Source: Silvibacterium dinghuense | Lineage (GTDB): Bacteria > Acidobacteriota > Terriglobia > Terriglobales > Acidobacteriaceae | NCBI RefSeq assembly: GCF_004123295.1 | Contig: NZ_SDMK01000005.1 | Coordinates: 186,001 to 250,000, forward strand | Reading direction: 5' to 3' | DNA: 64,000 nt | Part shown: piece by piece, positions 1 to 64,000 of the stretch | Numbering within the stretch: position 1 is the stretch's first letter | How the letters are laid out: the number at the start of each line of letters is the position of its first letter | The notes under the pieces: model-generated | Database searches by the model: none | Seen by the model: only the letters and a program-made list of their open reading frames with translations | What the model was told of the DNA's origin: nothing | Position numbers and translations under genes: made by a program

Positions 1-275
1 GGCGTGCCCTGCACGCAGTGATCGGGCCACAGTGTCTGCGGCCCGTAACTCACTTCGATCGATTCGAACGGCTCACGCCCCGCGTGTGAGCTGGCAAACG
101 AGATATGCCCTGGCGTGTGCCAGTCCTGCGTGAGCACAATATGTTCGAAATGTGGCGCGGCGGCTTGAATGACGTCAATCACCGCATCCCCATCTGCAAC
201 CGCCAGCGCACCGCCCGGGCAGAAATCGTTCTGCACGTCGATCACAACCAGTACGTCCTGTGCTTCGACCTTCAT
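1..275 (-). CDS. pncA: Nicotinamidase, N-terminal part (runs off left edge)
   Basis: Partial gene; 91 residues are visible from the ATG at 275. Nicotinamidase hydrolyses nicotinamide to nicotinate in the NAD salvage pathway (cytoplasm). The start MKVEAQDVLVVIDVQNDF carries the catalytic Asp (D13) of the isochorismatase-like fold; D51 and H53 in QDWHTPGH plus a later His (WPDHC) match the metal-binding residues of PncA. The catalytic Lys and Cys lie outside the window. It starts 3 bp after the stop of the M24 peptidase on the same strand, so the two are probably co-transcribed. Confidence 0.92.
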   Translation of the reverse strand, partial: MKVEAQDVLVVIDVQNDFCPGGALAVADGDAVIDVIQAAAPHFEHIVLTQDWHTPGHISFASSHAGREPFESIEVSYGPQTLWPDHCVQGT

Positions 276-278
276 CTC

Positions 279-1607
279 TTACGCGCCAAAGGGCTGTTCA
301 AGCGAAAGACTTGGCCCGGTAAAGAGCTTCGCACCGTCCTCGGTGATGTACATATCGTCCTCGAGGCGCACACCGAACTCCCCACGCAGATAGATGCCCG
401 GCTCATCGGAGAAGGTCATGTGCGCAGCCAGCGGCAGCTTGTCGCCCTTCACCAGGTAAGGCCATTCGTGGCCATCCATACCGATACCATGCCCCACGCG
501 ATGCGTGAAGTGCGCATATCCCGGCCCATAGCCCGCATCGGTGATCACCTGGCGAGCTGCCGCATCCACAGCCTCGCACGGCACGCCCGGCTTCGCAGTA
601 GCCAGCGCCGCCGCCTGTGCACGCTTCACAATCTCGAAGACCTGATGCATCTTGTCCGCCGGTTTGCCGTAGACAAATGTCCGGCTGATATCCGACTGGT
701 ATCCCTCGACCGTGCAGCCATCGTCGATCAGCACAATCGCACCCTCGCGAATCGTCTGCGGCTTGATGGAGCCATGCGGCAACGCCGAATACTCACCGGT
801 CTCGCAGCTACCGTCGCCCGGGAAGCCCGAACGCTCATAACCGGCCGAGATCAGCCCTGAAAATGCATGCGTCGTCATACCCGGATGCCCGGCCTTCCAT
901 GCCGCCTCGTAGACCGCCAGCGTCACATGGTTCGCCAGCTGCATCAGCGCCAGCTCCGCGGGAGATTTGATGCTGCGGCAGCCCACCGTCACCGGCCGCG
1001 CATTCACCAGCTTCACCTGCGGCAATGCCGCGCCAATGCCATCGGCAAAAACATACGGCATCGTCTCCTCGATGCCCAGCGTGCCCGTCGCCAGCCCGGC
1101 GTCGCGCAGCCCCTGCGCCACCAGCTCATACGGGCTGTCGTCTTCCTGCCAGGTGTAGAGCTTCGTCTCCGCCATCGCCGGCACCAGCGTCAGCCGCTCC
1201 TGCAGACGCTCTTCCTCGAAGGCCGGACACACACCATACGGCTTGCCCTTGGCCGGAATCACGATCGCTGTCATCCGCTCGCTGTTGCCCCAGCGGATGC
1301 CCGTGAAATAACTCAGCGTAGTGCCGCCGGCCAGGCAGATCGCGCTCATCCCGTGCTGCGCCATCAGCTCGCGCGCCTTTGCGATGCGCGCCTCGCGCTC
1401 TTCGCTGGTGATGGGCTTCGCCTCATCGCGCCGGTTCGGAAGCGCGGCAATCGAAGGCGGCAGCTTGGCAGGAGCCGGCGCGGACTCTTCCTGCGCAAGC
1501 AGGCGTCCGGAAAAGGCAGCGGGAAGCACAGCAGCGGTACCGGCAAAGCCGGCTGCGCCTGCGAAACCGGCTGCGCCTGCAAAAAAGGATCGGCGGGTCG
1601 TCGTCAT
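279..1607 (-). CDS. Tat-exported M24 family metallopeptidase (Xaa-Pro aminopeptidase-like)
   Basis: About 442 residues. The reading frame is open further upstream, but the ATG at 1607 puts a twin-arginine signal right at the N-terminus (MTTTRRSFF followed by an Ala/Gly-rich hydrophobic stretch), so I prefer it. The creatinase N-domain is followed by the pita-bread catalytic domain. The five metal ligands are recognisable: two Asp in LIDDG...SDISRTF, His in HRVGHGIG, Glu in SDEPGIY and Glu in GVRLEDD. It should cleave N-terminal residues preceding proline in periplasmic peptides. pncA follows after 3 bp. Exact substrate unknown. Confidence 0.9.
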   Translation of the reverse strand: MTTTRRSFFAGAAGFAGAAGFAGTAAVLPAAFSGRLLAQEESAPAPAKLPPSIAALPNRRDEAKPITSEEREARIAKARELMAQHGMSAICLAGGTTLSYFTGIRWGNSERMTAIVIPAKGKPYGVCPAFEEERLQERLTLVPAMAETKLYTWQEDDSPYELVAQGLRDAGLATGTLGIEETMPYVFADGIGAALPQVKLVNARPVTVGCRSIKSPAELALMQLANHVTLAVYEAAWKAGHPGMTTHAFSGLISAGYERSGFPGDGSCETGEYSALPHGSIKPQTIREGAIVLIDDGCTVEGYQSDISRTFVYGKPADKMHQVFEIVKRAQAAALATAKPGVPCEAVDAAARQVITDAGYGPGYAHFTHRVGHGIGMDGHEWPYLVKGDKLPLAAHMTFSDEPGIYLRGEFGVRLEDDMYITEDGAKLFTGPSLSLEQPFGA

Positions 1608-1736
1608 ATTAAGCCGAATCATAACGGCAGCCATGCCCGATGGCCACGGATTTGATGGACCGGGACACACATCTGCACAAACTACGGTGGCGCTACGATG
1701 TTTTATAGCCTGCAATGGACGAAGGAGCCGCACCGC

Positions 1737-2828
1737 ATGACGTTATCCCGCCCTCATACCGAGTCGCCGTACATGGAGTTCGCCAAACTTCGCTCCGGCG
1801 CCCGGTGGAATCTCGCCACCAGCGCCGTGAGGAACTATCCGCTGCGCGCGCTTGATTTCAGCTGGGACCAGATGGAGATCAACGGCCCCTCCGATTACGG
1901 CTATCGCCCGCTGCTCGAAGCCATTGCCCACAGGAAGGGCGTCACACCGGAGCATGTCGTCCACACGGCAGGTACGTCGATGGCGAACCATCTCGCCTTC
2001 GCCGCGCTGATCGCGCCCGGCGATGAGGTGCTCCTCGAAGAACCGGCCTATGAGCTGATGCTCAGCACGCTGCTCTTCCTCGGCGCCAAGGTTCACCGCT
2101 TCCAGCGCCGGCCGGAAGATGATTTTGCGCTCGACGCAGAAGAAATCCGCCGCAGCCTCACACCGAAAACGCGGCTCATCGTCCTCACCAACATGCACAA
2201 CCCTTCGAGTGCGCTCGCCAGCAACGACACACTGCGCGAGATCGGAGAGATGGCCAGCGAGATCGGCGCACGCGTGCTTGTGGACGAGGTCTACCTCGAA
2301 GCCCTGCACCGACCGCCACAGCCGAGCGCCATCCATCTCGGCCCGCAGTTCGTCGTTACCAGCAGCCTGACGAAGGCCTACGGACTGGGCGGCCTGCGCT
2401 GTGGCTGGATTCTCGCCGAACCAGAGCTTGCCGGCCAGATCTGGAAGATGAACGACCTCTTCGCCTCCAACCCCGTACACATCGGCGAACTTCTCAGCGT
2501 CATCGCCATCGCAGAGATCGACAAGATGGCTGCGCGCGCCGATACCATCCTTGACGCCAACCGCGCCGCTCTCACCGAAATCCTCGGCGGCCATCCGGCT
2601 CTCGAGCTGACCATCCCGCCCGTCGGCACCACGGCCTTTCCACGGCTGCGCAGCGGCGATCTGCAGGCCTTCCACGATTTCCTGCGCGCAAGCTACGAAA
2701 CCAGCATCGTGCCCGGCCATTTCTTCGAATGCCCGCAGCACTTCCGCATCGGCCTCGGCGGCGATATCGCCATGACCCGCGAAGCGCTGATCCGGCTGGC
2801 CGAAGCACTCAGCATCTGGAAAGGATGA
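1737..2828 (+). CDS. PLP-dependent class I/II aminotransferase
   Basis: 363 residues from the ATG at 1737, chosen because AAGGAG lies at 1722-1727, nine bases upstream; the upstream ATG at 1698 lacks such a site. Fold type I aminotransferase: NMHNPSSA, DEVYLEAL (Asp contacting the pyridine nitrogen), SSLTKAYGLGG (Schiff-base Lys) and the C-terminal Arg in FRIGLGGD that binds the substrate carboxylate. Probably transfers amino groups between an amino acid and a keto acid in the cytoplasm. Substrate cannot be told from sequence. It is divergent from the M24 gene and has no co-oriented partner. Confidence 0.88.
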   Translation: MTLSRPHTESPYMEFAKLRSGARWNLATSAVRNYPLRALDFSWDQMEINGPSDYGYRPLLEAIAHRKGVTPEHVVHTAGTSMANHLAFAALIAPGDEVLLEEPAYELMLSTLLFLGAKVHRFQRRPEDDFALDAEEIRRSLTPKTRLIVLTNMHNPSSALASNDTLREIGEMASEIGARVLVDEVYLEALHRPPQPSAIHLGPQFVVTSSLTKAYGLGGLRCGWILAEPELAGQIWKMNDLFASNPVHIGELLSVIAIAEIDKMAARADTILDANRAALTEILGGHPALELTIPPVGTTAFPRLRSGDLQAFHDFLRASYETSIVPGHFFECPQHFRIGLGGDIAMTREALIRLAEALSIWKG

Positions 2829-2932
2829 GCGATGGCCGCCGGCCCATTCCGTCTGCATTTGTAACAATCATCACGCAATATGCAGGCGGCGAGCCGGACG
2901 GGCTCACCCTCGAACGCCTTTCCATTGCGCAA

Positions 2933-3625
2933 TCAGGTGACGCGCCGCACCCGCGTCACCTGCGTCGCACCCAGGGGAACGAACCCCAGCCGCTCATAAA
3001 GCCGGATCGCGTGGGTGTTGAAGTCCGAGACATGCAGGAAGCTGTGCAAGCCATCCTGCTGGTGCTGGCGCAGGACATGCCGTATCAACGCTGACGCATA
3101 GCCTCGCCCGGTGTACGCCGGATGTGTGCAGACCGCGCTGATCTCGCGCAGCCCGGGCAATGCCAGCCGCTCGCCCGCCATCGCCACCAGTTCACGGCCC
3201 TCGCGCATGCCCCAGTAGCGCCCCATGCGATACGTCTCAGGGCGAAAGAATCCCGGGAACGCCACATCGGTGAGCGCGACCATCTCCGGGCCATGCCCCG
3301 CGTCCAGCCTCTCAATGCGAGGATCGGTTTCTAAGCTGTCTGCCGCTGTGGAAGCCGGAGCCATCTGCAGCGCCGTGATCTCGAACAGCACCGCAAGCTC
3401 ATCCACAACAGGCAAGGGTCCGGCAGCTTTGCTCCAACCAACGAAGAGCTCTTCCTCCACAGCAAGCAGCGCAGCCAGATCGCGCATGGCCTCCTGCGTT
3501 GGCTCGCGCAGCGCGGCAAACGGCACCACTGCGGAGGGATATCTCCGCGCGGCGCGGTCACCCAGGGCAAGCGGCGCATGCACCGTGGTCAAAGCCTGCC
3601 AGACAACATCGCGTATCTCTTCCAT
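2933..3625 (-). CDS. GNAT family N-acetyltransferase
   Basis: 230 residues from the ATG at 3625, five bases after the UnbV stop codon; an in-frame TTG at 3634 would overlap that stop. The C-terminal 120 residues form a GNAT fold, with the acetyl-CoA pyrophosphate loop visible as YTGRGYASALI and the following segment ending in RLYERLGFVPLG. The N-terminal 100 residues have no recognisable motif. It is the last gene of the receptor-TPR-UnbV transcription unit, though this may only be positional. Substrate unknown. Confidence 0.82.
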   Translation of the reverse strand: MEEIRDVVWQALTTVHAPLALGDRAARRYPSAVVPFAALREPTQEAMRDLAALLAVEEELFVGWSKAAGPLPVVDELAVLFEITALQMAPASTAADSLETDPRIERLDAGHGPEMVALTDVAFPGFFRPETYRMGRYWGMREGRELVAMAGERLALPGLREISAVCTHPAYTGRGYASALIRHVLRQHQQDGLHSFLHVSDFNTHAIRLYERLGFVPLGATQVTRVRRVT

Positions 3626-3630
3626 GCCAA

Positions 3631-5436
3631 TCAAGGCCGCAGCGCGGGACGAATCTTCTCCGCCGGAACTACTCCCTGCCCCTCCTGCACCGCATAAAAC
3701 TTATCAGCGGTAAGGTTCGTCAGAGTCTCGATTCTACCGGATGGCCAGCGGATCTCGACGCTGTCGACCTTCGTGGCCGCGCCAAGGCCAAAGTGCAACC
3801 GCATATCGTTCTGCGAGAGATAGCTTCCACCGCTGTGCACCTCATCCGTCTGCGTCATCCCACCTGCTACCACCTTCACCCGCGCATTCAACGCCAGCCG
3901 GTTGCTCTTCGTTCCGGCAAGTTCGAAGCTCACCCAGTGCCGGCCGGGCACACCGTGATTGCGCAGGATCATCGGGCCGCCGTCGAGATCGCTGACCACC
4001 ACGTCCATATTGCCGTCATTGAAGAGATCGCCCACCGCCAGGCCGCGCGAGGCGCGTTTCTCCTCTAGCGCCGGACCCGCCTGCGTGCTGGCATCGCAGA
4101 AGCTGCCATCGCCCTGGTTCATCTGCAGCAGCTTCGGCTCGCGATACCCCGCTCCACTCGGCAACGTATCTACCTGCGGATAGACATGGCCATCGGCAGT
4201 GATGAGATCGAGCCAGCCATCGTTGTCGAGATCGACAAAGGCCGTTCCCCACTTCACAAACGGCAGCGAAGGCAACGCCACGCCCGACGGATAGGAGACT
4301 TCGGTAAAGTTCCACGCACCATCATTGCGATACAGCAGGTCGTTCTCATCGGAAAAGTTCGTCACCGCAAGCGAAGGCCTGTCACTGTGCAGGTAATCGC
4401 CAACCGCAATACCCATCGACGCCTGCTCCGAGCCATCCTCGCTCACCGCCGTTCCCGACTGCAGGCCAATATCTCTGAACTTGCCATCCCCGAGATTCCT
4501 GTAGAGATACTTCGGCGTGGAATCGTTCGCCACGTAGATATCCGGGCGGCCCGTATTGTTAAAGTCCGCCCAGATCACGCTCATTCCGTAATACCCATCC
4601 GGATCGTTCACTCCCGCAGCCTTCGAGACATCGGTAAACGTCCCATCGCCGTTGTTGTGAAAGAGCGAGTCTCCTGCGCCGCGCAGACCACGCGGCCCGC
4701 ACTGCACATCGATGCCGCGGTACTTGCAGTTCGCCGCGCTGCCGAATCCCGGCATGTCGCCAAGATGAAAATCGACATAATTTGTAACCATCAGATCGAC
4801 AAATCCATCACCGTCATAGTCACCGAACGATGCTCCCGTGGACCAGCGTCCGTCGGCCACGCCGGCCTTCGCCGTCACATCGGTGAAGGTCCCATTGCCA
4901 TTGTTGCGATAAAGAATATTGCCGCCGAAACAGGTCTGGTAGATATCCGGCCAGCCATCGTTGTTGTAATCGCCCACTGCGCCACCCATCGCAAAGCATG
5001 GCCTGGTGAGCCCGGCCTTCTCTGTCACATCGGTAAATGTGCCGTCGTGATTGTTCCGGTAGAGCCTGCCCAGGCTCTGCGCGCCGCCCAGCGTCTTCGG
5101 GTCCTGGATGGCCATGGCCACCGTCGGCGCATTGGTGAAGTAGATGTCCAGCCAGCCGTCGCGGTCGTAATCCAGCAGCAGCACACCGCCGCTCATCGAC
5201 TCGACGATGTACTTCTTCATCGGATCGGAGGTATGGCTGAAGGTAATTCCCGTCTTCGCCGTAATATCTTCAAGCTGAGGAATCGTCCGGCCCATGCAGC
5301 GCGTGCTCTTCGCGCCCGGCGGCGGAGGCGTCGGCGCAGGATGCCCCTCCTGCGCAGGAGACGAGAGCGCAAGCAGAGCCACGCTCGCCCACGCTCCGGC
5401 CCTGAACATGCGATACGCCGAAAGAGAATTCTTCAT
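3631..5436 (-). CDS. CRTAC1-like FG-GAP / ASPIC-UnbV secreted protein (triad 1)
   Basis: 601 residues. Signal peptide at 1-28 (VALLALSSPAQ). The body has repeated Asp-rich FG-GAP/VCBS calcium-binding blades (DYDRDGWLDIY, DYNNDGWPDIY, DYDGDGFVDL, DLDNDGWLDL), predicting a beta-propeller. The C-terminal ASPIC/UnbV domain includes GGSYLSQNDMRLHFGLG. Its start overlaps the TPR stop by ATGA (5433-5436), indicating translational coupling. Members are common in Acidobacteria but their biochemical role is not established; an extracellular binding function is inference. Paralogue at 58573-60372. Confidence 0.9.
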   Translation of the reverse strand: MKNSLSAYRMFRAGAWASVALLALSSPAQEGHPAPTPPPPGAKSTRCMGRTIPQLEDITAKTGITFSHTSDPMKKYIVESMSGGVLLLDYDRDGWLDIYFTNAPTVAMAIQDPKTLGGAQSLGRLYRNNHDGTFTDVTEKAGLTRPCFAMGGAVGDYNNDGWPDIYQTCFGGNILYRNNGNGTFTDVTAKAGVADGRWSTGASFGDYDGDGFVDLMVTNYVDFHLGDMPGFGSAANCKYRGIDVQCGPRGLRGAGDSLFHNNGDGTFTDVSKAAGVNDPDGYYGMSVIWADFNNTGRPDIYVANDSTPKYLYRNLGDGKFRDIGLQSGTAVSEDGSEQASMGIAVGDYLHSDRPSLAVTNFSDENDLLYRNDGAWNFTEVSYPSGVALPSLPFVKWGTAFVDLDNDGWLDLITADGHVYPQVDTLPSGAGYREPKLLQMNQGDGSFCDASTQAGPALEEKRASRGLAVGDLFNDGNMDVVVSDLDGGPMILRNHGVPGRHWVSFELAGTKSNRLALNARVKVVAGGMTQTDEVHSGGSYLSQNDMRLHFGLGAATKVDSVEIRWPSGRIETLTNLTADKFYAVQEGQGVVPAEKIRPALRP

Positions 5437-6746
5437 GGTTTCTGCTTCTGCTGCAGGCCCTGCGCGATGCGTTGCCGCTCCTTTGCCTTGATCTCGCGAT
5501 AGATCGCCAGCTCGCGGTCGGCATCCGCAATGCGCCCGTTCCGGCGATACGCCGACTGCAACTGATAATGCACGTAGTCCATCCCCGGCATCAGCTTCGC
5601 CGCGGCCTCCAGGTGCGGCAGCGCCTCCTTCATCTCTCCCTCGCTCATCAGCAGCTTGCCCAGCTCATACTGGGCATTGCCGTAATCGGGACGCACGGCA
5701 AGGACCGCCTCGAACCTCTGCTGGGCATCTTCGTTTGTCGATTCCTGCACATCGACGTATCCCAGCTCATACGTCGTATCCGTATCTCCCGGAGTCAACA
5801 TCAGCTCGGCCTCGAACTCTTTCCGGGCCTCTGCCAGATGCTGCCAGTGGATATCCGCGAGCCCGGCATAATAGTGAGCGCGCTGCAGGGAAGGATTCAC
5901 AGCCAGCGCCGCATGCAGTTCGTCCACAGCCTTTTCGTAGTTGCCAATCTCGATCCATAGCTGAGCGACCGACAACTTCATCGCATCGGGTAATGCAAGC
6001 TGCTGATAGTGCTCGAGCACCTCGCTGGCATGATCCGGGTCGCCGACACGCGCCAGCGAAACCGCCCAGGCATAGCCGACTTCGCCGTCCTCCATGCCCG
6101 CCATACCCAGCGGATAGAACGCAGTCGCGGCGTCTCCGTATTTCTCCATTGCAAAATACGACATGCCGAGCATGGCGCGCAGTGCAGGCTTCTCCGGATC
6201 GGCCTTCACCGCAAGCGCAAGGGCGCGCACCGCCTCGGGATAGTTCTTTACGCGGAAAGCGCTTTGCCCCAGGTTGCGATCAAGGTCGGGTACGTCCGCA
6301 TCCCACTTCTCCGCATCCTGATAATGGCCAAGCGCTGCCGCATAATTCTGCTGTATCGCTTCCGCGGTAGCCAGATCGCTGAAGCTCTGGCCGAGAATAC
6401 GGCGTAGTTCTTCTGCCTGCCTCTTCCCGGCATCGATCTCTCCGGATGCCGCTGTCCCCTGCTTTAACTTCGCCATCATGCGCAGAGCCACCTGCACCAG
6501 TTGCTGATTGGCATACGCAATGGAAACCGGATTCCCCGAGAGACGCGCGGCCTCCGCAGCCTGAAGACGGCGATGAAGCTCGTCCTCTGCGTGCTCGCGC
6601 GAAGCAGTGGTGGACTGCTGTGCCGTCGCAGCAGGAGTCGCGGCAACGGCAAAGCTCGCAGGCACCAGCAGGAACAAGAGAAAAACCCGCAGTCCGGCGG
6701 CAGAAGAAAAAGAGGAAAACATCGAAGAAAAGGACGAGAAAAGCAT
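5433..6746 (-). CDS. Secreted tetratricopeptide-repeat protein (triad 1)
   Basis: 437 residues. The N-terminus has a hydrophobic export signal ending near ASFAVAA, then a Gln/Ala linker. From about residue 60 onward, TPR helices follow one another (for example NYPEAVRALALAVKADPEKPALRAML is one repeat), so the protein should be a scaffold. It lies between the TonB-dependent receptor and the UnbV gene and overlaps the latter by 4 nt. A possible internal start is Met9. The same gene order recurs at 60350-61573. Function: probably helps receptor-associated assembly on the periplasmic side (inference). Confidence 0.85.
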   Translation of the reverse strand: MLFSSFSSMFSSFSSAAGLRVFLLFLLVPASFAVAATPAATAQQSTTASREHAEDELHRRLQAAEAARLSGNPVSIAYANQQLVQVALRMMAKLKQGTAASGEIDAGKRQAEELRRILGQSFSDLATAEAIQQNYAAALGHYQDAEKWDADVPDLDRNLGQSAFRVKNYPEAVRALALAVKADPEKPALRAMLGMSYFAMEKYGDAATAFYPLGMAGMEDGEVGYAWAVSLARVGDPDHASEVLEHYQQLALPDAMKLSVAQLWIEIGNYEKAVDELHAALAVNPSLQRAHYYAGLADIHWQHLAEARKEFEAELMLTPGDTDTTYELGYVDVQESTNEDAQQRFEAVLAVRPDYGNAQYELGKLLMSEGEMKEALPHLEAAAKLMPGMDYVHYQLQSAYRRNGRIADADRELAIYREIKAKERQRIAQGLQQKQKP

Positions 6747-6784
6747 CGCAGGAAAAGGCGGCAGCGGAACCTGCAGGAAGAGTA

Positions 6785-6818
6785 AAGCGGCGGGCCCTGC
6801 GCAGCAAGCCCGCCGCTT
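6785..6818 (-). terminator. GC-rich hairpin between receptor and TPR genes
   Basis: An 11-bp inverted repeat (AAGCGGCGGGC at 6785-6795 and its complement at 6808-6818) with a 12-nt loop sits between the receptor stop and the TPR start. There is no long U-tract, so it may attenuate rather than end transcription, giving more receptor than downstream mRNA. Confidence 0.55.
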
Positions 6819-6846
6819 CCATGAAAACAGCTGTTTCCAGTGCTTC

Positions 6847-9800
6847 TTAGAACGTGAGCCTCAGCGAGTACTGAAGATTCCGTCCCTGGTTGAGGTTTTC
6901 CGTGCCGGCGGCAGCATATCCGGTCGGAGTCGAAGCGCTGCTGATGACGTTATTGGTGGTGCTGCAGGGTTGTCCGGTAGGACCAGTGTATCCCGAGGGA
7001 TTCGCCGACGAACCGGGGCTCGCAGCCGTGGCTCCGCCGCAATAGACGCCGCTCGAAGAGGTGAAGGCCGCGGCTTCCAGGTTGCTGCTGTTGAAGTTGG
7101 GATGATTGAAGAGATCGAAGAAGTCCATGCTGAACTTGATCCGCAGTTTCTCTTTGATCGTCCAGTTCTTGGCCAGCTGCGCATCCACGTTGGTATTCGG
7201 AGCGCCATAGCAGCCGCCGCGTGGCGCAAGGTTCGACGGGAAGCTGCCGATCTGGTAGCCGACCAGCGTAAAGTGGCTCCAGTTCAGCAGGTTCGGACCA
7301 TTCTTGCCTTCATCGCACGCGGTGGAAGTGACAAGCGGCCGCTGGTTGGAGGTATAGCCCGTGCCCACCAGTGCGGAGAGTGCGCTGCTGTAACCCGGCA
7401 CGCAGGTACCGGCCAGGCTCTGGTCCGAGTAGTTCCACGGATAGTAGTTGGTGCAGGCTCCAGTCACTCCGTTCGTAAAGACCGAGAACGAGCTGCCCTG
7501 CGCCATGGTAAAGATGCTGTTCAGCTCCCATCCGCCCAGCGTCTGCTGCATCAGGTGGTTGTATTGGGTCAGCTTGGGCAGAAAGAGCACCTCATTCGCC
7601 ACGAAGATATTCGGACGATTGATGTTGGTGTTCCCCTTGTCCAGGCCCGGGTTGTATTGGTCGGTGATGGCCTGCTGGTTCACGCTGCCCGAGGAGTTAT
7701 CCAGCTCGACGTTGCCGATCGAGTGTCCCCAGGTATAGGCCGCCTGGAAGGTCGACGGCCCCACCTGCGAACGGAACAGCGCCTGCAGCGAGTGGTAGCT
7801 CGCATGGCCTCCGCGCGCAAAGCCGCCGATCTCCCCGAAGTTGAAGGCCGGGCGGTACACATCCTGAGCTGAACCGCTGGCAAAGGCAGCATCCAGCCAG
7901 TTGTTGTCCGTCACCGCATTGGCATCGCGCATCGAGGTCAGGTGCATACCCGTATTACCCACGTATCCCAGCTGGAACGTGGTGTTGCGGGCAAGGCTCT
8001 GCTCAATGCTTAGGTTCCATTGCCAGGAATTCGGGATAAAGCCGCCCGTATCCTTGTTCGCGCTCGGTGATACCGCGGCCGAAGTAATCGGCGTCACCGT
8101 ATCCATGGAGCGATTGGTATTCACATTCAGGACGAACGGCGCGTTGCGGGCAAGGTTCTCGGCAATGCCCACAATTTCACGCTGGTAGAACTGGCCGGCA
8201 CCGGCGCGGACCGCCGTCTTGCCGTCGCCGAAGACATCCCAGGCGATACCGACACGCGGCGCCACGCTGTGCATGTTCTGCTGCACCAGGGCGGAGTTCG
8301 GTCCCTTGGTACCGCTCGAAAGCGGCAGCGAGACACCGAGCCCGGCCATGAACTTCGCCTGGTTCGCGCACGGAGTCGTACCCGGAACAATCAGGATGCC
8401 ATTGCAGGCATCGGACGGATTGGCCGTAGCCTCCGAAGCGCTCCAGTTCGCCAGGCTCCAGTTCGCCCACTGATTGGCGTAGTTGCCGCCGCTGTCATAG
8501 GCCGCATTCGTGTTGCCGCTGCCGCTGCCGCCAAAAGGCTCGCGATAAATCGACCACCGGAAGCCATAGTTCAATGTGATCCGGCGATTGAGCTTCCATG
8601 AATCGCCGAGATACGGCTCGATGTCCCGCCAGTGCACGTCGGCAATGCCATCGATGCTGTTTTCGCTGATATTGCTGAAGACCTGCGCGTTGGTGCCGGT
8701 GCCGGGCAGCAGAATCGTCGCCAGCTCGTTGTTGGTGTCATAGCAATAGACCGAATCGGTGATGGTGCAGGTCGTCGGCAGCCCGGGCCGGTCGGCGCCC
8801 GCGCCATTGCTCTCCACCTTTTCGCTGAAGCCCAGCAGAATACCGGTCTTGATCACGTGGTTTCCCCACACCTTGGACAGGTTGTCCTGCACGGTGTAGA
8901 TATCCTCATGGTTGCCATACGGAGCGATGTTCTCAATCGAGGTCTGCCCTTCGCTGTAGCCGGAGCTTCCGCCCACATAGCCGTAAGGACTGAGACTTCC
9001 CCCGCCAAAGAACTCATCCTTCTGCTTGATCGACGTGGGGAAGGTAGTCGGATACGCGCTCTGCAACTCAGGAACGATATTGGACTTCGTGCCCTCAAGC
9101 GTGGTGATGATGCGGTTCTGGCCGAAGCCGAATTCCACGTCGTTCACCAGCGTGTCGGAGATGGTGGAAGTCAGCTTGGCCATGATGCTGCGCGACGGCT
9201 GCTCCCAGGTAGAGTCGACGGTGGGGAAATCCGACTCGCCCCAGAACGGAGAGCCATCATTCGGAGCCGGGTTCACCCAGCTGTCATCGGTCCAGCGCAG
9301 CGTGACCACATTCCTCTTGGTGACGTTGTAATCTCCGCGCACATTCCACTCGCGCCAGTTCAAATGGTTATTGATGAGATTGCTGTAGTTGTTGCCCGCG
9401 CCGTTCACCGTGCTCGATCCGGTGGGATAGAACTGCGCGATCAGCAGGCCCGCCGCATCCGGGCTCGCAATCTTCAGCGAGTTTCCCGCAGTCTGCGCAT
9501 AAGTGGGAATCGTCGGAATCTTGGCGCCGCATTGATCCACAGCCACGCCGCTGGACGTACCGGTTTGCGCCGCAGAGAAATCCCCGCCTTCTTCGGCAGC
9601 CGTCGGCACGCAGGCTGAGAGTGGAACGCCCTGGATCTCTTTATTCCATTCCTGGTTCCACCAGAAAAAGAGCTTGTCACGAATGATCGGACCGCTGATG
9701 TTATAGCCATAATCGTCGCGGCGTTCCTTGGACTTGCCAAGACCGTCATGATTGGCATACCAGTTGTTCGCATCGAGCGCGTCGTTGCGGCCCGAATAGA

Positions 9801-10611
9801 ATGCGCCGGCATGGAACTGGTTCTGGCCGGAGCGGGTCGTGATACTGATGATCGCACCTGCCGCCTGGCCATACTCCGGCCCATAGGAGTTGCGGATCAT
9901 CTTGAATTCAGCAATGGTATCCACCGAGGGATAGATCAGGATGGTGCGGCCCGAACCGACGTCGTTGTTGTTCACGCCATCGACCAGGAAGAGGTTGTAG
10001 TTATAGGGATTGCCGTTGACGGAGAAGTTCACGCCGCCATCCAGGCCCTTGCCCACGAAGTTGGCGCCCTGCGCCGCACTGACACCGGGAGAAAGTTGCG
10101 TGAGTCCGACAAAGTTCTCGCCATTCAACGGAAGCTCGCGCACCTGCGTGCCGCCGACCACCTCACCCACAGTCGCCGAAGTGGTTTCCACCTGCACCGC
10201 ATCGGCCGCGACCGTAACGGTTTCGCTCTGCGAGCCGACCTGCATCAGGGCATTGACCGAGGTGTTCGTCGAGGTATGAACGATCACCCCGGTTTCGACA
10301 TATTCCTTGAAGTTACCTTGCTTGACATGCACCTCATAGGTGCCGATCGGTAACTGCGGAAAGGTAAATTCGCCCTGCGCGCCCGACTTTTGCTCGGACT
10401 TATCTCCCGTGCCTGTATTGACCACCGTGATTGTAGCTCCGGGGATAGCCGCTCCTGTAGCATCCGTGACCGTGCCCACGATGGAGCCGGAGTACTGCTG
10501 GGCATGCAGGCCGAGAGGTAAGGCCAGCAATACCGCCAGCAGAGCAAGGACAAAGGTGCAGAAACGGCCTCGTTTCGTGCACACACTGCCCCCTGGGAAG
10601 GTGCTGTGCAT
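6847..10611 (-). CDS. TonB-dependent receptor with carboxypeptidase-like domain (Oar-like, triad 1)
   Basis: 1254 residues from the ATG at 10611, supported by AAGGAGG seven bases upstream; the open frame extends further but without a site. Order: signal peptide (to about residue 38, ending LGLHAQQ), carboxypeptidase regulatory-like beta-sandwich (GSIVGTVTDATGAAIPGA), plug region (residues about 130-250), then a large outer-membrane beta-barrel ending in Phe (SLRLTF), the usual BAM recognition signal. Typical of Acidobacterial receptors that import large ligands using TonB energy. It heads the minus-strand unit with TPR and UnbV genes; three LacI-type boxes lie upstream. Ligand unknown. Confidence 0.93.
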   Translation of the reverse strand: MHSTFPGGSVCTKRGRFCTFVLALLAVLLALPLGLHAQQYSGSIVGTVTDATGAAIPGATITVVNTGTGDKSEQKSGAQGEFTFPQLPIGTYEVHVKQGNFKEYVETGVIVHTSTNTSVNALMQVGSQSETVTVAADAVQVETTSATVGEVVGGTQVRELPLNGENFVGLTQLSPGVSAAQGANFVGKGLDGGVNFSVNGNPYNYNLFLVDGVNNNDVGSGRTILIYPSVDTIAEFKMIRNSYGPEYGQAAGAIISITTRSGQNQFHAGAFYSGRNDALDANNWYANHDGLGKSKERRDDYGYNISGPIIRDKLFFWWNQEWNKEIQGVPLSACVPTAAEEGGDFSAAQTGTSSGVAVDQCGAKIPTIPTYAQTAGNSLKIASPDAAGLLIAQFYPTGSSTVNGAGNNYSNLINNHLNWREWNVRGDYNVTKRNVVTLRWTDDSWVNPAPNDGSPFWGESDFPTVDSTWEQPSRSIMAKLTSTISDTLVNDVEFGFGQNRIITTLEGTKSNIVPELQSAYPTTFPTSIKQKDEFFGGGSLSPYGYVGGSSGYSEGQTSIENIAPYGNHEDIYTVQDNLSKVWGNHVIKTGILLGFSEKVESNGAGADRPGLPTTCTITDSVYCYDTNNELATILLPGTGTNAQVFSNISENSIDGIADVHWRDIEPYLGDSWKLNRRITLNYGFRWSIYREPFGGSGSGNTNAAYDSGGNYANQWANWSLANWSASEATANPSDACNGILIVPGTTPCANQAKFMAGLGVSLPLSSGTKGPNSALVQQNMHSVAPRVGIAWDVFGDGKTAVRAGAGQFYQREIVGIAENLARNAPFVLNVNTNRSMDTVTPITSAAVSPSANKDTGGFIPNSWQWNLSIEQSLARNTTFQLGYVGNTGMHLTSMRDANAVTDNNWLDAAFASGSAQDVYRPAFNFGEIGGFARGGHASYHSLQALFRSQVGPSTFQAAYTWGHSIGNVELDNSSGSVNQQAITDQYNPGLDKGNTNINRPNIFVANEVLFLPKLTQYNHLMQQTLGGWELNSIFTMAQGSSFSVFTNGVTGACTNYYPWNYSDQSLAGTCVPGYSSALSALVGTGYTSNQRPLVTSTACDEGKNGPNLLNWSHFTLVGYQIGSFPSNLAPRGGCYGAPNTNVDAQLAKNWTIKEKLRIKFSMDFFDLFNHPNFNSSNLEAAAFTSSSGVYCGGATAASPGSSANPSGYTGPTGQPCSTTNNVISSASTPTGYAAAGTENLNQGRNLQYSLRLTF

Positions 10612-10711
10612 GGTGCCTCCTTGATGTATGGGAAACTGCTCACTGCTCAGCCCTGGAAGGTCGGAGTGTGCCCTCCGTGATTCCAGCGCCGATAACGATA
10701 TCAACTCGTAC

Positions 10712-10755
10712 TGAAACGTTTGATCTGAGAGTGACAGCGGAACTGAAACGTTTGA
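10712..10755 (-). promoter_or_regulatory. Two LacI-family-type operators upstream of receptor 1
   Basis: TGAAACGTTTGA occurs twice, at 10712-10723 and 10744-10755, exactly 32 bp apart (about three helical turns, same DNA face). The core AAACGTTT is a palindrome with a central CG, the hallmark of LacI/GalR-family operators. They lie about 100 and 133 bp upstream of the receptor start codon. Regulator not encoded in the window. Confidence 0.6.
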
Positions 10756-11013
10756 TTACTCTTCACAGATTGCGACTGTCAACAGAAATCCTGCACCTAT
10801 CCCACTTATTCATCCCTAGTAAGCACGGGGCATCCATCATGCGTCTGGAGATGCGCACGTTATCGCTAACTCGCTCTCATCCACTGCCGACTTGAGAAAG
10901 TGGAAGACGCGGAAAGAAGCTGCGCGCAGGGATTGCGCGGACGCAGAGTAGCGCTGGGAATTCACAGCGCCAGGCTTGCTGCAATCACCAGGCAGGTGAT
11001 CAGCAGATCGGAA

Positions 11014-11025
11014 TGAAACGTTTAC
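11014..11025 (-). promoter_or_regulatory. Third LacI-type box
   Basis: TGAAACGTTTAC, the same AAACGTTT core, lies 31 bp downstream of the NIF3-like stop codon and 270 bp from the pair at 10712-10755. It could be an auxiliary site allowing DNA looping. Confidence 0.45.
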
Positions 11026-11055
11026 TAAATAGCCCTAACTTCGGATAACCCGAAG

Positions 11056-11931
11056 TTACTTCACCGGCGGATACTCCGCATTCCACATCGGCTGTCCTGC
11101 CACGATATGGTCCACACGCACGCCCGGAAACAGTGCGCGCAGCTCTTCGGCACACTCTTCCATGCCGGGCTCTTCGGAAACCTCATGCCCCAGCAGGATC
11201 AGCGCCTTGTGCCGTCCCTGCGCGGCCGCATCGCGCGCGTATTCCACCGTCTCCCACTGCGAAGCCTCGCCCGCAATCAGTACATCCACATCGTCGCGCC
11301 GCAGCGCCAGCACCTGCTTCTGCAAGCCCGAGGCTCCCGGACGGATCGCCACATGCGCGACCGTCAATTTCGGATCGCCGATCACCTGGAGCGTGGCGAT
11401 ATGCAGACGCGTGCGCAGCATGGTCGCCAGCTCTTCGAGCGTCGTGGGAGGAATGGTCAGAAAGAAGGGATCGTTGTTTTTGAAATCGTTCTGCCACCCC
11501 AGCGCCTTCACCAGCCCGATCGCAATCGGGTCAGGCTTGGTCGCGTGAATCTCATCATGCAGCCGGTACACCACCAGGTGGTGCTCGCGGATAAAGGCCA
11601 GCTTCTCCTCGTACACCGGATCGCCCTGGAAGAAAGAGGTGTCGTCAGGATGGTTGTAGAACGTCGGCTCGTGCGTAATCACGAGATTATCCCCGCGCTT
11701 TGCCGCCTCCCGCAGCACATCCATCGTGTCGAGAAAGGTGGTCGCAATCCCTGTCACCGGCGTCGAAGGATCACCGGCCTTCAGCGTATCCACCGTAGTA
11801 CCTGCAATCGGCCCGCCATAGCGCTGCTGAATTTTGTGGAACGCCTCAGCGGCGGTCATCGTCTGGGCACTGACAGCAAGCGGAGCGGCAAACAACAGGA
11901 CAGCGGCAACAGAGCGGAGCATGGCATCCAT
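11056..11931 (-). CDS. Exported NIF3-like dinuclear metal-centre protein
   Basis: 291 residues (Met1 at 11931; Met4 at 11922 is also possible). A clear Sec signal (LRSVAAVLLFAAPLAVSAQ) precedes the NIF3/YbgI domain, with TTFLDTMDVLREA and the metal-binding ITHEPTFYNH near residues 65-100 and a C-terminal segment GHEVSEEPGMEEC supplying further ligands. NIF3 proteins usually are cytosolic GTP-cyclohydrolase-I-type enzymes; the signal peptide is unusual. It lies upstream of the TonB receptor on the same strand. Enzymatic activity unknown. Confidence 0.82.
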   Translation of the reverse strand: MDAMLRSVAAVLLFAAPLAVSAQTMTAAEAFHKIQQRYGGPIAGTTVDTLKAGDPSTPVTGIATTFLDTMDVLREAAKRGDNLVITHEPTFYNHPDDTSFFQGDPVYEEKLAFIREHHLVVYRLHDEIHATKPDPIAIGLVKALGWQNDFKNNDPFFLTIPPTTLEELATMLRTRLHIATLQVIGDPKLTVAHVAIRPGASGLQKQVLALRRDDVDVLIAGEASQWETVEYARDAAAQGRHKALILLGHEVSEEPGMEECAEELRALFPGVRVDHIVAGQPMWNAEYPPVK

Positions 11932-12013
11932 CTTGCACGATCAGGCACAGGCTTGGCCATGCGCCCACGCCCAATGCTCTCCGGATCAGCGCCTCTAAGC
12001 ACGGGCTTTCCGC

Positions 12014-12301
12014 TCAATCCTCCCCCTTGAGCTGCTCCTGAATCGCCCGCGCCGCTTTTTCAATCTTCTGTGCCTCGCGCACCAGCGCCAGCGGCAGCGT
12101 CTCTGCCGGGTCTGCATCCTCGAGCCGCGCATGGAAGTCGAGCGTGAGTTTGAGCAGCGCATCCGAGTCGCCGCGAAGCTCCTCCCACGCTACCGCTCCG
12201 GCATCGATCTCCTGCCCCTGCGCCTGCGGCGCTGCCAGCACGGCGGCAGAAGCCGCAAGTCCCGCAAGAAATGAGCGCCGGGTTGTCGCAATGTTCGCCA
12301 T
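12014..12301 (-). CDS. Small Tat-exported protein of unknown function
   Basis: 95 residues from the ATG at 12301. The N-terminus ATTRRSFLAGLAASAAVLAAP is a twin-arginine signal (ending near QAQGQE). The mature part of roughly 65 residues is helical and charged (KLTLDFHARLEDADPAETLPLA), without known motif. Located just upstream of the NIF3-like gene on the same strand, 83 bp apart. Could be a small periplasmic helper; no function assigned. Confidence 0.65.
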   Translation of the reverse strand: MANIATTRRSFLAGLAASAAVLAAPQAQGQEIDAGAVAWEELRGDSDALLKLTLDFHARLEDADPAETLPLALVREAQKIEKAARAIQEQLKGED

Positions 12302-12502
12302 TCCCTCCACTCTGGCTGCAGTCTAGGACGGCACAACAGGGACGATCCTCGCCGGCGGCGAGAACGACCCTTGCTCTGCGCAGAAATGGGCTCGCTCCCA
12401 GCGCAATCCCGAAAGAGGAATCAACCCGGCTGACAGACATCCCTCCGGCAGGCTATGCTGATGCCGCGAGTAAACGATTTCTCAACACAGGAAGCCTTCC
12501 CG

Positions 12503-13615
12503 ATGAAACCCCTCCGCCTCGCCCTCAAAACTCTCGCCGCCACCGCGCTCGCGCTCCTGCCCGCCCTCGGCGCCGCGCAGGCTCCCCAGGCATTTCCGCT
12601 CTCCGGCGATTACTGGGGCACCCACGACCCCTCCATCATGAAAGCCCCCAATAGCCAGGGCAAAGACACCTGGTACGTCTTCGCCACCGGCAAGGCCTTC
12701 GGCGGAGGCCAGTTCCAGATTCGCTGCTCAAACGATCTCCACGCCTGGAAACTCTGCGGCCATGTCTTCGATCAGATCCCCGAATGGATTCGTAAGGACA
12801 GTCCCGGCACCGAGGAACTCTGGGCTCCGGATATCTCCTTCCACCATGGCGAGTACCAGCTCTATTACGCCTATTCGCTCTTCGGAAAGAACCTCTCCGG
12901 CATCGCGCTGGCAACCAACAAGACGCTCGACCCCGCCAGCCCCGACTACAAGTGGGAAGACCACGGCCTGGTGCTGCGCTCGGTCAAGGGTGATGACTTC
13001 AACGCCATCGACCCCAATTTCATCGTCGATGCGCATGGCAACTCGTGGCTCGCCTTCGGCAGCTTCTGGAACGGCATCAAGATGCGCCGTATCGACAACA
13101 AAACCGGCCTGCTCTCGAAGACCGACACCCGCCTCTACGCGCTGGCCACGCGCGCCAAACCCGCAGATGCAGTCGCAGCCGAGAAGCGCGTGCATGTCAA
13201 CGGCGTCACCGACGATCTCCCTCCGGACTGGGAGGCCATCGAAGCGCCCTTCGTCGTCCATCACGGCGGCTACTACTACCTCTTCGTCTCGTGGGATCTC
13301 TGCTGCCGTGGCACGAAGAGCACCTATCACACCATGGTGGGGCGCTCGCGCTCGGTCACTGGCCCGTATGTCGACAAGACCGGCAAGCCGATGATGGAAG
13401 GCGGCGGCTCGGAGCTGCTCAACGCCAACGCACGCTGGCTCGGCCCCGGCGGCGCATCGCTGCTGATGTCCGGCGGCGACGGCATTATCGTCTTCCACGC
13501 CTACGACGCGAAAACCGGCAAGCCCGCGCTCCAGGTCTCGACGCTGACCTGGCAGGACGACTGGCCGCATGCCGCTCTGGGTGACTCCGAGGCAGCTCCG
13601 CCCGCGCATGAATAA
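12503..13615 (+). CDS. Secreted glycoside hydrolase family 43, endo-arabinanase-like
   Basis: 370 residues from the ATG at 12503 (CAGGAAG eight bases upstream; an earlier in-frame ATG at 12455 would bury the signal peptide). Signal to about residue 26 (PALGAAQA). GH43 five-blade propeller: catalytic base Asp in GTHDPSIM, pKa-modulating Asp in NAIDPNFI, proton donor Glu in EAIEAPFVV. The segment SWDLCCRGTKSTYHTMVGRS closely resembles endo-1,5-alpha-L-arabinanases. Expected to cut arabinan side chains of pectin in the periplasm or outside. Nearby receptor triad 1 may import the products (inference). Confidence 0.9.
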   Translation: MKPLRLALKTLAATALALLPALGAAQAPQAFPLSGDYWGTHDPSIMKAPNSQGKDTWYVFATGKAFGGGQFQIRCSNDLHAWKLCGHVFDQIPEWIRKDSPGTEELWAPDISFHHGEYQLYYAYSLFGKNLSGIALATNKTLDPASPDYKWEDHGLVLRSVKGDDFNAIDPNFIVDAHGNSWLAFGSFWNGIKMRRIDNKTGLLSKTDTRLYALATRAKPADAVAAEKRVHVNGVTDDLPPDWEAIEAPFVVHHGGYYYLFVSWDLCCRGTKSTYHTMVGRSRSVTGPYVDKTGKPMMEGGGSELLNANARWLGPGGASLLMSGGDGIIVFHAYDAKTGKPALQVSTLTWQDDWPHAALGDSEAAPPAHE

Positions 13616-13649
13616 GGCGTGACATCCGTCAAAATGCACTGTTGCGAAT

Positions 13650-13678
13650 TTGACAACTATTGGACGGCAACTTAACGA
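13650..13678 (+). promoter_or_regulatory. Possible sigma-70 promoter of the 13729 gene
   Basis: TTGACA at 13650-13655, 17-bp spacer, then TAACGA at 13673-13678. The -35 is perfect, the -10 is weak. It is about 50 bp upstream of the start codon. Confidence 0.35.
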
Positions 13679-13728
13679 CAGCCTCGGGGGCGCATCGCTA
13701 ATGTTCTCTCTCGTAAGGAGAAAACACC

Positions 13729-14121
13729 ATGCGCCTCTCGATTCGCACCCTCGTTCTGACCTCAGCAGTTCTCAGTGCCACCGCAGCCTTTGCGGCTGAT
13801 CGGGCGGTGGTAAATGTTCCCTTCAACTTCGAGTCCCACGGCATTGCCTACTCCGCTGGCCGCTATGAGGCCACCACAGGCTTGAACAAGGGAATCATCA
13901 CCCTGCGCAACACGCAGGACCCCCGCCAGAGCTTCACCTGGGTCACCTCTCCGGCCGATGCAACGGCCATCTCCGCCCCCATGCGGATCAGCTTCGATGA
14001 ACTGGGATCGACGCACGAGCTGCGCACCATCCAGCTCGGTTCCCGGATCACACCAAGACTGGACGTTCACTCACGCCACCACGATGCGGGCAGCTTTGTC
14101 GTGGCCATGAACGGCCAGTAA
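13729..14121 (+). CDS. Small secreted protein of unknown function
   Basis: 130 residues, ATG at 13729 preceded by AAGGAGAAAACACC. Signal peptide to about residue 22 (LSATAAFAA). The mature part begins with RAVVNVPFNFESHGIAYSAG, a beta-rich motif I recognise from many small Acidobacterial exported proteins that have no assigned function. It is a single-gene unit with its own promoter-like sequence and a strong terminator, suggesting high expression (inference). Confidence 0.75.
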   Translation: MRLSIRTLVLTSAVLSATAAFAADRAVVNVPFNFESHGIAYSAGRYEATTGLNKGIITLRNTQDPRQSFTWVTSPADATAISAPMRISFDELGSTHELRTIQLGSRITPRLDVHSRHHDAGSFVVAMNGQ

Positions 14122-14138
14122 TACAGCAACACGCGTCA

Positions 14139-14177
14139 AGGCCTGCGCGGGACGCTCCGGCGCAGGCCTCTTTTTTT
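14139..14177 (+). terminator. Rho-independent terminator
   Basis: Perfect 10-bp stem AGGCCTGCGC (14139-14148) / GCGCAGGCCT (14160-14169) followed by C and seven T (14171-14177). Ends the small secreted-protein gene. Confidence 0.92.
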
Positions 14178-14285
14178 GTCCACACTTTTTACTAAGAACC
14201 CTTCCTGCTGCCCGTACAGGCGATGCAGTAGACTCGGTTGGGCGTTCGGGCAGCATCTCCGCCGACGCCGACTCCCGACCGGAGC

Positions 14286-15203
14286 ATGCTCTTGCCATCC
14301 ACCACCCGGCGAGCTTTTCTCTCTGCTTCCGCAGCCTGCGTCCTCGGCGCATCGACTCCCTGCTCCTTTTCTCTTCCCGTCGGCATCCCCCTGGGACTTC
14401 AACTCTACAGCTGCCGCGTGGCGCTGGCCCGCGATTACGCCGGCACACTGCAGCAGGTTTCGGCCGCAGGCTACCGCGAGGTGGAGGCAGCAGGCTTCTT
14501 CGGCCACACTGCCGGCGAGGTCAAAACCATGATGGCTTCGGCAGGTCTGCGCTGCATCGGCGGCCACTACCCGCTGGTCGACCTGCTCAAGGCACCTGAC
14601 GAGACGATTGCCTTCGCCAAAGAGGCTGGCCTCTCCTGCCTCATCTGCGCCTCCCCCTCCACGCCCGACCCCGCGCGCCCGGCAGCCTATCCCGGCGGAG
14701 CATGGCAATACCTGCTTCACCAGATGACCGCCGACGACTGGAAGTGGAATGCCGAGCAGTTCAACCGGCTGGGCGAGAAGGTAAAGGCGGCAGGCCTGCG
14801 CTTCGGCTATCACAACCACACACCGGAGTTCCGCGATCTGGGCGGAGGGCAAAAGGGATACGACATCCTCCTGGCAAACACGGAACCATCGCTTGTGACC
14901 TTTGAGCTCGATTGCGGCTGGGCAGCCGCCTCCGGGCAGGATGCGGCTGCCATTCTCCGCCGCTATAGCCACCGCATCTCGCTGCTGCACCTCAAGGATC
15001 TGAAGCCGGCCCCCGCAGGCACCGAGCCCAGCTCACGCCACTCGACCATCCTCGGCCAGGGAGTCGTGGATTACGCGCCGATTCTCGCCGCCGCAAAGGC
15101 CGCGAACATCCGCCAGGCGTTCATCGAGCAGGAAGAGTTCGACGGTCCGGTCTTCGAGGCTCTGAAGGAAGACCTCGTCAACGCCCGGAAGATGATGGCA
15201 TAG
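14286..15203 (+). CDS. Tat-exported TIM-barrel sugar isomerase/epimerase-like protein
   Basis: 305 residues from the ATG at 14286; this start yields the twin-arginine signal STTRRAFLSASAACVLGAS. The mature part is an AP-endonuclease-2-type TIM barrel (xylose isomerase-like): LGLQLYSCR at strand 1, FGYHNHTPEF and LLHLKDL carry the likely metal-binding His/Asp residues, FIEQEEF near the C-terminus the last Glu. Exported members are frequent in Acidobacteria and act on sugars or sugar derivatives, but the substrate is unknown. Confidence 0.85.
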   Translation: MLLPSTTRRAFLSASAACVLGASTPCSFSLPVGIPLGLQLYSCRVALARDYAGTLQQVSAAGYREVEAAGFFGHTAGEVKTMMASAGLRCIGGHYPLVDLLKAPDETIAFAKEAGLSCLICASPSTPDPARPAAYPGGAWQYLLHQMTADDWKWNAEQFNRLGEKVKAAGLRFGYHNHTPEFRDLGGGQKGYDILLANTEPSLVTFELDCGWAAASGQDAAAILRRYSHRISLLHLKDLKPAPAGTEPSSRHSTILGQGVVDYAPILAAAKAANIRQAFIEQEEFDGPVFEALKEDLVNARKMMA

Positions 15204-15309
15204 ATATTTTCACCGGCCATCGGGCGCACCAGCACGAAAAGGGGTGCCCCAATCCAGGCTCCGCGTGGGCGGGAAGACAAAAACGCCCGGATAGAAGCAC
15301 AGACAGCAA

Positions 15310-15333
15310 GGCCGCTGCTGAAAAGCAGCGGCC
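15310..15333. terminator. Hairpin between convergent genes
   Basis: Perfect 10-bp stem GGCCGCTGCT / AGCAGCGGCC with a GAAA loop, lying between the isomerase-like gene (+) and msrA (-). No U-tract, so factor-independent termination is uncertain. Confidence 0.5.
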
Positions 15334-15353
15334 CTGCCAGATATGAGCATGCC

Positions 15354-15387
15354 CGCTCGCGACCAGCGGGAGCGGGTGCCGAAGGCG
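15354..15387 (-). repeat. Repeat family B, copy 1
   Basis: Complement of the dispersed unit GCCTTCGGCctCCGCTCCCG-CTGGTCGCG. Other copies: 24338-24369, 25375-25406, 26597-26635, 26741-26789, 40350-40384, 40391-40434, 56090-56140. Confidence 0.6.
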
Positions 15388-15407
15388 AAACGCCTGGACG
15401 GCCAGTC

Positions 15408-15878
15408 CTAGATGTGGCAGCTCGCCGCGCCGCGCTTTTCCAGATACTTCTGGTGATATTCCTCGGCCTTCCAGAAGGTTTCGGCCGGAACCACCTGGGT
15501 CACGATCGGTTTGGGGAACTTCTTCGCTTCCGTCAGCCGCGCGATCGTCGCCTGCGCCGCCGCTTCCTGCTCCGGTGAGTGGAAGAAGACCACCGTGCGA
15601 TACTGCGTGCCGTAATCCGGACCCTGGTAATTGAGCTGCGTCGGGTCATGCAGCTCGAAGAACAGGTCGAGCAGCGTCTGGTAGCTCACCTTCGTCTCGT
15701 CAAACTCGATCTCCACCACTTCGGCGTGCCCGGTGCGATCCGTGCACACATCCTTGTACGTCGGATTTTCGAGCGAGCCCCCTTCATAGCCGACGGCGGT
15801 CGAAATCACGCCGGGAACCTGCTGAAAACGCAGCTCTACGCCCCAGAAGCAGCCTGCGCCAAATGTTGCCTTTGCCAT
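15408..15878 (-). CDS. msrA: Peptide methionine (S)-S-oxide reductase
   Basis: 156 residues, ATG at 15878. Repairs oxidised methionine (S epimer) in proteins using thioredoxin. The catalytic Cys lies in GAGCFWGVE at the N-terminus, followed by the conserved GYEGG and NPTYKDVCT; a resolving Cys is present near the C-terminus (GAASCHI). Length is standard for the family. No signal peptide, so cytoplasmic. It is monocistronic, convergent with the isomerase-like gene. Confidence 0.95.
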   Translation of the reverse strand: MAKATFGAGCFWGVELRFQQVPGVISTAVGYEGGSLENPTYKDVCTDRTGHAEVVEIEFDETKVSYQTLLDLFFELHDPTQLNYQGPDYGTQYRTVVFFHSPEQEAAAQATIARLTEAKKFPKPIVTQVVPAETFWKAEEYHQKYLEKRGAASCHI

Positions 15879-15940
15879 GTGTAATCTACCCCTCTCTCTA
15901 GCCGATTCGATGCACCAGCAATGCCGAACGATCTTTGCGG

Positions 15941-17563
15941 CTACTGCCCACGCCGCGGTGGACGCCCGGAACCGGAACGACCCGAGCCTGGACGGCCTGA
16001 GTTCGAACGGCCAGAACCCGAACGGCCCGTGGAAGGCGGCCTGTTAGAAGACGGACGGCCTGTGCCGGAACCGCCGCTGCGCCCGGCACCCGGACGACCT
16101 GTACCCGGACGGCTCGAAGACGGCCTGCCCGAGCCGGGACGATCACCAGAACGGCCCGTCGGGCGGCCGGAAGACGAACGGCCTGCCGGACGCTCGGAGC
16201 CAAAGCGATCAGAGCCAGGTCTTTCCGAACCGGCTCTTTCCGAACCGGACCGGTCAAAACCGGAGCGGCCGGAAGCAGGCCTGCCCGATCCCGCTCTCTT
16301 CGCCCCCTGAACAAAGCCTTCTCCGGAATCCTCGCCCGAACGGCTGAAGCCGCTGCGGCCGGAAGGCCGCTTCGTGGCTCCGAAGCCTTCTGCATTGGAT
16401 TTTCCATAACCGGACCTGCCGGAAGACGGTCGGCCAGCGCCTGCACCAGAACCTGTGCGGCTGAAGCTGCTCTTGCCTGAACCGGCCCGGCTCGCCCCCG
16501 TCCTGCCCGATCCCGTCCTGCCCGCTCCGGCCTTACCCTTGCCCGGCGCACCCTTCGATGGCGCAGACTTCCGGCGTACCGGCGAGCTGGGACGGCCATC
16601 CGGTCCACGGCGAACCCCGCCACGGGGACGATTTTCCCGCTCGTCTTCAGCGCGAATCTCTTCCACGGTCAGGCCGAAGGCTGCGGCCTTGGCCTTGCGC
16701 GCCGCTTCCCGCTCCTCGAACCGCGCCTTGGCCTCGGCAGCCGCGATGCGCTCGGCTTCGCGGGCCTTGGCCTTGGCTTTCGCCCGTGCCGGACCGGTGC
16801 GCACGGCCTTGCGCAGCGCCTCGACTTCATCCTCGGTCAGCTCGCGGAACTCCCCCGGCTCCAGATCCAGCACCAGCGGTCCATAGCCCACGCGTCGAAT
16901 CTTTTCCACGTGATGCCCGATCTCCTCGAACATCTTGCGGATCTCGCGGTTGCGGCCTTCGATCAGGACCATCTCGTACCAGGGATTGTCGCCGTCGCGA
17001 TAGAGCCGGATCTCGGCCGGAGCGGTCATCACACGCCCCTCGCGCGAGCCCACGCGGCCCTTTTCAATCATGACCCCGGCGCGCAGCTCGTCGAGCCCGC
17101 TCGCATCCGGCTTGCCCGCAACCTTCACCAGGTAAGTTTTTTCTACATGCGAGGCCGCGCGTGTCAGCGCATTCGCCAGCTCACCGTCATTGGTCAACAG
17201 CTGCAGGCCTTCGCTGTTGTAATCCAGGCGCCCGACCGGGAAGACACGTTCGCCTGTCCGCCGCCCGTGCTGGATCAGATCGATGATCGTCGGCCGGTTC
17301 TCCGGATCGCTCACCGTGGTCACATAGCCGCGCGGCTTGTTCACCATGTAATAGCGCGCCCGCTCGCCGCCCTGCAGCAGCTTGCCGTCCACGCGGATGT
17401 GATCCTTTGCCGGATCGGCCTTGGTACCGGGCTCTGTCACCACCTGGCCATTGATCTGCACGCGACCCTCGGCAATCAGCTCCTCGGCCTTGCGCCGTGA
17501 GCAGATACCCGCCGCAGCGATGATCTTCTGCAGCCGTTCCAGATTCGGGTTCTGCTCGCTCAT
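15941..17563 (-). CDS. rluB: RluB/RsuA-type 23S/16S rRNA pseudouridine synthase with long Ser/Gly/Arg tail
   Basis: 540 residues. An S4 RNA-binding domain (about 5-55, SRRKAEELIAEGRV) precedes the pseudouridine synthase domain (60-250) with catalytic Asp in GRLDYNSEGL and RRVGYGPL. From about residue 255 come a basic/charged helix and then about 220 residues of repeated SGRSGSGRP-like low complexity. The catalytic half alone is the usual 245-residue family length. Its start follows the scpB stop by 2 nt, the conserved scpA-scpB-rluB arrangement. The RluB assignment rests on that context; other RsuA-family members are possible. Confidence 0.88.
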   Translation of the reverse strand: MSEQNPNLERLQKIIAAAGICSRRKAEELIAEGRVQINGQVVTEPGTKADPAKDHIRVDGKLLQGGERARYYMVNKPRGYVTTVSDPENRPTIIDLIQHGRRTGERVFPVGRLDYNSEGLQLLTNDGELANALTRAASHVEKTYLVKVAGKPDASGLDELRAGVMIEKGRVGSREGRVMTAPAEIRLYRDGDNPWYEMVLIEGRNREIRKMFEEIGHHVEKIRRVGYGPLVLDLEPGEFRELTEDEVEALRKAVRTGPARAKAKAKAREAERIAAAEAKARFEEREAARKAKAAAFGLTVEEIRAEDERENRPRGGVRRGPDGRPSSPVRRKSAPSKGAPGKGKAGAGRTGSGRTGASRAGSGKSSFSRTGSGAGAGRPSSGRSGYGKSNAEGFGATKRPSGRSGFSRSGEDSGEGFVQGAKRAGSGRPASGRSGFDRSGSERAGSERPGSDRFGSERPAGRSSSGRPTGRSGDRPGSGRPSSSRPGTGRPGAGRSGGSGTGRPSSNRPPSTGRSGSGRSNSGRPGSGRSGSGRPPRRGQ

Positions 17564-17565
17564 CT

Positions 17566-18909
17566 TTATTCTTCTTTCTGCATTTCTGCCTGGGTTTCTG
17601 CTGCCTTCACGCCTTCGGGAAGCTCTTCGACATGCTCATGGGCAGCCTCTTCGGCATCTTCCTGCGATTCTTCTTCAGCCGGCTCCGTTTCCACCTGCCC
17701 GAGCTGCGCGGTGACGCTGGGAAGGTCGGCCTCGGCCTCCTCATGCTCCGTCACCACAATCGGCTTGGCGGCATGCGTCGGAATCGTTCCCTCGGTCGCC
17801 GCGGTCTTCTCGGAATGGCCTGCGGCTTCTTCCGGCCGCACCTCGGCCTCGGCCACCGGCTCCGTCTCCACCTCAGCCTCGACGGCCTGAATCTCGACAG
17901 CTTCGCCCTCTACCGGCTCGACGGCCGCCTCTTCCGAGTCTTCGCCGTCGGCAGCCTCGAAGGGCAGCGGCTCGTTCTCTGCCAGAGGCTCCTCGGCCTC
18001 GGCCAGTTCGCCGGCCATCTTCTCGAACTCCTCGAGCGACGGCAGCTCGTTCAGGTCCTTGAGCCCGAAGCGGAGCAGGAACTCCTTCGTCGTCTTATAG
18101 AGGATGGGGCGGCCGATCACCTGCTTGCGTCCGGCCGTTGTGATCAGCTTGCGCGTCACCAGCGAGCCCAGTACGCCGCCCGAATCCACGCCGCGGATCT
18201 CCGCGACCTCGGGCGCCGTCACCGGCTGTTTGTAGGCAATCACCGCCAGCGTCTCGAGCGCCTGCAGCGACAGCTTGAGCGGCGGTTTCAGGCTCTTCAC
18301 AAACGAGCGCACCGCGTCGTGATATTCCGCCTTGGTCGAAACCCGGTAACCACCGGCGATCTCGCGAATCTCCATGCCCCGTGCATCGTTGGCATACTCG
18401 GCGATCAGCTCGGCCAGGATCAGGCGAATCTCTTCGCGCAGCTCACGCTCGCGCTGGCGGGCCAGGCGACGCTCTTCTTCCGGCGTGAGCGCCGCAGGCG
18501 CAGCCTCTTCCGATACCGCCGCTTCGGCCTGATCGGCATCCGCAATCGGCTCTTCCGCCGATGCCTCCGCAGCAGCGCTCTCCGGTTCTTCCGCTACCGG
18601 CTCTTCCGACTCTGCCGGGGCATCTTCTCCCGCAGGCTCGCTCTCTTCTTCAGCGGCATCGGCTTCCGGCAGCGCCTCGCTCTCGACCTCACCTGCAACT
18701 TCTGCCGGTTCGTCTCCATCCGCGGCATTGCCGGAGGGTTCCGCCGCGTCCTCAGCGGATTCGGCAGAGGCTTTGGCTTCGGCTTCAGCGCGCAGGCGAG
18801 CATCACGATGCTCGGCGGCCTCGATGGGGAAAATGGCCGCCAGCTGAGCCAGGGTCACCGGCTCCTCGGCCGCATAGATAACAGCTTCAATCTTGGCTTT
18901 GAGACTCAT
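17566..18909 (-). CDS. scpB: SMC-ScpAB complex subunit ScpB with acidic insertion and tail
   Basis: 447 residues from the ATG at 18909; the open frame continues upstream but ScpB homology begins at MSLKAKIEAVIYAAEEPVTL. ScpB is the kite-like winged-helix subunit of the SMC chromosome-segregation complex. Homologous blocks: residues 1-30, and about 150-285 (EIREIAGGYRV, PVTAPEVAEIRGVDS, GRPILYKTT). Between these is a roughly 110-residue Ala/Glu-rich insertion interrupting the first winged helix, and after residue 300 a Glu-rich acidic tail. Two bases separate it from rluB. No strong Shine-Dalgarno seen. Confidence 0.92.
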   Translation of the reverse strand: MSLKAKIEAVIYAAEEPVTLAQLAAIFPIEAAEHRDARLRAEAEAKASAESAEDAAEPSGNAADGDEPAEVAGEVESEALPEADAAEEESEPAGEDAPAESEEPVAEEPESAAAEASAEEPIADADQAEAAVSEEAAPAALTPEEERRLARQRERELREEIRLILAELIAEYANDARGMEIREIAGGYRVSTKAEYHDAVRSFVKSLKPPLKLSLQALETLAVIAYKQPVTAPEVAEIRGVDSGGVLGSLVTRKLITTAGRKQVIGRPILYKTTKEFLLRFGLKDLNELPSLEEFEKMAGELAEAEEPLAENEPLPFEAADGEDSEEAAVEPVEGEAVEIQAVEAEVETEPVAEAEVRPEEAAGHSEKTAATEGTIPTHAAKPIVVTEHEEAEADLPSVTAQLGQVETEPAEEESQEDAEEAAHEHVEELPEGVKAAETQAEMQKEE

Positions 18910-19335
18910 GCGTAGAAAGGGCGCGCCCGCAAAGGCGCTTCTCCGATAGTAGAGCCTGTTATGCCTTTTGTCGTGGGCGGCGCTGGCGACCCATTTTTTC
19001 GAGGTCGAGGAGCGAAGCCGGGACGGGTATCGGGAATACCCCAGCGGCGAGTGACGAAGAGATCGGAAAAATGGGGCCCAGCCCTCCGGGTTGCGGGAAA
19101 AATCGGCCCATCCTCCGTTCTCGTCCTCGATGGTGGAACCCGCACAATCTTCGTCCTCCGCCTCGTCTCCCACCCCGGTCTGGGCCGATTTTTCCTCGCA
19201 ACGACGCCTGCGACAAAAGGCAGAACAGACTCTCGAGAACCCCCGGCCATCCGTCAGGCGCGGGCGTTTCCCAAAATAAAGACGGCCGGCAGAAGTACCC
19301 TTCTACCGGCCGTCTTTACGACTGACTGCTGACTG
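18910..19335. other. Intergenic region upstream of scpB with terminator
   Basis: 426 bp between the Pit transporter stop and the scpB start (both minus). It contains long poly-purine/poly-pyrimidine tracts, a short palindrome GGGTATCGGGAATACCC near 19025-19045, and the terminator at 19278-19317. No convincing gene on either strand; the in-frame extension of scpB into it has no ScpB similarity. Confidence 0.55.
19278..19317 (-). terminator. Long hairpin terminator of the Pit gene
   Basis: Stem AAAGACGGCCGG (19278-19289) / CCGGCCGTCTTT (19306-19317), extended inside by AGAAG/CTTCT with a TACC loop. On the minus strand it is followed by TATTTTGGG, so it probably ends pit mRNA. Confidence 0.85.
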
Positions 19336-20955
19336 CTATACGAACTGGCGCATCACCCAGAAGATGCCGCCGGCGAGAATCGCCGCTGCAGGCAGGGTGA
19401 AGATCCAGGCCAGGGCGATGTTCCGCAGCGTCGACCACTGCAGGCCGCTGCCATTGGCCAGCATCGTGCCGGCCACGCCCGATGACAGCACATGCGTCGT
19501 CGAAACCGGCAGGTGATACTGGTCGGCGGCAATGATGGTCACCGCGGCAACAATCTCGGCCGAGGCACCCTGCGCGTAGGTCAGGTGCGTCTTGCCGATC
19601 TTTTCGCCCACCGTGACCACGATGCGCTTCCAGCCCACCATCGTGCCCATGCCCAGGGCCAGCGCCACGGCCACCTTCACCCAGCTCGGAATGAACTTGG
19701 TCGAGAGGTCGAGGTGCTTCTTGTAGTTGGCCAGCACCGCATTCTCGGGCGAGGTGAGCTGAGGATTGTTGGACTTCGCCATCAGACGCAGCGCCTCGCT
19801 CTCGACATACATATCGTTGCGGACGTTCTGCTGCTGGTTGGCCGGAACGCTGGCCAGGCTCTTGTAGTTGAGAACCTCATCCTTGATCTCGACCGCCAGC
19901 TGCCGCGCTGCCAGCATGGTGTTCGGAGTGAAGTTCTTGGTCCGGATGTAGTCGGTCAGGTCGCTGCGGGGATCGCCCATGACCGCATCCTGCGAGACAT
20001 GGCTGGAGAGCACCTGCGCCGCCTGCTGCGAGACCGCCGCGAAATCCTGCACCTGGTTGTAGCCGATCGCGTGATTGAGCGCGTAAGCCGTGGGCACCGT
20101 GCCGATCAGGATCAGCATGATGAGGCCCATGCCCTTCTGGCCGTCGTTCGAACCGTGGCCGAAGCTCACGCCCGTGCAGGTCAGGATCAGCAGGCCGCGA
20201 ATCCAGAACGGAGGCGGCTGGTCGCCCTTGGGCGACTCGTACAGTTCGGGCTTCTTCACCAGGAACTTGATGATGAGCAGGAGCAGGGCCGCGCAGCCGA
20301 AGCCGACCAGCGGCGAAACCAGCAGCGCGCGGAAGACGCCGGCCGCCTGCGCCCAGTCCACACCGCTCGTGCCGTTGCGTCCGCCCATCCACTGGTTGGC
20401 CAGGCCCACGCCGATGATCGAACCGATCAGCGTATGCGAGCTCGAGGCCGGCAGCCCCAGCCACCAGGTGCTCAGGTTCCACAGGATCGCCGAGATCAGC
20501 AGCGCGAACACCATGGCAAAACCCGCACCGTGACCCACCTGCAAAATCAGCTCCACCGGCAGCAGCGAAAGAATCGTAAACGCCACCGCGCCCGAAGACG
20601 TCAGCACGCCGATCAGGTTCCACATACCGGACCAGACCACGGCAATGTGCGGCTCGAGCGAATGCGTATAGATGACCGTGGCCACCGCGTTCGCCGTGTC
20701 ATGGAAGCCGTTGACGAACTCGAAGCCCAGCGCGATCAACAGCGCAATGCCCAGCAGCACATACGGCCACGCCGAAGCCATGTGCGTGGTCGAAAGATCG
20801 CTGGCCAGGTGCGCGATCGCATATCCGAAACCACCCACGAGAACGAGGCCAAAGAGAAGAGCGCCGATCATGCCCGGCGACTTGTTGAGCTTGTTATGTA
20901 TCGACGACTGTTCCGTCGCGTTCGAAGCGATGGCGACGCTGTTGCTCTGATCCAT
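19336..20955 (-). CDS. PiT family inorganic phosphate transporter
   Basis: 539 residues, ATG at 20955 with AGGAG nine bases upstream. Low-affinity phosphate permease of the inner membrane, driven by H+ or Na+. Both signature repeats are visible: GFEFVNGFHDTANAVATVIYT in the N-terminal half and GSNDGQKGMG in the middle, plus SSSHTLIGSIIG and VSTTHVLSSGV. A hydrophilic segment of roughly 130 residues (about 300-430) separates the two halves. It interrupts the usual scpA-scpB neighbourhood. No PhoU-like partner gene adjacent. Confidence 0.93.
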   Translation of the reverse strand: MDQSNSVAIASNATEQSSIHNKLNKSPGMIGALLFGLVLVGGFGYAIAHLASDLSTTHMASAWPYVLLGIALLIALGFEFVNGFHDTANAVATVIYTHSLEPHIAVVWSGMWNLIGVLTSSGAVAFTILSLLPVELILQVGHGAGFAMVFALLISAILWNLSTWWLGLPASSSHTLIGSIIGVGLANQWMGGRNGTSGVDWAQAAGVFRALLVSPLVGFGCAALLLLIIKFLVKKPELYESPKGDQPPPFWIRGLLILTCTGVSFGHGSNDGQKGMGLIMLILIGTVPTAYALNHAIGYNQVQDFAAVSQQAAQVLSSHVSQDAVMGDPRSDLTDYIRTKNFTPNTMLAARQLAVEIKDEVLNYKSLASVPANQQQNVRNDMYVESEALRLMAKSNNPQLTSPENAVLANYKKHLDLSTKFIPSWVKVAVALALGMGTMVGWKRIVVTVGEKIGKTHLTYAQGASAEIVAAVTIIAADQYHLPVSTTHVLSSGVAGTMLANGSGLQWSTLRNIALAWIFTLPAAAILAGGIFWVMRQFV

Positions 20956-21155
20956 GGATCTTGGCTCCTGAAATATCCGCGGGGGACGGAGGAAGGCTCG
21001 TGGAGCAACGTATCAGGCGCAATAGACGTTCCGGATGAAAAACGAACTGTCATATATGAAAATTCAATGAACTCTGTCGGCTGCAGCTCAAACCAACTGC
21101 ACTGCTTTCAGTGCAATACGCCGGTTTAACCTCTATCGAACCGGTAAAATAGCGT

Positions 21156-21656
21156 ATGCCCAAGCCCCAGAAGATCGTTCGCGGCAAAGGTGAGCTCCAC
21201 CTTGTCTCCTGCAACTGCTTTTTACGCGAGCCGAAGCTCGGCCAGGAAAAGCACCGCGACCTTTTCTGCCAGCTCCTCGAGCAGCTCCGGCACAAGTTTC
21301 GCTTCCGCGTCCTTGGCTACGTGGTGATGCCCACCGGCTTCCACCTGCTGCTGTCGCAGCCGGAGATGGAGACGGTGGAAGAGACCATCGCCACCCTGCG
21401 CCAGCGCTACCAGCGCCGCTACAACAACTCGGCCCGCCTGGACGACCCGGCCTGGGACAAGACCATCACGACCAAGCACATCGTCCACGCCGACCAGATC
21501 GTGAGCGCCATCCGCTTCATGAACGAAGCCCCGGTCAAGGCCAGCCTCGTAGAAACCGAAACCGACTGGGAGTGGTCCAGCGCAAGAAGCTACGCCGGCC
21601 TGCCCGAAGGCGTGGTGACGGTGGACGTGTACGAGGCAGCGAAGACCTCCGCGTAA
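21156..21656 (+). CDS. REP-associated tyrosine transposase-like protein (RAYT) with altered catalytic motifs
   Basis: 166 residues, ATG at 21156. Overall Y1 transposase (IS200/RAYT) shape: HLVSCNCFL first strand, YVVMPTGFHLLLSQPE where the HUH motif belongs, and FMNEAPVKASLVETETDWEWSSARSY at the end. In active relatives the motif reads MPNHxHLL; here the first His is Gly (GFH). The nucleophilic Tyr normally preceding NPVxAGLV is Phe (IRFMNEAP). It is therefore probably catalytically dead or repurposed. It lies between pit and scpA, next to repeat families A and D. Confidence 0.8.
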   Translation: MPKPQKIVRGKGELHLVSCNCFLREPKLGQEKHRDLFCQLLEQLRHKFRFRVLGYVVMPTGFHLLLSQPEMETVEETIATLRQRYQRRYNNSARLDDPAWDKTITTKHIVHADQIVSAIRFMNEAPVKASLVETETDWEWSSARSYAGLPEGVVTVDVYEAAKTSA

Positions 21657-21682
21657 CTTTCGTCTTCCATTGTTGCAGAGAT

Positions 21683-21738
21683 GTCATCCCGACCGGAGCG
21701 AGCCGAAGGCGAGCGCAGCGGAGGGACCTGCGGTTCTC
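21683..21738 (+). repeat. Repeat family A, copy 1
   Basis: Begins GTCATCCCGACCGGAGCGAG and ends GGGACCTGCGGTTCT. Copies also at 26678-26740 and, inverted, 26812-26866. The core CCGACCGGAGCG repeats in all. Lies 27 bp after the RAYT-like gene. Confidence 0.7.
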
Positions 21739-21803
21739 TCTGCACCACGAAAATCATGGTGCCCCGTCCAGGCTTCGCCTGGCTAGGAAGCGATAAACTC
21801 ACC

Positions 21804-21899
21804 CCTGCGTTCTTTGCGCTCTTTGCGTCTTGGCGCTGAAAAAGGGACATTGGCGCAGCACGGATCCCTCTGTGCTCTCTGCGTCCTCTGTGGTGAAAT
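21804..21899 (+). repeat. Repeat family D, copy 1
   Basis: Contains CTTTGCGTCTTGGCGCTGAA and, 60 bp on, CTCTGCGTCCTCTGTGGTGA. The same TTTGCGTCTTGGCGCGAA core occurs at 34974-35074 and 40461-40569, and inverted at 24501-24545. A small hairpin CCAGGC-TTC-GCCTGG lies just upstream (about 21768-21783). Confidence 0.6.
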
Positions 21900-21927
21900 C
21901 GCGGTCTCGGATCAGCCAGGATTCAAG

Positions 21928-22243
21928 CTACTCCAAGTCAGCAGGATGGATGCCGGTGAGCTCCAGCTTAGGCGGCTCAAACTCGAAGTCGCCGCACGGC
22001 AAAGAGTCCATAACATCGAAAAGACTCTTCGATGCTTCCTCGACCGATATATGAGAGTCATCGATGTTCAAGAAGGGTCTCTCCGGTTATCCGCTTCTGC
22101 TCTTTCACCCACGCAAGATCGGCGGCGGTTGCGTCAGCGAAAACACGCTCAGGCATGCCAGGCAATCTCACCGGGAAGAAAAACGATCCGGGGCCGAAGC
22201 CGTCGAGGAAGCCTTTCGCAAATGAGTTGCTGGAAGATGCCAT
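21928..22243 (-). pseudogene. Possible small gene, split by a frameshift or two overlapping small genes
   Basis: A 61-codon frame from the ATG at 22243 (AGGGA eight bases upstream) encodes a protein-like N-terminus with SFAKGFLDGFGPG and stops at 22058. In the next frame, from about 22070 to the stop at 21928, follows ISVEEASKSLFDVMDSLPCG and PPKLELTGIHPADLE, which also looks like real protein. Joined by a one-base shift they would give about 105 residues. It lies 63 bp downstream of scpA on the same strand. No family recognised; could instead be two small genes. Confidence 0.35.
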
Positions 22244-22306
22244 GGCGTAATCCCTGATTGGATGAGACGCCGCTCCTCAGCGCAACGCAACGGACGAAAG
22301 TGCCTG

Positions 22307-23242
22307 CTAATTCCAGTCGTCCCGAACCTGGCTCAAGCGTTCGTTGATGACCTCTTCGAACTGCTCGGCCTTCTTGATATAGATGTCTTGGAAATTGCCG
22401 TCCTGCCGCAGCAGGATGGCCTGCAGGCGCACCAGCTCGAGGATGGCCAGGAACATCGTCACCAGGCCGCGCTCGGAGCGCGTGTTCTGGAGCATCTTCC
22501 GGAGTGAAACAGGCTTGTCCTCCATCACCAGGCGGCGCCGCATGTAGTCGATCATCTGGCCGACCGTGATGGGGTCCTCTTCCAGGTTCAGGATCGGGCG
22601 GTTCTTTGCCCGCTCGAGAATCTCGCGGAAGACGCGCACCAGGTCAACCGTGTCGGCGGCGATCTCCTGCTCGGTCCCCTCGGCGTTGCGAAACTCGCGC
22701 AGGTTGGGCTTGGTCCATGTCGCGGCCTCGACCTGCTGCTTCTCGTAGAGCATCTGCGCGGCATTCTTGAAGCGCTCGTGCTCGAGCAGCCGCTCGACCA
22801 GCTCGCGGCGTGGGTCTTCGGCCTCACCCTCGGCGCCTTCCACCGGAGAGCGCGGCAGCAGCATGCGGCTCTTGATCTGGATGAGCAGCGCAGCCGTGTA
22901 GATAAACTCGCCCGCCGTGTCGATATCGGTCTGCTTCAGCCTTTCGACGTAAGCCAGGTACTGCGCCGTGATCTTGGCGATCGGAATATCCCAGATATCG
23001 ATGTCCTGCTTGCGGATCAGGTCCAGCAGCAGGTCGAGCGGCCCATCGTAGACCTTGCCCACGGTGACCGAGAAGGGGAAGATCGACTCCTCCTCCTTCT
23101 TGCTCTTCTTGTCTGTTTTTTGAGCTACAGGCTTGGCAGCTTCCGCGCTGGCCGGTGCTGCCTTTTCAGGTTCGAGCGCAGCAGGCACAGCCGCCTGCTC
23201 TTCTGTCACCGTCTCGGTTACGATCTTCTGCTCTTCGCTCAT
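22307..23242 (-). CDS. scpA: Segregation and condensation protein A (kleisin)
   Basis: 311 residues, ATG at 23242. ScpA bridges SMC heads and recruits ScpB in the chromosome-condensing complex. The N-terminal 50 residues are an Ala/Glu/Lys-rich extension; the kleisin domain begins at FSVTVGKVYDGPLDLLLDLIRK (DGPLDLLL is the family signature) and ends with the winged-helix segment EQFEEVINERL. The start lies 4 bp after trpS, so the genes are co-transcribed. scpB sits 3.4 kb further downstream, separated by the RAYT and pit genes. Confidence 0.95.
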   Translation of the reverse strand: MSEEQKIVTETVTEEQAAVPAALEPEKAAPASAEAAKPVAQKTDKKSKKEEESIFPFSVTVGKVYDGPLDLLLDLIRKQDIDIWDIPIAKITAQYLAYVERLKQTDIDTAGEFIYTAALLIQIKSRMLLPRSPVEGAEGEAEDPRRELVERLLEHERFKNAAQMLYEKQQVEAATWTKPNLREFRNAEGTEQEIAADTVDLVRVFREILERAKNRPILNLEEDPITVGQMIDYMRRRLVMEDKPVSLRKMLQNTRSERGLVTMFLAILELVRLQAILLRQDGNFQDIYIKKAEQFEEVINERLSQVRDDWN

Positions 23243-23246
23243 GCGT

Positions 23247-24275
23247 TTACTCGCCGAGTCCCATGGCTGTTTTCACTTCGCGCATGGTGATCGCGGCGCG
23301 TGCCGCGGCCTTCTCGTTGCCTGTGGTGATGATCTCCTCCACCAGCGCCGGGTTCGCCTCGTAATAGGCGCGGCGCTCCTGGATCGGCCTCAGCTCGGCT
23401 ACCACGGCATCGGCCAGCCAGCCCTTGCACTCGATGCAGCCAATGGAGGCCGTCGTGCAGCCTTCGCGCGCCTTCTCCTGCGTCTCCGCAGACGAGAACA
23501 CCTTGTGCAGGTCGAAGACCGGGCAGACTTCCGGATTGCCCACGTCGGTGCGGCGGATGCGCGCCGGGTCGGTCACCATACCCTTGATCTTCTTGCGGAT
23601 CTCCGGCTCCGGATCGCTGAGCCCGAGGGTATTGCCATAGCTCTTCGACATCTTGCGGCCGTCGAGACCAGGCAGCTTCGGCGAAGGCGTCAGCAGCACC
23701 TTCGGCTCAGGCAGGATCGGCACCTCGGGGTTCGTCTTCGACGGGTAGAACTGGTTGAAGCGCCGTGCCACTTCGCGCGTCAGCTCCACATGCGCCACCT
23801 GGTCCTGGCCGACGGGAACGAAATCCGGCTGGTACAGAAGAATATCGGCCGACTGCAGCAGCGGATAGCCGAGAAACCCGTAGGTCGCAAGATCCTTTTC
23901 CTTAAGCTGTTCCTGCTGATCCTTATACGTAGGCACGCGCTCCAGCCAGCCCAGCGGGGTAATCATGCTGAAGGCCAGATGCAGCTCGGCGTGCGCCGGC
24001 ACACGGCTCTGGATAAACAGCGTGGACTTCTCGGGATCGAGCCCCGCTGCAAGGAAATCCAGCACCACATCCTGGATGTTGTCCTTGATCTTCGAGGGGT
24101 CGGCGTAGTCGGTCGTCAGCGCATGCCAGTCGGCGACAAAAAAGTAGCACTCGTACTCGTGCTGCAGCCGCACCCAGTTGTAGAGGGCGCCCATGTAATT
24201 GCCGAGATGCAGTTTGCCGGTGGGACGCATGCCGCTCAGCACGCGCTTGCGCAGTTCAGAAGAAGTGTTCGACAC
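23247..24275 (-). CDS. trpS: Tryptophanyl-tRNA synthetase
   Basis: Class Ic aminoacyl-tRNA synthetase charging tRNA-Trp. The signature HLGN (HIGH equivalent) is in GKLHLGNYMGA and KMSKS is in LDGRKMSKSYGN. I choose the GTG at 24275 (AAGGAA six bases upstream), giving 342 residues, close to the usual 330-340; an ATG at 24308 would add 11 residues. The scpA start follows 4 bp after its stop. Confidence 0.95.
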   Translation of the reverse strand: MSNTSSELRKRVLSGMRPTGKLHLGNYMGALYNWVRLQHEYECYFFVADWHALTTDYADPSKIKDNIQDVVLDFLAAGLDPEKSTLFIQSRVPAHAELHLAFSMITPLGWLERVPTYKDQQEQLKEKDLATYGFLGYPLLQSADILLYQPDFVPVGQDQVAHVELTREVARRFNQFYPSKTNPEVPILPEPKVLLTPSPKLPGLDGRKMSKSYGNTLGLSDPEPEIRKKIKGMVTDPARIRRTDVGNPEVCPVFDLHKVFSSAETQEKAREGCTTASIGCIECKGWLADAVVAELRPIQERRAYYEANPALVEEIITTGNEKAAARAAITMREVKTAMGLGE

Positions 24276-24308
24276 CCGTATTCCTTGCCAGAAAATGACT
24301 CCCACCAT

Positions 24309-24632
24309 TGTACTGCTGGGACTGGCCGTCCAGGCCTTTCGCCTTCGGCCTCCGCGCCCTCTGGTCGCAAGCCGGGATTGTTCTCTTCACGCAGAAGAAG
24401 AACCAGGGTGCCCACTCAGGCTTCCTTTGCTTGGATAGGGTACAAAGATTTCACTCCATGAGGACATAGAGGGTTCCGTGCCGCTTCGGGCATCCCTTTT
24501 TGCGCGCCAAGACACGAAGAGCGCAAAGCTCCGCAAAGAAACTCTGGAGGAGAGATAGGTTCCCCACACAAGCCAACACCGGGTTTGTATGGGGAACCCG
24601 GAGTTTTCACCCGGCGCGCAGCAGGCCAGTCC
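24309..24632. repeat. Repeat-filled gap between trpS and the M50 gene
   Basis: Holds family B copy 2 (24338-24369), family D copy 2 in inverse orientation (24501-24545, core CGCGCCAAGACACGAAG) and a hairpin at 24558-24597 (GGTTCCCCA / TGGGGAACC, with ACAA/TTGT inside). No gene seen. Confidence 0.6.
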
Positions 24633-25331
24633 TTATACGGACAGCAGGATTGCGTTGACCATCGCCAGCGCCGGCGCCACGAAGAAGTTCACCACCGGGG
24701 AGCCGATAATCAGCATCAGCAGCAGGCTGATCATGCCCATCGAATCGTAGACCCGTACCGCTTTGTAGGGCAGAAAGTTGCGCACGATGTGCGAACCGTC
24801 GAGCGGCGGCAGCGGCAACAGGTTGAAGACCGCGAGAAACAGGTTCAGCACCACCGTCAGGTAGAAGATAATCGCCATCGGAAATACGGCGGACGCCATC
24901 ATCTCCGGATCGATCGCACCGACGATGACCGAATGGACAGCCATCATCCCCGCCGGACTCGCCTTGGTCAGGATGACCAGCGCGATGAGTGCCAGCAGCG
25001 CGGCCAGCAGATTGCTGCACGGCCCGGCCAGCGTCACCAGCGTGTCATCGCGGCGGATGTTCTTGAAGTTCCGCGTCGTTACCGGCGTCGGCTTCGCCCA
25101 GCCGATGAGGAAGCGCCCGTAACTGCCGAGGAAGAGCATGGCCAGCGGCAGCAGCACCGTTCCGATCGGATCGATGTGCTTCACCGGGTTCAGCGTGACC
25201 CGCCCCATCATCCGCGCCGTCTGGTCGCCCAGCCGCGAAGCCATCCACGCGTGCGCGGCCTCGTGCAGGCTCAGCGAGAAAACGAGAATTACGAATTCGA
25301 AGATTTTGAGGAGGATTTCCTGCTGACTCAT
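24633..25331 (-). CDS. M50 family (site-2-type) membrane zinc metalloprotease
   Basis: 232 residues, ATG at 25331. Polytopic inner-membrane protein; the zinc motif HEAAH lies in the first transmembrane segment (SLSLHEAAHAWMA) and the third ligand Asp in NLLPLPPLDGSH in a later one. This is the short M50B form without PDZ domain. Such proteases cut transmembrane helices; the target here is unknown. It is encoded upstream of trpS-scpA on the same strand, as often in Acidobacteria, but is separated from trpS by 357 bp filled with repeats. Confidence 0.88.
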   Translation of the reverse strand: MSQQEILLKIFEFVILVFSLSLHEAAHAWMASRLGDQTARMMGRVTLNPVKHIDPIGTVLLPLAMLFLGSYGRFLIGWAKPTPVTTRNFKNIRRDDTLVTLAGPCSNLLAALLALIALVILTKASPAGMMAVHSVIVGAIDPEMMASAVFPMAIIFYLTVVLNLFLAVFNLLPLPPLDGSHIVRNFLPYKAVRVYDSMGMISLLLMLIIGSPVVNFFVAPALAMVNAILLSV

Positions 25332-25374
25332 GCGTAGTTATGAGGATACCAGCGGCGCTGGCCGTGCAGCCTTG

Positions 25375-25560
25375 CGCCTTCGGCACCCCGCTCCCGCCGG
25401 TCGCGAGAGTGAACTTAGTCCACTGGACTTAGTTCACATGGCGGGTGCCCCACGTCTCGATTCTGAGACGTGGGAGAGCACGAACCCATGAGCATAGCCC
25501 TGAGCCTCTCCCTGAGCCTCTGTCTCCAGGGTTTTCTACACCCTATCTCCCCTGCTTTTC
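25375..25560. repeat. Composite repeat block: families B, C and E plus a palindrome
   Basis: Family B copy 3 (25375-25406); a near-perfect 29-bp palindrome at 25409-25437 (GTGAACTTAGTCCA / TGGACTTAGTTCAC, one mismatch); family C copy 1 (25443-25475, stem CCCACGTCTC / GAGACGTGGG, trailing sequence to 25487 shared with the copy at 37074); family E element (25528-25560, CTACACCCTATC). Fills the gap between the divergently placed M50 start and acyltransferase stop. Confidence 0.65.
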
Positions 25561-25562
25561 CG

Positions 25563-26417
25563 CTATTCACAGAGCGGCTTCACCACCGGCGGCGGAGCCT
25601 TGATGTCGCTGCGATCCTCGAACTGCGTCGCCTGATCCTTGGTCTTGAGCTGCTTGGCCGGCACACCGCCCGCAATCACGTGGTCGCCAATCTCTCGCGT
25701 GGCCACCCCATGAGCGCCGAGCATGGCGTTCTCGCCCACCCGCACGCCAGCCATCACTGCCGAGTGATAGGTCAGCCGCGCGCCAGGACCGATCTCCGTC
25801 TTCCGGTTCTCGACAATGCTCGAATCCACCGGGTCGTGCGCGTGCGAGTAGACCGCCGCGTAGTCGGAGATCGACGTTCCCTTTTTAATGACAATCTCGC
25901 CGCGGTCGTCGAGCATGACGTACTTGTGGATCACGCAGTCATCCTCGATGGTGAGGTTGTAGCCGTAGCTGAACTCGACCCCGTGGAAGATCTTCACGTT
26001 CTTCCCGATGTGCTTGAAGATGTGCTTGCCCAGCATGGCGCGGAAGCGGAAGCCCAGCCAGTGGTTATAGGAGACCGGGGACTGGTCGAAGAGGTGCCAG
26101 AACCAGATCAGCGGCTTGATGCAGGCATATTTTTCAGCATCGATATCGCCGTAATACTCCGGCTCAAGCGTCACGTTGGCCGGATCGAGCGAAAGCTCCA
26201 GCACGTTGAAGGGCAGCTCGCTGGTCAGCGTGAAATTCAGCTTGCCGCCATGCGGGCGCCCCAGCAGCAACTGGTGGAGGTTGTCGCGGACCAGTTCGGA
26301 CCGCAGCGCCGGCTTCTTGTGCCGGGTGAACGACTCGTCCAGGTACTCGATCCAGCGGAGATAAACTTCCTTGGCTTCCCGTGAGGGCTCGAGGTCGCGG
26401 TATTCGTAACGGGGCAT
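25563..26417 (-). CDS. Left-handed beta-helix (hexapeptide-repeat) acyltransferase
   Basis: 284 residues, ATG at 26417. The C-terminal two-thirds consist of hexapeptide repeats (about 145-250), including GVEFSYGYNLTIEDDCVIH, IVIKKGTSISDYA and AVMAGVRVGENAMLGAHGV, with a candidate catalytic His in YSHAHDP. The first 130 residues are a helical extension containing LIWFWHLFDQSP. No signal peptide, so it probably acetylates a sugar or small molecule in the cytoplasm. Acceptor unknown. No neighbouring cell-envelope gene helps. Confidence 0.85.
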   Translation of the reverse strand: MPRYEYRDLEPSREAKEVYLRWIEYLDESFTRHKKPALRSELVRDNLHQLLLGRPHGGKLNFTLTSELPFNVLELSLDPANVTLEPEYYGDIDAEKYACIKPLIWFWHLFDQSPVSYNHWLGFRFRAMLGKHIFKHIGKNVKIFHGVEFSYGYNLTIEDDCVIHKYVMLDDRGEIVIKKGTSISDYAAVYSHAHDPVDSSIVENRKTEIGPGARLTYHSAVMAGVRVGENAMLGAHGVATREIGDHVIAGGVPAKQLKTKDQATQFEDRSDIKAPPPVVKPLCE

Positions 26418-26916
26418 GGCTATCCTTGCTGATCTTCTTGCAGACTTGGGTCATGCTACGCCCATGCGCGGACGCGGCTCATAAACTCCACCCATTCTGA
26501 TGCTTATCGACGCAGGAAGTCGCCTGTAAGACGCTGCGGCCGCGCGGGCGAGGTCCGGGCCATCCAGGCACTCCACCCTCGGCTGCTGCACGCAGGGCGA
26601 TCCGCCTTCAGCCTCCGCTCCCGCTGGTCGCGGGACTGGGTTCCAGGTCGCATCCACATAGAGCGATAGTAAAAGGCTGTCATTTCGACCGGAGCAGGAC
26701 CGTTTTGTGGTCCTGCGGAGTGGAGAAACCTGCGGTTCTGCTGCGCGCAGGGCGAATGTGCCTTCGGCCTCCGCTTCCGTTGGTCGCGAGTTGGAGTGTT
26801 GCGGGCTAAACAGAACCGCAGGTCCCTCCACTTCGCTCGCCTTTGGCTCGCTCCGGTCGGGATGACAACAATAAGTGTAAGTTCTTATTTTCAGACCAGC
26901 TCTACGGGGATACGGC
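26418..26916. repeat. Dense repeat island between trpD and the acyltransferase
   Basis: Family B copy 4 (26597-26635), family A copy 2 (26678-26740), family B copy 5 (26741-26789) and an inverted family A copy 3 (26812-26866). The two A copies face each other, so the transcript of about 26678-26866 could fold into one large hairpin with B in the loop. No gene supported. Confidence 0.65.
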
Positions 26917-27996
26917 CTAGTTCCTCTCAGCCGTCTCTGCCGCAAATGCGCGCAGCTTCTTGACCACCGCCGACGCTTCGCCGGAGTCGATCGCCTCGGC
27001 GGCACGCTGCAGTCCTTCGCGGAAATCCGTCGCCACACCGGCGGCCACCAGCGCCGCGGCGGCGTTCAGCACCACAATCTGCCGTTTCGGCCCCGGCTCT
27101 CCGGCAAAAATCTGCTCCAGGACCTGCGCATTTTCCACTGCCGTCTCGTACGCCGCCAGATCGGCCAGGGAGGCGCGCTCGAGACCGAAATCCTCCGGCT
27201 GCACGTGATAGAGGCGAACTGAACCCGCGTTCGCGTCCGGACGTCCCGGCATATGCGCGACCTCGGCCATGCTCGTCTCGCCTGTAATGGTGATCTCGTC
27301 GATGCCGTCGCTGCCATGAGCCACGAAGGCGTGGCTCACGCCGAGGCGGGCCATGGCCTCGGCTACCGTCGGCACCATGCGCGCACTGGCTACGCCCATC
27401 ACCTGGGCCCTGGCTCCGGCGGGGTTGGTCAGCGGGCCAGCCTGGTTAAAAATGGTGCGAAAACCAAGGCTGCGGCGGATGGTCATCATGCGCTTCATCG
27501 CGGGATGAAAGGCCGGCGCCAGCAGGAACATGAAGCCGGTCTCGCGCAGGCACTCGGCGGCCCGCTCCGGGGTGAGCGCCAGAGGAAGACCCAACGCCTC
27601 GACCACGTCCGCCGAGCCGCACTTCGAGGTCACCGCCCGGTTGCCGTGCTTGGCCACCTTCGCACCCGCGGCCACGGCCACCAGCGCCGCGCAGGTGGAG
27701 ATATTGAAGGTGCCGCGCCCGGTGCCGCCGGTGCCGCAGGTATCCACCAGCGACGAGCGCTCTGCATCCGTCAGCGGTATCGGCGTAGCCCGGGCACGCA
27801 TCGCCTCGGCAAAGCCGGTCAGCTCATCGGCCGTCTCTCCGCGGACGGAAAGCGCCGTGAGCAGCGCGGCGATCTCCATATCCTCCTGGCCCGGCTCGCT
27901 TTCCAGAATCTCGGTGAGAAACCGCCGTGCCTCGTCCCGTCCCAGGGTCGCACCCTGCTCTACCACCAGCCTCAGAACCTGCTTTAACCCAGCCAT
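26917..27996 (-). CDS. trpD: Anthranilate phosphoribosyltransferase
   Basis: 359 residues from the ATG at 27996; the frame is open upstream through the PIN gene but homology begins at MAGLKQVLRLV. Transfers phosphoribose to anthranilate, the second step of tryptophan synthesis. Seen: DTCGTGGTGRGTFNIST (PRPP-binding GTGG), KHGNRAVTSKCGSADVVEALG (anthranilate and metal contacts). The other trp genes are not in the window, so the pathway is dispersed here. Confidence 0.95.
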   Translation of the reverse strand: MAGLKQVLRLVVEQGATLGRDEARRFLTEILESEPGQEDMEIAALLTALSVRGETADELTGFAEAMRARATPIPLTDAERSSLVDTCGTGGTGRGTFNISTCAALVAVAAGAKVAKHGNRAVTSKCGSADVVEALGLPLALTPERAAECLRETGFMFLLAPAFHPAMKRMMTIRRSLGFRTIFNQAGPLTNPAGARAQVMGVASARMVPTVAEAMARLGVSHAFVAHGSDGIDEITITGETSMAEVAHMPGRPDANAGSVRLYHVQPEDFGLERASLADLAAYETAVENAQVLEQIFAGEPGPKRQIVVLNAAAALVAAGVATDFREGLQRAAEAIDSGEASAVVKKLRAFAAETAERN

Positions 27997-28040
27997 AACG
28001 CTCAGTTTACCGTCTGGGCGCTGCCAAGAAAGAGCCGAGG

Positions 28041-28436
28041 CTACTCGGCCAGCATTGCGGGGAGTTTCATCGCCTTGAGCCTCGCCACGGCCTGGAGGTC
28101 GAAGGAGACGAAGGTCGCGCCCCTCTGGTAGCCAAGATCGGCGATGGCGCCGTCGGCGAAATCGCCTCCGGCCTTGAGCATCTCGATGCCGCTCTGCACC
28201 GCTCGCTCGTCCATGACCACGCCACGGGTGTGCAGCAGCGTCTCGAAAAAGGCGATCAGAACATGACGAGGGAGCTTGTACCCCTTGGATACGACCCACG
28301 CCACCTCGCAAAGGGCCGGAACCGTCATGAAAATCTCTTCGGCATCCTTCATCAGCCTCAGGGAGATTTCCTCCTGAGCGGGGTCGTCCTGAAGGAAAAG
28401 CCTGAGGAGGACATTCGTGTCGGCGTTAATCTTCAA
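28041..28436 (-). CDS. PIN-domain toxin (VapC-like)
   Basis: 131 residues, ATG at 28436, overlapping the end of the AbrB gene by 11 nt. PIN ribonuclease fold with acidic residues in INADTNVLL (Asp6), ALCEVAW (Glu), and DFADGAIADLG (Asp). Such proteins cut RNA, often initiator tRNA or rRNA, and are held inactive by the antitoxin. The order antitoxin then toxin is typical. Located between trpD and sucC. Target unknown. Confidence 0.88.
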   Translation of the reverse strand: MKINADTNVLLRLFLQDDPAQEEISLRLMKDAEEIFMTVPALCEVAWVVSKGYKLPRHVLIAFFETLLHTRGVVMDERAVQSGIEMLKAGGDFADGAIADLGYQRGATFVSFDLQAVARLKAMKLPAMLAE

Positions 28437-28680
28437 GTTCGCCGGCCCACCCCTTCTCGATCACCTCATTGATCTCTTCGAGCGTGAGGTGAATCCCATT
28501 CGGCTTCAAAAATCCGGCGAGATCTTCGATCGAATACTTTTTTTCGATGGGCTGCAAGACAACCACATCGCCCGCCCGCAGATCCACTTCCAACTTGTCA
28601 CCGGGCTTTACGCCCAGGTGCTCGAGAAGCTCCTTCTTGAGCGTGATCTGCCCCTTCGCGGTCACCGTAAGCTGAGCCAT
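28426..28680 (-). CDS. AbrB/SpoVT-type antitoxin
   Basis: 84 residues from the ATG at 28680. N-terminal swapped-hairpin DNA-binding domain: [31 protein letters not shown]. The C-terminus (about 60-84, [20 protein letters not shown]) should wrap around the PIN toxin. Expected to neutralise the toxin and repress its own promoter. It overlaps the toxin start. Confidence 0.9.
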
Positions 28681-28901
28681 GGCGCGCCTCCAGTAAGGCA
28701 ATTTTACCTTATTTTGAGCATTTACCTACCCGAAAGACACCGACTACTCCGGTCCGATACACTGGAGGGTCTTCGGACAATCGGATTTTGCAACTGCGCA
28801 ACCCGGCGATGCCGTGTTGGCAACATTCTGCGGACGGTCGCCGGGATCGCCGTTTCACTCAGCAGCTTTTGTCTTATAAGGTCTTCTTTCGAAACACGAC
28901 T

Positions 28902-30080
28902 ATGAAAATTCACGAGTACCAGGCAAAGGACATCCTCGCGAAACACGGCGTCGCCGTACCGCGCGGTGAAGTGGCCAACACGCTCGACGAGGCGTTGGAC
29001 GTGGCCAAGAAGCTGTTCGCCAACGGCGCGAGCGGTGTGGTCGTCAAGGCTCAGATTCACGCCGGAGGCCGCGGCAAGGGCGGCGGCGTCAAGGTGGCCA
29101 AGAACATCGAGGAGGCCGAGACCTACGCCAAGCAGATCCTCGGCATGCAGCTGGTCACCCACCAGACCGGCCCCCAGGGCCAGAAGGTCTCGCGCCTGCT
29201 GATCGAAGAGACCGCGAACATCGACCGCGAACTCTACCTGGGCATCGTGCTCGACCGCGCCGCTGCGAAGCTCGTCTTCATGGCCTCGAAGGCCGGCGGT
29301 ATGGAGATCGAAGAAGTCGCCGCCAAGGACCCGAAGGCGATCCACAAGGCCTACATCGATCCAGCCGTGGGCTTCCAGCCCTACCAGGCCCGTCAGCTGG
29401 CCTTCGCGCTCGGCCTCAAGCCGACGCAGATCAACGAAGCGGTGAAGTTCATGCTCGGCCTCTACAAGGTCTACATCGAGACCGACGCCTCGCTGCTCGA
29501 GATCAACCCCTTCATCACCACCAAGGACGACAAGCTCTTCGCCCTGGACTGCAAGATCAACTTCGACGACAACGCCATGTTCCGCCACAAGGCTCTCAAG
29601 GAGCTGCGTGACGTCGCCGAGGAAGATCCCCTCGAAGTGGAAGCCTCGAAGTTTGCCCTCAACTACATCAAGCTCGACGGCAACATCGCCTGCATGGTGA
29701 ACGGCGCGGGTCTGGCCATGGCCACCATGGACATCATCCAGTACGCCGGCGGCTCGCCTGCCAACTTCCTCGACGTAGGCGGCGGCGCGAACCAGCAGCA
29801 GATCGAGGCGGCCTTCGCCATCCTGCTGGCGGACAAGAACGTGCAGGCCATCTTCATCAACATCTTCGGCGGCATCCTGCGCGTGGATGTGCTTGCGACC
29901 GCAGTCGTCGCAGCAGCGAAGAACCTGAACGTGACCCTGCCCATCGTTCTGCGCCTCGAAGGCACCAACGTCGAAGAAGGCCGCAAGATCCTCGAAGAGT
30001 CCGGCCTGAAGTTCGCCGTCGGCGCAACCATGAAGGACGCAGCGGACATCGTGGTTGCTGCTGCGAAGGGCGTTAACTAG
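28902..30080 (+). CDS. sucC: Succinyl-CoA synthetase beta subunit
   Basis: 392 residues from the ATG at 28902 ([17 protein letters not shown] is the standard start; the longer frame adds 38 unrelated residues). ATP-grasp nucleotide-binding half of the TCA-cycle enzyme that makes ATP/GTP from succinyl-CoA. Seen: [15 protein letters not shown], the ATP-grasp acid patch EINPF, and LDVGGGANQ / FGGILR of the CoA-ligase domain. In this genome sucD is not directly next to it but 495 bp further on, after a four-helix-bundle gene. Confidence 0.96.
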
Positions 30081-30110
30081 CTTCTAGCCTTTAGCTTCTA
30101 GCTACTAGCC
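30081..30110 (-). repeat. Repeat family F, inverted copy after sucC
   Basis: TAGC-rich tract whose complement reads AGCTAGAAGCTAAAGGCTAG, clearly the same unit as the direct repeats flanking the four-helix-bundle gene. It begins directly after the sucC stop. Confidence 0.6.
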
Positions 30111-30170
30111 AAAGCCTTTCTGATGCTCAATACTCGGCAACGATGAAGTTCCGGGTACAGAGCAGCTAAG

Positions 30171-30193
30171 AGCTAGGAGCTAAAAGCTAATGG
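30171..30193 (+). repeat. Repeat family F, direct copy carrying the start of the four-helix-bundle gene
   Basis: 23-bp unit with core AGGAGCTAAAAGCTAATG: Shine-Dalgarno AGGAG (30175-30179), 10-nt spacer and ATG (30190). Identical over 23 bp to 30557-30579. Confidence 0.85.
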
Positions 30194-30555
30194 GGCAGGC
30201 CTTTCAGGATTTGCAGGTGTGGCAGAGAGCCATCGAGATGACGGTTACGGTATACGAGACAACGCGCAGCTTTCCCCGCGAGGAGCAGTATGGACTGACC
30301 TCGCAGTTGCGCCGCGCCGCCGTATCGGTTGCCAGCAATATCGCGGAAGGCCGGGGCAGAATTTCGCAGGGTGAGTTCCGACAATTTCTCGGAGTCGCCC
30401 AAGGCTCAAATTATGAGGTTCAGACCCAGTTGATTGTTGCCAGGCAGCTGCAAATGGGAGAACCCGAGATGTTAAGCCGAGCTGAGAACCTTAGTGTGGA
30501 AATCGCTAAGATGCTCAGCGCATTCATCGCTTCGCTCGCAACAATGAAGAGCTAG
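30190..30555 (+). CDS. Four-helix bundle protein (S23 / rRNA intervening-sequence type)
   Basis: 121 residues, ATG at 30190 inside repeat F. Family signature is clear: FQDLQVWQRAIEMTV, YGLTSQLRRAAVSVASNIAEG and EFRQFLGVAQGSNYEVQTQL. These proteins are best known from intervening sequences in 23S rRNA genes and form pentameric four-helix bundles; their function is unresolved. It lies between sucC and sucD in the same orientation. The two 23-bp copies of repeat F around it suggest that it arrived as a cassette. Confidence 0.92.
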   Translation: MGQAFQDLQVWQRAIEMTVTVYETTRSFPREEQYGLTSQLRRAAVSVASNIAEGRGRISQGEFRQFLGVAQGSNYEVQTQLIVARQLQMGEPEMLSRAENLSVEIAKMLSAFIASLATMKS

Positions 30556-30556
30556 A

Positions 30557-30579
30557 AGCTAGGAGCTAAAAGCTAATGG
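30557..30579 (+). repeat. Repeat family F, direct copy carrying the start of sucD
   Basis: Same 23-bp unit as 30171-30193. Here AGGAG is at 30561-30565 and the sucD ATG at 30576, again 10 nt apart, so the repeat supplies the sucD translation start. Confidence 0.85.
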
Positions 30580-31451
30580 CTGTTTTAGTAAATAAGGAAA
30601 CTCGCCTCATCGTTCAGGGCATCACCGGCAAGGAAGGCACCTTCCATGCCAAGGGCTGCGCCGAGTACGGCACCAAGGTCGTCGGCGGCGTGACCCCCGG
30701 CAAGGGCGGCACCACCCACGAGGGCTGGCCGGTATTCGACACCGTCGAAGAGGCCGTCGAGAAGACCGGCGCCAACGCGACCGTGATCTTCGTTCCGCCG
30801 CCGTTCGCGGCTGACGCCATCCTCGAGGCCAACGAGGCCAAGCTGGCCCTGATCGTCGCCATCACCGAAGGTATCCCGGTAAACGACATGGTCAACGTGT
30901 GGAGCGTGCTCAAGGATTCGGACTCGGTACTGATCGGACCCAACTGCCCCGGCGTCATCTCGCCCGGCAAGGCCAAGATCGGCATCATGCCCGGCCGTAT
31001 TCACAAGGAAGGCAGCGTCGGCATCGTCTCCCGCTCGGGAACCCTGACCTACGAGGCCGTCTACCAGCTCACGCAGCGCGGCATCGGCCAGTCGACCGCC
31101 ATCGGCATCGGCGGGGACCCGATCGTTGGGACTACGCACATCGACGCGATCAAGCTCCTCAACGAGGACCCCGAAACCGAGGCCATCATCATGATCGGCG
31201 AGATCGGCGGCACCAACGAAGAAGCAGCGGCCGAATACATCAAGGCTCACGTGAAGAAGCCGGTCGTCGGCTTCATCGCCGGCCAGACCGCACCTCCGGG
31301 CCGCCGTATGGGCCACGCGGGCGCCATCATCTCCGGAGGCCAGGGCACGGCCGAAGAAAAGATGAAGGCCATGACCGCCGCCGGCATCCACGTCGTCCAG
31401 TCCCCCGCCGAAATCGGCGAGACCCTGGCACGCGTGATCGGCAAGGCGTAA
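30576..31451 (+). CDS. sucD: Succinyl-CoA synthetase alpha subunit
   Basis: 291 residues, ATG at 30576. Binds CoA and carries the phosphohistidine. Seen: [15 protein letters not shown] (Rossmann CoA-binding loop), [20 protein letters not shown] and the active-site His in [20 protein letters not shown]. Works with sucC 495 bp upstream. Its ribosome-binding site lies in repeat F; the transcription unit ends at the 18-bp hairpin at 31479-31520. Confidence 0.97.
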
Positions 31452-31478
31452 GCACTTCCGAACAAGGCACTCGTTATA

Positions 31479-31526
31479 AGCGCGAAGGCTCCATGATGAA
31501 TTTCATGGAGCCTTCGCGCTTTTCCT
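31479..31526 (+). terminator. Terminator of the suc operon
   Basis: Perfect 18-bp stem: AGCGCGAAGGCTCCATGA (31479-31496) / its complement (31503-31520), 6-nt loop, then TTTCCTT. Confidence 0.88.
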
Positions 31527-31540
31527 TGCGATATTAAATC

Positions 31541-32296
31541 GTGAAGCTTTTCCAGAACATCCAGAAGGTTCTTGAACTTCTCTGGCCCAGCAAGAGCAAT
31601 CTATCGATGACTTCCAGAGTGCCAATATCCGAAGAACTGGTCCTCGAGAAGGCTCGCTGTTTTTATGGATATGGCCACTGGGGTGCGCCGTATTGGTTTC
31701 TCGGTCCGGAGGAGGGCAAGCACGAACCAGGGGATCAGAGCCAGCGGGTGCGCGCCTGGCTCGATCTTGGAAAGCCTGAAGTCTGCGATTGCCAGGAGTT
31801 CCATCGCAAAGCTGGAATCACGAAGCATTATTCGAGCACGCCGCCACTGGTCCCCACATGGCGCGCCCTGATGCTGCTTCTCGGCACCATGAAGAATATC
31901 CCCACCGAGAATGACGCGCTCCGTCGATACCAGCGTGATCGTTGGGGAATGAAGGACGGAGAAACTTGCGTCATTGAACTGTCGGGCCTACCCGCCAAAG
32001 GCTTCCACATCAAACAGAATCGAGCGCAGTTTCGCGAAGAGAGAATCAAAACAATTCGCGAGAGGATGCTCTCTAACCAGCCATCGCTCTGCGTGATGTA
32101 CGGCTGGGGCAACAAGCCGCATTATGAGCAGATAGTTGGTGATGCAGCAAGAATCGAGCAAATAGATGGATTTCCAGCAGCTTTCGCTGAAGTCGGGAGA
32201 ACTACGGTTGTGATCACAACGCATCCGACAGCCAAAGGCGTGACGAACCGCTATTGGCAGGAACTGGGCGTACGCCTGCGACCGAAGAGGCGATGA
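31541..32296 (+). CDS. Protein of unknown function
   Basis: 251 residues from a GTG at 31541; an ATG at 31607 would give 229. No signal peptide and no family I can name. The pattern ARCFYGYGHWGAPYWFLGPEEG near residues 38-60, VIELSGLPAKGFH in the middle, MYGWGNKPHYEQIV and VVITTHPTAKGVTNRYW at the end is faintly reminiscent of uracil-DNA-glycosylase-like folds, which I treat only as a hint. It follows the suc terminator and has its own untranslated leader of only about 15 bp. Confidence 0.7.
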   Translation: MKLFQNIQKVLELLWPSKSNLSMTSRVPISEELVLEKARCFYGYGHWGAPYWFLGPEEGKHEPGDQSQRVRAWLDLGKPEVCDCQEFHRKAGITKHYSSTPPLVPTWRALMLLLGTMKNIPTENDALRRYQRDRWGMKDGETCVIELSGLPAKGFHIKQNRAQFREERIKTIRERMLSNQPSLCVMYGWGNKPHYEQIVGDAARIEQIDGFPAAFAEVGRTTVVITTHPTAKGVTNRYWQELGVRLRPKRR

Positions 32297-32297
32297 C

Positions 32298-32507
32298 TTA
32301 CTGTCGCGGCAGACGCGCCTCGAGCGCTGCCAGTCGCTCGCGTATATCAATGGCGAAATCCAGCTTCTCGGAGAGGTGCTTGATCGATTGCTGCGTATTC
32401 TCATCACGCAGGCGCATTTCGGTGCGCATCGCCTTGAGCTCGGGCACGAGCAGGTCCTGCACCACTTCGCGGAAGGAATCGACAATCGTCTTCGCCGCAG
32501 AACTCAT
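32298..32507 (-). CDS. Small coiled-coil protein of unknown function
   Basis: 69 residues from the ATG at 32507. Almost wholly helical with heptad pattern (DLLVPELKAMRTEMRLR, IKHLSEKLDFAIDIRERLAALEARL), suggesting an oligomeric coiled coil. Convergent with the 31541 gene (its stop is 1 bp away) and divergent from the Phd-like antitoxin. Similar short coiled-coil proteins often neighbour toxin-antitoxin pairs; no function assigned. Confidence 0.6.
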   Translation of the reverse strand: MSSAAKTIVDSFREVVQDLLVPELKAMRTEMRLRDENTQQSIKHLSEKLDFAIDIRERLAALEARLPRQ

Positions 32508-32605
32508 GGTTCGGAATCTCTCGCCTCTGAGCCCATCATAGCTCCGAATCGACTCACGCCTGCACACGCAAGTAATGCGTATCGCATGGGTAGCTCTCAA
32601 CGTAA

Positions 32606-32634
32606 TGTACATCCATATTGCGACATGATGTACA
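32606..32634 (+). promoter_or_regulatory. Inverted repeat, probable autoregulatory operator of the toxin-antitoxin pair
   Basis: TGTACATC (32606-32613) and GATGTACA (32627-32634), 13 bp apart, 9 bp before the antitoxin ATG. ATGTACAT at 32605 is itself palindromic. Phd-type antitoxins typically bind such sites. Confidence 0.55.
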
Positions 32635-32642
32635 CTGCTACC

Positions 32643-32888
32643 ATGGAAATCTCCATCACCCAACTCCGGCAGAATCTCTTCGAAGTGGTCAACCAGGCCA
32701 TGGAAGGCAAGCAGGTCTGGGTGACGTATAAGGGGCGCCGCTTCCGCATTGCGCCCGAAGAATCACCCCCCAGCCGCCTCGACCGGATGACCCCGCTCGA
32801 GGTGATTGCCCCTGGAGTGGATCTCGACAATTCATCCATGCTGGAAGAGATGGAACGCGCCTGGGAAAAAGACTGGTCTGAACTTTGA
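32643..32888 (+). CDS. Phd/YefM-type antitoxin
   Basis: 81 residues, ATG at 32643. N-terminal DNA-binding domain MEISITQLRQNLFEVVNQAM, then GKQVWVTYKGRRFRIAP; the acidic C-terminus (LEEMERAWEKDW) should cover the toxin. Overlaps the PIN toxin start by 4 nt. Expected to repress its own operon through the inverted repeat at 32606-32634. Confidence 0.87.
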   Translation: MEISITQLRQNLFEVVNQAMEGKQVWVTYKGRRFRIAPEESPPSRLDRMTPLEVIAPGVDLDNSSMLEEMERAWEKDWSEL

Positions 32889-33265
32889 TCGCCTACCTGG
32901 ACACCCATGTGGTTGCGTGGCTTGCGCAAGGCGATCCCGTCCGTATTTCACCTTCAGCGCGAACACCGCTTGAAACGGCTGACCTCCTGGTTTCTCCCAT
33001 GGTGCTGCTGGAGTTGGAATACCTGCGCGAGATCAACCGTGTTCTGTTCTCTTCTCGAGAGCTATTCTTGAAGGTGGAATACGAGTTCGGGGTCCAGGTC
33101 TGCGACCTGCCCTTTGCTCACGTTGCCGAAGTTGCCCTCGACGAGAAATGGACCCGCGACCCCTTCGACCGCACCATCGTGGCGCAGGCCAAGGCCAACG
33201 GCCTCGCGCTGCTCGTCACAGCCGACGAAGAGATTCGCCGGAATTATCCCCGGGCGATCTGGTAA
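32885..33265 (+). CDS. PIN-domain toxin
   Basis: 126 residues from a TTG at 32885 overlapping the antitoxin stop (TTGA). PIN ribonuclease: Asp in AYLDTHVVAWL, Glu in VLLELEYL, Asp in RDPFDRTIVAQA and Asp in LVTADEEIR form the metal-binding set. Second toxin-antitoxin pair of the window, of the Phd-PIN combination. Located between the 31541 gene and ndk. Confidence 0.87.
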   Translation: MIAYLDTHVVAWLAQGDPVRISPSARTPLETADLLVSPMVLLELEYLREINRVLFSSRELFLKVEYEFGVQVCDLPFAHVAEVALDEKWTRDPFDRTIVAQAKANGLALLVTADEEIRRNYPRAIW

Positions 33266-33361
33266 TACAGCCGCGCTGCCAAACCCGGGGGAAGATAGCC
33301 TCGATCCAACCCTATGCACTACACTGGACGTAACGTCCACACGACCTAAGGAGAAACACAG

Positions 33362-33778
33362 GTGTCCCAACGCACCTTCAGCATCATCAAGCCAGACGCA
33401 GTCCGCAAGGGCTACACCGGCGCCATTCTCGCCGAGATCGAGAAGGCCGGTTTTAAGATTGTCGCCATCAAGAAGGCGTCCATTTCCAAGGCTCAGGCCC
33501 AGGGCTTCTACCACGTCCACGCTGAGCGCCCCTTCTTCGGCGGCCTCACCGACTTCATGTCCTCCGGCCCGATCTTCCCCATGGTGCTCGAGAAGGACAA
33601 CGCCATTGCCGACCTGCGCAAGCTGATGGGCGCCACCAACCCGGCCAACGCCGAGGAAGGCACCATCCGCAAGCAGTTCGCCGCATCGATCGAAGAGAAC
33701 GCCATCCACGGCTCCGACGCCGAGGACACCGCAGCCTTCGAAATCGGCTACTTCTTCGCCGGCCTGGAACTGATTTAA
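33362..33778 (+). CDS. ndk: Nucleoside diphosphate kinase
   Basis: 138 residues from the GTG at 33362 (AAGGAG about nine bases upstream). Exchanges the terminal phosphate between nucleoside triphosphates and diphosphates. Seen: [11 protein letters not shown], and the active-site His in [13 protein letters not shown] (most relatives read HGSDS). Own terminator at 33805-33842. Confidence 0.96.
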
Positions 33779-33804
33779 CTCCCGGGCCGATGCCCGAAAA
33801 GCAG

Positions 33805-33842
33805 AATCGCCAGCGGCTTCTGTGAGCCTCTGGCGATTTTCT
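33805..33842 (+). terminator. Terminator of ndk
   Basis: AATCGCCAG (33805-33813) pairs with CTGGCGATT (33830-33838), followed by TTTTC. Confidence 0.85.
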
Positions 33843-33854
33843 TTGCTCCAAATC

Positions 33855-33931
33855 TGGTGCGCCCGAGAAGATTCGAACTTCTGACCTACAGCTTCGGAGG
33901 CTGCCGCTCTATCCAGCTGAGCTACGGGCGC
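33855..33931 (-). tRNA. tRNA-Arg (anticodon CCG)
   Basis: 77 nt with an encoded 3' CCA (33855-33857). Read on the minus strand: acceptor GCGCCCG/CGGGCGC, D-arm GCTC/GAGC, anticodon stem GCAGC/GCTGT with loop CTCCGAA (anticodon CCG), T-arm AGAAG-TTCGAAT-CTTCT. All four stems pair. Reads codon CGG. Confidence 0.95.
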
Positions 33932-34056
33932 GCTCTTTCAGCATACTACGGCTACCATCCTTTTTGACAGAAAGGCCGCCGCCGCGCTGTGATGATGTGG
34001 GACCTGCGCCACTGCCCAGCGCGCCCCAGATCGTCTAACCAGATCAGGAGCCACCC

Positions 34057-34614
34057 ATGAAGCGGAAGCTGTTTGCCTGTCGACTCACCCTGCTCGTTCT
34101 CGTCCTCTCGCTTTTCGCCGGCGTTCGCGCCCATGCGCAGTGCGACCCGCACAACCCGAATCCCCCGAGCCCGCCTGCGCAGGCCAGCGTCTCGCTCGGC
34201 GGCAGCGATGTGACCATCTACTACTGCGCGCCCTCCATGCGCGGCCGCAAGATCTTCGGCAGCCTGCTGCCTTATGACAAATGGTGGCGCACCGGCGCCA
34301 ACTCGGCCACGACGATCAAGACTTCGACCGGCCTGATGATCGGGTCGCTCATGGTTCCCGCCGGCACCTACACGCTCTACTCCATTCCGTCGGAGACGAC
34401 CTGGAAGCTCATCGTCAACAAGCAGACCGGCCAGTGGGGCACCGTCTACAAGCCGGAGATGGACCTGGGCCGCACGGACATGATGAAGGGTGAAGCACCC
34501 TCCTCACCCGTCGAGACCTTCAAGATCAGCTTCGAAAAAACCGAAGGCAAAAAGACCCAGCTGCACCTGATCTGGGAGAATACCGATGTCTATGTCCCGG
34601 TAGAAGTGATGTAA
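34057..34614 (+). CDS. Secreted DUF2911 protein
   Basis: 185 residues, ATG at 34057 with AGGAG upstream. Signal peptide ends near RAHAQ (about 28). The rest is DUF2911: SVSLGGSDVTIYYCAPSMRGR, IFGSLLPYDKWWRTGANSATT and PAGTYTLYSIP. Probably a periplasmic or outer-membrane-facing beta-sandwich; function unknown in the family. Transcribed alone and ended by a very strong hairpin. Confidence 0.87.
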   Translation: MKRKLFACRLTLLVLVLSLFAGVRAHAQCDPHNPNPPSPPAQASVSLGGSDVTIYYCAPSMRGRKIFGSLLPYDKWWRTGANSATTIKTSTGLMIGSLMVPAGTYTLYSIPSETTWKLIVNKQTGQWGTVYKPEMDLGRTDMMKGEAPSSPVETFKISFEKTEGKKTQLHLIWENTDVYVPVEVM

Positions 34615-34623
34615 CGCTCGGCC

Positions 34624-34674
34624 GCAAACGAGAATGGCCGCGCTGCAGCTTGCAGCGCGGCCATTCTCGTTTGC
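34624..34674. terminator. Bidirectional hairpin between convergent genes
   Basis: A perfect 24-bp stem (arms 34624-34647 and 34651-34674) with a three-base loop, among the longest perfect hairpins in the window. Shared by the DUF2911 gene (+) and the 34677 gene (-). Confidence 0.85.
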
Positions 34675-34676
34675 CC

Positions 34677-34946
34677 TTACTTGCCGGATTCAGCCTTTTG
34701 CTTCTCCAGCTCCTGCATCACGGACTGAATCAACTCCTTCGCGCCGTTGATCTCGCCGAGCACCGTTTCAAGATCGAGCGCCGGCTTCGACGGGTTCCGC
34801 TGCGAGGTGCAGTAGACGCCGTGCTGCCCGATGAGGATCAGCGCGTCGGTCAGCATGTCGAGCGTAACCGCCAGCCGCCCCCGCGCCGGTCCCATCATGA
34901 ATTCGTACTTCTCAATCTCGTCGCGACGATGCATCAGGGAAGACAT
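34677..34946 (-). CDS. Small helical protein of unknown function
   Basis: 89 residues from the ATG at 34946, with GAGGAG about nine bases upstream. Helical and charged, no Cys motif: HRRDEIEKYEFMMGPARGRL then ETVLGEINGAKELIQSVMQEL. No signal peptide. Position downstream of repeat D copy 3. Family not recognised. Confidence 0.65.
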   Translation of the reverse strand: MSSLMHRRDEIEKYEFMMGPARGRLAVTLDMLTDALILIGQHGVYCTSQRNPSKPALDLETVLGEINGAKELIQSVMQELEKQKAESGK

Positions 34947-34973
34947 GCTCTTACTCCTCAAGAAAGACTAAAA

Positions 34974-35074
34974 ACGTTTCGCGCAAAGACGCAAAGATTG
35001 CGCCAAGTCCGCAAAGACAACGCAATTCTTTGCGGCTTTTCTTTGCGTGCTTGGCGTCTTGGCGCGAACAGGAT
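34974..35074. repeat. Repeat family D, copy 3
   Basis: Arms CGCGCAAAGACGCAAAG and CTTGGCGTCTTGGCGCGAA are roughly complementary; the middle contains TTCTTTGCGGCTTTTCTTTG. Nearly the same composite occurs at 40461-40569. It lies directly behind the GxxExxY gene. Confidence 0.7.
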
Positions 35075-35085
35075 GCAGATCAGCG

Positions 35086-35475
35086 CTAGAGCCCATTGAC
35101 CATCCGCACGATACCCTCTCGCATCAGCGGCACATGGAAGTTCAGCAAGAGCCCCAACCGGCATCCGCTTAACCGCAGATAAGAGAGCAATTGAGCTCTA
35201 TGCACACGCGCAATTGCCTCTACTCCTTTGATCTCAAGAATCAAACTGGACTCGACCAGAATATCGATGCGGTAGCCAATTTCAAGCTTCACAGTGTCAT
35301 AGACCACAGGAAGCCCAACCTGCGTTTCCACAAAGAGTCCGCGACACTGAAGCTCATGCGCCAGGCAGGCCTGATAAGCACTTTCAAGCAGCCCAGGGCC
35401 GAGCGCGGTGTGGACGGCAACCGCACAATCGACCGCCGTCCTTGCCAGCTCGTTCAGCTCTTCCGCGCTTTTCAT
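35086..35475 (-). CDS. GxxExxY protein
   Basis: 129 residues, ATG at 35475, 13 bp after the gcvPB stop and on the same strand. The naming motif is GPGLLESAY; downstream YRIDILVESSLILEIKGVEAI contains a D...ExK arrangement of the PD-(D/E)xK nuclease type. GxxExxY proteins, like the four-helix-bundle family, are known from rRNA intervening sequences and repeat-flanked positions; their function is unknown. It appears to be a passenger at the end of the glycine-cleavage operon. Confidence 0.9.
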   Translation of the reverse strand: MKSAEELNELARTAVDCAVAVHTALGPGLLESAYQACLAHELQCRGLFVETQVGLPVVYDTVKLEIGYRIDILVESSLILEIKGVEAIARVHRAQLLSYLRLSGCRLGLLLNFHVPLMREGIVRMVNGL

Positions 35476-35488
35476 CGCGTGAGGGAGC

Positions 35489-37039
35489 TTACCACTCCTT
35501 CGCAGGCGTATCCACGTCCACCGGCGTCGGGGCTGGCGGGGCCTTCCAGCGCAGCACCGGCTTGCGGGCGGCGGTGGTTTCGTCGAGGCGCGAGATGCGC
35601 GTCGAGTGCGGAGCCGAGGTTACGAGCTCGGGATTCTCGTCCACTTCGCGGGCGATCTGACGCATCGCATCCACGAACAAATCTAGTTCCTCGCGCGACT
35701 CGCTCTCGGTCGGCTCGATCATCAGCGCGCCGGGCACGATGAGCGGGAACGACGTGGTGTACGGATGGAAACCGTAATCGATCAGCCGCTTCGCAATGTC
35801 GCCCGTCTTCACGCCGTTCTTCGTCTGCCGCTTGTCGCTGAATACCACCTCGTGCATCGAAGGCGTATTGTAGGGCAGCTCGTAGAGATCCTGCAGCTTG
35901 GCGCGGATGTAGTTCGCGTTGAGCACCGCATCTTCGGTCGTCTGGCGCAGGCCATCGGGACCGTTTGCGAGGATGTACGCGAGCGCGCGCACGAACATGC
36001 CGAAGTTGCCGTAGAGCATGCGCACACGGCCAACGGAGTCCGGACGATCGTAGTTCCAGTGCAGCAGACCATCGGCGCCCTGCGCGACCACAGGCGTCGG
36101 CAGGAACGGCTCGAGGATCTTCTTGCAGGCCACCGGACCCGAACCCGGACCACCGCCACCGTGCGGCGTCGAGAAGGTCTTGTGCAGGTTCAGGTGCATC
36201 ACATCCACGCCGAAGTCGCCCGGCCGCGTCTTGCCGACCAGTGCATTCATGTTCGCGCCGTCCATGTAGAGCAGCGCGCCCTTGTCATGCAGCACGTCGG
36301 CGATGCGATGAATCTCGTTCTCGAAGACACCGATGGTCGAAGGATTGGTCAGCATCAGCGCCGCCGTGTCCTCATTCACCATCTGCGCGAGCGCGGCCAC
36401 ATCGACTCCGCCCTGCGCGTTCGACTTGATGTTGATCACGTCGTAGCCGCAGCTCGCTGCGGTGGCAGGGTTGGTCCCGTGCGCAGAGTCGGGGATCAGC
36501 ACATGCTTACGCGCGTTGCCCTTCGACGCATGATACGCACGAGCCAGCAGGATGCCGGTGAACTCGCCATGCGCGCCGGCTGCGGGCTGCAGCGTGATCG
36601 CATCCATGCCGCAGATCTCGATCAGGCAGTCTTGCAGCAGCTTGACGATACCGAGCACACCCTGCGAGAGATGCGCGGGCTGGTAGGGATGCGCCTCGGC
36701 AATGCCCTCAAGCCGCGAGACCAGCTCGTTCACGCGCGGGTTGTACTTCATGGTGCAGCTGCCCAGCGGATACATGCCTAGGTCGATGGCGTAGTTCCAC
36801 GTCGAGAGGCGCGTGAAGTGGCGGATGATCTCGATCTCGCTCAGCTCCGGCATGACGCCAATCTCATCGCGCACCGCGCCACCCAGCAGCGCTGCTGCAT
36901 CGACTTCAGGCACGTCGAGAGGCGCGAGCTTGTAGCCCTTCTTGCCCGGCGCCGACTTCTCGAAGCTCAGGTTTTCGTTCTGCGTCAGGTGCGCCGTGAC
37001 CTTGCGCGGTGTGCCGACAAACTTCTCTGTTGTAGCCAT
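35489..37039 (-). CDS. gcvPB: Glycine dehydrogenase (decarboxylating) subunit 2
   Basis: 516 residues from the ATG at 37039 (GAGGAATCAC upstream; an earlier in-frame start would add nine residues). C-terminal half of the P protein in the two-subunit form of the glycine cleavage system; PLP Lys is in NLHKTFSTPHGGGGPG. Releases CO2 from glycine and passes aminomethyl to GcvH. Comes after gcvPA with 78 bp between, which contain repeat C. Confidence 0.95.
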   Translation of the reverse strand: MATTEKFVGTPRKVTAHLTQNENLSFEKSAPGKKGYKLAPLDVPEVDAAALLGGAVRDEIGVMPELSEIEIIRHFTRLSTWNYAIDLGMYPLGSCTMKYNPRVNELVSRLEGIAEAHPYQPAHLSQGVLGIVKLLQDCLIEICGMDAITLQPAAGAHGEFTGILLARAYHASKGNARKHVLIPDSAHGTNPATAASCGYDVINIKSNAQGGVDVAALAQMVNEDTAALMLTNPSTIGVFENEIHRIADVLHDKGALLYMDGANMNALVGKTRPGDFGVDVMHLNLHKTFSTPHGGGGPGSGPVACKKILEPFLPTPVVAQGADGLLHWNYDRPDSVGRVRMLYGNFGMFVRALAYILANGPDGLRQTTEDAVLNANYIRAKLQDLYELPYNTPSMHEVVFSDKRQTKNGVKTGDIAKRLIDYGFHPYTTSFPLIVPGALMIEPTESESREELDLFVDAMRQIAREVDENPELVTSAPHSTRISRLDETTAARKPVLRWKAPPAPTPVDVDTPAKEW

Positions 37040-37073
37040 GTGATTCCTCGAATCTCTATGTCCCACTCATCCC

Positions 37074-37117
37074 GGGTGCCCCACGTCTCGATCTTGAGAC
37101 GTGGGAAAGCACGAAAC
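37074..37117 (-). repeat. Repeat family C, copy 2
   Basis: CCCACGTCTC ... GAGACGTGGG hairpin preceded by GGGTGC, here in the short gap between gcvPA and gcvPB. Sequence up to 37117 (AGCACGAAAC) is shared with the copy at 25443. The hairpin may modulate the mRNA ratio of the two subunits. Confidence 0.8.
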
Positions 37118-38458
37118 CTAACCAGCTATCGCAGCGGCAGCCGCGTCAATCTGTTCCCGCGTGGTCAGCTCGGTCGCGCACCACAGCGTCGCATTGCCCA
37201 GCTCGGGATACCACTTTGCGAGCGAGAGACCACCGATGATCTTCTTGTCGAGCAGACGAGCGTTGAGCGCCTCTGCCGTCTCATCGCTCTGCAGCACGAA
37301 CTCATGGAAGCGCGGCGTATTCGCGAAGAGCAGCTTGCCCTTGCTGCCGATGGTGTCAGCCGCGTACTTCGCCTTGGCCAGGTTCTGCAGCGCCAGCTCG
37401 CGCATGCCCTGCTTGCCGTAGACGGTGAGGAAGATGGTCGCCATCAGCGCAACAAGCGCCTGGTTGGTGCAGATGTTCGAGGTCGCCTTCTCGCGGCGGA
37501 TATGCTGCTCACGCGTTGAAAGCGTGAGCACGAAGCCGCGGCGGCCTTCGGTGTCCTTGGTCTCGCCCACGAGGCGGCCCGGCATCTGGCGCAGATACTT
37601 TTCCTTCGCCGCCAGCACGCCGCAGTACGGTCCGCCATAGCTCAGCGCCACGCCAAAGCTCTGCGCTTCGATCGAGACGATGTCGGCTTCGACCGGAGGA
37701 CGCATGATGCCGAGCGAAACCGCTTCGGCAATCGACACGATGAGCAGCGCGCCCTTCTTGTGCGCGATGTCCGCGATAGCCGGGATATCTTCCGCGATGC
37801 CGAAGAAGTTCGGCGACTGCACCAGCACGCACGCAGTCTTCTCGGTCACAGCCTGCTCGAGTGCTTCGAGATCGACGCGGCCTGCCTGGGCGTGGCCTTC
37901 GGGATAATACGCAACTTCGCTCGCTTCATGTCCCTGGTGCTGCGCGTAGGTGTGCATCACCTCGCGATACTCGGGATGCACGGTCTTCGCCACCAGCACG
38001 CCATCGCGGCCGGTGATGCGGACAGCCATCATCACCGCTTCCGCCGCGCCGGTCGAGCCGTCGTACATCGAGGCATTCGCGATATCCATGCCGGTCAGCT
38101 CGCAGATCATCGTCTGGAACTCGAAGATGGCCTGCAGCGTGCCCTGCGTGATCTCCGCCTGGTAGGGCGTGTACGAGGTCAGGAACTCGCCGCGCTGCAC
38201 CAGCGAATCGATGACCACCGGGCGATAGTGGCGATACGCGCCTGCGCCCAGGAAGCTCGCATAGCCGTTCGCGCTCTGCGCGGATGCAGCCTTGAAGTGA
38301 TCGACAATCTCGGACTCGCCGAACTGGCGCGGAATGGAGAGATCGCGCGTAAAGCGGTACTCCTCTGGAATGACGGCGAAGAGCTCGTCGATCGAGGAGG
38401 CGCCGATCTCGCGCAGCATCGCTACACGCTCGGCATCGGACTTGGGAAGATAACGCAT
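37118..38458 (-). CDS. gcvPA: Glycine dehydrogenase (decarboxylating) subunit 1
   Basis: 446 residues, ATG at 38458 ([15 protein letters not shown] is typical). N-terminal half of the P protein, forming the heterodimer with GcvPB. Conserved patches [21 protein letters not shown] and [14 protein letters not shown] are visible. The gene precedes gcvPB and follows gcvH on the minus strand. Confidence 0.95.
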
Positions 38459-38600
38459 CGGACTTCCTTTGAAAAACGGTGGGCTTCAAAAGCTAGATTT
38501 GTAACAGCGACGATTACAAAGTTGCCGCTTCGTGCTTTTCACGCAGACGCAGCAATGCCCGCAGCTCCACGCATCCGGCGCGAGCTGCGGGCAGAGAGAT

Positions 38601-38990
38601 TTAGTGGCCGGTCTCTTCGGCGATGAAGGCCTCATAGTCGGCGGCGGAGAGCAGCGCATCGAGCTCGGAAGCATCGCTCAACTCGACCTTGATGATCCAG
38701 GCCGTGTGGGGTTCGGTGTTGAGATCCTCCGGCGAATCGTGCAGTTCGGCATTGACCTCGGTCACCGTGCCGGTCACCGGCGAGAACAGCTCCGAGACAG
38801 CCTTCACCGACTCGACGCTGCCGAAGCTCGCGCCCTTGGTGACCTTGTCACCCACCTTCGGCGCTTCGACGAAAACGATGTCGCCGAGCGAGTTCTGCGC
38901 GTAGTCGGTGATGCCCACGGTGCCGATGTTGCCGGCAACCTCGATCCACTCGTGTTCCTTGGTGTACTTGTACTTTTCGGGATAAGCCAT
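38601..38990 (-). CDS. gcvH: Glycine cleavage system H protein
   Basis: 129 residues, ATG at 38990. Lipoyl carrier moving the aminomethyl group between P, T and L proteins. Lipoylated Lys is in SVESVKAVSE; YTKEHEWIEV and IVFVEAPKVGDKV are typical. Third position of the operon gcvT-gcvH-gcvPA-gcvPB. Confidence 0.97.
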   Translation of the reverse strand: MAYPEKYKYTKEHEWIEVAGNIGTVGITDYAQNSLGDIVFVEAPKVGDKVTKGASFGSVESVKAVSELFSPVTGTVTEVNAELHDSPEDLNTEPHTAWIIKVELSDASELDALLSAADYEAFIAEETGH

Positions 38991-39142
38991 GCGAACGATC
39001 TCTCCGTGTTCGTATCCTGTTCGAGTCCGGGCAGCTGCGCCAGGGCAGTTGAGCCGGACGGGTGGGAATCGCTACCTCAGCAGCGAGCGGCGCAAAATCC
39101 GCTCCTGCCTCCGGCATGAAAGTCTAAAGCCTGAATCTTCTT

Positions 39143-40279
39143 TTACGCCTGTTTCTTAGGACGACGATAAAACGGTGTCGGCACAATGCGCGCCTTCACA
39201 GCATTGCCACGAATCTCGACCGCGACCTCGCCATCCATCTGCGCCAGTTCTACCGGCACATAGGCCAGGGCGATGTTCTTCTTGAGGAAGGGTGAAGGCG
39301 AGCCGCTGGTAACCTCACCGATCTTCACACCGCTCGCGTCGAGCACCGGGTAACCGTCGCGGGCGATACCGCGCTCGATCATCTCGAGGCCGACCAGCTT
39401 GCGCTGCGGGCCGCCTTCCGCGTTGATCTTCTCGAGTGCTTCGGAGCCGGTGAACGGTCCCTTTTCGAGCTTGGCATAACGGCCGAGGCCCGCTTCAAAG
39501 ACATTGATCGTCTCGGAGATCTCGTGGCCGTAGAGCGCCATCGCCGACTCCAGACGCAGCGTGTTGCGCGCGCCCAGGCCGCAGGGGATGATGCCGAACT
39601 CCTTGCCTGCTTCGAGCACCTCGTTCCACACGCGCTCGCTGGTGGCTTCGTCGGAAGGCACGTAGATCTCGAAGCCGTCTTCACCCGTGTAGCCGGTGCG
39701 GGCGATCAGCGTGTTCGGCAGGCCGCAGACCGTGCCGTAGGTGAACCAGTAGTTCTTGACCGTGCTCAGGTCCACGTTGGTCAGCTTGGCCAGCGTCTCG
39801 GCCGCGCGCGGCCCCTGGATGGCCAGCTGCGTGTAGTAATCGCTGTAATCGCTCACGTGGCAGTGGAACTTCTGCGCCTGCGTCCTGATCCACTGGTAGT
39901 CCTTCTCGCGAGTACCGGCGTTGATCACGATCAGATAATCGTTGTCGCTCAGCTTGTGCACGATCACGTCGTCCACGAAGGTGCCGTTCGGGTAGAGCAT
40001 GGCCGAATACTGCGCCTGGCCTACCTGCAGTTTCGAGGCGTCATTCATCGAGAACTGCTGCACCGCGGCCAGCGATTCCGGTCCGCGCAGCTGGATGTCG
40101 CCCATGTGGCTCACGTCGAAGAGGCCGACGCCGGTGCGCACCGCCATGTGCTCGGCGATCAGGCCGGAGTACTCGACCGGCATATCCCAGCCGCCGAAGT
40201 CGACCATCTTCGCGCCCGAGCGGCGATGCACGGCGTTGAGGGCAGTTTTACGAAGCGCGGCGGGTGCGGAAGTAGCCAA
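39143..40279 (-). CDS. gcvT: Aminomethyltransferase (T protein)
   Basis: 378 residues from a TTG at 40279; the nearest ATG (40299) is out of frame, and AAGGA lies about 11 bases upstream of TTG. Transfers the methylene group from H protein to tetrahydrofolate and releases ammonia. Seen: GAKMVDFGGWDMPVEY, GLFDVSHMGDIQL, RTGYTGEDGFEIY. First gene of the operon; 152 bp before gcvH. No glycine riboswitch recognisable upstream. Confidence 0.95.
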   Translation of the reverse strand: MATSAPAALRKTALNAVHRRSGAKMVDFGGWDMPVEYSGLIAEHMAVRTGVGLFDVSHMGDIQLRGPESLAAVQQFSMNDASKLQVGQAQYSAMLYPNGTFVDDVIVHKLSDNDYLIVINAGTREKDYQWIRTQAQKFHCHVSDYSDYYTQLAIQGPRAAETLAKLTNVDLSTVKNYWFTYGTVCGLPNTLIARTGYTGEDGFEIYVPSDEATSERVWNEVLEAGKEFGIIPCGLGARNTLRLESAMALYGHEISETINVFEAGLGRYAKLEKGPFTGSEALEKINAEGGPQRKLVGLEMIERGIARDGYPVLDASGVKIGEVTSGSPSPFLKKNIALAYVPVELAQMDGEVAVEIRGNAVKARIVPTPFYRRPKKQA

Positions 40280-40647
40280 GAGCGGTGTTTCCTTTGCATG
40301 GATATCTCTAACCCTTTAAGGTACCACTGCTGCCCACTCCGCGTGGGGCGGGACGCCTTCGGCCTCCGCTCCCGCTGGTCGCGGCGCTAACCGCGCAGCA
40401 CTCTGCCTTCGGCCTTCGCTCCTTCCAGTCGCGATCCAGCTTCTCTCCAACGCATTCAAAAAGCGTTTCGCGCAAAGTTCGTAAAGAAACGCCAAGCACG
40501 CTGTTTCTCATGCGTATTTCTTTGCGGCTTTTCCTGGCGATCTTTGCGTCTTGGCGCGAACGGGATGCTGACGCAGGCGAGGATGCTTAAACGCAGAAAT
40601 GCGCGCCGGAATCCGGCGCGCATTTGTGTTTCAGCTTACAGAAAGAG
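40280..40647. repeat. Repeat block upstream of gcvT (families B and D)
   Basis: Two tandem family B copies (40350-40384 and 40391-40434) and family D copy 4 (40461-40569). The gcvT promoter must lie inside or among them. No other gene visible. Confidence 0.6.
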
Positions 40648-41346
40648 CTACTTGAGGCCGCGGCGCCAGCGGTAGACGACGCCCACCGAAAGCGCGAACT
40701 GCTCGTGGAGGTTGCCCTCTCCGGCCGAGTTCTTGAAGTGCGTCAGGGTAGCGTCCGGCGAGATGCGGAAGACCCACTTCGGCGAGCGATTCAGGTCGAT
40801 CGAGCCGCCGATGGCGCTGGCAAAGGTCGTCTGATTGTTGAACAGACCGATCAGTTCCGGATTGATCTCCTGCCCGGACTGGTCCTGGGTGGCCGAGTTG
40901 AAGCGGCCATAGGCTCCCCCGACCAGCGCATGGAAGGTCATCGAGACGTGCTCGTTGCTGGGTCCGCGATATTCAGGACCGACGAGGAACATGTGCTCGC
41001 TCACGAACGGTCCCTTGATGCCGTAGGTATTCGGCTCCACACCGCTGGTACCGTAGTAGCCGCGGCCGTTGGCCGCCACAGCCCAGCGCCGGGTAAAGAA
41101 CCGCGCTGCCTGCACATCGAAGCCGCCCAGGTTCGATCCCTGCACCAGCTCGGGACCGGCATTGAAGTGCGAATACCCGATGCCGCCGTAGAACTCCCAC
41201 TTGTAGTCGTAATGAACGTTGGCCAGCGTGTCGTTCGGCGCCAGAATCGGCTGCTGATACTGCGCCCGGGCCGGCACCGCGCCGCCCAGCAGAGCGGCAA
41301 ACACGACCGCCAGAACCCAGAAAATCTTCTTCTTTCCTTCAGTCAA
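40648..41346 (-). CDS. Outer-membrane beta-barrel protein
   Basis: 232 residues from a TTG at 41346, which has GGAGG eight bases upstream and puts the signal peptide (KKKIFWVLAVVFAALLGG...ARAQ) at the N-terminus; the open frame itself begins at 41451. Mature sequence alternates hydrophobic and polar residues in strands (KWEFYGGIGYSHFNAG, FALSVGVVYRWRRG) typical of 8-stranded OmpA/OprF-like barrels. No periplasmic domain. Function unknown. Confidence 0.75.
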   Translation of the reverse strand: MTEGKKKIFWVLAVVFAALLGGAVPARAQYQQPILAPNDTLANVHYDYKWEFYGGIGYSHFNAGPELVQGSNLGGFDVQAARFFTRRWAVAANGRGYYGTSGVEPNTYGIKGPFVSEHMFLVGPEYRGPSNEHVSMTFHALVGGAYGRFNSATQDQSGQEINPELIGLFNNQTTFASAIGGSIDLNRSPKWVFRISPDATLTHFKNSAGEGNLHEQFALSVGVVYRWRRGLK

Positions 41347-41674
41347 CAGACTGTCCTCCGAAAATGCCCGGCAATCGTCCGGGAAGTGATCCAGAAAATG
41401 CTCCGGAAATTCCTTCAAGGGCAGACCCCGGGCCGGCCCGCAATTGCCCACAAACTATCACGATACATGCCCGGAGCGGCCTGCGTCGCCCCATCCCCGC
41501 GCATGGCGCGAAAACGCTCTGCTGTGTGACGGGCGAAAGCCGATTCCGTTTCGCGAAACTCCGGCTTTTGCCCGCAGGAAGCCGGATCATGCGCCCCTGT
41601 GCGACAATACGGGCAGCGAGTTGACCTCGCAGCCGGCAGGGTCGAGACCTGTCGCGTTTCCGGGAGACATCATC

Positions 41675-41878
41675 ATGCTCGACAATCTGTTCACGCCCAC
41701 CCACCTGATCATCATCCTGGTCATCGCTCTGCTCATCTTCGGACCGCGCAAGCTGCCCGAGCTCGGCAAGGGCCTGGGCGAAGGGCTCAAGGGCTTCAAG
41801 GACGGCATCAAGGGCAACCCCGACGCCGCCAAGCAGGACAACGTCGCCAAGACCGAAGCGACCCCGCAGGCCAAGTAG
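41675..41878 (+). CDS. tatA: Sec-independent protein translocase subunit TatA
   Basis: 67 residues, ATG at 41675. One transmembrane helix (HLIIILVIALLIFG), the conserved FGPRKLPELGKGLGEGLKGFK amphipathic helix, and a charged tail. Pore component of the Tat pathway, which must export the several twin-arginine proteins encoded in this window. tatC is not present nearby. Ends at a perfect hairpin. Confidence 0.95.
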   Translation: MLDNLFTPTHLIIILVIALLIFGPRKLPELGKGLGEGLKGFKDGIKGNPDAAKQDNVAKTEATPQAK

Positions 41879-41940
41879 GGCCTGCCCGCTTCCGTTTCCC
41901 GGCTGGCTCTTACGCCACCTGGACCCATTTTCTGCTCCCA

Positions 41941-41981
41941 GCAAAACTCAGGGCCGCCTGCACGGCGGCCCTGAGTTTTGC
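41941..41981. terminator. Bidirectional hairpin after tatA
   Basis: Perfect 18-bp stem GCAAAACTCAGGGCCGCC (41941-41958) / complement (41964-41981), 5-nt loop, between tatA (+) and the 42006 gene (-). Confidence 0.88.
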
Positions 41982-42005
41982 TCCCGCCTTTTGCCCGGCT
42001 ACGCC

Positions 42006-42752
42006 CTACGGCGCCGAAACCGCTCCCATCATGCAATACCCTGTTTTTGTCCTCGGCTGAAAGCGCCCGGTCGATGCGCTGGCAGCGCCCAACGGCGTCT
42101 GCAGCACCCAATCCAGCCCGACCAGCTGCGCAATCGCATCGGTCGCCCGGCGCTCATGCTGCAGCGTGGGAATATAGGGCACTTCCGAATTCAGATAGAG
42201 GCTGGCCACGCCATTCACCGGCGCGAAATCTGCCGGGAAACAGGCGCCGTGAAAGTTCGCACCGGTCACGTTCTTGTAGATCAGCACCTGATCGAGTGCC
42301 ACCGATGCCGGTATCAGGCCAAGATCCTGCCCGGTGAAGGAGGCCGGCGCATTCGCCACGAACTCATCGCACGCCCAGTCCTCGGGCGGCACCGGCAGGG
42401 TAAAGGCAATATCCCACCCGCCCTTGATCGGCCGATTTCCCGGGACCATCGGTGTATTGGCTGCGATATTCGTCTTCAACGCGCCGAGTGTGATCGGAGA
42501 CGGCGCATACCCCTCTGCAAATACCGGATCGATGCAGTGCCAGTAGCTTTCCAGCATGTAGGTCGAACCGCTGTTGATGGTTGCCGAGTTTGTATGCCCG
42601 CAGACCGGCGCATAGATATCGACGCCGGTGATCTTCGCGCCCGGGTCCGAGGAGTTTCCCTCGGTTTTCACGGAAAAGATAAAAGCCCCCTCGAAGTGCA
42701 GATGCAGCTCGAAAGGGGTGACGGGAGAAGGCACGCTTGCCTGCGTAGTCAT
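42006..42752 (-). CDS. Unknown protein, third gene of the sigma-CHAT operon
   Basis: 248 residues, ATG at 42752, overlapping the CHAT stop by ATGA. No signal peptide and no transmembrane helix. Beta-rich with several Cys/His (VCGHTN, YWHCIDP, FHGACFP, GYCMMG). Opening residues PFELHLHFEGAFIFSVKTEG suggest a beta-sandwich. No family recognised; it does not resemble a bacterial gasdermin to my eye. The tight coupling suggests it acts with the CHAT protein, possibly as substrate, effector or ligand sensor (inference). Confidence 0.78.
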   Translation of the reverse strand: MTTQASVPSPVTPFELHLHFEGAFIFSVKTEGNSSDPGAKITGVDIYAPVCGHTNSATINSGSTYMLESYWHCIDPVFAEGYAPSPITLGALKTNIAANTPMVPGNRPIKGGWDIAFTLPVPPEDWACDEFVANAPASFTGQDLGLIPASVALDQVLIYKNVTGANFHGACFPADFAPVNGVASLYLNSEVPYIPTLQHERRATDAIAQLVGLDWVLQTPLGAASASTGRFQPRTKTGYCMMGAVSAP

Positions 42753-45700
42753 CGTTGAAACAGCTCCTTGAGGTTTTCCCTGTTCATGCCAAAAACGGAA
42801 TAGGAGGCCCAGAAGTACGGGTGGTGATATCCGGACTGCGCGCTCAATTCCCGCTCAGACTCCATCCATGCTGCGGAAACAGTCTTACCCGCCGCAAGTT
42901 CTGCATAAAACACCTTCATCAGCGATTCGGAAGCAGCCGAATCCACTTCCCAGTGCGCAGCGACAGTCTGCGAGACGCCATCGGCAGAGAGGGTACGCGC
43001 CACATCCGCCGCATCGCCCAGGTCGCGGTCCTCCCTGCTGCCCGTCGCGCAGGCGGAAAGAACAAAGAGACGGCAGGAAGCGAGTGCGTGGCGCGGAATC
43101 TCGCGCATATCCAATGTCCCGGCACCATCCTGTCCGCCTGCGGCCAGCATCAACCGCGTCGCTCCCTCCACCATCCTGGCGTGCCCGGCAAAATGAACCA
43201 GCTTCGCACCTGGGAGAGCCTTTTCCATCGTCTCGGGTGTCGCCTGAGAACCTGTCAGCAATCTGGCATCCGGCAGCATCGCCGCAACCGTAGCCGCTTC
43301 CGCCTGCGCCTCCGGAAGGCGCACCAGATCGGCCTGAGCCGGCATCGAAGCACCCACGACAAGGCTCTTTCTCTCGGCATCCTGCGGCGCTGCAACACGC
43401 AGCAGCGAGCGCACCTCTTCGACTGGCAACACCAGCCCAAGGTAGCTATCGCGCCAGGGCAGCGCATTGACAGGCAGATACTCCATGCTGTCATCGAGGT
43501 CGAAAATCACTTCCTGCGCATGTCCCAGATCGGCGGCGAAGGGCCCCAGGAGCTGTGCAACCAGTTCCGTACCGAGGGCGCGGATGCCGCTCTCCGCGCT
43601 GCCGGATGAAGCCACCGACTCGGCAAATGCATGGCAGAGCAGATCGAAGCGGGCCGGATCGAGTGCGACCTCTCGAAAGCGAAGCCCGGAGCCGTTCATC
43701 TCCCAGACCAGAAGCGAGCGGTCCAGACGGATCGTTCCAACGACCACGCGCCCGTCGAGATGTTGCATGAATGCTTCGATCGCGGGAGAGAGGCAGGCAG
43801 GATGGTCATCCTGGCACCACCGGCGCGGGTTGGCGCCGTTCGAAAACAGGCGGTATCGCTCCCAGAGCGATAGCACCTCCTCCGGAGGCTTTCCTTCGCG
43901 TAAGGCCAGTTGAGCCAAAGAGGCGTAGACCGGGCGCACCTTTTCCATCCAGCCTTCCCGGTCTGCGTCATCTACAGCGGAAGCGAGTCCCTGCTCTGCG
44001 AACGACCGGGCGCGGGAGAGCTCCTGCTCGGCCGCCTGGTATTGGCCCTGCGCAAGCGCGACCTCTCCCTGTACCAGGGCGTAGCGCATCTCCAGATCTC
44101 CGTTGTCACCGAGATCCAGGTTCCCAGGAATCCGATGGAGCATCCCGTCCGCGGAGGCAATATCGCCAGCCCTCTGGTAGGCGGCGGCAAAAGAGATCTC
44201 CGTTTCAGCGGTATTCCGATCCCAGCCCCCCTGCTCGTTCGACATGCGAAATCCCGCAGCAAGATCCGCACGCCCCTGCACCTCTTCTCCTGCACGGATC
44301 TCCGCCGTGGCCAGCATCATCTGGTTGGCGGCAAGGTTCTGCGGCATCTCCATCGATGCCAGCATATGGGTTGCCTCGCGAAGCAGCTGGGTCTCCGCAT
44401 GCACCCGTTCCGAGTTGCCTTCGGCATAGACCAGGTTGCCGTAGAACTGCATCTTGCGCATGGCCGGGTAATCGCCGTTCCAATATGTCCGCAGCCCCTC
44501 GAGGCTCATCTTCCAGGCCTGGGCGCGATCGCCCTGCGACTCCTCATTGCTGGCCAGAAAGCCCAGCGCGCGCAAGTGCACGATTCCATACCCGGAATGC
44601 CCTGAGATCCGTAGCGCACGATCCAAACTGGCATTGGCTGCCGTAAAGTCGTTCTGCTGCAGATGACAGGAAGACTCGTCCGTCCAGAACTGCGCCGCCA
44701 TCCACGGATAGGAATCGTCCGCATTCCTCGCGGGCAACCCCGCTGCCTCTGTGAGGCAACTGCGGTCATCCAGCAGACGCGCATCATCAAAGACCATCTC
44801 GAGACCGGCACGGATGGCTCCGGCCTGATCCCCTATTGCCGTGAATTCCTTCCCTGCTGTTTCCGCATCCCTCAGCCCGTCGGAGAAGCGCGTATGCTGC
44901 CCCTCGTCTATCGACGCAGCCAGCTTCTCCACGGCTTCGGCAAAGCCCGGTTTGTCCGCTCCGGACAGAAAATCGTTCAGCCAGCGGTCGTGATGCCGCG
45001 CCTCAATCGAAGACGAGACGGCACGGAGCAGCGTCAGGGATGCGCTGCAGACAGCATCGCAAAGCTGTGGAGATTTCGATGTCGGGGAAGGAAGCGGAAA
45101 GGCGGATTGCAGCAGGCGGGAAAGGAAAACAGTAGAGAGCTCTTCGTCATGAACGGCCAGCAGATCCGGACTTCGCGCCAGGTGCAGCATGCCCTCGGGG
45201 GTTGCGAGATAAGGTGTCAGCTCCGACTGGTTCCGCTGCTCCCGCGCCAGCCGCTTTGTCACAGCATCGAGATGCCGCTGGCCGTCCGCATGCCATTCCG
45301 GATCGCGCTCGACCGACAGATACTTCTTCCAGACATCGACGGCCGACAGATACTGATAGACCTGCTCCATCAGCAGCGCTTCGTTGTAGAGCACGACGGG
45401 ATCCTGCGGAGCCAGACGTGCCGCCTGCTCAATCGCGTCCAGCGCCGCCGCCCGGTCGGTCGCCGTATCCGTGGCCACGGCCCGCTGCTGGTAGGCCGTC
45501 GCCAGATCCGTCAGCACCGCAACATCCTTCGGATTCTGCACCTCAAGCCGCCGCAGCGTATCGATGGCCGAGTCGTAATTCTGGTTCAGCAGATCGGCGC
45601 GCGCCTCGAGCAGTAACAGCTTCGGGTCTTCCGGCGACTTGAGCAACGCCTGGGTGATCGCCGCCCGCGCCTCGAGCAACGGCACCGGCTCATGCTCTTC

Positions 45701-46282
45701 CTCGCCTGCGCCGCGGGTGTGCTGTGGCGGAGTCACCGCTGCATACCCGGCCAGAGGAATACGCAGCTCGATGGTGCGATCCTGCGCGTAGGCCTCTGCC
45801 AGCAGGTGCTCGGGGGACTTGGCCCGGTTGCTGCCGATGAACAGAAAGAGCAGAGTACCGGCAGCAATCGCTCCGGCCAGACCCAGCATCGAGCCCCATA
45901 GCAGCACCCGGCCGCCACGCCGGGGCTGGTCCTGCAGACGCTGTGCCATCCCGGCCTGCCAGCCGGGCTGCATACAGCCCAGGCCATTCAGTGTTTCCCG
46001 CTCTTCCGGAGATTCGTCGCTATGCACCGTTCCCGACCAGAACAGGAGCCGCGCGCCGCATCCCCGGCATTCCGCGGCGTGGTGCAGCAGGGCTTCCGCA
46101 GACGATGCCGGAAGCTGGCCTGCAAAATATCTCTCCCATTCCGACGCGGAGGGGCAGTCCGGGCCGAATCCATCCGGCCCGATGGCGCGCCAGAATTCAG
46201 CTTCGCCGGTCGACGAGCCGTCCAACAGCTTCGCCAGCCATTCGGACGACTGCGCATAACCGCGCTCAGGGGGAATTCTCAT
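42749..46282 (-). CDS. Membrane anti-sigma / TPR / CHAT peptidase fusion
   Basis: 1177 residues from the ATG at 46282, which overlaps the sigma stop as ATGA; a GTG two codons upstream is alternative. Order: cytoplasmic zinc anti-sigma motif with Cys43, His68, Cys72, Cys75 (DCPSASEWERYF...HHAAECRGC); basic stretch RRGGR; one transmembrane helix about 126-150; then about 750 residues of TPR-like helices; C-terminal CHAT caspase-like domain with catalytic His1034 (HFAGHA) and Cys1078 (VLSACATG). By the positive-inside rule the TPR-CHAT part is outside the cytoplasm. Likely holds the sigma factor at the membrane and cuts a target. Confidence 0.87.
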   Translation of the reverse strand: MRIPPERGYAQSSEWLAKLLDGSSTGEAEFWRAIGPDGFGPDCPSASEWERYFAGQLPASSAEALLHHAAECRGCGARLLFWSGTVHSDESPEERETLNGLGCMQPGWQAGMAQRLQDQPRRGGRVLLWGSMLGLAGAIAAGTLLFLFIGSNRAKSPEHLLAEAYAQDRTIELRIPLAGYAAVTPPQHTRGAGEEEHEPVPLLEARAAITQALLKSPEDPKLLLLEARADLLNQNYDSAIDTLRRLEVQNPKDVAVLTDLATAYQQRAVATDTATDRAAALDAIEQAARLAPQDPVVLYNEALLMEQVYQYLSAVDVWKKYLSVERDPEWHADGQRHLDAVTKRLAREQRNQSELTPYLATPEGMLHLARSPDLLAVHDEELSTVFLSRLLQSAFPLPSPTSKSPQLCDAVCSASLTLLRAVSSSIEARHHDRWLNDFLSGADKPGFAEAVEKLAASIDEGQHTRFSDGLRDAETAGKEFTAIGDQAGAIRAGLEMVFDDARLLDDRSCLTEAAGLPARNADDSYPWMAAQFWTDESSCHLQQNDFTAANASLDRALRISGHSGYGIVHLRALGFLASNEESQGDRAQAWKMSLEGLRTYWNGDYPAMRKMQFYGNLVYAEGNSERVHAETQLLREATHMLASMEMPQNLAANQMMLATAEIRAGEEVQGRADLAAGFRMSNEQGGWDRNTAETEISFAAAYQRAGDIASADGMLHRIPGNLDLGDNGDLEMRYALVQGEVALAQGQYQAAEQELSRARSFAEQGLASAVDDADREGWMEKVRPVYASLAQLALREGKPPEEVLSLWERYRLFSNGANPRRWCQDDHPACLSPAIEAFMQHLDGRVVVGTIRLDRSLLVWEMNGSGLRFREVALDPARFDLLCHAFAESVASSGSAESGIRALGTELVAQLLGPFAADLGHAQEVIFDLDDSMEYLPVNALPWRDSYLGLVLPVEEVRSLLRVAAPQDAERKSLVVGASMPAQADLVRLPEAQAEAATVAAMLPDARLLTGSQATPETMEKALPGAKLVHFAGHARMVEGATRLMLAAGGQDGAGTLDMREIPRHALASCRLFVLSACATGSREDRDLGDAADVARTLSADGVSQTVAAHWEVDSAASESLMKVFYAELAAGKTVSAAWMESERELSAQSGYHHPYFWASYSVFGMNRENLKELFQR

Positions 46283-46977
46283 ATCCACTCACTTTTCTGA
46301 ACCGCAGGATGCGTGGAAATCCCTTCGTCCGCGTGAAAATTAGCTGTCCGCGCCGGAGACGGCGTCTGCATATTGGCCCGAAGATAGCTCAGCATCCGGT
46401 GCAGTGCGCTTTCTACGCCTTTCACGGAAAGTGAAACACCCGGCAGCGCCGCGATGGCATTTGCCGTCATGCCCTGCTGGTAATGGAGCCAGAAGATGGT
46501 GCGATGCATGTTGCCGGTCCCGCGGCTATTTGCCGTGAGAGCCCGATCGATCTCACTCAGAAGGATGCTGCGATCCAGCCATTCCACATCGGAAAAGACC
46601 GGGGCGTGAAAGACCGGGGCATGGAACTCGGTAAGCTCTTCTTCCGGCCGGCCGTCTCCCCGCTTCTGTGTATTCTTGCGCCGGAAGTGATCATTGGCGA
46701 CCTGTGCACTGATGACTCTTGCATAAGCAAGAAAGGAGTCGGCAAAACGCGGCTCAAACTCCCGGAGCAGACGCCGGTCATCCTCGCAGAACTTCAGAAA
46801 GACATCCTGAACGATGTCATCGACGACCGCGGAAGAGTTCTCTCCCCATTGCCGGGCGACACGAAGTACCGAGCGAGCAATGGGCCGGGTGAAGCGGCGT
46901 ACAAACTCTTCCCACTCCTCGGCCTTTGCCCCAGCGGCACAGCGCAAAGCCAGGTCGTTCGCAGTCACGGTATCCAT
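46279..46977 (-). CDS. ECF-type RNA polymerase sigma factor
   Basis: 232 residues, ATG at 46977. Sigma-2 region (about 30-105: VDDIVQDVFLKFCED, FLAYARVISAQVANDHFRR) and sigma-4 (about 150-205: TIFWLHYQQGMTANAIAAL, KGVESALHRMLSYLR). An in-frame five-residue duplication (HAPVFHAPVF) sits in the linker. First gene of the three-gene operon; the next gene carries a zinc anti-sigma motif and overlaps by 4 nt, so it is the likely cognate regulator. Confidence 0.9.
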   Translation of the reverse strand: MDTVTANDLALRCAAGAKAEEWEEFVRRFTRPIARSVLRVARQWGENSSAVVDDIVQDVFLKFCEDDRRLLREFEPRFADSFLAYARVISAQVANDHFRRKNTQKRGDGRPEEELTEFHAPVFHAPVFSDVEWLDRSILLSEIDRALTANSRGTGNMHRTIFWLHYQQGMTANAIAALPGVSLSVKGVESALHRMLSYLRANMQTPSPARTANFHADEGISTHPAVQKSEWI

Positions 46978-47202
46978 ACCAAAGCGTTCGAACTTGAACC
47001 TACAGACTATCGCAATTTGCGCAATTGCTCAGAGTATTCCCATTCCGGCCCGCTGCCGAAAGGCTTCGTCGGCCCCCAGAAGGATTCGAAAGCAAAGGCT
47101 GCCATTTCGTCAGGCAGACGCCCGGGATCGCACCCCTGATTCAATTAGAGTGACAGATGAAGACCCCGGACGCCGGAACGGCAGTCCATCAAGAGGAATG
47201 AA

Positions 47203-47940
47203 GTGACGTACTGCCTCGGGATACTGACCCATCAGGGCCTGGTGATGGCCTCCGACTCTCGCTCCAACGCCGGCTTCGATCAAGTGAATGTCTGCCGCAA
47301 GATGCACACCTTCGTGCATCCCGGCGAACGCGCTTTCGCGATCCTCGCCAGCGGCAGCCTGTCTCTCACCCAGTCAGTCATCGCCCTGCTGCGCGACGCC
47401 TTCGATGCCGGAGAAGGCCTGGCAAAGGCCGAATCCTTCTATGCCGCGGCCCGCGTTGTCGGCGACTGCATCCGCCGTGTCTCGGAGCTGGATCGGGCGG
47501 CGCTCGAGCGCGATGGATTCAGCTTCAACATCAACCTGCTGCTCGGCGGCCAGGTCAAAGGCGAGCGGCCGGCGCTCTCACTCATCTATCCCCAGGGCAA
47601 TCCCCTGAGTGCTACGCACGATTCGCCTTACCTGCAGATCGGCGAGGTGAAGTATGGCCGGCCGATCCTCGACCGGGGCATCGTCTCCGGCACGACCACG
47701 CTCGAGGACGCAGCCAAGTACGCGCTGCTCTCCTTCGACGCCACCATGCGCTCGAATCTGACCGTCGGACCGCCGATCGAGGTTCTTCTCTACGAAAACG
47801 ACAAGCTGGAATTCGACCGCTACCGCCGCTTCCCGGCCGACGATCCGGAGCTGCAACAGATCCACCGGCAATGGGAGCAGTCCCTGCGCCGCGCTGTTGA
47901 AGAGCTGCCCGCGGTGGAGTTCAATTCGTGTTTGCCGTAG
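47203..47940 (+). CDS. Anbu-type proteasome-like peptidase
   Basis: 245 residues from the GTG at 47203 (AGAGG upstream). N-terminus MTYCLGI is the Anbu start, making Thr2 the nucleophile after Met removal. Asp18 in ASDSRSNAG and Lys33 in CRKMHTF complete the Thr-Asp-Lys set of proteasome subunits. Anbu forms ring-like assemblies. Typical partner genes (ATP-grasp, alpha-E, transglutaminase) are absent here. Divergent from the sigma-CHAT operon with 225 bp between. Substrate unknown. Confidence 0.9.
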   Translation: MTYCLGILTHQGLVMASDSRSNAGFDQVNVCRKMHTFVHPGERAFAILASGSLSLTQSVIALLRDAFDAGEGLAKAESFYAAARVVGDCIRRVSELDRAALERDGFSFNINLLLGGQVKGERPALSLIYPQGNPLSATHDSPYLQIGEVKYGRPILDRGIVSGTTTLEDAAKYALLSFDATMRSNLTVGPPIEVLLYENDKLEFDRYRRFPADDPELQQIHRQWEQSLRRAVEELPAVEFNSCLP

Positions 47941-47954
47941 CGGCTAGCGCCGAA

Positions 47955-48022
47955 GGTATAGGGGATTGGGTGTAGGGTATAGCCGGGTGAGCTACACCCT
48001 ATCCCCTACCCCCTACACCCTG
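47955..48022. repeat. Repeat family E, inverted pair
   Basis: TAGGGGATTGGGTGTAGGG and, 12 bp on, CTACACCCTATCCCCTACCC: imperfect inverted repeat between convergent genes. Related arms at 25528-25560 and around 56918-57017. Confidence 0.7.
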
Positions 48023-48024
48023 CT

Positions 48025-49101
48025 TTATTCCGCTCCCAGCGCGTAATAGCCCTTGCGCGCCTGAATCTTCAGCCCATCGCCTTTGCAGCTGATATCCAGC
48101 TTGCGATAGCTGCCGTCGAGTCTCGTGTTGGTCGGCGTGTAGCTGGCCAGGTATTGGGTGCGCAGCTCTTCCTCGATCTGGGCAAAGGCGTCTTCGAGCT
48201 TCTTGCCGTTGTTGCCCACGTTGATGACGCGGCCGCCGGTCTCCGAAGCCAGCTTCTGCATCTGGGAGTCGCCCGTATAACCGAGATTGAAGCCGCCGCC
48301 GGCATAAAAGGGGCGATCGGCAATCAGGATCACGTAAATGATGGCGTTGGCCTTCTGTGCGGCTTCGATCGCCTCGCTCGGCTTGGTCACCGAGCCCTCG
48401 TCCTCGCCGTCGGTCAGCAGGATGAGCGCCTTGCGCCCTGTCTCCGAGCGGATCTTGTCGTTCGAGACCTGCGCCACCGCGTCATAAAGCACCGTGCCCT
48501 TGGGCGCGCCATGCGTCGGCACCGGCCCCTGGCCAATGCCGGGAACTCCCATGGAGCCGCCGCCGGCGGCGGTGTTGATCTCGGTGTGGTCGATCGCGCG
48601 CTCGAGCTGGCTGGTGTTGCTGGTGAAGTCCTGTTCGAGGTTCACGCCTACGTCGAAGCTGACGACGAACGCCTCGTCCTTCTTGCGAATTACGTCCTTG
48701 ATAAAGGAGTCGGCCGACTGCTGTTCCAGAGGCAATACGCGCTGCTGACTGCCGGACGTATCGATGAGCAGGCCAAGGGTGAGAGGCAGATCGGTTTCCG
48801 CGGAGAAGTTCTTGATGGTCTGCGGCTGCTTGTCCTCGAAGATGGAGCAATCGCTCTTGGCCAGCGTGGGAATGAGGCCGTTATGCTTGTCGCGCACGGT
48901 GAAGTAGAGGCTGACCAGGTTGACGTTGACCTTGAGCGTGGTCGCGGGCTTGTCCTCAACCTGCTGGTCGGGAAACTCGCTGGCTGCAGGCGGCGCATCG
49001 GCCGAAGGGGTCGTCTGAGCCCGCGCCGCGGGCGGCAGGGTCGCAGCCAAACCCGGCAGCAGCACCAGGGCCAGCAGAAGAGTACGTCGGGAATTCAGCA
49101 T
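48025..49101 (-). CDS. Secreted VWFA-related Acidobacterial-domain protein (a)
   Basis: 358 residues, ATG at 49101. Signal peptide ends near ARAQTT. After an Ala/Pro/Thr linker comes a TIGR03436-type domain beginning VNVNLVSLYFTVRDKHN. The von Willebrand A part has an intact metal-binding motif (LLIDTSGSQ). It is convergent with Anbu and divergent from the second VWFA gene. Members are abundant in Acidobacteria; role likely adhesion or protein binding, not proven. Confidence 0.88.
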   Translation of the reverse strand: MLNSRRTLLLALVLLPGLAATLPPAARAQTTPSADAPPAASEFPDQQVEDKPATTLKVNVNLVSLYFTVRDKHNGLIPTLAKSDCSIFEDKQPQTIKNFSAETDLPLTLGLLIDTSGSQQRVLPLEQQSADSFIKDVIRKKDEAFVVSFDVGVNLEQDFTSNTSQLERAIDHTEINTAAGGGSMGVPGIGQGPVPTHGAPKGTVLYDAVAQVSNDKIRSETGRKALILLTDGEDEGSVTKPSEAIEAAQKANAIIYVILIADRPFYAGGGFNLGYTGDSQMQKLASETGGRVINVGNNGKKLEDAFAQIEEELRTQYLASYTPTNTRLDGSYRKLDISCKGDGLKIQARKGYYALGAE

Positions 49102-49418
49102 GGCTCTACCTTACGTGACGGAAAGCGCGCTGCGCGCGCGACAGGAAACATCTGTATAGACGCGGGCGGGCGGCGAAAGTTCTGACCGGCGGAGAGACAG
49201 CATCCGGGCGGGGCAGCGCCAAAGGCCCCCTGTCGCATCTGGTAGTCTGAGGTTTAGACTTTTTCTGCGACGCTGGCGTGAGAACCGGCTCTGGCGCGTC
49301 TAAGTAGTTGCGTGACCGGGGATATTGCGGGAATGATCCCGGCCCGGCCGCGAGACTTCTGTGACCCACGTCAGGCCATCGTCCGGGCAAGTCACGGCAG
49401 GCAGTTGGAGGATTACTG
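49102..49418. other. Divergent intergenic region between two VWFA genes
   Basis: 317 bp. It holds a small inverted repeat AGTCT/AGACT at 49244-49260 followed by TTTT, and presumably two divergent promoters, but I recognise no -35/-10 with confidence. No gene supported. Confidence 0.5.
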
Positions 49419-50729
49419 GTGACGCAAGGCGCCTTGGTAGTGGCTCTGTCCCTCTTTATGCTGGGGGCAGCACAGCAGCAACAACAGCAGCAAAGCATTC
49501 CGGACGCACCTGCGCCCGCGACCACCGGTCTTTCCGACCTGAAGAACCAGGTCACACCGGGTTCCGGCGCTACGGCCGATACCAAGCAGGGCGACCAGAA
49601 TGCGCAGCAGAACGCGCCCCAGAATCAGAGCTCAGGCCAAAACTCGAACTCCAGCCAGACTCCGCAGCCGAACCAGCAGGACGCCACTCCGCAACAGCCC
49701 CCGCCGCAGACCTTCGGCAACCAGCAGGATCAGAGCGCCTTTTTGATCCGCGTTCCGGTCAATTACATTCAGGTTCCGGTCCGCGTCTGGGACAAGCATC
49801 ACCACCAGGTCGCAGGCCTCGAACCGGAACAGTTCCGCATCTACGAAGACGGCAATCCGCAGAATCTCGCCACCTTCTCGGTAGTTCCTGAACCGCTCTC
49901 GGTGGCCTTTGTCATCGACCAGACCCTGCCCTCGGACATCATGAAGAAGGTGAACGACAGCCTGGATGCGATCACCGGCGCCTTCGCGCCCTACGATTCG
50001 ATGGCCGTCATCACGTACAACACCAGCCCTGAGCTGGTCACCACCTTTACCGGCATGCGCGGCGCCCGTCTGCCCGCGGCCCTCCAGTCCGCCAAGCGTC
50101 CCGGCCGCGATATGGGCATGCCCACGGTCAGCGGTCCGATGGCCTCGGGCATGTCGATCAACGGCAATTCGCCCGATCCGAACCTGGCTCCGCAGCGCGG
50201 CAACATGTCCGGCTTCCTGGTCGCGCCCAAGGAATCCCATCCGCTCAACGACGCCATCCTCTTCGCCGCCCGCGAGCTGGCCCGCCAGCCGCATGACCGC
50301 CGCCGCGTGATCTACGTCATCGGCGACGGCAAGGATCAGCGCAGCAAGGTTACCCAGAAGGAAGTTCTCAAGTTTCTGCTGACCAATAACATCTCGGTCT
50401 ACGGCACGCTGGTGGGCGATTCCGCCACCTGGGGCGTCGGCTACCTCGACAAGCTGCGCCTGCCGCTGCTGCCGACCGACAACGTGCTGCCCAAGTACGC
50501 CACCTTCACCGGCGGTTACCTCAATGCCCAGTTCTCCGAGAACGGCATCCAGCGGAGCTTTGCCGATATCGCCGCCTCGCTCCGCAGCGACTACACGCTG
50601 GGCTATTACAGCCATGCGCCTTCTCTGAGCGAGAAGCATCACTCCATCGAAGTCAAGGTGAAGGTGCCTGACGTAGACGTGTCCGCCAAGGAAGGCTATT
50701 ACCCCTCGCTGGCGAACGTCAGCCAGTAA
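49419..50729 (+). CDS. Secreted VWFA-related Acidobacterial-domain protein (b)
   Basis: 436 residues from the GTG at 49419 (GGAGG seven bases upstream). Short hydrophobic N-terminus (ALVVALSLFMLGAAQ), then a Gln/Asn/Ser-rich linker of about 80 residues, then the VWFA-related domain from about 105. Its metal-binding motif reads FVIDQTLPSD rather than DxSxS, so metal-dependent binding may be lost. It is followed by EamA with the stop and start overlapping. Confidence 0.85.
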   Translation: MTQGALVVALSLFMLGAAQQQQQQQSIPDAPAPATTGLSDLKNQVTPGSGATADTKQGDQNAQQNAPQNQSSGQNSNSSQTPQPNQQDATPQQPPPQTFGNQQDQSAFLIRVPVNYIQVPVRVWDKHHHQVAGLEPEQFRIYEDGNPQNLATFSVVPEPLSVAFVIDQTLPSDIMKKVNDSLDAITGAFAPYDSMAVITYNTSPELVTTFTGMRGARLPAALQSAKRPGRDMGMPTVSGPMASGMSINGNSPDPNLAPQRGNMSGFLVAPKESHPLNDAILFAARELARQPHDRRRVIYVIGDGKDQRSKVTQKEVLKFLLTNNISVYGTLVGDSATWGVGYLDKLRLPLLPTDNVLPKYATFTGGYLNAQFSENGIQRSFADIAASLRSDYTLGYYSHAPSLSEKHHSIEVKVKVPDVDVSAKEGYYPSLANVSQ

Positions 50730-51592
50730 TGCTCCTGCACTCTGCCCCTGCCTGGGGTGGAGGGCCCGTTCTCTTCGGGCTCTCCACCTCGGCGCTCTGG
50801 GGCATTTCGGACTTCTCCGGCGGCCTCGCTGCCCGGCGCACCCCGCCCGCGCTGATCGTCTCCTTCGCCCACGCGCTCTCTTTCGTCATCCTGATAGCCA
50901 TCTGCCTGCTGCGGCACGAGCCCCTCGACGCGGTCTCCATCCGCCTTGGCCTGCTCAGCGGCATCGCCGCCGGCATCGGCATCATCACCCTCTACCGCGC
51001 GCTCTCCATGGGTTCGATGGGCATGGCCGCCGCCACCTGCGGCGTGGTCACCACCCTCATCCCCGTCCTCACATCCTGGTTTCTGGAAGGACACGCCGGT
51101 ACCTTGCAGCTGGCCGGCTTTGCGCTCGCGGCGCTGGCCATCCTGCTCATCAGCCTGTCGCCCTCGGAACACGCTCAGCCCCGCGCCCTCTGGCTAGCCG
51201 CAGCAGCCGGAGTCCTGTTCGGCGCCATGCTCATCTGCATGCGCTTCGGCGCAGGGCACTCCGTGCTCTGGACGCTGGCCTGGACGCGTGCGGCGAGCAC
51301 GGCCATGGGCCTGGGCGCCTCGGCGATGCTCCCGGCCGCGGAGCGCCGCTGGACGGGCGGCGCGGCCGCCCTGATGCTAGCTACGGTCATTGCCCTCGGC
51401 GATACGGGTGGCAATCTCTTCTACATGCTGGCCACCCTCGCCGGACGCATGGACAGCGCCACGGTGCTCTCGGCGCTCTATCCGGGTACCACCATGCTGC
51501 TGGCGGTGCTGATCCTGCGCGAGCGGGCCAGCCGGACACAGGCAGCGGGCATGGTGCTGGCGCTGGCGGCCGTGGCTCTGATTGCGCTCTGA
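50729..51592 (+). CDS. EamA / DMT family transporter
   Basis: 287 residues, ATG at 50729, sharing one base with the preceding stop (TAATG). Ten predicted transmembrane helices in two EamA repeats (FGLSTSALWGISDFSGGL; YMLATLAGRMDSATVLSALYPGTT). Probably exports a metabolite such as an amino acid or nucleotide; substrate unknown. Linked to VWFA gene b by translation coupling. Confidence 0.88.
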   Translation: MLLHSAPAWGGGPVLFGLSTSALWGISDFSGGLAARRTPPALIVSFAHALSFVILIAICLLRHEPLDAVSIRLGLLSGIAAGIGIITLYRALSMGSMGMAAATCGVVTTLIPVLTSWFLEGHAGTLQLAGFALAALAILLISLSPSEHAQPRALWLAAAAGVLFGAMLICMRFGAGHSVLWTLAWTRAASTAMGLGASAMLPAAERRWTGGAAALMLATVIALGDTGGNLFYMLATLAGRMDSATVLSALYPGTTMLLAVLILRERASRTQAAGMVLALAAVALIAL

Positions 51593-51880
51593 GACCCATA
51601 GCGCCGGGTTGGCACAGCAGATGCACACGCCGGTACCAGTCCAGCCTCAAGATTACCTTCAAATGACTGATTTGAGAGAACTTCTATCCCGTTCACAGCG
51701 CGGTTGACGCTGCCCGGCGGCGCGCGTCCAAAATTTGAGCGCCCGCAACCCAGCCACGCCTCCTGTGTTGCTATAAGAAGAGCGTTCCCTGCTCCGCTCC
51801 GGCGCGTGCCGGCCCCGCATCCAACTTCACGAGGCCTTAAAAGCCTCCATCGCAGAGATCTGGAGTGACCAGAGTCAGAT

Positions 51881-54634
51881 ATGAGCCCAAGCTCCCCACA
51901 ATTCAGACCCGCACGACTGCGTACTGCCGTTCTTGCCGCTGCTGCTTTTGCGTTCGCATGCTTTTCCGCACGACTGCTCGCCGATCCCGCGCCTTTTGAT
52001 CTGCAGGGACCGCGACTCGAGATCAAGGTGACCCGTGGCGGCATGTCGCTGCCCATCACGCAGGTGCCGAACCTGGCTGTCGGCGACCGCATCTGGATTC
52101 ACCCCGACTTTCCGCTGAGCCAGGCCGCGCACTACCTGCTGATCGCCGCCTTTCTGCGCGGGTCGACCAATCCGCCTCCCGAGAACTGGTTTTTCAAGGC
52201 GGAAACCTGGGATAAGAAGTTCACCGGCCTGAACATCACCGTGCCCGAGGGCGCGCAGCAGGTGATCGTCTTCCTGGCGCCGGAGACCGGTGGGGACTAT
52301 AAAACCCTCATCGGCGCCGTCCGCGGCCGCCCCGGCTCCTTTGTCCGTGCCTCGCAGGATCTGAACCAGGCGAGTCTGGACCGCACCCGCCTTGATACCT
52401 ACCTGGCCGCCGTCCACGAAATCAACAGCACCGATCCCACCAAGCTCAAGGCAGCCACGCCGCTGCTGGCCCGCAGCCTCAGCGTGCAGTTCGACGACAA
52501 GTGCCTGCAGGAGCAGCCCGACCTGCAAGCCTCCTGCCTGACGGCCAAGCAGGACAGCCTGATCCTCGACGACGGCCATAGCCAGTCGATCGTCTCCGCG
52601 CTGACGACCGGCTCGGTGGGCGACCTGGCGCTCGAAGCCAGCTATACGCCACAGGCCAATTACGGCTACTACAGCCCATATATTTCCTCGGTTGTCGATA
52701 TCGCGCACATCCTGGACAGCTTCCACACTGCGCAGTACCAGTACATTCCCGGCCTGGCCTCGTTCCGTGACGGCGCATATGAGCTCAAGCTCAACGCCCC
52801 ACCCTCGTTCCACAATCCGAAGTCAGTGATCGTGGTCGCCCTGCCGCCTGTGGAAGGCTCCCAGCCTCCGCCGCTCCACCCCATCGATGAAAAGCAGGCA
52901 TTCTGCGCGGAAAAGAAGGACCTGGTGCTGCCGGTAGACGGCGCGCCGCTGGTCTTTTCCACACCTTATGCACACAATCTGAAACTCCACCTGGAGAGCG
53001 ACGGCAAGAGCTTCGACCTGCCCCTGGTGCCGGATGCAGCCAAGGGCGGTTTCCGCGTGGATACGAAATCGCTTGGCGGCACCGTCCCTGGTCCAAACAC
53101 CGAGGCTTCGGTCAAGGGTATTTGGGGCTTCTCACCCTTTGACGGTCCGAAGTTCCACCTGCAGGGCGCACGCGAGCAGAAATGGGAACTGGCCTCCACG
53201 GACCAGAACGCGCTGGTGGTCGGCCGCGACGATACCATCCACCTTGAGGCCCTCGACGCGAGCTGCGTGGACTCTGTCGAGTTCAAGGACGCAGGCGGCA
53301 AAGAGAGCAAGGCCGACTGGAAGCTCTCGAAACCCAACCAGCTCGAGGTCAAACTCGCGCTCAAGGATGCCAAACCCGGTGAGCTGACCCTCATCGTGAA
53401 GCAGGCCGGGCTCGAGAAGCCTGAACCGATTCTGACGAAGGCCTACGCCGAAGCCGGCCATCTGGACAGCTTCACCATCCATGCCGGCGACCCCAACGGT
53501 CTGCTCAAAGGCAGCCGCCTCGACGAGGTCGCCAGCCTGACGGTCAAGGGCGCGAAGTTCGAGCCCGGCAGCCTCTCGAGCGCGGAAGGCAGCGATGAGC
53601 TGCCCATGCTGACAAAAGACACCAAGACCGCCTCGGACTTCACCGCCGGACAATCGCTCGACGCGACGGCAACGCTAAAAGACGGCCGCACGCAGAGTGT
53701 CAGCGTCACCGTCGACTCCGCCCGCCCGCGCATCGCGCTCATCGGCAAGAACATCGAGTCCGACAACAGCGCGAACGACAACATCCAGCTCGCCAACCAG
53801 GACGAGCTGCCGCAGAACAGCAAGCTGGTCTTCTCCATCAAGGCGCAGTCGCCCAACAGCTTCAAGCGCGAGGACAAGATTGAAGTCGCGACCGAGGACA
53901 ACTCCTACTCCACCGTGCTCTCGATGGGCGAAGGCACGCTGACCCTGCAGGATGCGAGCACTGCGCTGGCCACGCTCGACCCGGCCAAAGCCTTCGGCGG
54001 CTCTGCCTTCGGCCCGCTGCGCTTCCGCATCGTGGACGCGAACGGCGACAAGGGCGACTGGCAGCCGCTGGCCACGCTGGTGCGCCTGCCGCAGTTCAAG
54101 ACGCTCAACTGCCCCTCGGACACGACACAACCCTGCAAGCTCTCGGGCTCGAACCTGTTCCTCGTCGGCTCCGTGGCCGGCAGCCAGCAGTTCGATCACC
54201 CGGTGCAGGTGCCCGATGGCTTCCCCGGCAATGTGCTGCCGGTGCCGCATCCTGCCGGCGGTCAGCTCTTCGTGAAGCTGCGCGACGACCCCTCGGTCGT
54301 CAACCAGGTCACGCTGACGGCAGTCGTAGCTCCGGCGCCTGCACCGGCTGCGGCCCCGGCACAGCCGGCGGTAACACCGGTGAACCCGGTGATCGCGCCG
54401 GACGGCAAGCCTCGGCCGGACTATACGCGGCCTTCGACACCGAACACGACAACCTCGAACAGCAGCTCGTCTACAGACAACTCGACGAATAGCTCTTCGA
54501 CAACACAGAGCAACAGCCAGTCCGCACAGCCGCAGGCGTCGAGCACCCATTCGCCGTCTGTGGCTGACCCCTCTTCTTCCAGCAGCGAGACGCCGGCCGC
54601 GACCACCACGGCCAGTACCGCTTCGCCGCAATAG
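51881..54634 (+). CDS. Large secreted protein of unknown function
   Basis: 917 residues, ATG at 51881. A signal peptide covers roughly residues 1-35. The body is beta-rich and shows no motif I recognise, with paired Cys scattered through it (DDKCLQEQPDLQASCLT, NCPSDTTQPC). The last 70 residues are a Ser/Thr/Asn-rich low-complexity tail (STQSNSQSAQ type). Such large single-copy exported proteins occur across Acidobacteria. It is followed 63 bp later by eutB. Surface or periplasmic role is inferred only. Confidence 0.78.
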   Translation: MSPSSPQFRPARLRTAVLAAAAFAFACFSARLLADPAPFDLQGPRLEIKVTRGGMSLPITQVPNLAVGDRIWIHPDFPLSQAAHYLLIAAFLRGSTNPPPENWFFKAETWDKKFTGLNITVPEGAQQVIVFLAPETGGDYKTLIGAVRGRPGSFVRASQDLNQASLDRTRLDTYLAAVHEINSTDPTKLKAATPLLARSLSVQFDDKCLQEQPDLQASCLTAKQDSLILDDGHSQSIVSALTTGSVGDLALEASYTPQANYGYYSPYISSVVDIAHILDSFHTAQYQYIPGLASFRDGAYELKLNAPPSFHNPKSVIVVALPPVEGSQPPPLHPIDEKQAFCAEKKDLVLPVDGAPLVFSTPYAHNLKLHLESDGKSFDLPLVPDAAKGGFRVDTKSLGGTVPGPNTEASVKGIWGFSPFDGPKFHLQGAREQKWELASTDQNALVVGRDDTIHLEALDASCVDSVEFKDAGGKESKADWKLSKPNQLEVKLALKDAKPGELTLIVKQAGLEKPEPILTKAYAEAGHLDSFTIHAGDPNGLLKGSRLDEVASLTVKGAKFEPGSLSSAEGSDELPMLTKDTKTASDFTAGQSLDATATLKDGRTQSVSVTVDSARPRIALIGKNIESDNSANDNIQLANQDELPQNSKLVFSIKAQSPNSFKREDKIEVATEDNSYSTVLSMGEGTLTLQDASTALATLDPAKAFGGSAFGPLRFRIVDANGDKGDWQPLATLVRLPQFKTLNCPSDTTQPCKLSGSNLFLVGSVAGSQQFDHPVQVPDGFPGNVLPVPHPAGGQLFVKLRDDPSVVNQVTLTAVVAPAPAPAAAPAQPAVTPVNPVIAPDGKPRPDYTRPSTPNTTTSNSSSSTDNSTNSSSTTQSNSQSAQPQASSTHSPSVADPSSSSSETPAATTTASTASPQ

Positions 54635-54697
54635 CAATTCCCTCCGGCACTCGTGGCGGGTGGGGTAATCTGGACTCCACCGAACACCTCACCTGCC

Positions 54698-56038
54698 ATG
54701 AGCTACCGGCACACCATCCGCGGCGTCTCCTACGTGTTTGCCGATCTTCGCGAGCTGCTCGCGAAGGCCACCCCGGCGCGCAGCGGCGATGAGCTGGCAG
54801 GCATCGCTGCAACCTCCGCCGCCGAGCGCGTAGCCGCGCAGATGACTCTCGCCGATCTGCCTCTCGCCGAATTTCTCTCGAAACCTCTTATCGAAGAAGA
54901 CGAGGTCACGCGCCTCATCCACACGCAACAGGATGCCGCGGCCTTTGCGCCGCTGGCGGGCTTTACCGTGGGCGAGCTGCGCGACTGGCTGCTGGGCGAT
55001 GAGGCCACCGGGGAGCGCCTCGCGTCGCTGCACTGGGCCTTTACGCCGGAGATGGCAGCCGCCGTCTCAAAGCTCATGCGCCTGCAGGACCTGGTCCTCG
55101 TCGCGCGCAAGATCGAGGTCGTCACCCGCTTCCGCACCACCATCGGGCTCAAAGGCACGCTCGCCTCGCGCCTGCAGCCGAATCACCCTACCGACGATCC
55201 CACCGGCATCGCCGCATCGATCCTCGACGGGCTGCTGCTCGGCGTGGGCGATGCGGTCATCGGCATCAATCCGGTCTCGGATAACATCGCCACCACCACT
55301 ACGCTGCTCACACTCATCGACCGCGTGCGCGAGCGGTATCGCATCCCGGTGCAAAGCTGCGTGCTGGCGCACATCACCACGCAGATGCAGGCGCTCGCAC
55401 GCGGAGCGCCGGTCGATCTGCTCTTTCAGTCGATCGCGGGCACGGAGAAAGCGAATGCCTCCTTCGGCGTCTCGCTCTCTCTATTAGATGAAGCGTATGC
55501 AGCGGGACTCTCGCTCAAGCGCGGCACGCTCGGCAACAACCTGATGTACTTCGAGACCGGCCAGGGCAGTGCGCTTTCTGCGAATGCACATCATGGCATC
55601 GATCAGCAGACATGCGAGGCACGCGCCTATGCCGTCGCACGGCAATACAAGCCGCTGCTGGTGAACACCGTCGTCGGCTTCATCGGGCCTGAATACCTTT
55701 ACGATGGCAGGCAGATCCTGCGTGCCGCGCTCGAAGATCATTTCTGCGGCAAGCTGCTCGGTCTCCCGATGGGTTGTGATGTCTGCTACACCACGCACGC
55801 CGAGGCCAACGACGACGACACCGACGCCATCATGACCATGCTCGGCGTCGCGGGCGTGAACTACATCATGGGCGTGCCCGGAGCCGATGACGTGATGCTC
55901 AACTACCAGAGCACTTCGTTCCATGACATCGCCTATCTGCGCACCGCGCTCGGATTAAGACCCGCGCCGGAATTCGAAGCCTGGCTTAACACCGGCCTGC
56001 GCGACGATCTATCGCTCGCAGGACTGCTGACCGCATGA
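54698..56038 (+). CDS. eutB: Ethanolamine ammonia-lyase large subunit
   Basis: 446 residues from the ATG at 54698 (MSYRHTIRGVSYVF is the family start; the longer frame begins at 54653). Adenosylcobalamin-dependent enzyme converting ethanolamine to acetaldehyde and ammonia. TIM-barrel with RFRTTIGLKGTLASRLQPNH, GDAVIGINPVSDN and CDVCYTTHAEANDDD. ATGA overlap with eutC. No microcompartment, EutA reactivase, or transporter genes lie in the window. Confidence 0.95.
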   Translation: MSYRHTIRGVSYVFADLRELLAKATPARSGDELAGIAATSAAERVAAQMTLADLPLAEFLSKPLIEEDEVTRLIHTQQDAAAFAPLAGFTVGELRDWLLGDEATGERLASLHWAFTPEMAAAVSKLMRLQDLVLVARKIEVVTRFRTTIGLKGTLASRLQPNHPTDDPTGIAASILDGLLLGVGDAVIGINPVSDNIATTTTLLTLIDRVRERYRIPVQSCVLAHITTQMQALARGAPVDLLFQSIAGTEKANASFGVSLSLLDEAYAAGLSLKRGTLGNNLMYFETGQGSALSANAHHGIDQQTCEARAYAVARQYKPLLVNTVVGFIGPEYLYDGRQILRAALEDHFCGKLLGLPMGCDVCYTTHAEANDDDTDAIMTMLGVAGVNYIMGVPGADDVMLNYQSTSFHDIAYLRTALGLRPAPEFEAWLNTGLRDDLSLAGLLTA

Positions 56039-56910
56039 GCGAAACGCCAGGCCGCCGCGACCCCGCTGCCCCACTCCTCGAGCCTGCGCGTTCGCGGCCA
56101 GCGGGAGCGCGTGCCGAAGGCGATCCGCACTGCGCGCAGCAGATGGGTGCCCCACGTCTCGATGCTGAGACGTGGGAGACAATGCGATCCGCACTGCGCA
56201 CGCATACGCCCGCGCGTGTCGCCCTGCGCAGCGCCGGGCGCTCGCTCGCGACCAGCGAAATTCTCGACCTGAACTGGTCGCTTGCGCAGGCGCGCGATGC
56301 GCTACACACGCCGCTGAGCCTCGCCACGCTTGTGCCATCCTGCATCGCTGCCAAATGGACACCGTTGCGTACGCACAGCGCCGCACGCGATCGCGGAGAG
56401 TACCTGCGACGCCCCGATCTCGGACGCCGGCTCAGCGCAGACTCACGGGATGCACTCACGGCTCTCGATGCAAAACCGCAACCGCTGGCCATCATTCTCG
56501 CTGACGGCCTCTCACCGCTGGCCATCGAACGGCATGCCGTGCCGCTGCTGCTAGCACTGCGTGCGCTTGTACCGGAGATCGCTGCAGCACCGCTGGTCAT
56601 CGCCGAGCAAGCGCGAGTAGCCATCGGCGACGAGATCGGCGAGCTGCTCCACGCACAACTTGCCCTACTCATGATTGGCGAACGCCCCGGTCTGAGCTCG
56701 CCCGACTCGCTCGGCGCTTACTTAACATGGTCACCAAAAACAGGAAGGACGGATGCCGAGCGCAACTGCATCTCGAACATCCGTCCTGAAGGTCTGCGCT
56801 ATCCCGAGGCCGCGGAGAAAATCGCCTTCTACCTGCGCGCAGCACGCCAGCTCGGCCGCACCGGCGTCGATCTTAAAGAGGACTCGCTGCTGCCATCGGG
56901 AGAGAGATAG
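56035..56910 (+). CDS. eutC: Ethanolamine ammonia-lyase small subunit with repeat-derived N-terminal insertion
   Basis: 291 residues, ATG at 56035 overlapping the eutB stop. The lyase core begins at THTPARVALRSAGRSLAT and includes IILADGLSPLAIERHA and YLTWSPKTGRTDAERNCISNIR, with GVDLKE near the end. Relatives go from a short leader straight into the ARxALGRAG motif. Here about 35-40 extra residues (roughly 15-52) are encoded by repeat B (56090-56140) and repeat C (56145-56178), flanked by two copies of GCGATCCGCACTGCGC. Frame is intact, so the enzyme is probably still made. Confidence 0.92.
   Translation: MSETPGRRDPAAPLLEPARSRPAGARAEGDPHCAQQMGAPRLDAETWETMRSALRTHTPARVALRSAGRSLATSEILDLNWSLAQARDALHTPLSLATLVPSCIAAKWTPLRTHSAARDRGEYLRRPDLGRRLSADSRDALTALDAKPQPLAIILADGLSPLAIERHAVPLLLALRALVPEIAAAPLVIAEQARVAIGDEIGELLHAQLALLMIGERPGLSSPDSLGAYLTWSPKTGRTDAERNCISNIRPEGLRYPEAAEKIAFYLRAARQLGRTGVDLKEDSLLPSGER
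56090..56199 (+). repeat. Repeat B and C copies inside eutC
   Basis: Repeat B (inverted) at 56090-56140 and repeat C at 56145-56178 (GGGTGCCCCACGTCTCG, stem CCCACGTCTC/GAGACGTGGG). The 16-bp direct repeat GCGATCCGCACTGCGC is at 56120-56135 and 56184-56199. Confidence 0.8.
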
Positions 56911-57018
56911 AGGAAATGAGGGATAGGGGATAGAAAACCAGGGTGCCCCACGTCTCGCTTCCGAGACGTGGGATAACATCCTAGCGCAGAACGCAAACTA
57001 CACCCTATACCCTGCCTT
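56911..57018. repeat. Repeat E arms enclosing repeat C, copy 4
   Basis: AGGGATAGGGGATAG (about 56918) and CTACACCCTATACCCTG (about 56999) flank repeat C at 56941-56973 (stem CCACGTCTCG / CGAGACGTGG). Lies between convergent eutC and the GH30 gene and may serve as a shared transcription stop. Confidence 0.7.
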
Positions 57019-58422
57019 TCACCAGACATACGTGGCCACAGCAGCGGCCGGCAGAGAAGTCGTGATCGCTTTGCCGTGATCGCGAATCTCGAATTTCTGC
57101 TCTTCCTTCGAGGTATTCGCAACAATCACCACCAGTTTGCCGCCCGGTACCTTGAAGGCCACATTCTCCAGCCCCTCCGGCTCATTCGAGCCGATGCGCA
57201 CCGAGCCATCCGGCACAAACTTCGAGGCCTGCGCCACGGTGTAATAAGCCACATTGCGCGTGATCGAATCACCGTCAATCGTGATCGCGCCTTCGCACAT
57301 CGGGCAACCGCCATCGTTGGTGTGCGGGCCGAAAGATGGATCGGCAGCCAGGTTCCACAGCAGCACATTGCGTGCCCAGTTACGCGGAGCAGCGACGATC
57401 AGCCGCGAGACAGCGCGGGCCACTGCGAGTTGCGTCTCACCTTTCTCGTCAATGGTCATCTGCTCGGTGAAGTAAAGATTTTTCTTCGGAAATGCATCGT
57501 GTACCTGCGTCATCGCGCCGATCTCGCCCTCATAAAGATGAAAAGCCGAGCCGTCGACATACTTTGCCGCAGCAGGGTCTTTGAGGATGGTCAGCGGATA
57601 ATCCGGACGGTTGCAGTTGTGGTCGTAGACGATGATCTTCGTCTTCAGCTTTGCCTTGCCGAAGGCCGGTCCCAACGCCGTCTCGATGAACTTCGCCTGA
57701 TCCTCAGCCTGCATCACCATGCTCGGCGTGTTATGCGGATTCAGCGGCTCATTCTGCACCGTGATCGCATCGATGCCAATGCCCTGCGCGCGCATCGCAT
57801 CGATGTACTTCACGAAATAAGCTGCATACGCACCGTAATACTCCGGCTTCAGGCTTCCGTCTTTCAGCTTGTCATTGGTCTTCATCCACGCCGGAGCCGA
57901 CCATGGCGAGCCGAGAATCTTGATCTTCGGATTGATGGCCAGAATCTCTTTGAGAACGGGCACCACCGTCGTCGCATCAGGACCGAGATCGAACTTCTCG
58001 AGCTTCGGATCGGTCTCACCCGCAGCAAGATCGTCATAGGTGAAGGCATGGTCGTTCATATCGGACGAGCCAATGCTCACGCGGATGTAATTCACGCCGA
58101 TTTCGTTATCGCCGCGCCCGAAGAGCTCCTGCAGCAACTCATGACGCTGCGGCGCGCTCATCTTCATCATCAGCTGAGCGCTGCCGCCGGTGAGAGCGAA
58201 GCCAAAGCCGTCCATCGACTGGAATTTCTGCTTGGTGTCGATCGTGATCACCGGCAGCTTGCCGCCTTCCGCCTTATGAAAGCCGAGGTCCGGCTGCTTC
58301 GCCAGCAGCGCGCTCCGGTCCGCCGTGGTCAGCCATTCGGAGGCATCACTCGATCCGGCAAGAGCCAGCGAAGGCAGGGTCAACAGCATCAGGGCAGGCA
58401 GTACAGCAGATCGAAATCGCAC
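57019..58422 (-). CDS. Secreted glycoside hydrolase family 30
   Basis: 467 residues from the GTG at 58422 (AGGA upstream); the ATG at 58500 adds 26 residues ahead of the signal peptide (PALMLLTLPSLALAG). TIM barrel with a beta-sandwich flank: FQSMDGFGFALTGG start, acid/base Glu in AITVQNEPLN, nucleophile Glu in LYFTEQM. GH30 enzymes act on beta-glucosyl, beta-1,6-glucan or xylan linkages; specificity unknown. It follows the second triad on the same strand. Confidence 0.9.
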   Translation of the reverse strand: MRFRSAVLPALMLLTLPSLALAGSSDASEWLTTADRSALLAKQPDLGFHKAEGGKLPVITIDTKQKFQSMDGFGFALTGGSAQLMMKMSAPQRHELLQELFGRGDNEIGVNYIRVSIGSSDMNDHAFTYDDLAAGETDPKLEKFDLGPDATTVVPVLKEILAINPKIKILGSPWSAPAWMKTNDKLKDGSLKPEYYGAYAAYFVKYIDAMRAQGIGIDAITVQNEPLNPHNTPSMVMQAEDQAKFIETALGPAFGKAKLKTKIIVYDHNCNRPDYPLTILKDPAAAKYVDGSAFHLYEGEIGAMTQVHDAFPKKNLYFTEQMTIDEKGETQLAVARAVSRLIVAAPRNWARNVLLWNLAADPSFGPHTNDGGCPMCEGAITIDGDSITRNVAYYTVAQASKFVPDGSVRIGSNEPEGLENVAFKVPGGKLVVIVANTSKEEQKFEIRDHGKAITTSLPAAAVATYVW

Positions 58423-58559
58423 AGGAGTTCCTCTCAAGTTCGGTCGTGATTCGGTTGCGGATCGGTCGAAGCCCGGCAATACAAAGGCTGCGACCCGCAA
58501 TCATTAGGCCGCCGCGCGCAGCCGGCTGTCAAGCGGAGAAGGAACAATATCCATGAAAA

Positions 58560-58569
58560 CAATCGATTG
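58560..58569 (-). promoter_or_regulatory. LacI-like palindrome upstream of GH30 gene
   Basis: CAATCGATTG, a perfect palindrome with a central CG, preceded by GAAAA, 138 bp upstream of the GTG and 4 bp past the end of the second UnbV gene. Candidate operator for a regulator absent from the window. Confidence 0.3.
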
Positions 58570-58572
58570 CCT

Positions 58573-60372
58573 TCAATGCAGCGCGAGTTTCGCGGGCGAA
58601 GGCTCCGCAGGCTGCGATGCAATCACGCCGGCACCTTCGCGGATCGAGTAGAAGTGTTCACCATCAAGATTGGTGAGCGTTTCTCTTGCACCGTCCGGCC
58701 ATTGCACTTCCACCTTCTCAGCCCGCGCGTGAGAGCCCAGGCCGAAGTGGAGCTGGAGATCGTTTTGCGAAAGATAACTGCCTCCGCTCAATACCTCTCC
58801 GGTCTGCACCAGGTCGCCGCTGGTGACGCGTACACGCGCATTCAGCGCCAGGCGATTGCTCCTCGTCCCCTCGAGCGTGAAGGCGATCCAGTGGTTCTGC
58901 GCACCGCCCTCTGGCCGAAGGATCATCGGGCTGCCGGTGAGGTTTTCGACAATCAACTCCTGCCGCCCATCATGGAAGAGATCCGCAACGGCGAGTCCAC
59001 GACTTACCTGCGGCGTTTCGATGGCAGGACCAGCGTCATGGCTCACATTACGGAATGTGCCGTCGTGCTGATTCCAGAAGAGCAGCTTCGGCTCGCGATA
59101 ACGTGCCGCGGTGTGTGCGTCGTCCACCTGCGGATAGACGTGACCATTCACCACAAAAAAATCGAGCCAGCCGCTGTTATCGAGATCGACGAGCGCATCG
59201 CCCCAACCCACGTAGCCCTTCGTCGCTGCTTCGATCCCGCTTGCCGCGGAAACATCGCTGAAATTCATCTTTCCATCATTCCGATAGACCGCCGCGTATT
59301 CGTTGTCGAAATGAGAAAGGATGAGCGCAGCGCGCCCGGTGTGCAGATAGTCGCCATAAGCGATGCCCATGTTCGCCTGCGCGACTCCGTCCTCGCTGGC
59401 GGCCACGCCTGCACTGTAGGCGATATCGGTAAACGCACCGTTGCCTCCATTGCGGTAGAGATAGTTCTGCTGGCCATCGTTGGTGACGAAGAGATCGAGA
59501 TGGCCATCGTCGTCGAAATCCGACCAGATCGCAGTGAGTCCGTAAAGCTGCTGCGCATCCTCAACGCCGGCCTGCACCGAAACATCGCGAAAGGTACCAT
59601 CGCCGTTATTGCGATAGAGGTTGTCGGGCGATCCCTTCAGTCCGCGAGGTCCGCACTGCACCTCGACGCCGAGATACTTGCACGTCTGGCTCGAGCCAAA
59701 GACCGGCAGCGCCTTCAGGTCGAGATCGACATAGTGCGAGACAAAGAGATCGGCATAACCATCGCCGTCGTAATCGCCAAAAGCCGCTCCCGTCGCCCAC
59801 AGCTTATCTCCGGCAAGACCGGCTGCTTTCGTTACATCGGTAAAGGTGCCGTCCTTGTTATTGCGATAAAGCACTACGCCGCCAAAGCAGGTCACGAGCA
59901 GATCCGGCCAGCCGTCATTGTTGTAATCGCCGACCACTGCGCCCATGGCCCAGCAGGGTGTGGCAACACCCGCTTTGTCGGTGACATCCGTAAATGTGCC
60001 GTCGTGGTTGTTGTGATAGAGCGCGCTTCGCGCAGGTTTGCCGGCAAGAGCCATCTCCACGCTCTGTGCACCGGTGAAGTAAAGATCGGGCCAGCCGTCA
60101 TGGTCGTAATCGATGACCGCCACGCCGCCACTCATCGACTCGACGATATAGCGCTGCCCGGGGCTGGAAAGATGCTCCCAGTGAATACCCGTCCGCGAGG
60201 TAATATCCACAAGCTGGACGGGAGACGAGCTTTCACGCCTCGCCCCTTCGCGCGCCGGGCTCTCGCGCACAGACTCCTGCGCCCGCACACGGCATGCGCC
60301 GCAACACACCGCCATCAGAGCCAGCGCCACGACCTGAAGCTGACGGCCCTTACTGTTTCTGCACTGGCTCAT
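58573..60372 (-). CDS. CRTAC1-like FG-GAP / ASPIC-UnbV secreted protein (triad 2)
   Basis: 599 residues from the ATG at 60372, inside the last 23 bases of the TPR gene; an in-frame ATG at 60387 adds five. Signal peptide to about residue 31 (ACRVRAQ). FG-GAP repeats (DYDHDGWPDLY, DYNNDGWPDLL, DYDGDGYADLF, DFDDDGHLDLF) and ASPIC/UnbV C-terminus (GGSYLSQNDLQLHFGLG). It closely parallels the 3631-5436 protein. Confidence 0.9.
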   Translation of the reverse strand: MSQCRNSKGRQLQVVALALMAVCCGACRVRAQESVRESPAREGARRESSSPVQLVDITSRTGIHWEHLSSPGQRYIVESMSGGVAVIDYDHDGWPDLYFTGAQSVEMALAGKPARSALYHNNHDGTFTDVTDKAGVATPCWAMGAVVGDYNNDGWPDLLVTCFGGVVLYRNNKDGTFTDVTKAAGLAGDKLWATGAAFGDYDGDGYADLFVSHYVDLDLKALPVFGSSQTCKYLGVEVQCGPRGLKGSPDNLYRNNGDGTFRDVSVQAGVEDAQQLYGLTAIWSDFDDDGHLDLFVTNDGQQNYLYRNGGNGAFTDIAYSAGVAASEDGVAQANMGIAYGDYLHTGRAALILSHFDNEYAAVYRNDGKMNFSDVSAASGIEAATKGYVGWGDALVDLDNSGWLDFFVVNGHVYPQVDDAHTAARYREPKLLFWNQHDGTFRNVSHDAGPAIETPQVSRGLAVADLFHDGRQELIVENLTGSPMILRPEGGAQNHWIAFTLEGTRSNRLALNARVRVTSGDLVQTGEVLSGGSYLSQNDLQLHFGLGSHARAEKVEVQWPDGARETLTNLDGEHFYSIREGAGVIASQPAEPSPAKLALH

Positions 60373-61573
60373 CGTCTTTCGGGTCATCGCGAATCTGGTC
60401 CGGCTGAATCTGCAGCTCCTTGTACATCGCCCGCAGCTTGTCCTTCATCTGCCGATATTTTTGAAACTGCTCGAGCTCGGCCCGTGCCTGCTCCGTCCTG
60501 CCCTGTTCACGAAAGAGCGTGCTCAGGCGATAGTGCGCGGTCGCATTGGTCGGATCAAGCTGCACCACGCGCTCCAGCAATGGAAGCGCCTTGTCCTTCT
60601 GATCTAGTGCGATGTAGGCCTTCGCCAGACCGAAGCTCGCATCCGCGCTATCCGGCCGCAGCGCTACTGCCTTCTCGTAGTCCGTTTTCGCCTGCGGCCA
60701 GTCATTCTTCGTTGCGGCGATATCGCCCAGCCGCTCGAGTGATTTCGCATCGCCGGGATTCTGCTGCAGCGCGTTCTGATATTCGGCGATGGCCTCCTGC
60801 TTCAGCTTCGGATCAGAGGAAGTATTCAGCAACTCGGCCAACTCGAAATGAACGCCGGGCAGGTGCGGATTCAACGCAATGGCCTTGCGATATTCGGCAA
60901 TGGCCTCATTCGTCTTGCCCTCGCGAGTCTCCTCGTGAGCCATCACCTGATGCATCTGCGGCGAGTCGGGATCGACCAGCGAGAGGCTTACGATCGACTC
61001 CGCAGCCAGATCGGAGTGAATCCGGTAGGCGGCATAAATCACCTCGACATTTTCCGGATCGCTCTTGCGCAACTCGGCCACGATCGCGGCGGCCTTATCC
61101 AGCTCTCCGCTCGCGGAATATAACTCCACCATGGCAAGACCAAGCTGCGTTTTGAATTTAGTCTCGGTGATCTGCGGAAAGGCCGCTTCCATGTCCGTGC
61201 GTGCCGAGGCCATGTCTCCGGTATTGTGCTCCGCAATGCCGAGCAGCCCCTGGATTTTCACGAGACTCCGCTGCAACATTACAGCCTGCTTCAGGTGAGG
61301 CACCGCACCGGCGTAGTCTCCTCGGAAGAAAAGCAGTACGCCGAGATTCGCCTGCACGTCGACATTCTGCGGATCGAGCTTCGCCCATGCTTCGAGCTCA
61401 GGGATGGCCAGCTCCGGCTTCTTCTCGCGCAGATACTCCTGCGCCTTGCGAGCATGCGTGGCGATCTCGGATTGACGAGCAGAAGCCGGATCTGTGGATG
61501 TCTGGGCAAAGAGCGGCGCAGCGATAAGAAGTGCGCCGTAAAAAAGGAGAGACAGGCGCTGCGGAAATTTCAT
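60350..61573 (-). CDS. Secreted tetratricopeptide-repeat protein (triad 2)
   Basis: 407 residues from the ATG at 61573, chosen because it places the signal peptide (LSLLFYGALLIAAPLFAQ) at the N-terminus; the open frame starts at 61657. TPR helices run to about residue 360 (PELAIPELEAWAKLDPQNV, NPHLPGVHFELAELL). C-terminus is charged. Overlaps the UnbV gene by 23 nt and follows the TonB receptor by 95 bp. Paralogue of the protein at 5433-6746. Confidence 0.87.
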   Translation of the reverse strand: MKFPQRLSLLFYGALLIAAPLFAQTSTDPASARQSEIATHARKAQEYLREKKPELAIPELEAWAKLDPQNVDVQANLGVLLFFRGDYAGAVPHLKQAVMLQRSLVKIQGLLGIAEHNTGDMASARTDMEAAFPQITETKFKTQLGLAMVELYSASGELDKAAAIVAELRKSDPENVEVIYAAYRIHSDLAAESIVSLSLVDPDSPQMHQVMAHEETREGKTNEAIAEYRKAIALNPHLPGVHFELAELLNTSSDPKLKQEAIAEYQNALQQNPGDAKSLERLGDIAATKNDWPQAKTDYEKAVALRPDSADASFGLAKAYIALDQKDKALPLLERVVQLDPTNATAHYRLSTLFREQGRTEQARAELEQFQKYRQMKDKLRAMYKELQIQPDQIRDDPKDDEPVQKQ

Positions 61574-61668
61574 GACAGACGATGATAGCCTTTGCGCTTT
61601 CGATACGCAGTACACAAAAGCGGGGAGACGGCGAACCGTCTCCCCCTGGAGGTACATCGATACAGCGG

Positions 61669-64000
61669 TTAGAAGTTGATGTGCGCACCTAGCTGTACCG
61701 TACGGCCACCGACCGTAGTACCGCTGATCTGCTGTGAAGGAACCAGAGCTCCCGTGTTCTGGTTATACCTGTACCAGCTATAGGCATCGCCAGTCTCTAA
61801 AGTTGTCTGCCCTGTTCCTGCAAGTGTCTGAGTTGGCATGCCGAAACTGGCATGGTTAAAGGCATTCGTGGCATCGGCACGGATATTCAGCTTGACATTT
61901 TCATAGATCGCAAATGTCTTGCTAGCCGACAGGTTAACCTGATCGATGCCAGGGCCATACAGGGCATTCCGACGCACATTGCCAAAGGTACCATCCGCCG
62001 GTTTGACGAATGCCGCCGGGTTATACCATTCGTTTACACAGCCCGAGTATCCAGCTTCGCAACGAGCCGACTGATGAGCTGGCTTGATGTTCTTCACTGC
62101 TGGATTCCAGTTCGGCATCATCGAACCAGCCTGCTGGTAGTTGGCCTGTGTGCCATAGACGGTGAAAGGGTTACCAGTAGAGAGCACGATGGTGCCTGAC
62201 ACTTGCCACCCGCCAATCACTTCATCGAGCAGCTGGTTGTGATTCAGGAACGTACGGCCCTTGCCGAAGGGCAACTCATAGAGAGCATAGCCCTTGAAGG
62301 CATTGCGGACGTCGAAATTCGAGTTGCTGTAGTTTGCCTTGGGGTTGTTGGCCTGCTGATAGTTCTGCTGACCTTCACGGCTACCCCAACCCGACGAATC
62401 CTGATCATCAAGGAAGTGCGACCAGACATAGTTGAAGGCATAGCTAACGCCAGACTTGAGGCGCTGCTGGATCTGGGCCTGTAGCGAGTTGTAATTCGAG
62501 ATGCCGTTATTTGTGCTACCCGTAATGCTCTGGTAGGCCGAGTACGGACGATAGGCCGTATCGTTCGACGAGAAGTATTGCTCGGGAACTGCATTCAGGT
62601 CTGTTGGATAGTTCAGGTTAAAGCCATGGCTGCCTACATAGGATAGCTGCGTCATCGTATTTGCGCCGACCATCTTCTGCAGCGAAACATTGTATTGGTA
62701 GATCTTCGGCACCGGGGTATGGAACTCATTGTAAGTTGCAGACTGGCCATTAAAGCGAGTGGGCGAAGTAGATGCTGCGCTGTACGGCAGCGCGGTGCTG
62801 GTGCCGTAATAAGTACCGGTACCATCGAGCTGAGTAATCGGCGTAATGCCGTTGGTCTGATCGGAGACGCTGCCCGATGAACTCACTGCCGCTCCCATGC
62901 CGCCACCGTAGGTATCGAGACTCCAGTTATAGGAGTAGACACCGAAGCCGCCATTCAGCGTGGTATCTGACTTAGGCTGCCAGGAGAAACCCACACGGGG
63001 CAGGATGGTGTTGTAGACGTCGGCCTGTAGCGCGCCACGGCCGTGAGCCTTGGTGCTGCCATACCAGTAGGCGCCATCCTGATTCGTTGCGGTGTTCAGC
63101 ACTTCGGGATCCCACACGGCTTCGTTGCCATGAATTTCATTCCAGCCATGGTTGATCTGGTAGCGGAGACCGAGATTGATGGTGAGATTCGGGCGCAGCT
63201 TCCAGTCATCCTGGATGAAGACCTGCGGACTCTTGAGACGTGCGCCATATTCCGGACTTACACTCGCGTTCCAGTTATTGGCCATGCCAAGCAAAAAGTC
63301 AGCATACTCCAGACCAGTAGAGGTATCCGGCGAGGCAACACCGTTCTTATCAAGAGTCCACTGCTCGGTGTACTGACCAGAGAACTGCATAGTACCAGCG
63401 TTGTAATTACCCCAGGCTGTCGAATCGTCGCGGTAGATGAGAAATTCGCCGCCAAAGTGCAGGATATGGCGGCCGCGAATCATGGTCACGACATCGGAGG
63501 GATCAAAAACGTGCTCTTTATAAACAGCCTGCACCTGAGGCTCGATCCAGGCATAAGGATAGTTACGAGTAAACTGAATCGCGGGGATATCATCAGCCTT
63601 GGCAAACTGCCAGCCTAACTGCGAGGCATAGCCCTTATTGAGAGTAAGGTCCTGATAGAAATTACCCTGCCAGGTATAGCCGAGGCGCGCTTCGTTAATG
63701 GTCGTTGGGCTGATGTTCCAAACGTCAGTGACTTGCGCGTTGTTGTTGTCGACGTCGCCCATCTGGCAGCCAACGGGGCAGGCAGTGACCTGGCTCGGAT
63801 AAAGAACCGGCGTATCGCTCTGCGTATCGGACATCGTCAGGCGATTCGTGTGCGTGATATCCCAGTCCAGGCGGCCGAAGTACTTCCGGTAAGGTGTGGA
63901 CTGTGGCTCCTGAGCATAGAAATTATTTTGTGTTTCTCCATCGGCACCAGTCGATCCAGTAACGAATTTGCCGCCCGAGATGTGATTGGAAGGCGTGGGA
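61669..64000 (-). CDS. TonB-dependent receptor, C-terminal part (triad 2, runs off right edge)
   Basis: 777 residues visible; the frame stays open to the window edge (KYFGRLDWDITHTNRLTMSD continues upstream of the first Met at 63834), so 5' part is missing. Beta-barrel of an Oar-like receptor with many aromatic girdle residues and C-terminal Phe (VQLGAHINF). Same family as the receptor at 6847-10611, but only in overall architecture; the barrel sequences differ. First gene of the second triad. Confidence 0.92.
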   Translation of the reverse strand, partial: PTPSNHISGGKFVTGSTGADGETQNNFYAQEPQSTPYRKYFGRLDWDITHTNRLTMSDTQSDTPVLYPSQVTACPVGCQMGDVDNNNAQVTDVWNISPTTINEARLGYTWQGNFYQDLTLNKGYASQLGWQFAKADDIPAIQFTRNYPYAWIEPQVQAVYKEHVFDPSDVVTMIRGRHILHFGGEFLIYRDDSTAWGNYNAGTMQFSGQYTEQWTLDKNGVASPDTSTGLEYADFLLGMANNWNASVSPEYGARLKSPQVFIQDDWKLRPNLTINLGLRYQINHGWNEIHGNEAVWDPEVLNTATNQDGAYWYGSTKAHGRGALQADVYNTILPRVGFSWQPKSDTTLNGGFGVYSYNWSLDTYGGGMGAAVSSSGSVSDQTNGITPITQLDGTGTYYGTSTALPYSAASTSPTRFNGQSATYNEFHTPVPKIYQYNVSLQKMVGANTMTQLSYVGSHGFNLNYPTDLNAVPEQYFSSNDTAYRPYSAYQSITGSTNNGISNYNSLQAQIQQRLKSGVSYAFNYVWSHFLDDQDSSGWGSREGQQNYQQANNPKANYSNSNFDVRNAFKGYALYELPFGKGRTFLNHNQLLDEVIGGWQVSGTIVLSTGNPFTVYGTQANYQQAGSMMPNWNPAVKNIKPAHQSARCEAGYSGCVNEWYNPAAFVKPADGTFGNVRRNALYGPGIDQVNLSASKTFAIYENVKLNIRADATNAFNHASFGMPTQTLAGTGQTTLETGDAYSWYRYNQNTGALVPSQQISGTTVGGRTVQLGAHINF

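Follow-up and report, generated by a model that had tools for sequence, protein, structure and literature searches.

The window analyzed here, a 64,000-nucleotide stretch of Silvibacterium dinghuense (positions 186,001 to 250,000 of contig NZ_SDMK01000005.1), contains two gene clusters that each encode a TonB-dependent receptor, a TPR protein and an UnbV protein, and the second of these, copy 2, is apparently a conserved, co-regulated, SusD-less glycan-uptake operon. Because the triads recur together and one of them shares a switch sequence with hydrolases, they look like a glycan-feeding system of this soil bacterium that works without SusD, the usual partner of importers of this kind. Specifically, the palindrome AGACAANCGNTTGTCT, which is new here, is common to the receptor operon and to GH30, GH3 and beta-helix genes in copy-2 loci.

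Organization of the two triads

Both clusters lie on the minus strand in the order receptor, TPR, UnbV, as a sequence-only reading of the window had proposed and as the open reading frames and Pfam matches bear out. In copy 1, the receptor gene occupies positions 6847-10611 (minus strand) from the ATG used here, the open frame extending to 10704, and encodes a TonB-dependent receptor with a CarboxypepD_reg domain, a weak plug match (Pfam E 0.001) and an OMP_b-brl_4 barrel. It is followed by the genes for the TPR protein (5433-6746, minus strand; 437 aa, Pfam TPRs, type I-like signal) and the UnbV/CRTAC1 protein (3631-5436, minus strand; FG-GAP propeller, UnbV domain, type I-like signal), whose coordinates confirm the 4-nt overlap reported earlier. 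This TPR protein is a short form, in which about 370 internal residues, an entire TPR block, are missing compared with the 803-aa G130 ortholog; most other close copy 1 TPR orthologs are also about 800 aa long. At its other end, the UnbV gene overlaps by 4 nt, as if co-translated, a gene for a GNAT acetyltransferase (2933-3634, minus strand), which may belong to the copy 1 operon as its fourth gene.

In copy 2, the window holds the 3' part of the receptor gene (61669-64000, minus strand), which runs about 1.1 kb past the window end; locus L010 holds the full receptor, 1156 aa from the likely ATG. The TPR gene (60350-61657, minus strand; 435 aa, type I-like signal) and the UnbV/CRTAC1 gene (58573-60387, minus strand; FG-GAP and UnbV domains) overlap by the 23 nt stated before when UnbV is read from its second ATG, and by 38 nt from its first. 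The hydrolase genes that had been noted near the clusters, GH43 at one and GH30 at the other, are both real. The former (12455-13615, plus strand; probable start 12503) encodes an endo-alpha-1,5-arabinanase-like enzyme that scores 271 bits against the AbnA model, under the model cut-off of 480, and the latter (57019-58500, minus strand) encodes an endo-beta-1,6-glucanase-like relative of BT3312 and is separated from the copy 2 UnbV gene by 72 bp. The ethanolamine ammonia-lyase genes eutB and eutC (54653-56910) adjoin the copy 2 region and are unrelated to the triad.

The triads are distinct families with conserved linkage

The two UnbV proteins are of nearly equal length (601 and 604 aa), as had been noticed, share 54% identity and the same Pfam domains, FG-GAP_3 and UnbV_ASPIC, and fall in sister clades of the UnbV tree. 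The earlier description of the triads as duplicated, however, is misleading beyond UnbV, because the receptors and the TPR proteins are only 24% and 21% identical between the copies, the level of unrelated members, and a joint clade of both receptors is marginally rejected (AU p 0.048). These values also count against a recent block duplication of the entire triad; a very old one may have taken place. By sequence, the two triads are distinct families, each with its own co-inherited set. A copy-1-type triad in L140, a named Acidobacteriales MAG, shows 58%, 47% and 73% identity for receptor, TPR and UnbV, respectively, and over 18 triads the distances of the three proteins correlate with one another (Mantel r 0.88-0.95), common ancestry contributing to the correlation.

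Linkage of TPR and UnbV genes with receptors in other genomes, without which the sequence-only reading would have fallen, is strongly conserved. Among 179 UnbV genes at 100 loci sampled from 60 genomes of the order, 112 have a TPR gene within 6 kb, compared with 6 of the 138 genes in 20 control stretches (Fisher p 6e-30), and 64 have a receptor within 6 kb, compared with 20 of the 138 (Fisher p 2e-5); these p-values serve as a guide only because related genomes and tandem genes are non-independent. Exact same-strand receptor-TPR-UnbV triads number 14 in this sample, and 18 when four more from named MAG contigs are included. When 150 genomes of the order were queried with the copy 2 proteins, 28 of the 41 TPR orthologs (at least 40% identity) lay directly between receptor and UnbV orthologs, in 28 genomes, and 10 further ones adjoined one partner. 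For copy 1, whose receptor is represented by orthologs in another 18 genomes of the order, both a TPR and an UnbV gene occur within 12 kb of the receptor in 16 of 19 cases, arranged as receptor-TPR-UnbV (11), UnbV-receptor-TPR (4) or TPR-UnbV-receptor (1). The persistence of the copy 1 clusters through such changes argues more strongly for function than an invariant order would. A search of plasmid sequences for UnbV context returned no Bacteroidota matches.

A LacI-type palindrome is shared by receptor and hydrolase genes

In copy-2-type loci, AGACAANCGNTTGTCT forms a near-perfect LacI-type palindrome between the LacI and receptor genes. Allowing at most one mismatch, 23 sites occur in the 12 copy-2-type loci, with a few more at two mismatches, and they precede receptors as well as GH3, GH30 and beta-helix hydrolase genes. 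The palindrome is found in 11 of the 12 loci, L139 being the one that lacks it, and the background is low: shuffled palindromes give 0-1 sites, and other loci yield 1 in 3.5 Mb. Three one-mismatch matches occur in the S. dinghuense genome itself. Two stand immediately upstream of the copy 2 receptor; the third (C1:2049410-2049425) has no GH3 or PF12708 gene nearby. Additionally, an operator-like site with two mismatches to AGACAAWCGNTTGTCT lies at 58557-58572, within the gap between UnbV and GH30. The LacI protein would be expected to bind this palindrome.

In the copy-1-type locus of L140, the LacI and receptor genes flank another palindrome, AGTAAACGCTTACT. When this pattern, one of three related ones tried, was run against the window with 2 mismatches in 14 allowed, exactly two places matched, a count that 0 of 100 shuffles reached. 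Both are operator-like sites with two mismatches to the L140 palindrome: one at 11013-11026, upstream of the copy 1 receptor, and one at 12469-12482, just before the probable GH43 start. A common operator linking the copy 1 receptor and GH43 is suggestive only, and the GH43 link was not seen in sampled relatives.

Copy 2 lies in a glycan-degradation context

Copy-2-type loci in relatives carry LacI regulators, GH30, GH3, GH5 and GH2 enzymes and a 990-aa beta-helix protein, the best solved relatives of which are GH55 beta-1,3-glucanases. Among 67 copy-2 neighbour proteins, the LacI sugar-binding domain occurs 11 times, GH30 7, GH3 5, GH5 5 and the beta-helix family 6 times, whereas none of these five families is among the best 25 families listed for 71 control proteins, in which one GH77 is present; the copy-2 sample spans a narrow taxonomic range, and the hydrolase queries were drawn from the same loci. 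The best PDB match of the window GH30 is BT3312 (5ngk, 7e-81), an endo-beta-1,6-glucanase from a fungal-glucan locus of Bacteroides (PMC5481569). Their alignment retains the NEP, FTE, VLLWN and CPMC motifs, comprising the catalytic Glu pair, a Trp and the Cys-x-x-Cys loop, and the NCBIfam BT3312 model matches over its full length at 388 bits, under its cut-off of 700. In the broad sense of a PUL, in which a linked importer, hydrolases and regulator are apparently co-regulated, copy 2 would qualify, and copy 1 would do so weakly.

Folds and export signals of the triad proteins

Both receptors possess the N-terminal carboxypeptidase-like domain, plug and large beta barrel of CarboxypepD_reg/OMP_b-brl_4 TonB-dependent receptors, with OMP_b-brl_4 E-values of 1e-126 and 4e-151. 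The AlphaFold model of the copy 2 receptor (pLDDT 77) is a plugged TonB-dependent barrel. Its fold search shows no preference for SusC, which first appears at rank 35, and iron and protein receptors are the closest solved folds; in line with this, no NCBIfam SusC model matches the receptor, placing it outside the SusC/RagA family.

The FG-GAP propeller repeats and UnbV_ASPIC domain assign the UnbV proteins to the CRTAC1/ASPIC-UnbV family, and six DxDxDG-type propeller motifs are visible in copy 2. The copy 2 model (pLDDT 90) has murine CRTAC1 (9etn) as its nearest solved structure (E 5e-32). The two share an FG-GAP propeller followed by a C-terminal UnbV domain; however, they are only 21% identical, and the UnbV protein is bacterial, exported and encoded in an operon with a receptor and a TPR protein. 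Fungal GlcNAc-binding propeller lectins come next in the search, a predicted resemblance at fold level only (TM about 0.33 on the query).

A simple scan finds a type I-like signal in nearly all 54 proteins of the 18 triads, and a simple regex finds a lipobox in none of them, so surface display of TPR and UnbV needs another route. SusD (PF14322) is absent from the S. dinghuense genome and 20 relatives, while the control search returns matches in Bacteroides. TPR homology to SusD was considered and rejected, since the 60 best PDB matches of the TPR profile include only generic TPR proteins. The earlier suggestion that TPR and UnbV stand in place of SusD thus holds for gene position and for the absence of SusD, but not for biochemistry, given the type I-like signals and missing lipobox.

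A putative glycan-import unit and its alternatives

We think it probable that each triad forms the outer-membrane portion of a glycan-utilization operon under LacI control, with TPR and UnbV as dedicated partners of the receptor. The receptor would act as a TonB-driven importer, and the exported TPR and UnbV proteins, the latter with its calcium-type-motif propeller and C-terminal beta domain, would hold or present oligosaccharides to it, taking the position in the locus where Bacteroidota encode SusD and surface glycan-binding lipoproteins. The copy 2 substrate would most likely be a fungal-type beta-1,6/beta-1,3-glucan cut by GH30, GH3 and GH55-like enzymes, and that of copy 1 may be an arabinose polymer, as GH43 hints. 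For the triads, we infer glycan binding, a physical complex, the membrane side and the substrates from this computational evidence. As a tentative extension that we consider possible, Acidobacteriota may have evolved their own TonB glycan-import partners: a TPR scaffold together with a CRTAC1-type calcium propeller would take over the roles of SusD and surface binders, and the UnbV lineage would be retained as receptors are exchanged according to substrate.

Alternatively, UnbV could be secreted and act, as a lectin or an enzyme, on external polysaccharide without ever touching the receptor, the TPR protein aiding its folding or export, which would give co-regulation without a complex. Such a role agrees with type I-like signals lacking a lipid anchor and with the nearness of the UnbV fold to fungal lectins, and TPR proteins often serve as export or assembly helpers; yet the dedicated co-inherited sets and the clusters that survive order changes suggest a closer coupling, and natural TPR-UnbV fusions exist, which makes this alternative unlikely in our judgement. 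Transport in the opposite direction, with the receptor exporting UnbV and the TPR protein as a periplasmic escort, is improbable. An Oar-type receptor in Myxococcus has been proposed to export protein cargo, and the Oar-type CarboxypepD_reg architecture of the receptors and the UnbV protein without a lipobox are compatible with the same task, but an operator common with glycan hydrolases and the PUL-like context fit import better, and more than 60 such receptor matches stand against only 10 UnbV genes in the genome.

A redox or metal function of TPR-UnbV pairs, with the PUL context as a secondary recruitment, draws on 25 TPR proteins beside UnbV genes that carry 4-7 haem motifs, on the 16 of 100 sampled loci with such multihaem-cytochrome TPR proteins (at least 4 haem motifs), and on a locus of the same genome that combines a multicopper oxidase, a receptor and a cation-efflux gene. 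However, the window TPR proteins have no haem motif, the copy 2 family sits among glycan-degradation genes and the haem-TPR loci fall in other UnbV clades, leaving this reading very improbable. Chance neighbourhood of three abundant families is hardly credible: a genome may hold many TPR genes and 66 or more receptor matches, but the linkage statistics, the ortholog synteny in 28 genomes and the shared operator rule it out.

The preferred reading, a glycan-utilization operon with dedicated receptor partners, can be set beside known systems. Like the Bacteroides PUL1,6-beta-glucan (BT3309-BT3314; PMC5481569), copy 2 loci combine a GH30 endo-1,6-beta-glucanase and GH3 with an importer of the outer membrane and a pair of exported proteins that are not catalytic. 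They differ in lacking SusD and an SGBP lipoprotein, with TPR and UnbV bearing type I-like signals instead, in having LacI regulators and a non-SusC receptor, and in the GH5 and GH55-like enzymes that relatives also carry. The likeness to SusC/SusD of Bacteroidota in general lies in a TonB-dependent barrel, a dedicated partner encoded alongside and hydrolases, although the triads have neither a SusD homolog nor a SusC-model match and their partner proteins are non-lipidated by sequence. Another parallel is the acidobacterial receptor-CRTAC1-GH30-GH28 locus of Granulicella tundricola pACIX902, in which a receptor 57.5% identical to that of copy 2 is followed by CRTAC1 and GH30; unlike in copy 2, the TPR gene and the receptor are about 1.5 kb apart, with the TPR gene upstream and a cytochrome gene in between, and the CRTAC1 protein comes from another UnbV clade.

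Acidobacteriota, degraders of plant and fungal polymers, rank among the most abundant bacteria in soil. If the proposal is true, a receptor-TPR-UnbV unit marked by the operator would account for part of glycan import in the tested SusD-less genomes, and the bacterial CRTAC1 family would gain its first function; our literature search found no paper that assigns a function to bacterial UnbV proteins. The conserved unit would offer a sequence handle by which similar loci can be found, and would open the function of the large uncharacterised bacterial CRTAC1/UnbV family to direct tests.

UnbV genes in other contexts

The nutrient-uptake role proposed in the sequence-only reading gains from the GH30, GH3, GH5, GH55-like and LacI genes and the common operator-like site of copy 2, but does not extend to all UnbV genes. 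We argue it for the two window lineages and not for the whole family, because other UnbV clades sit with multihaem cytochromes and many lack a receptor or hydrolase; 34 of the 100 sampled loci have no receptor, tested hydrolase or haem-TPR gene. The 5.1-Mb S. dinghuense genome contains 10 UnbV genes, and its matches to this receptor family number at least 66. Outside the window, its loci include UnbV, TPR and receptor genes on mixed strands (L013), a receptor, UnbV and a cytochrome c554-domain TPR protein with a multicopper oxidase and a cation-efflux gene (L014), a natural TPR-UnbV fusion (L015), and tandem UnbV loci with no receptor in the examined stretch (L011 and L012).

A second UnbV clade adjoins the same GH30 family in L069, L063, L066 and L094. 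In L063, the pACIX902 locus, the second-clade UnbV follows a copy-2-type receptor, and the operator precedes a TPR gene, the receptor gene and GH30. The haem-TPR loci look like a second, redox-like context of UnbV: in about 25 TPR proteins beside UnbV genes, a cytochrome c554-like domain with 4-7 CxxCH motifs is fused to TPRs, examples being L014:7805-10261 (C1 of the same genome), L060, L081, L088, L108, L113, L144, L187 and others. Finally, L011 (C4:185000-204999) contains a block of a long TPR-UnbV-type protein, an UnbV gene, an intervening gene (a 283-aa protein in L011) and another UnbV gene, with no receptor nearby. This block is conserved in L018, L023, L027, L029, L034, L038, L048 and L080, and one of its UnbV clades has a very long branch.
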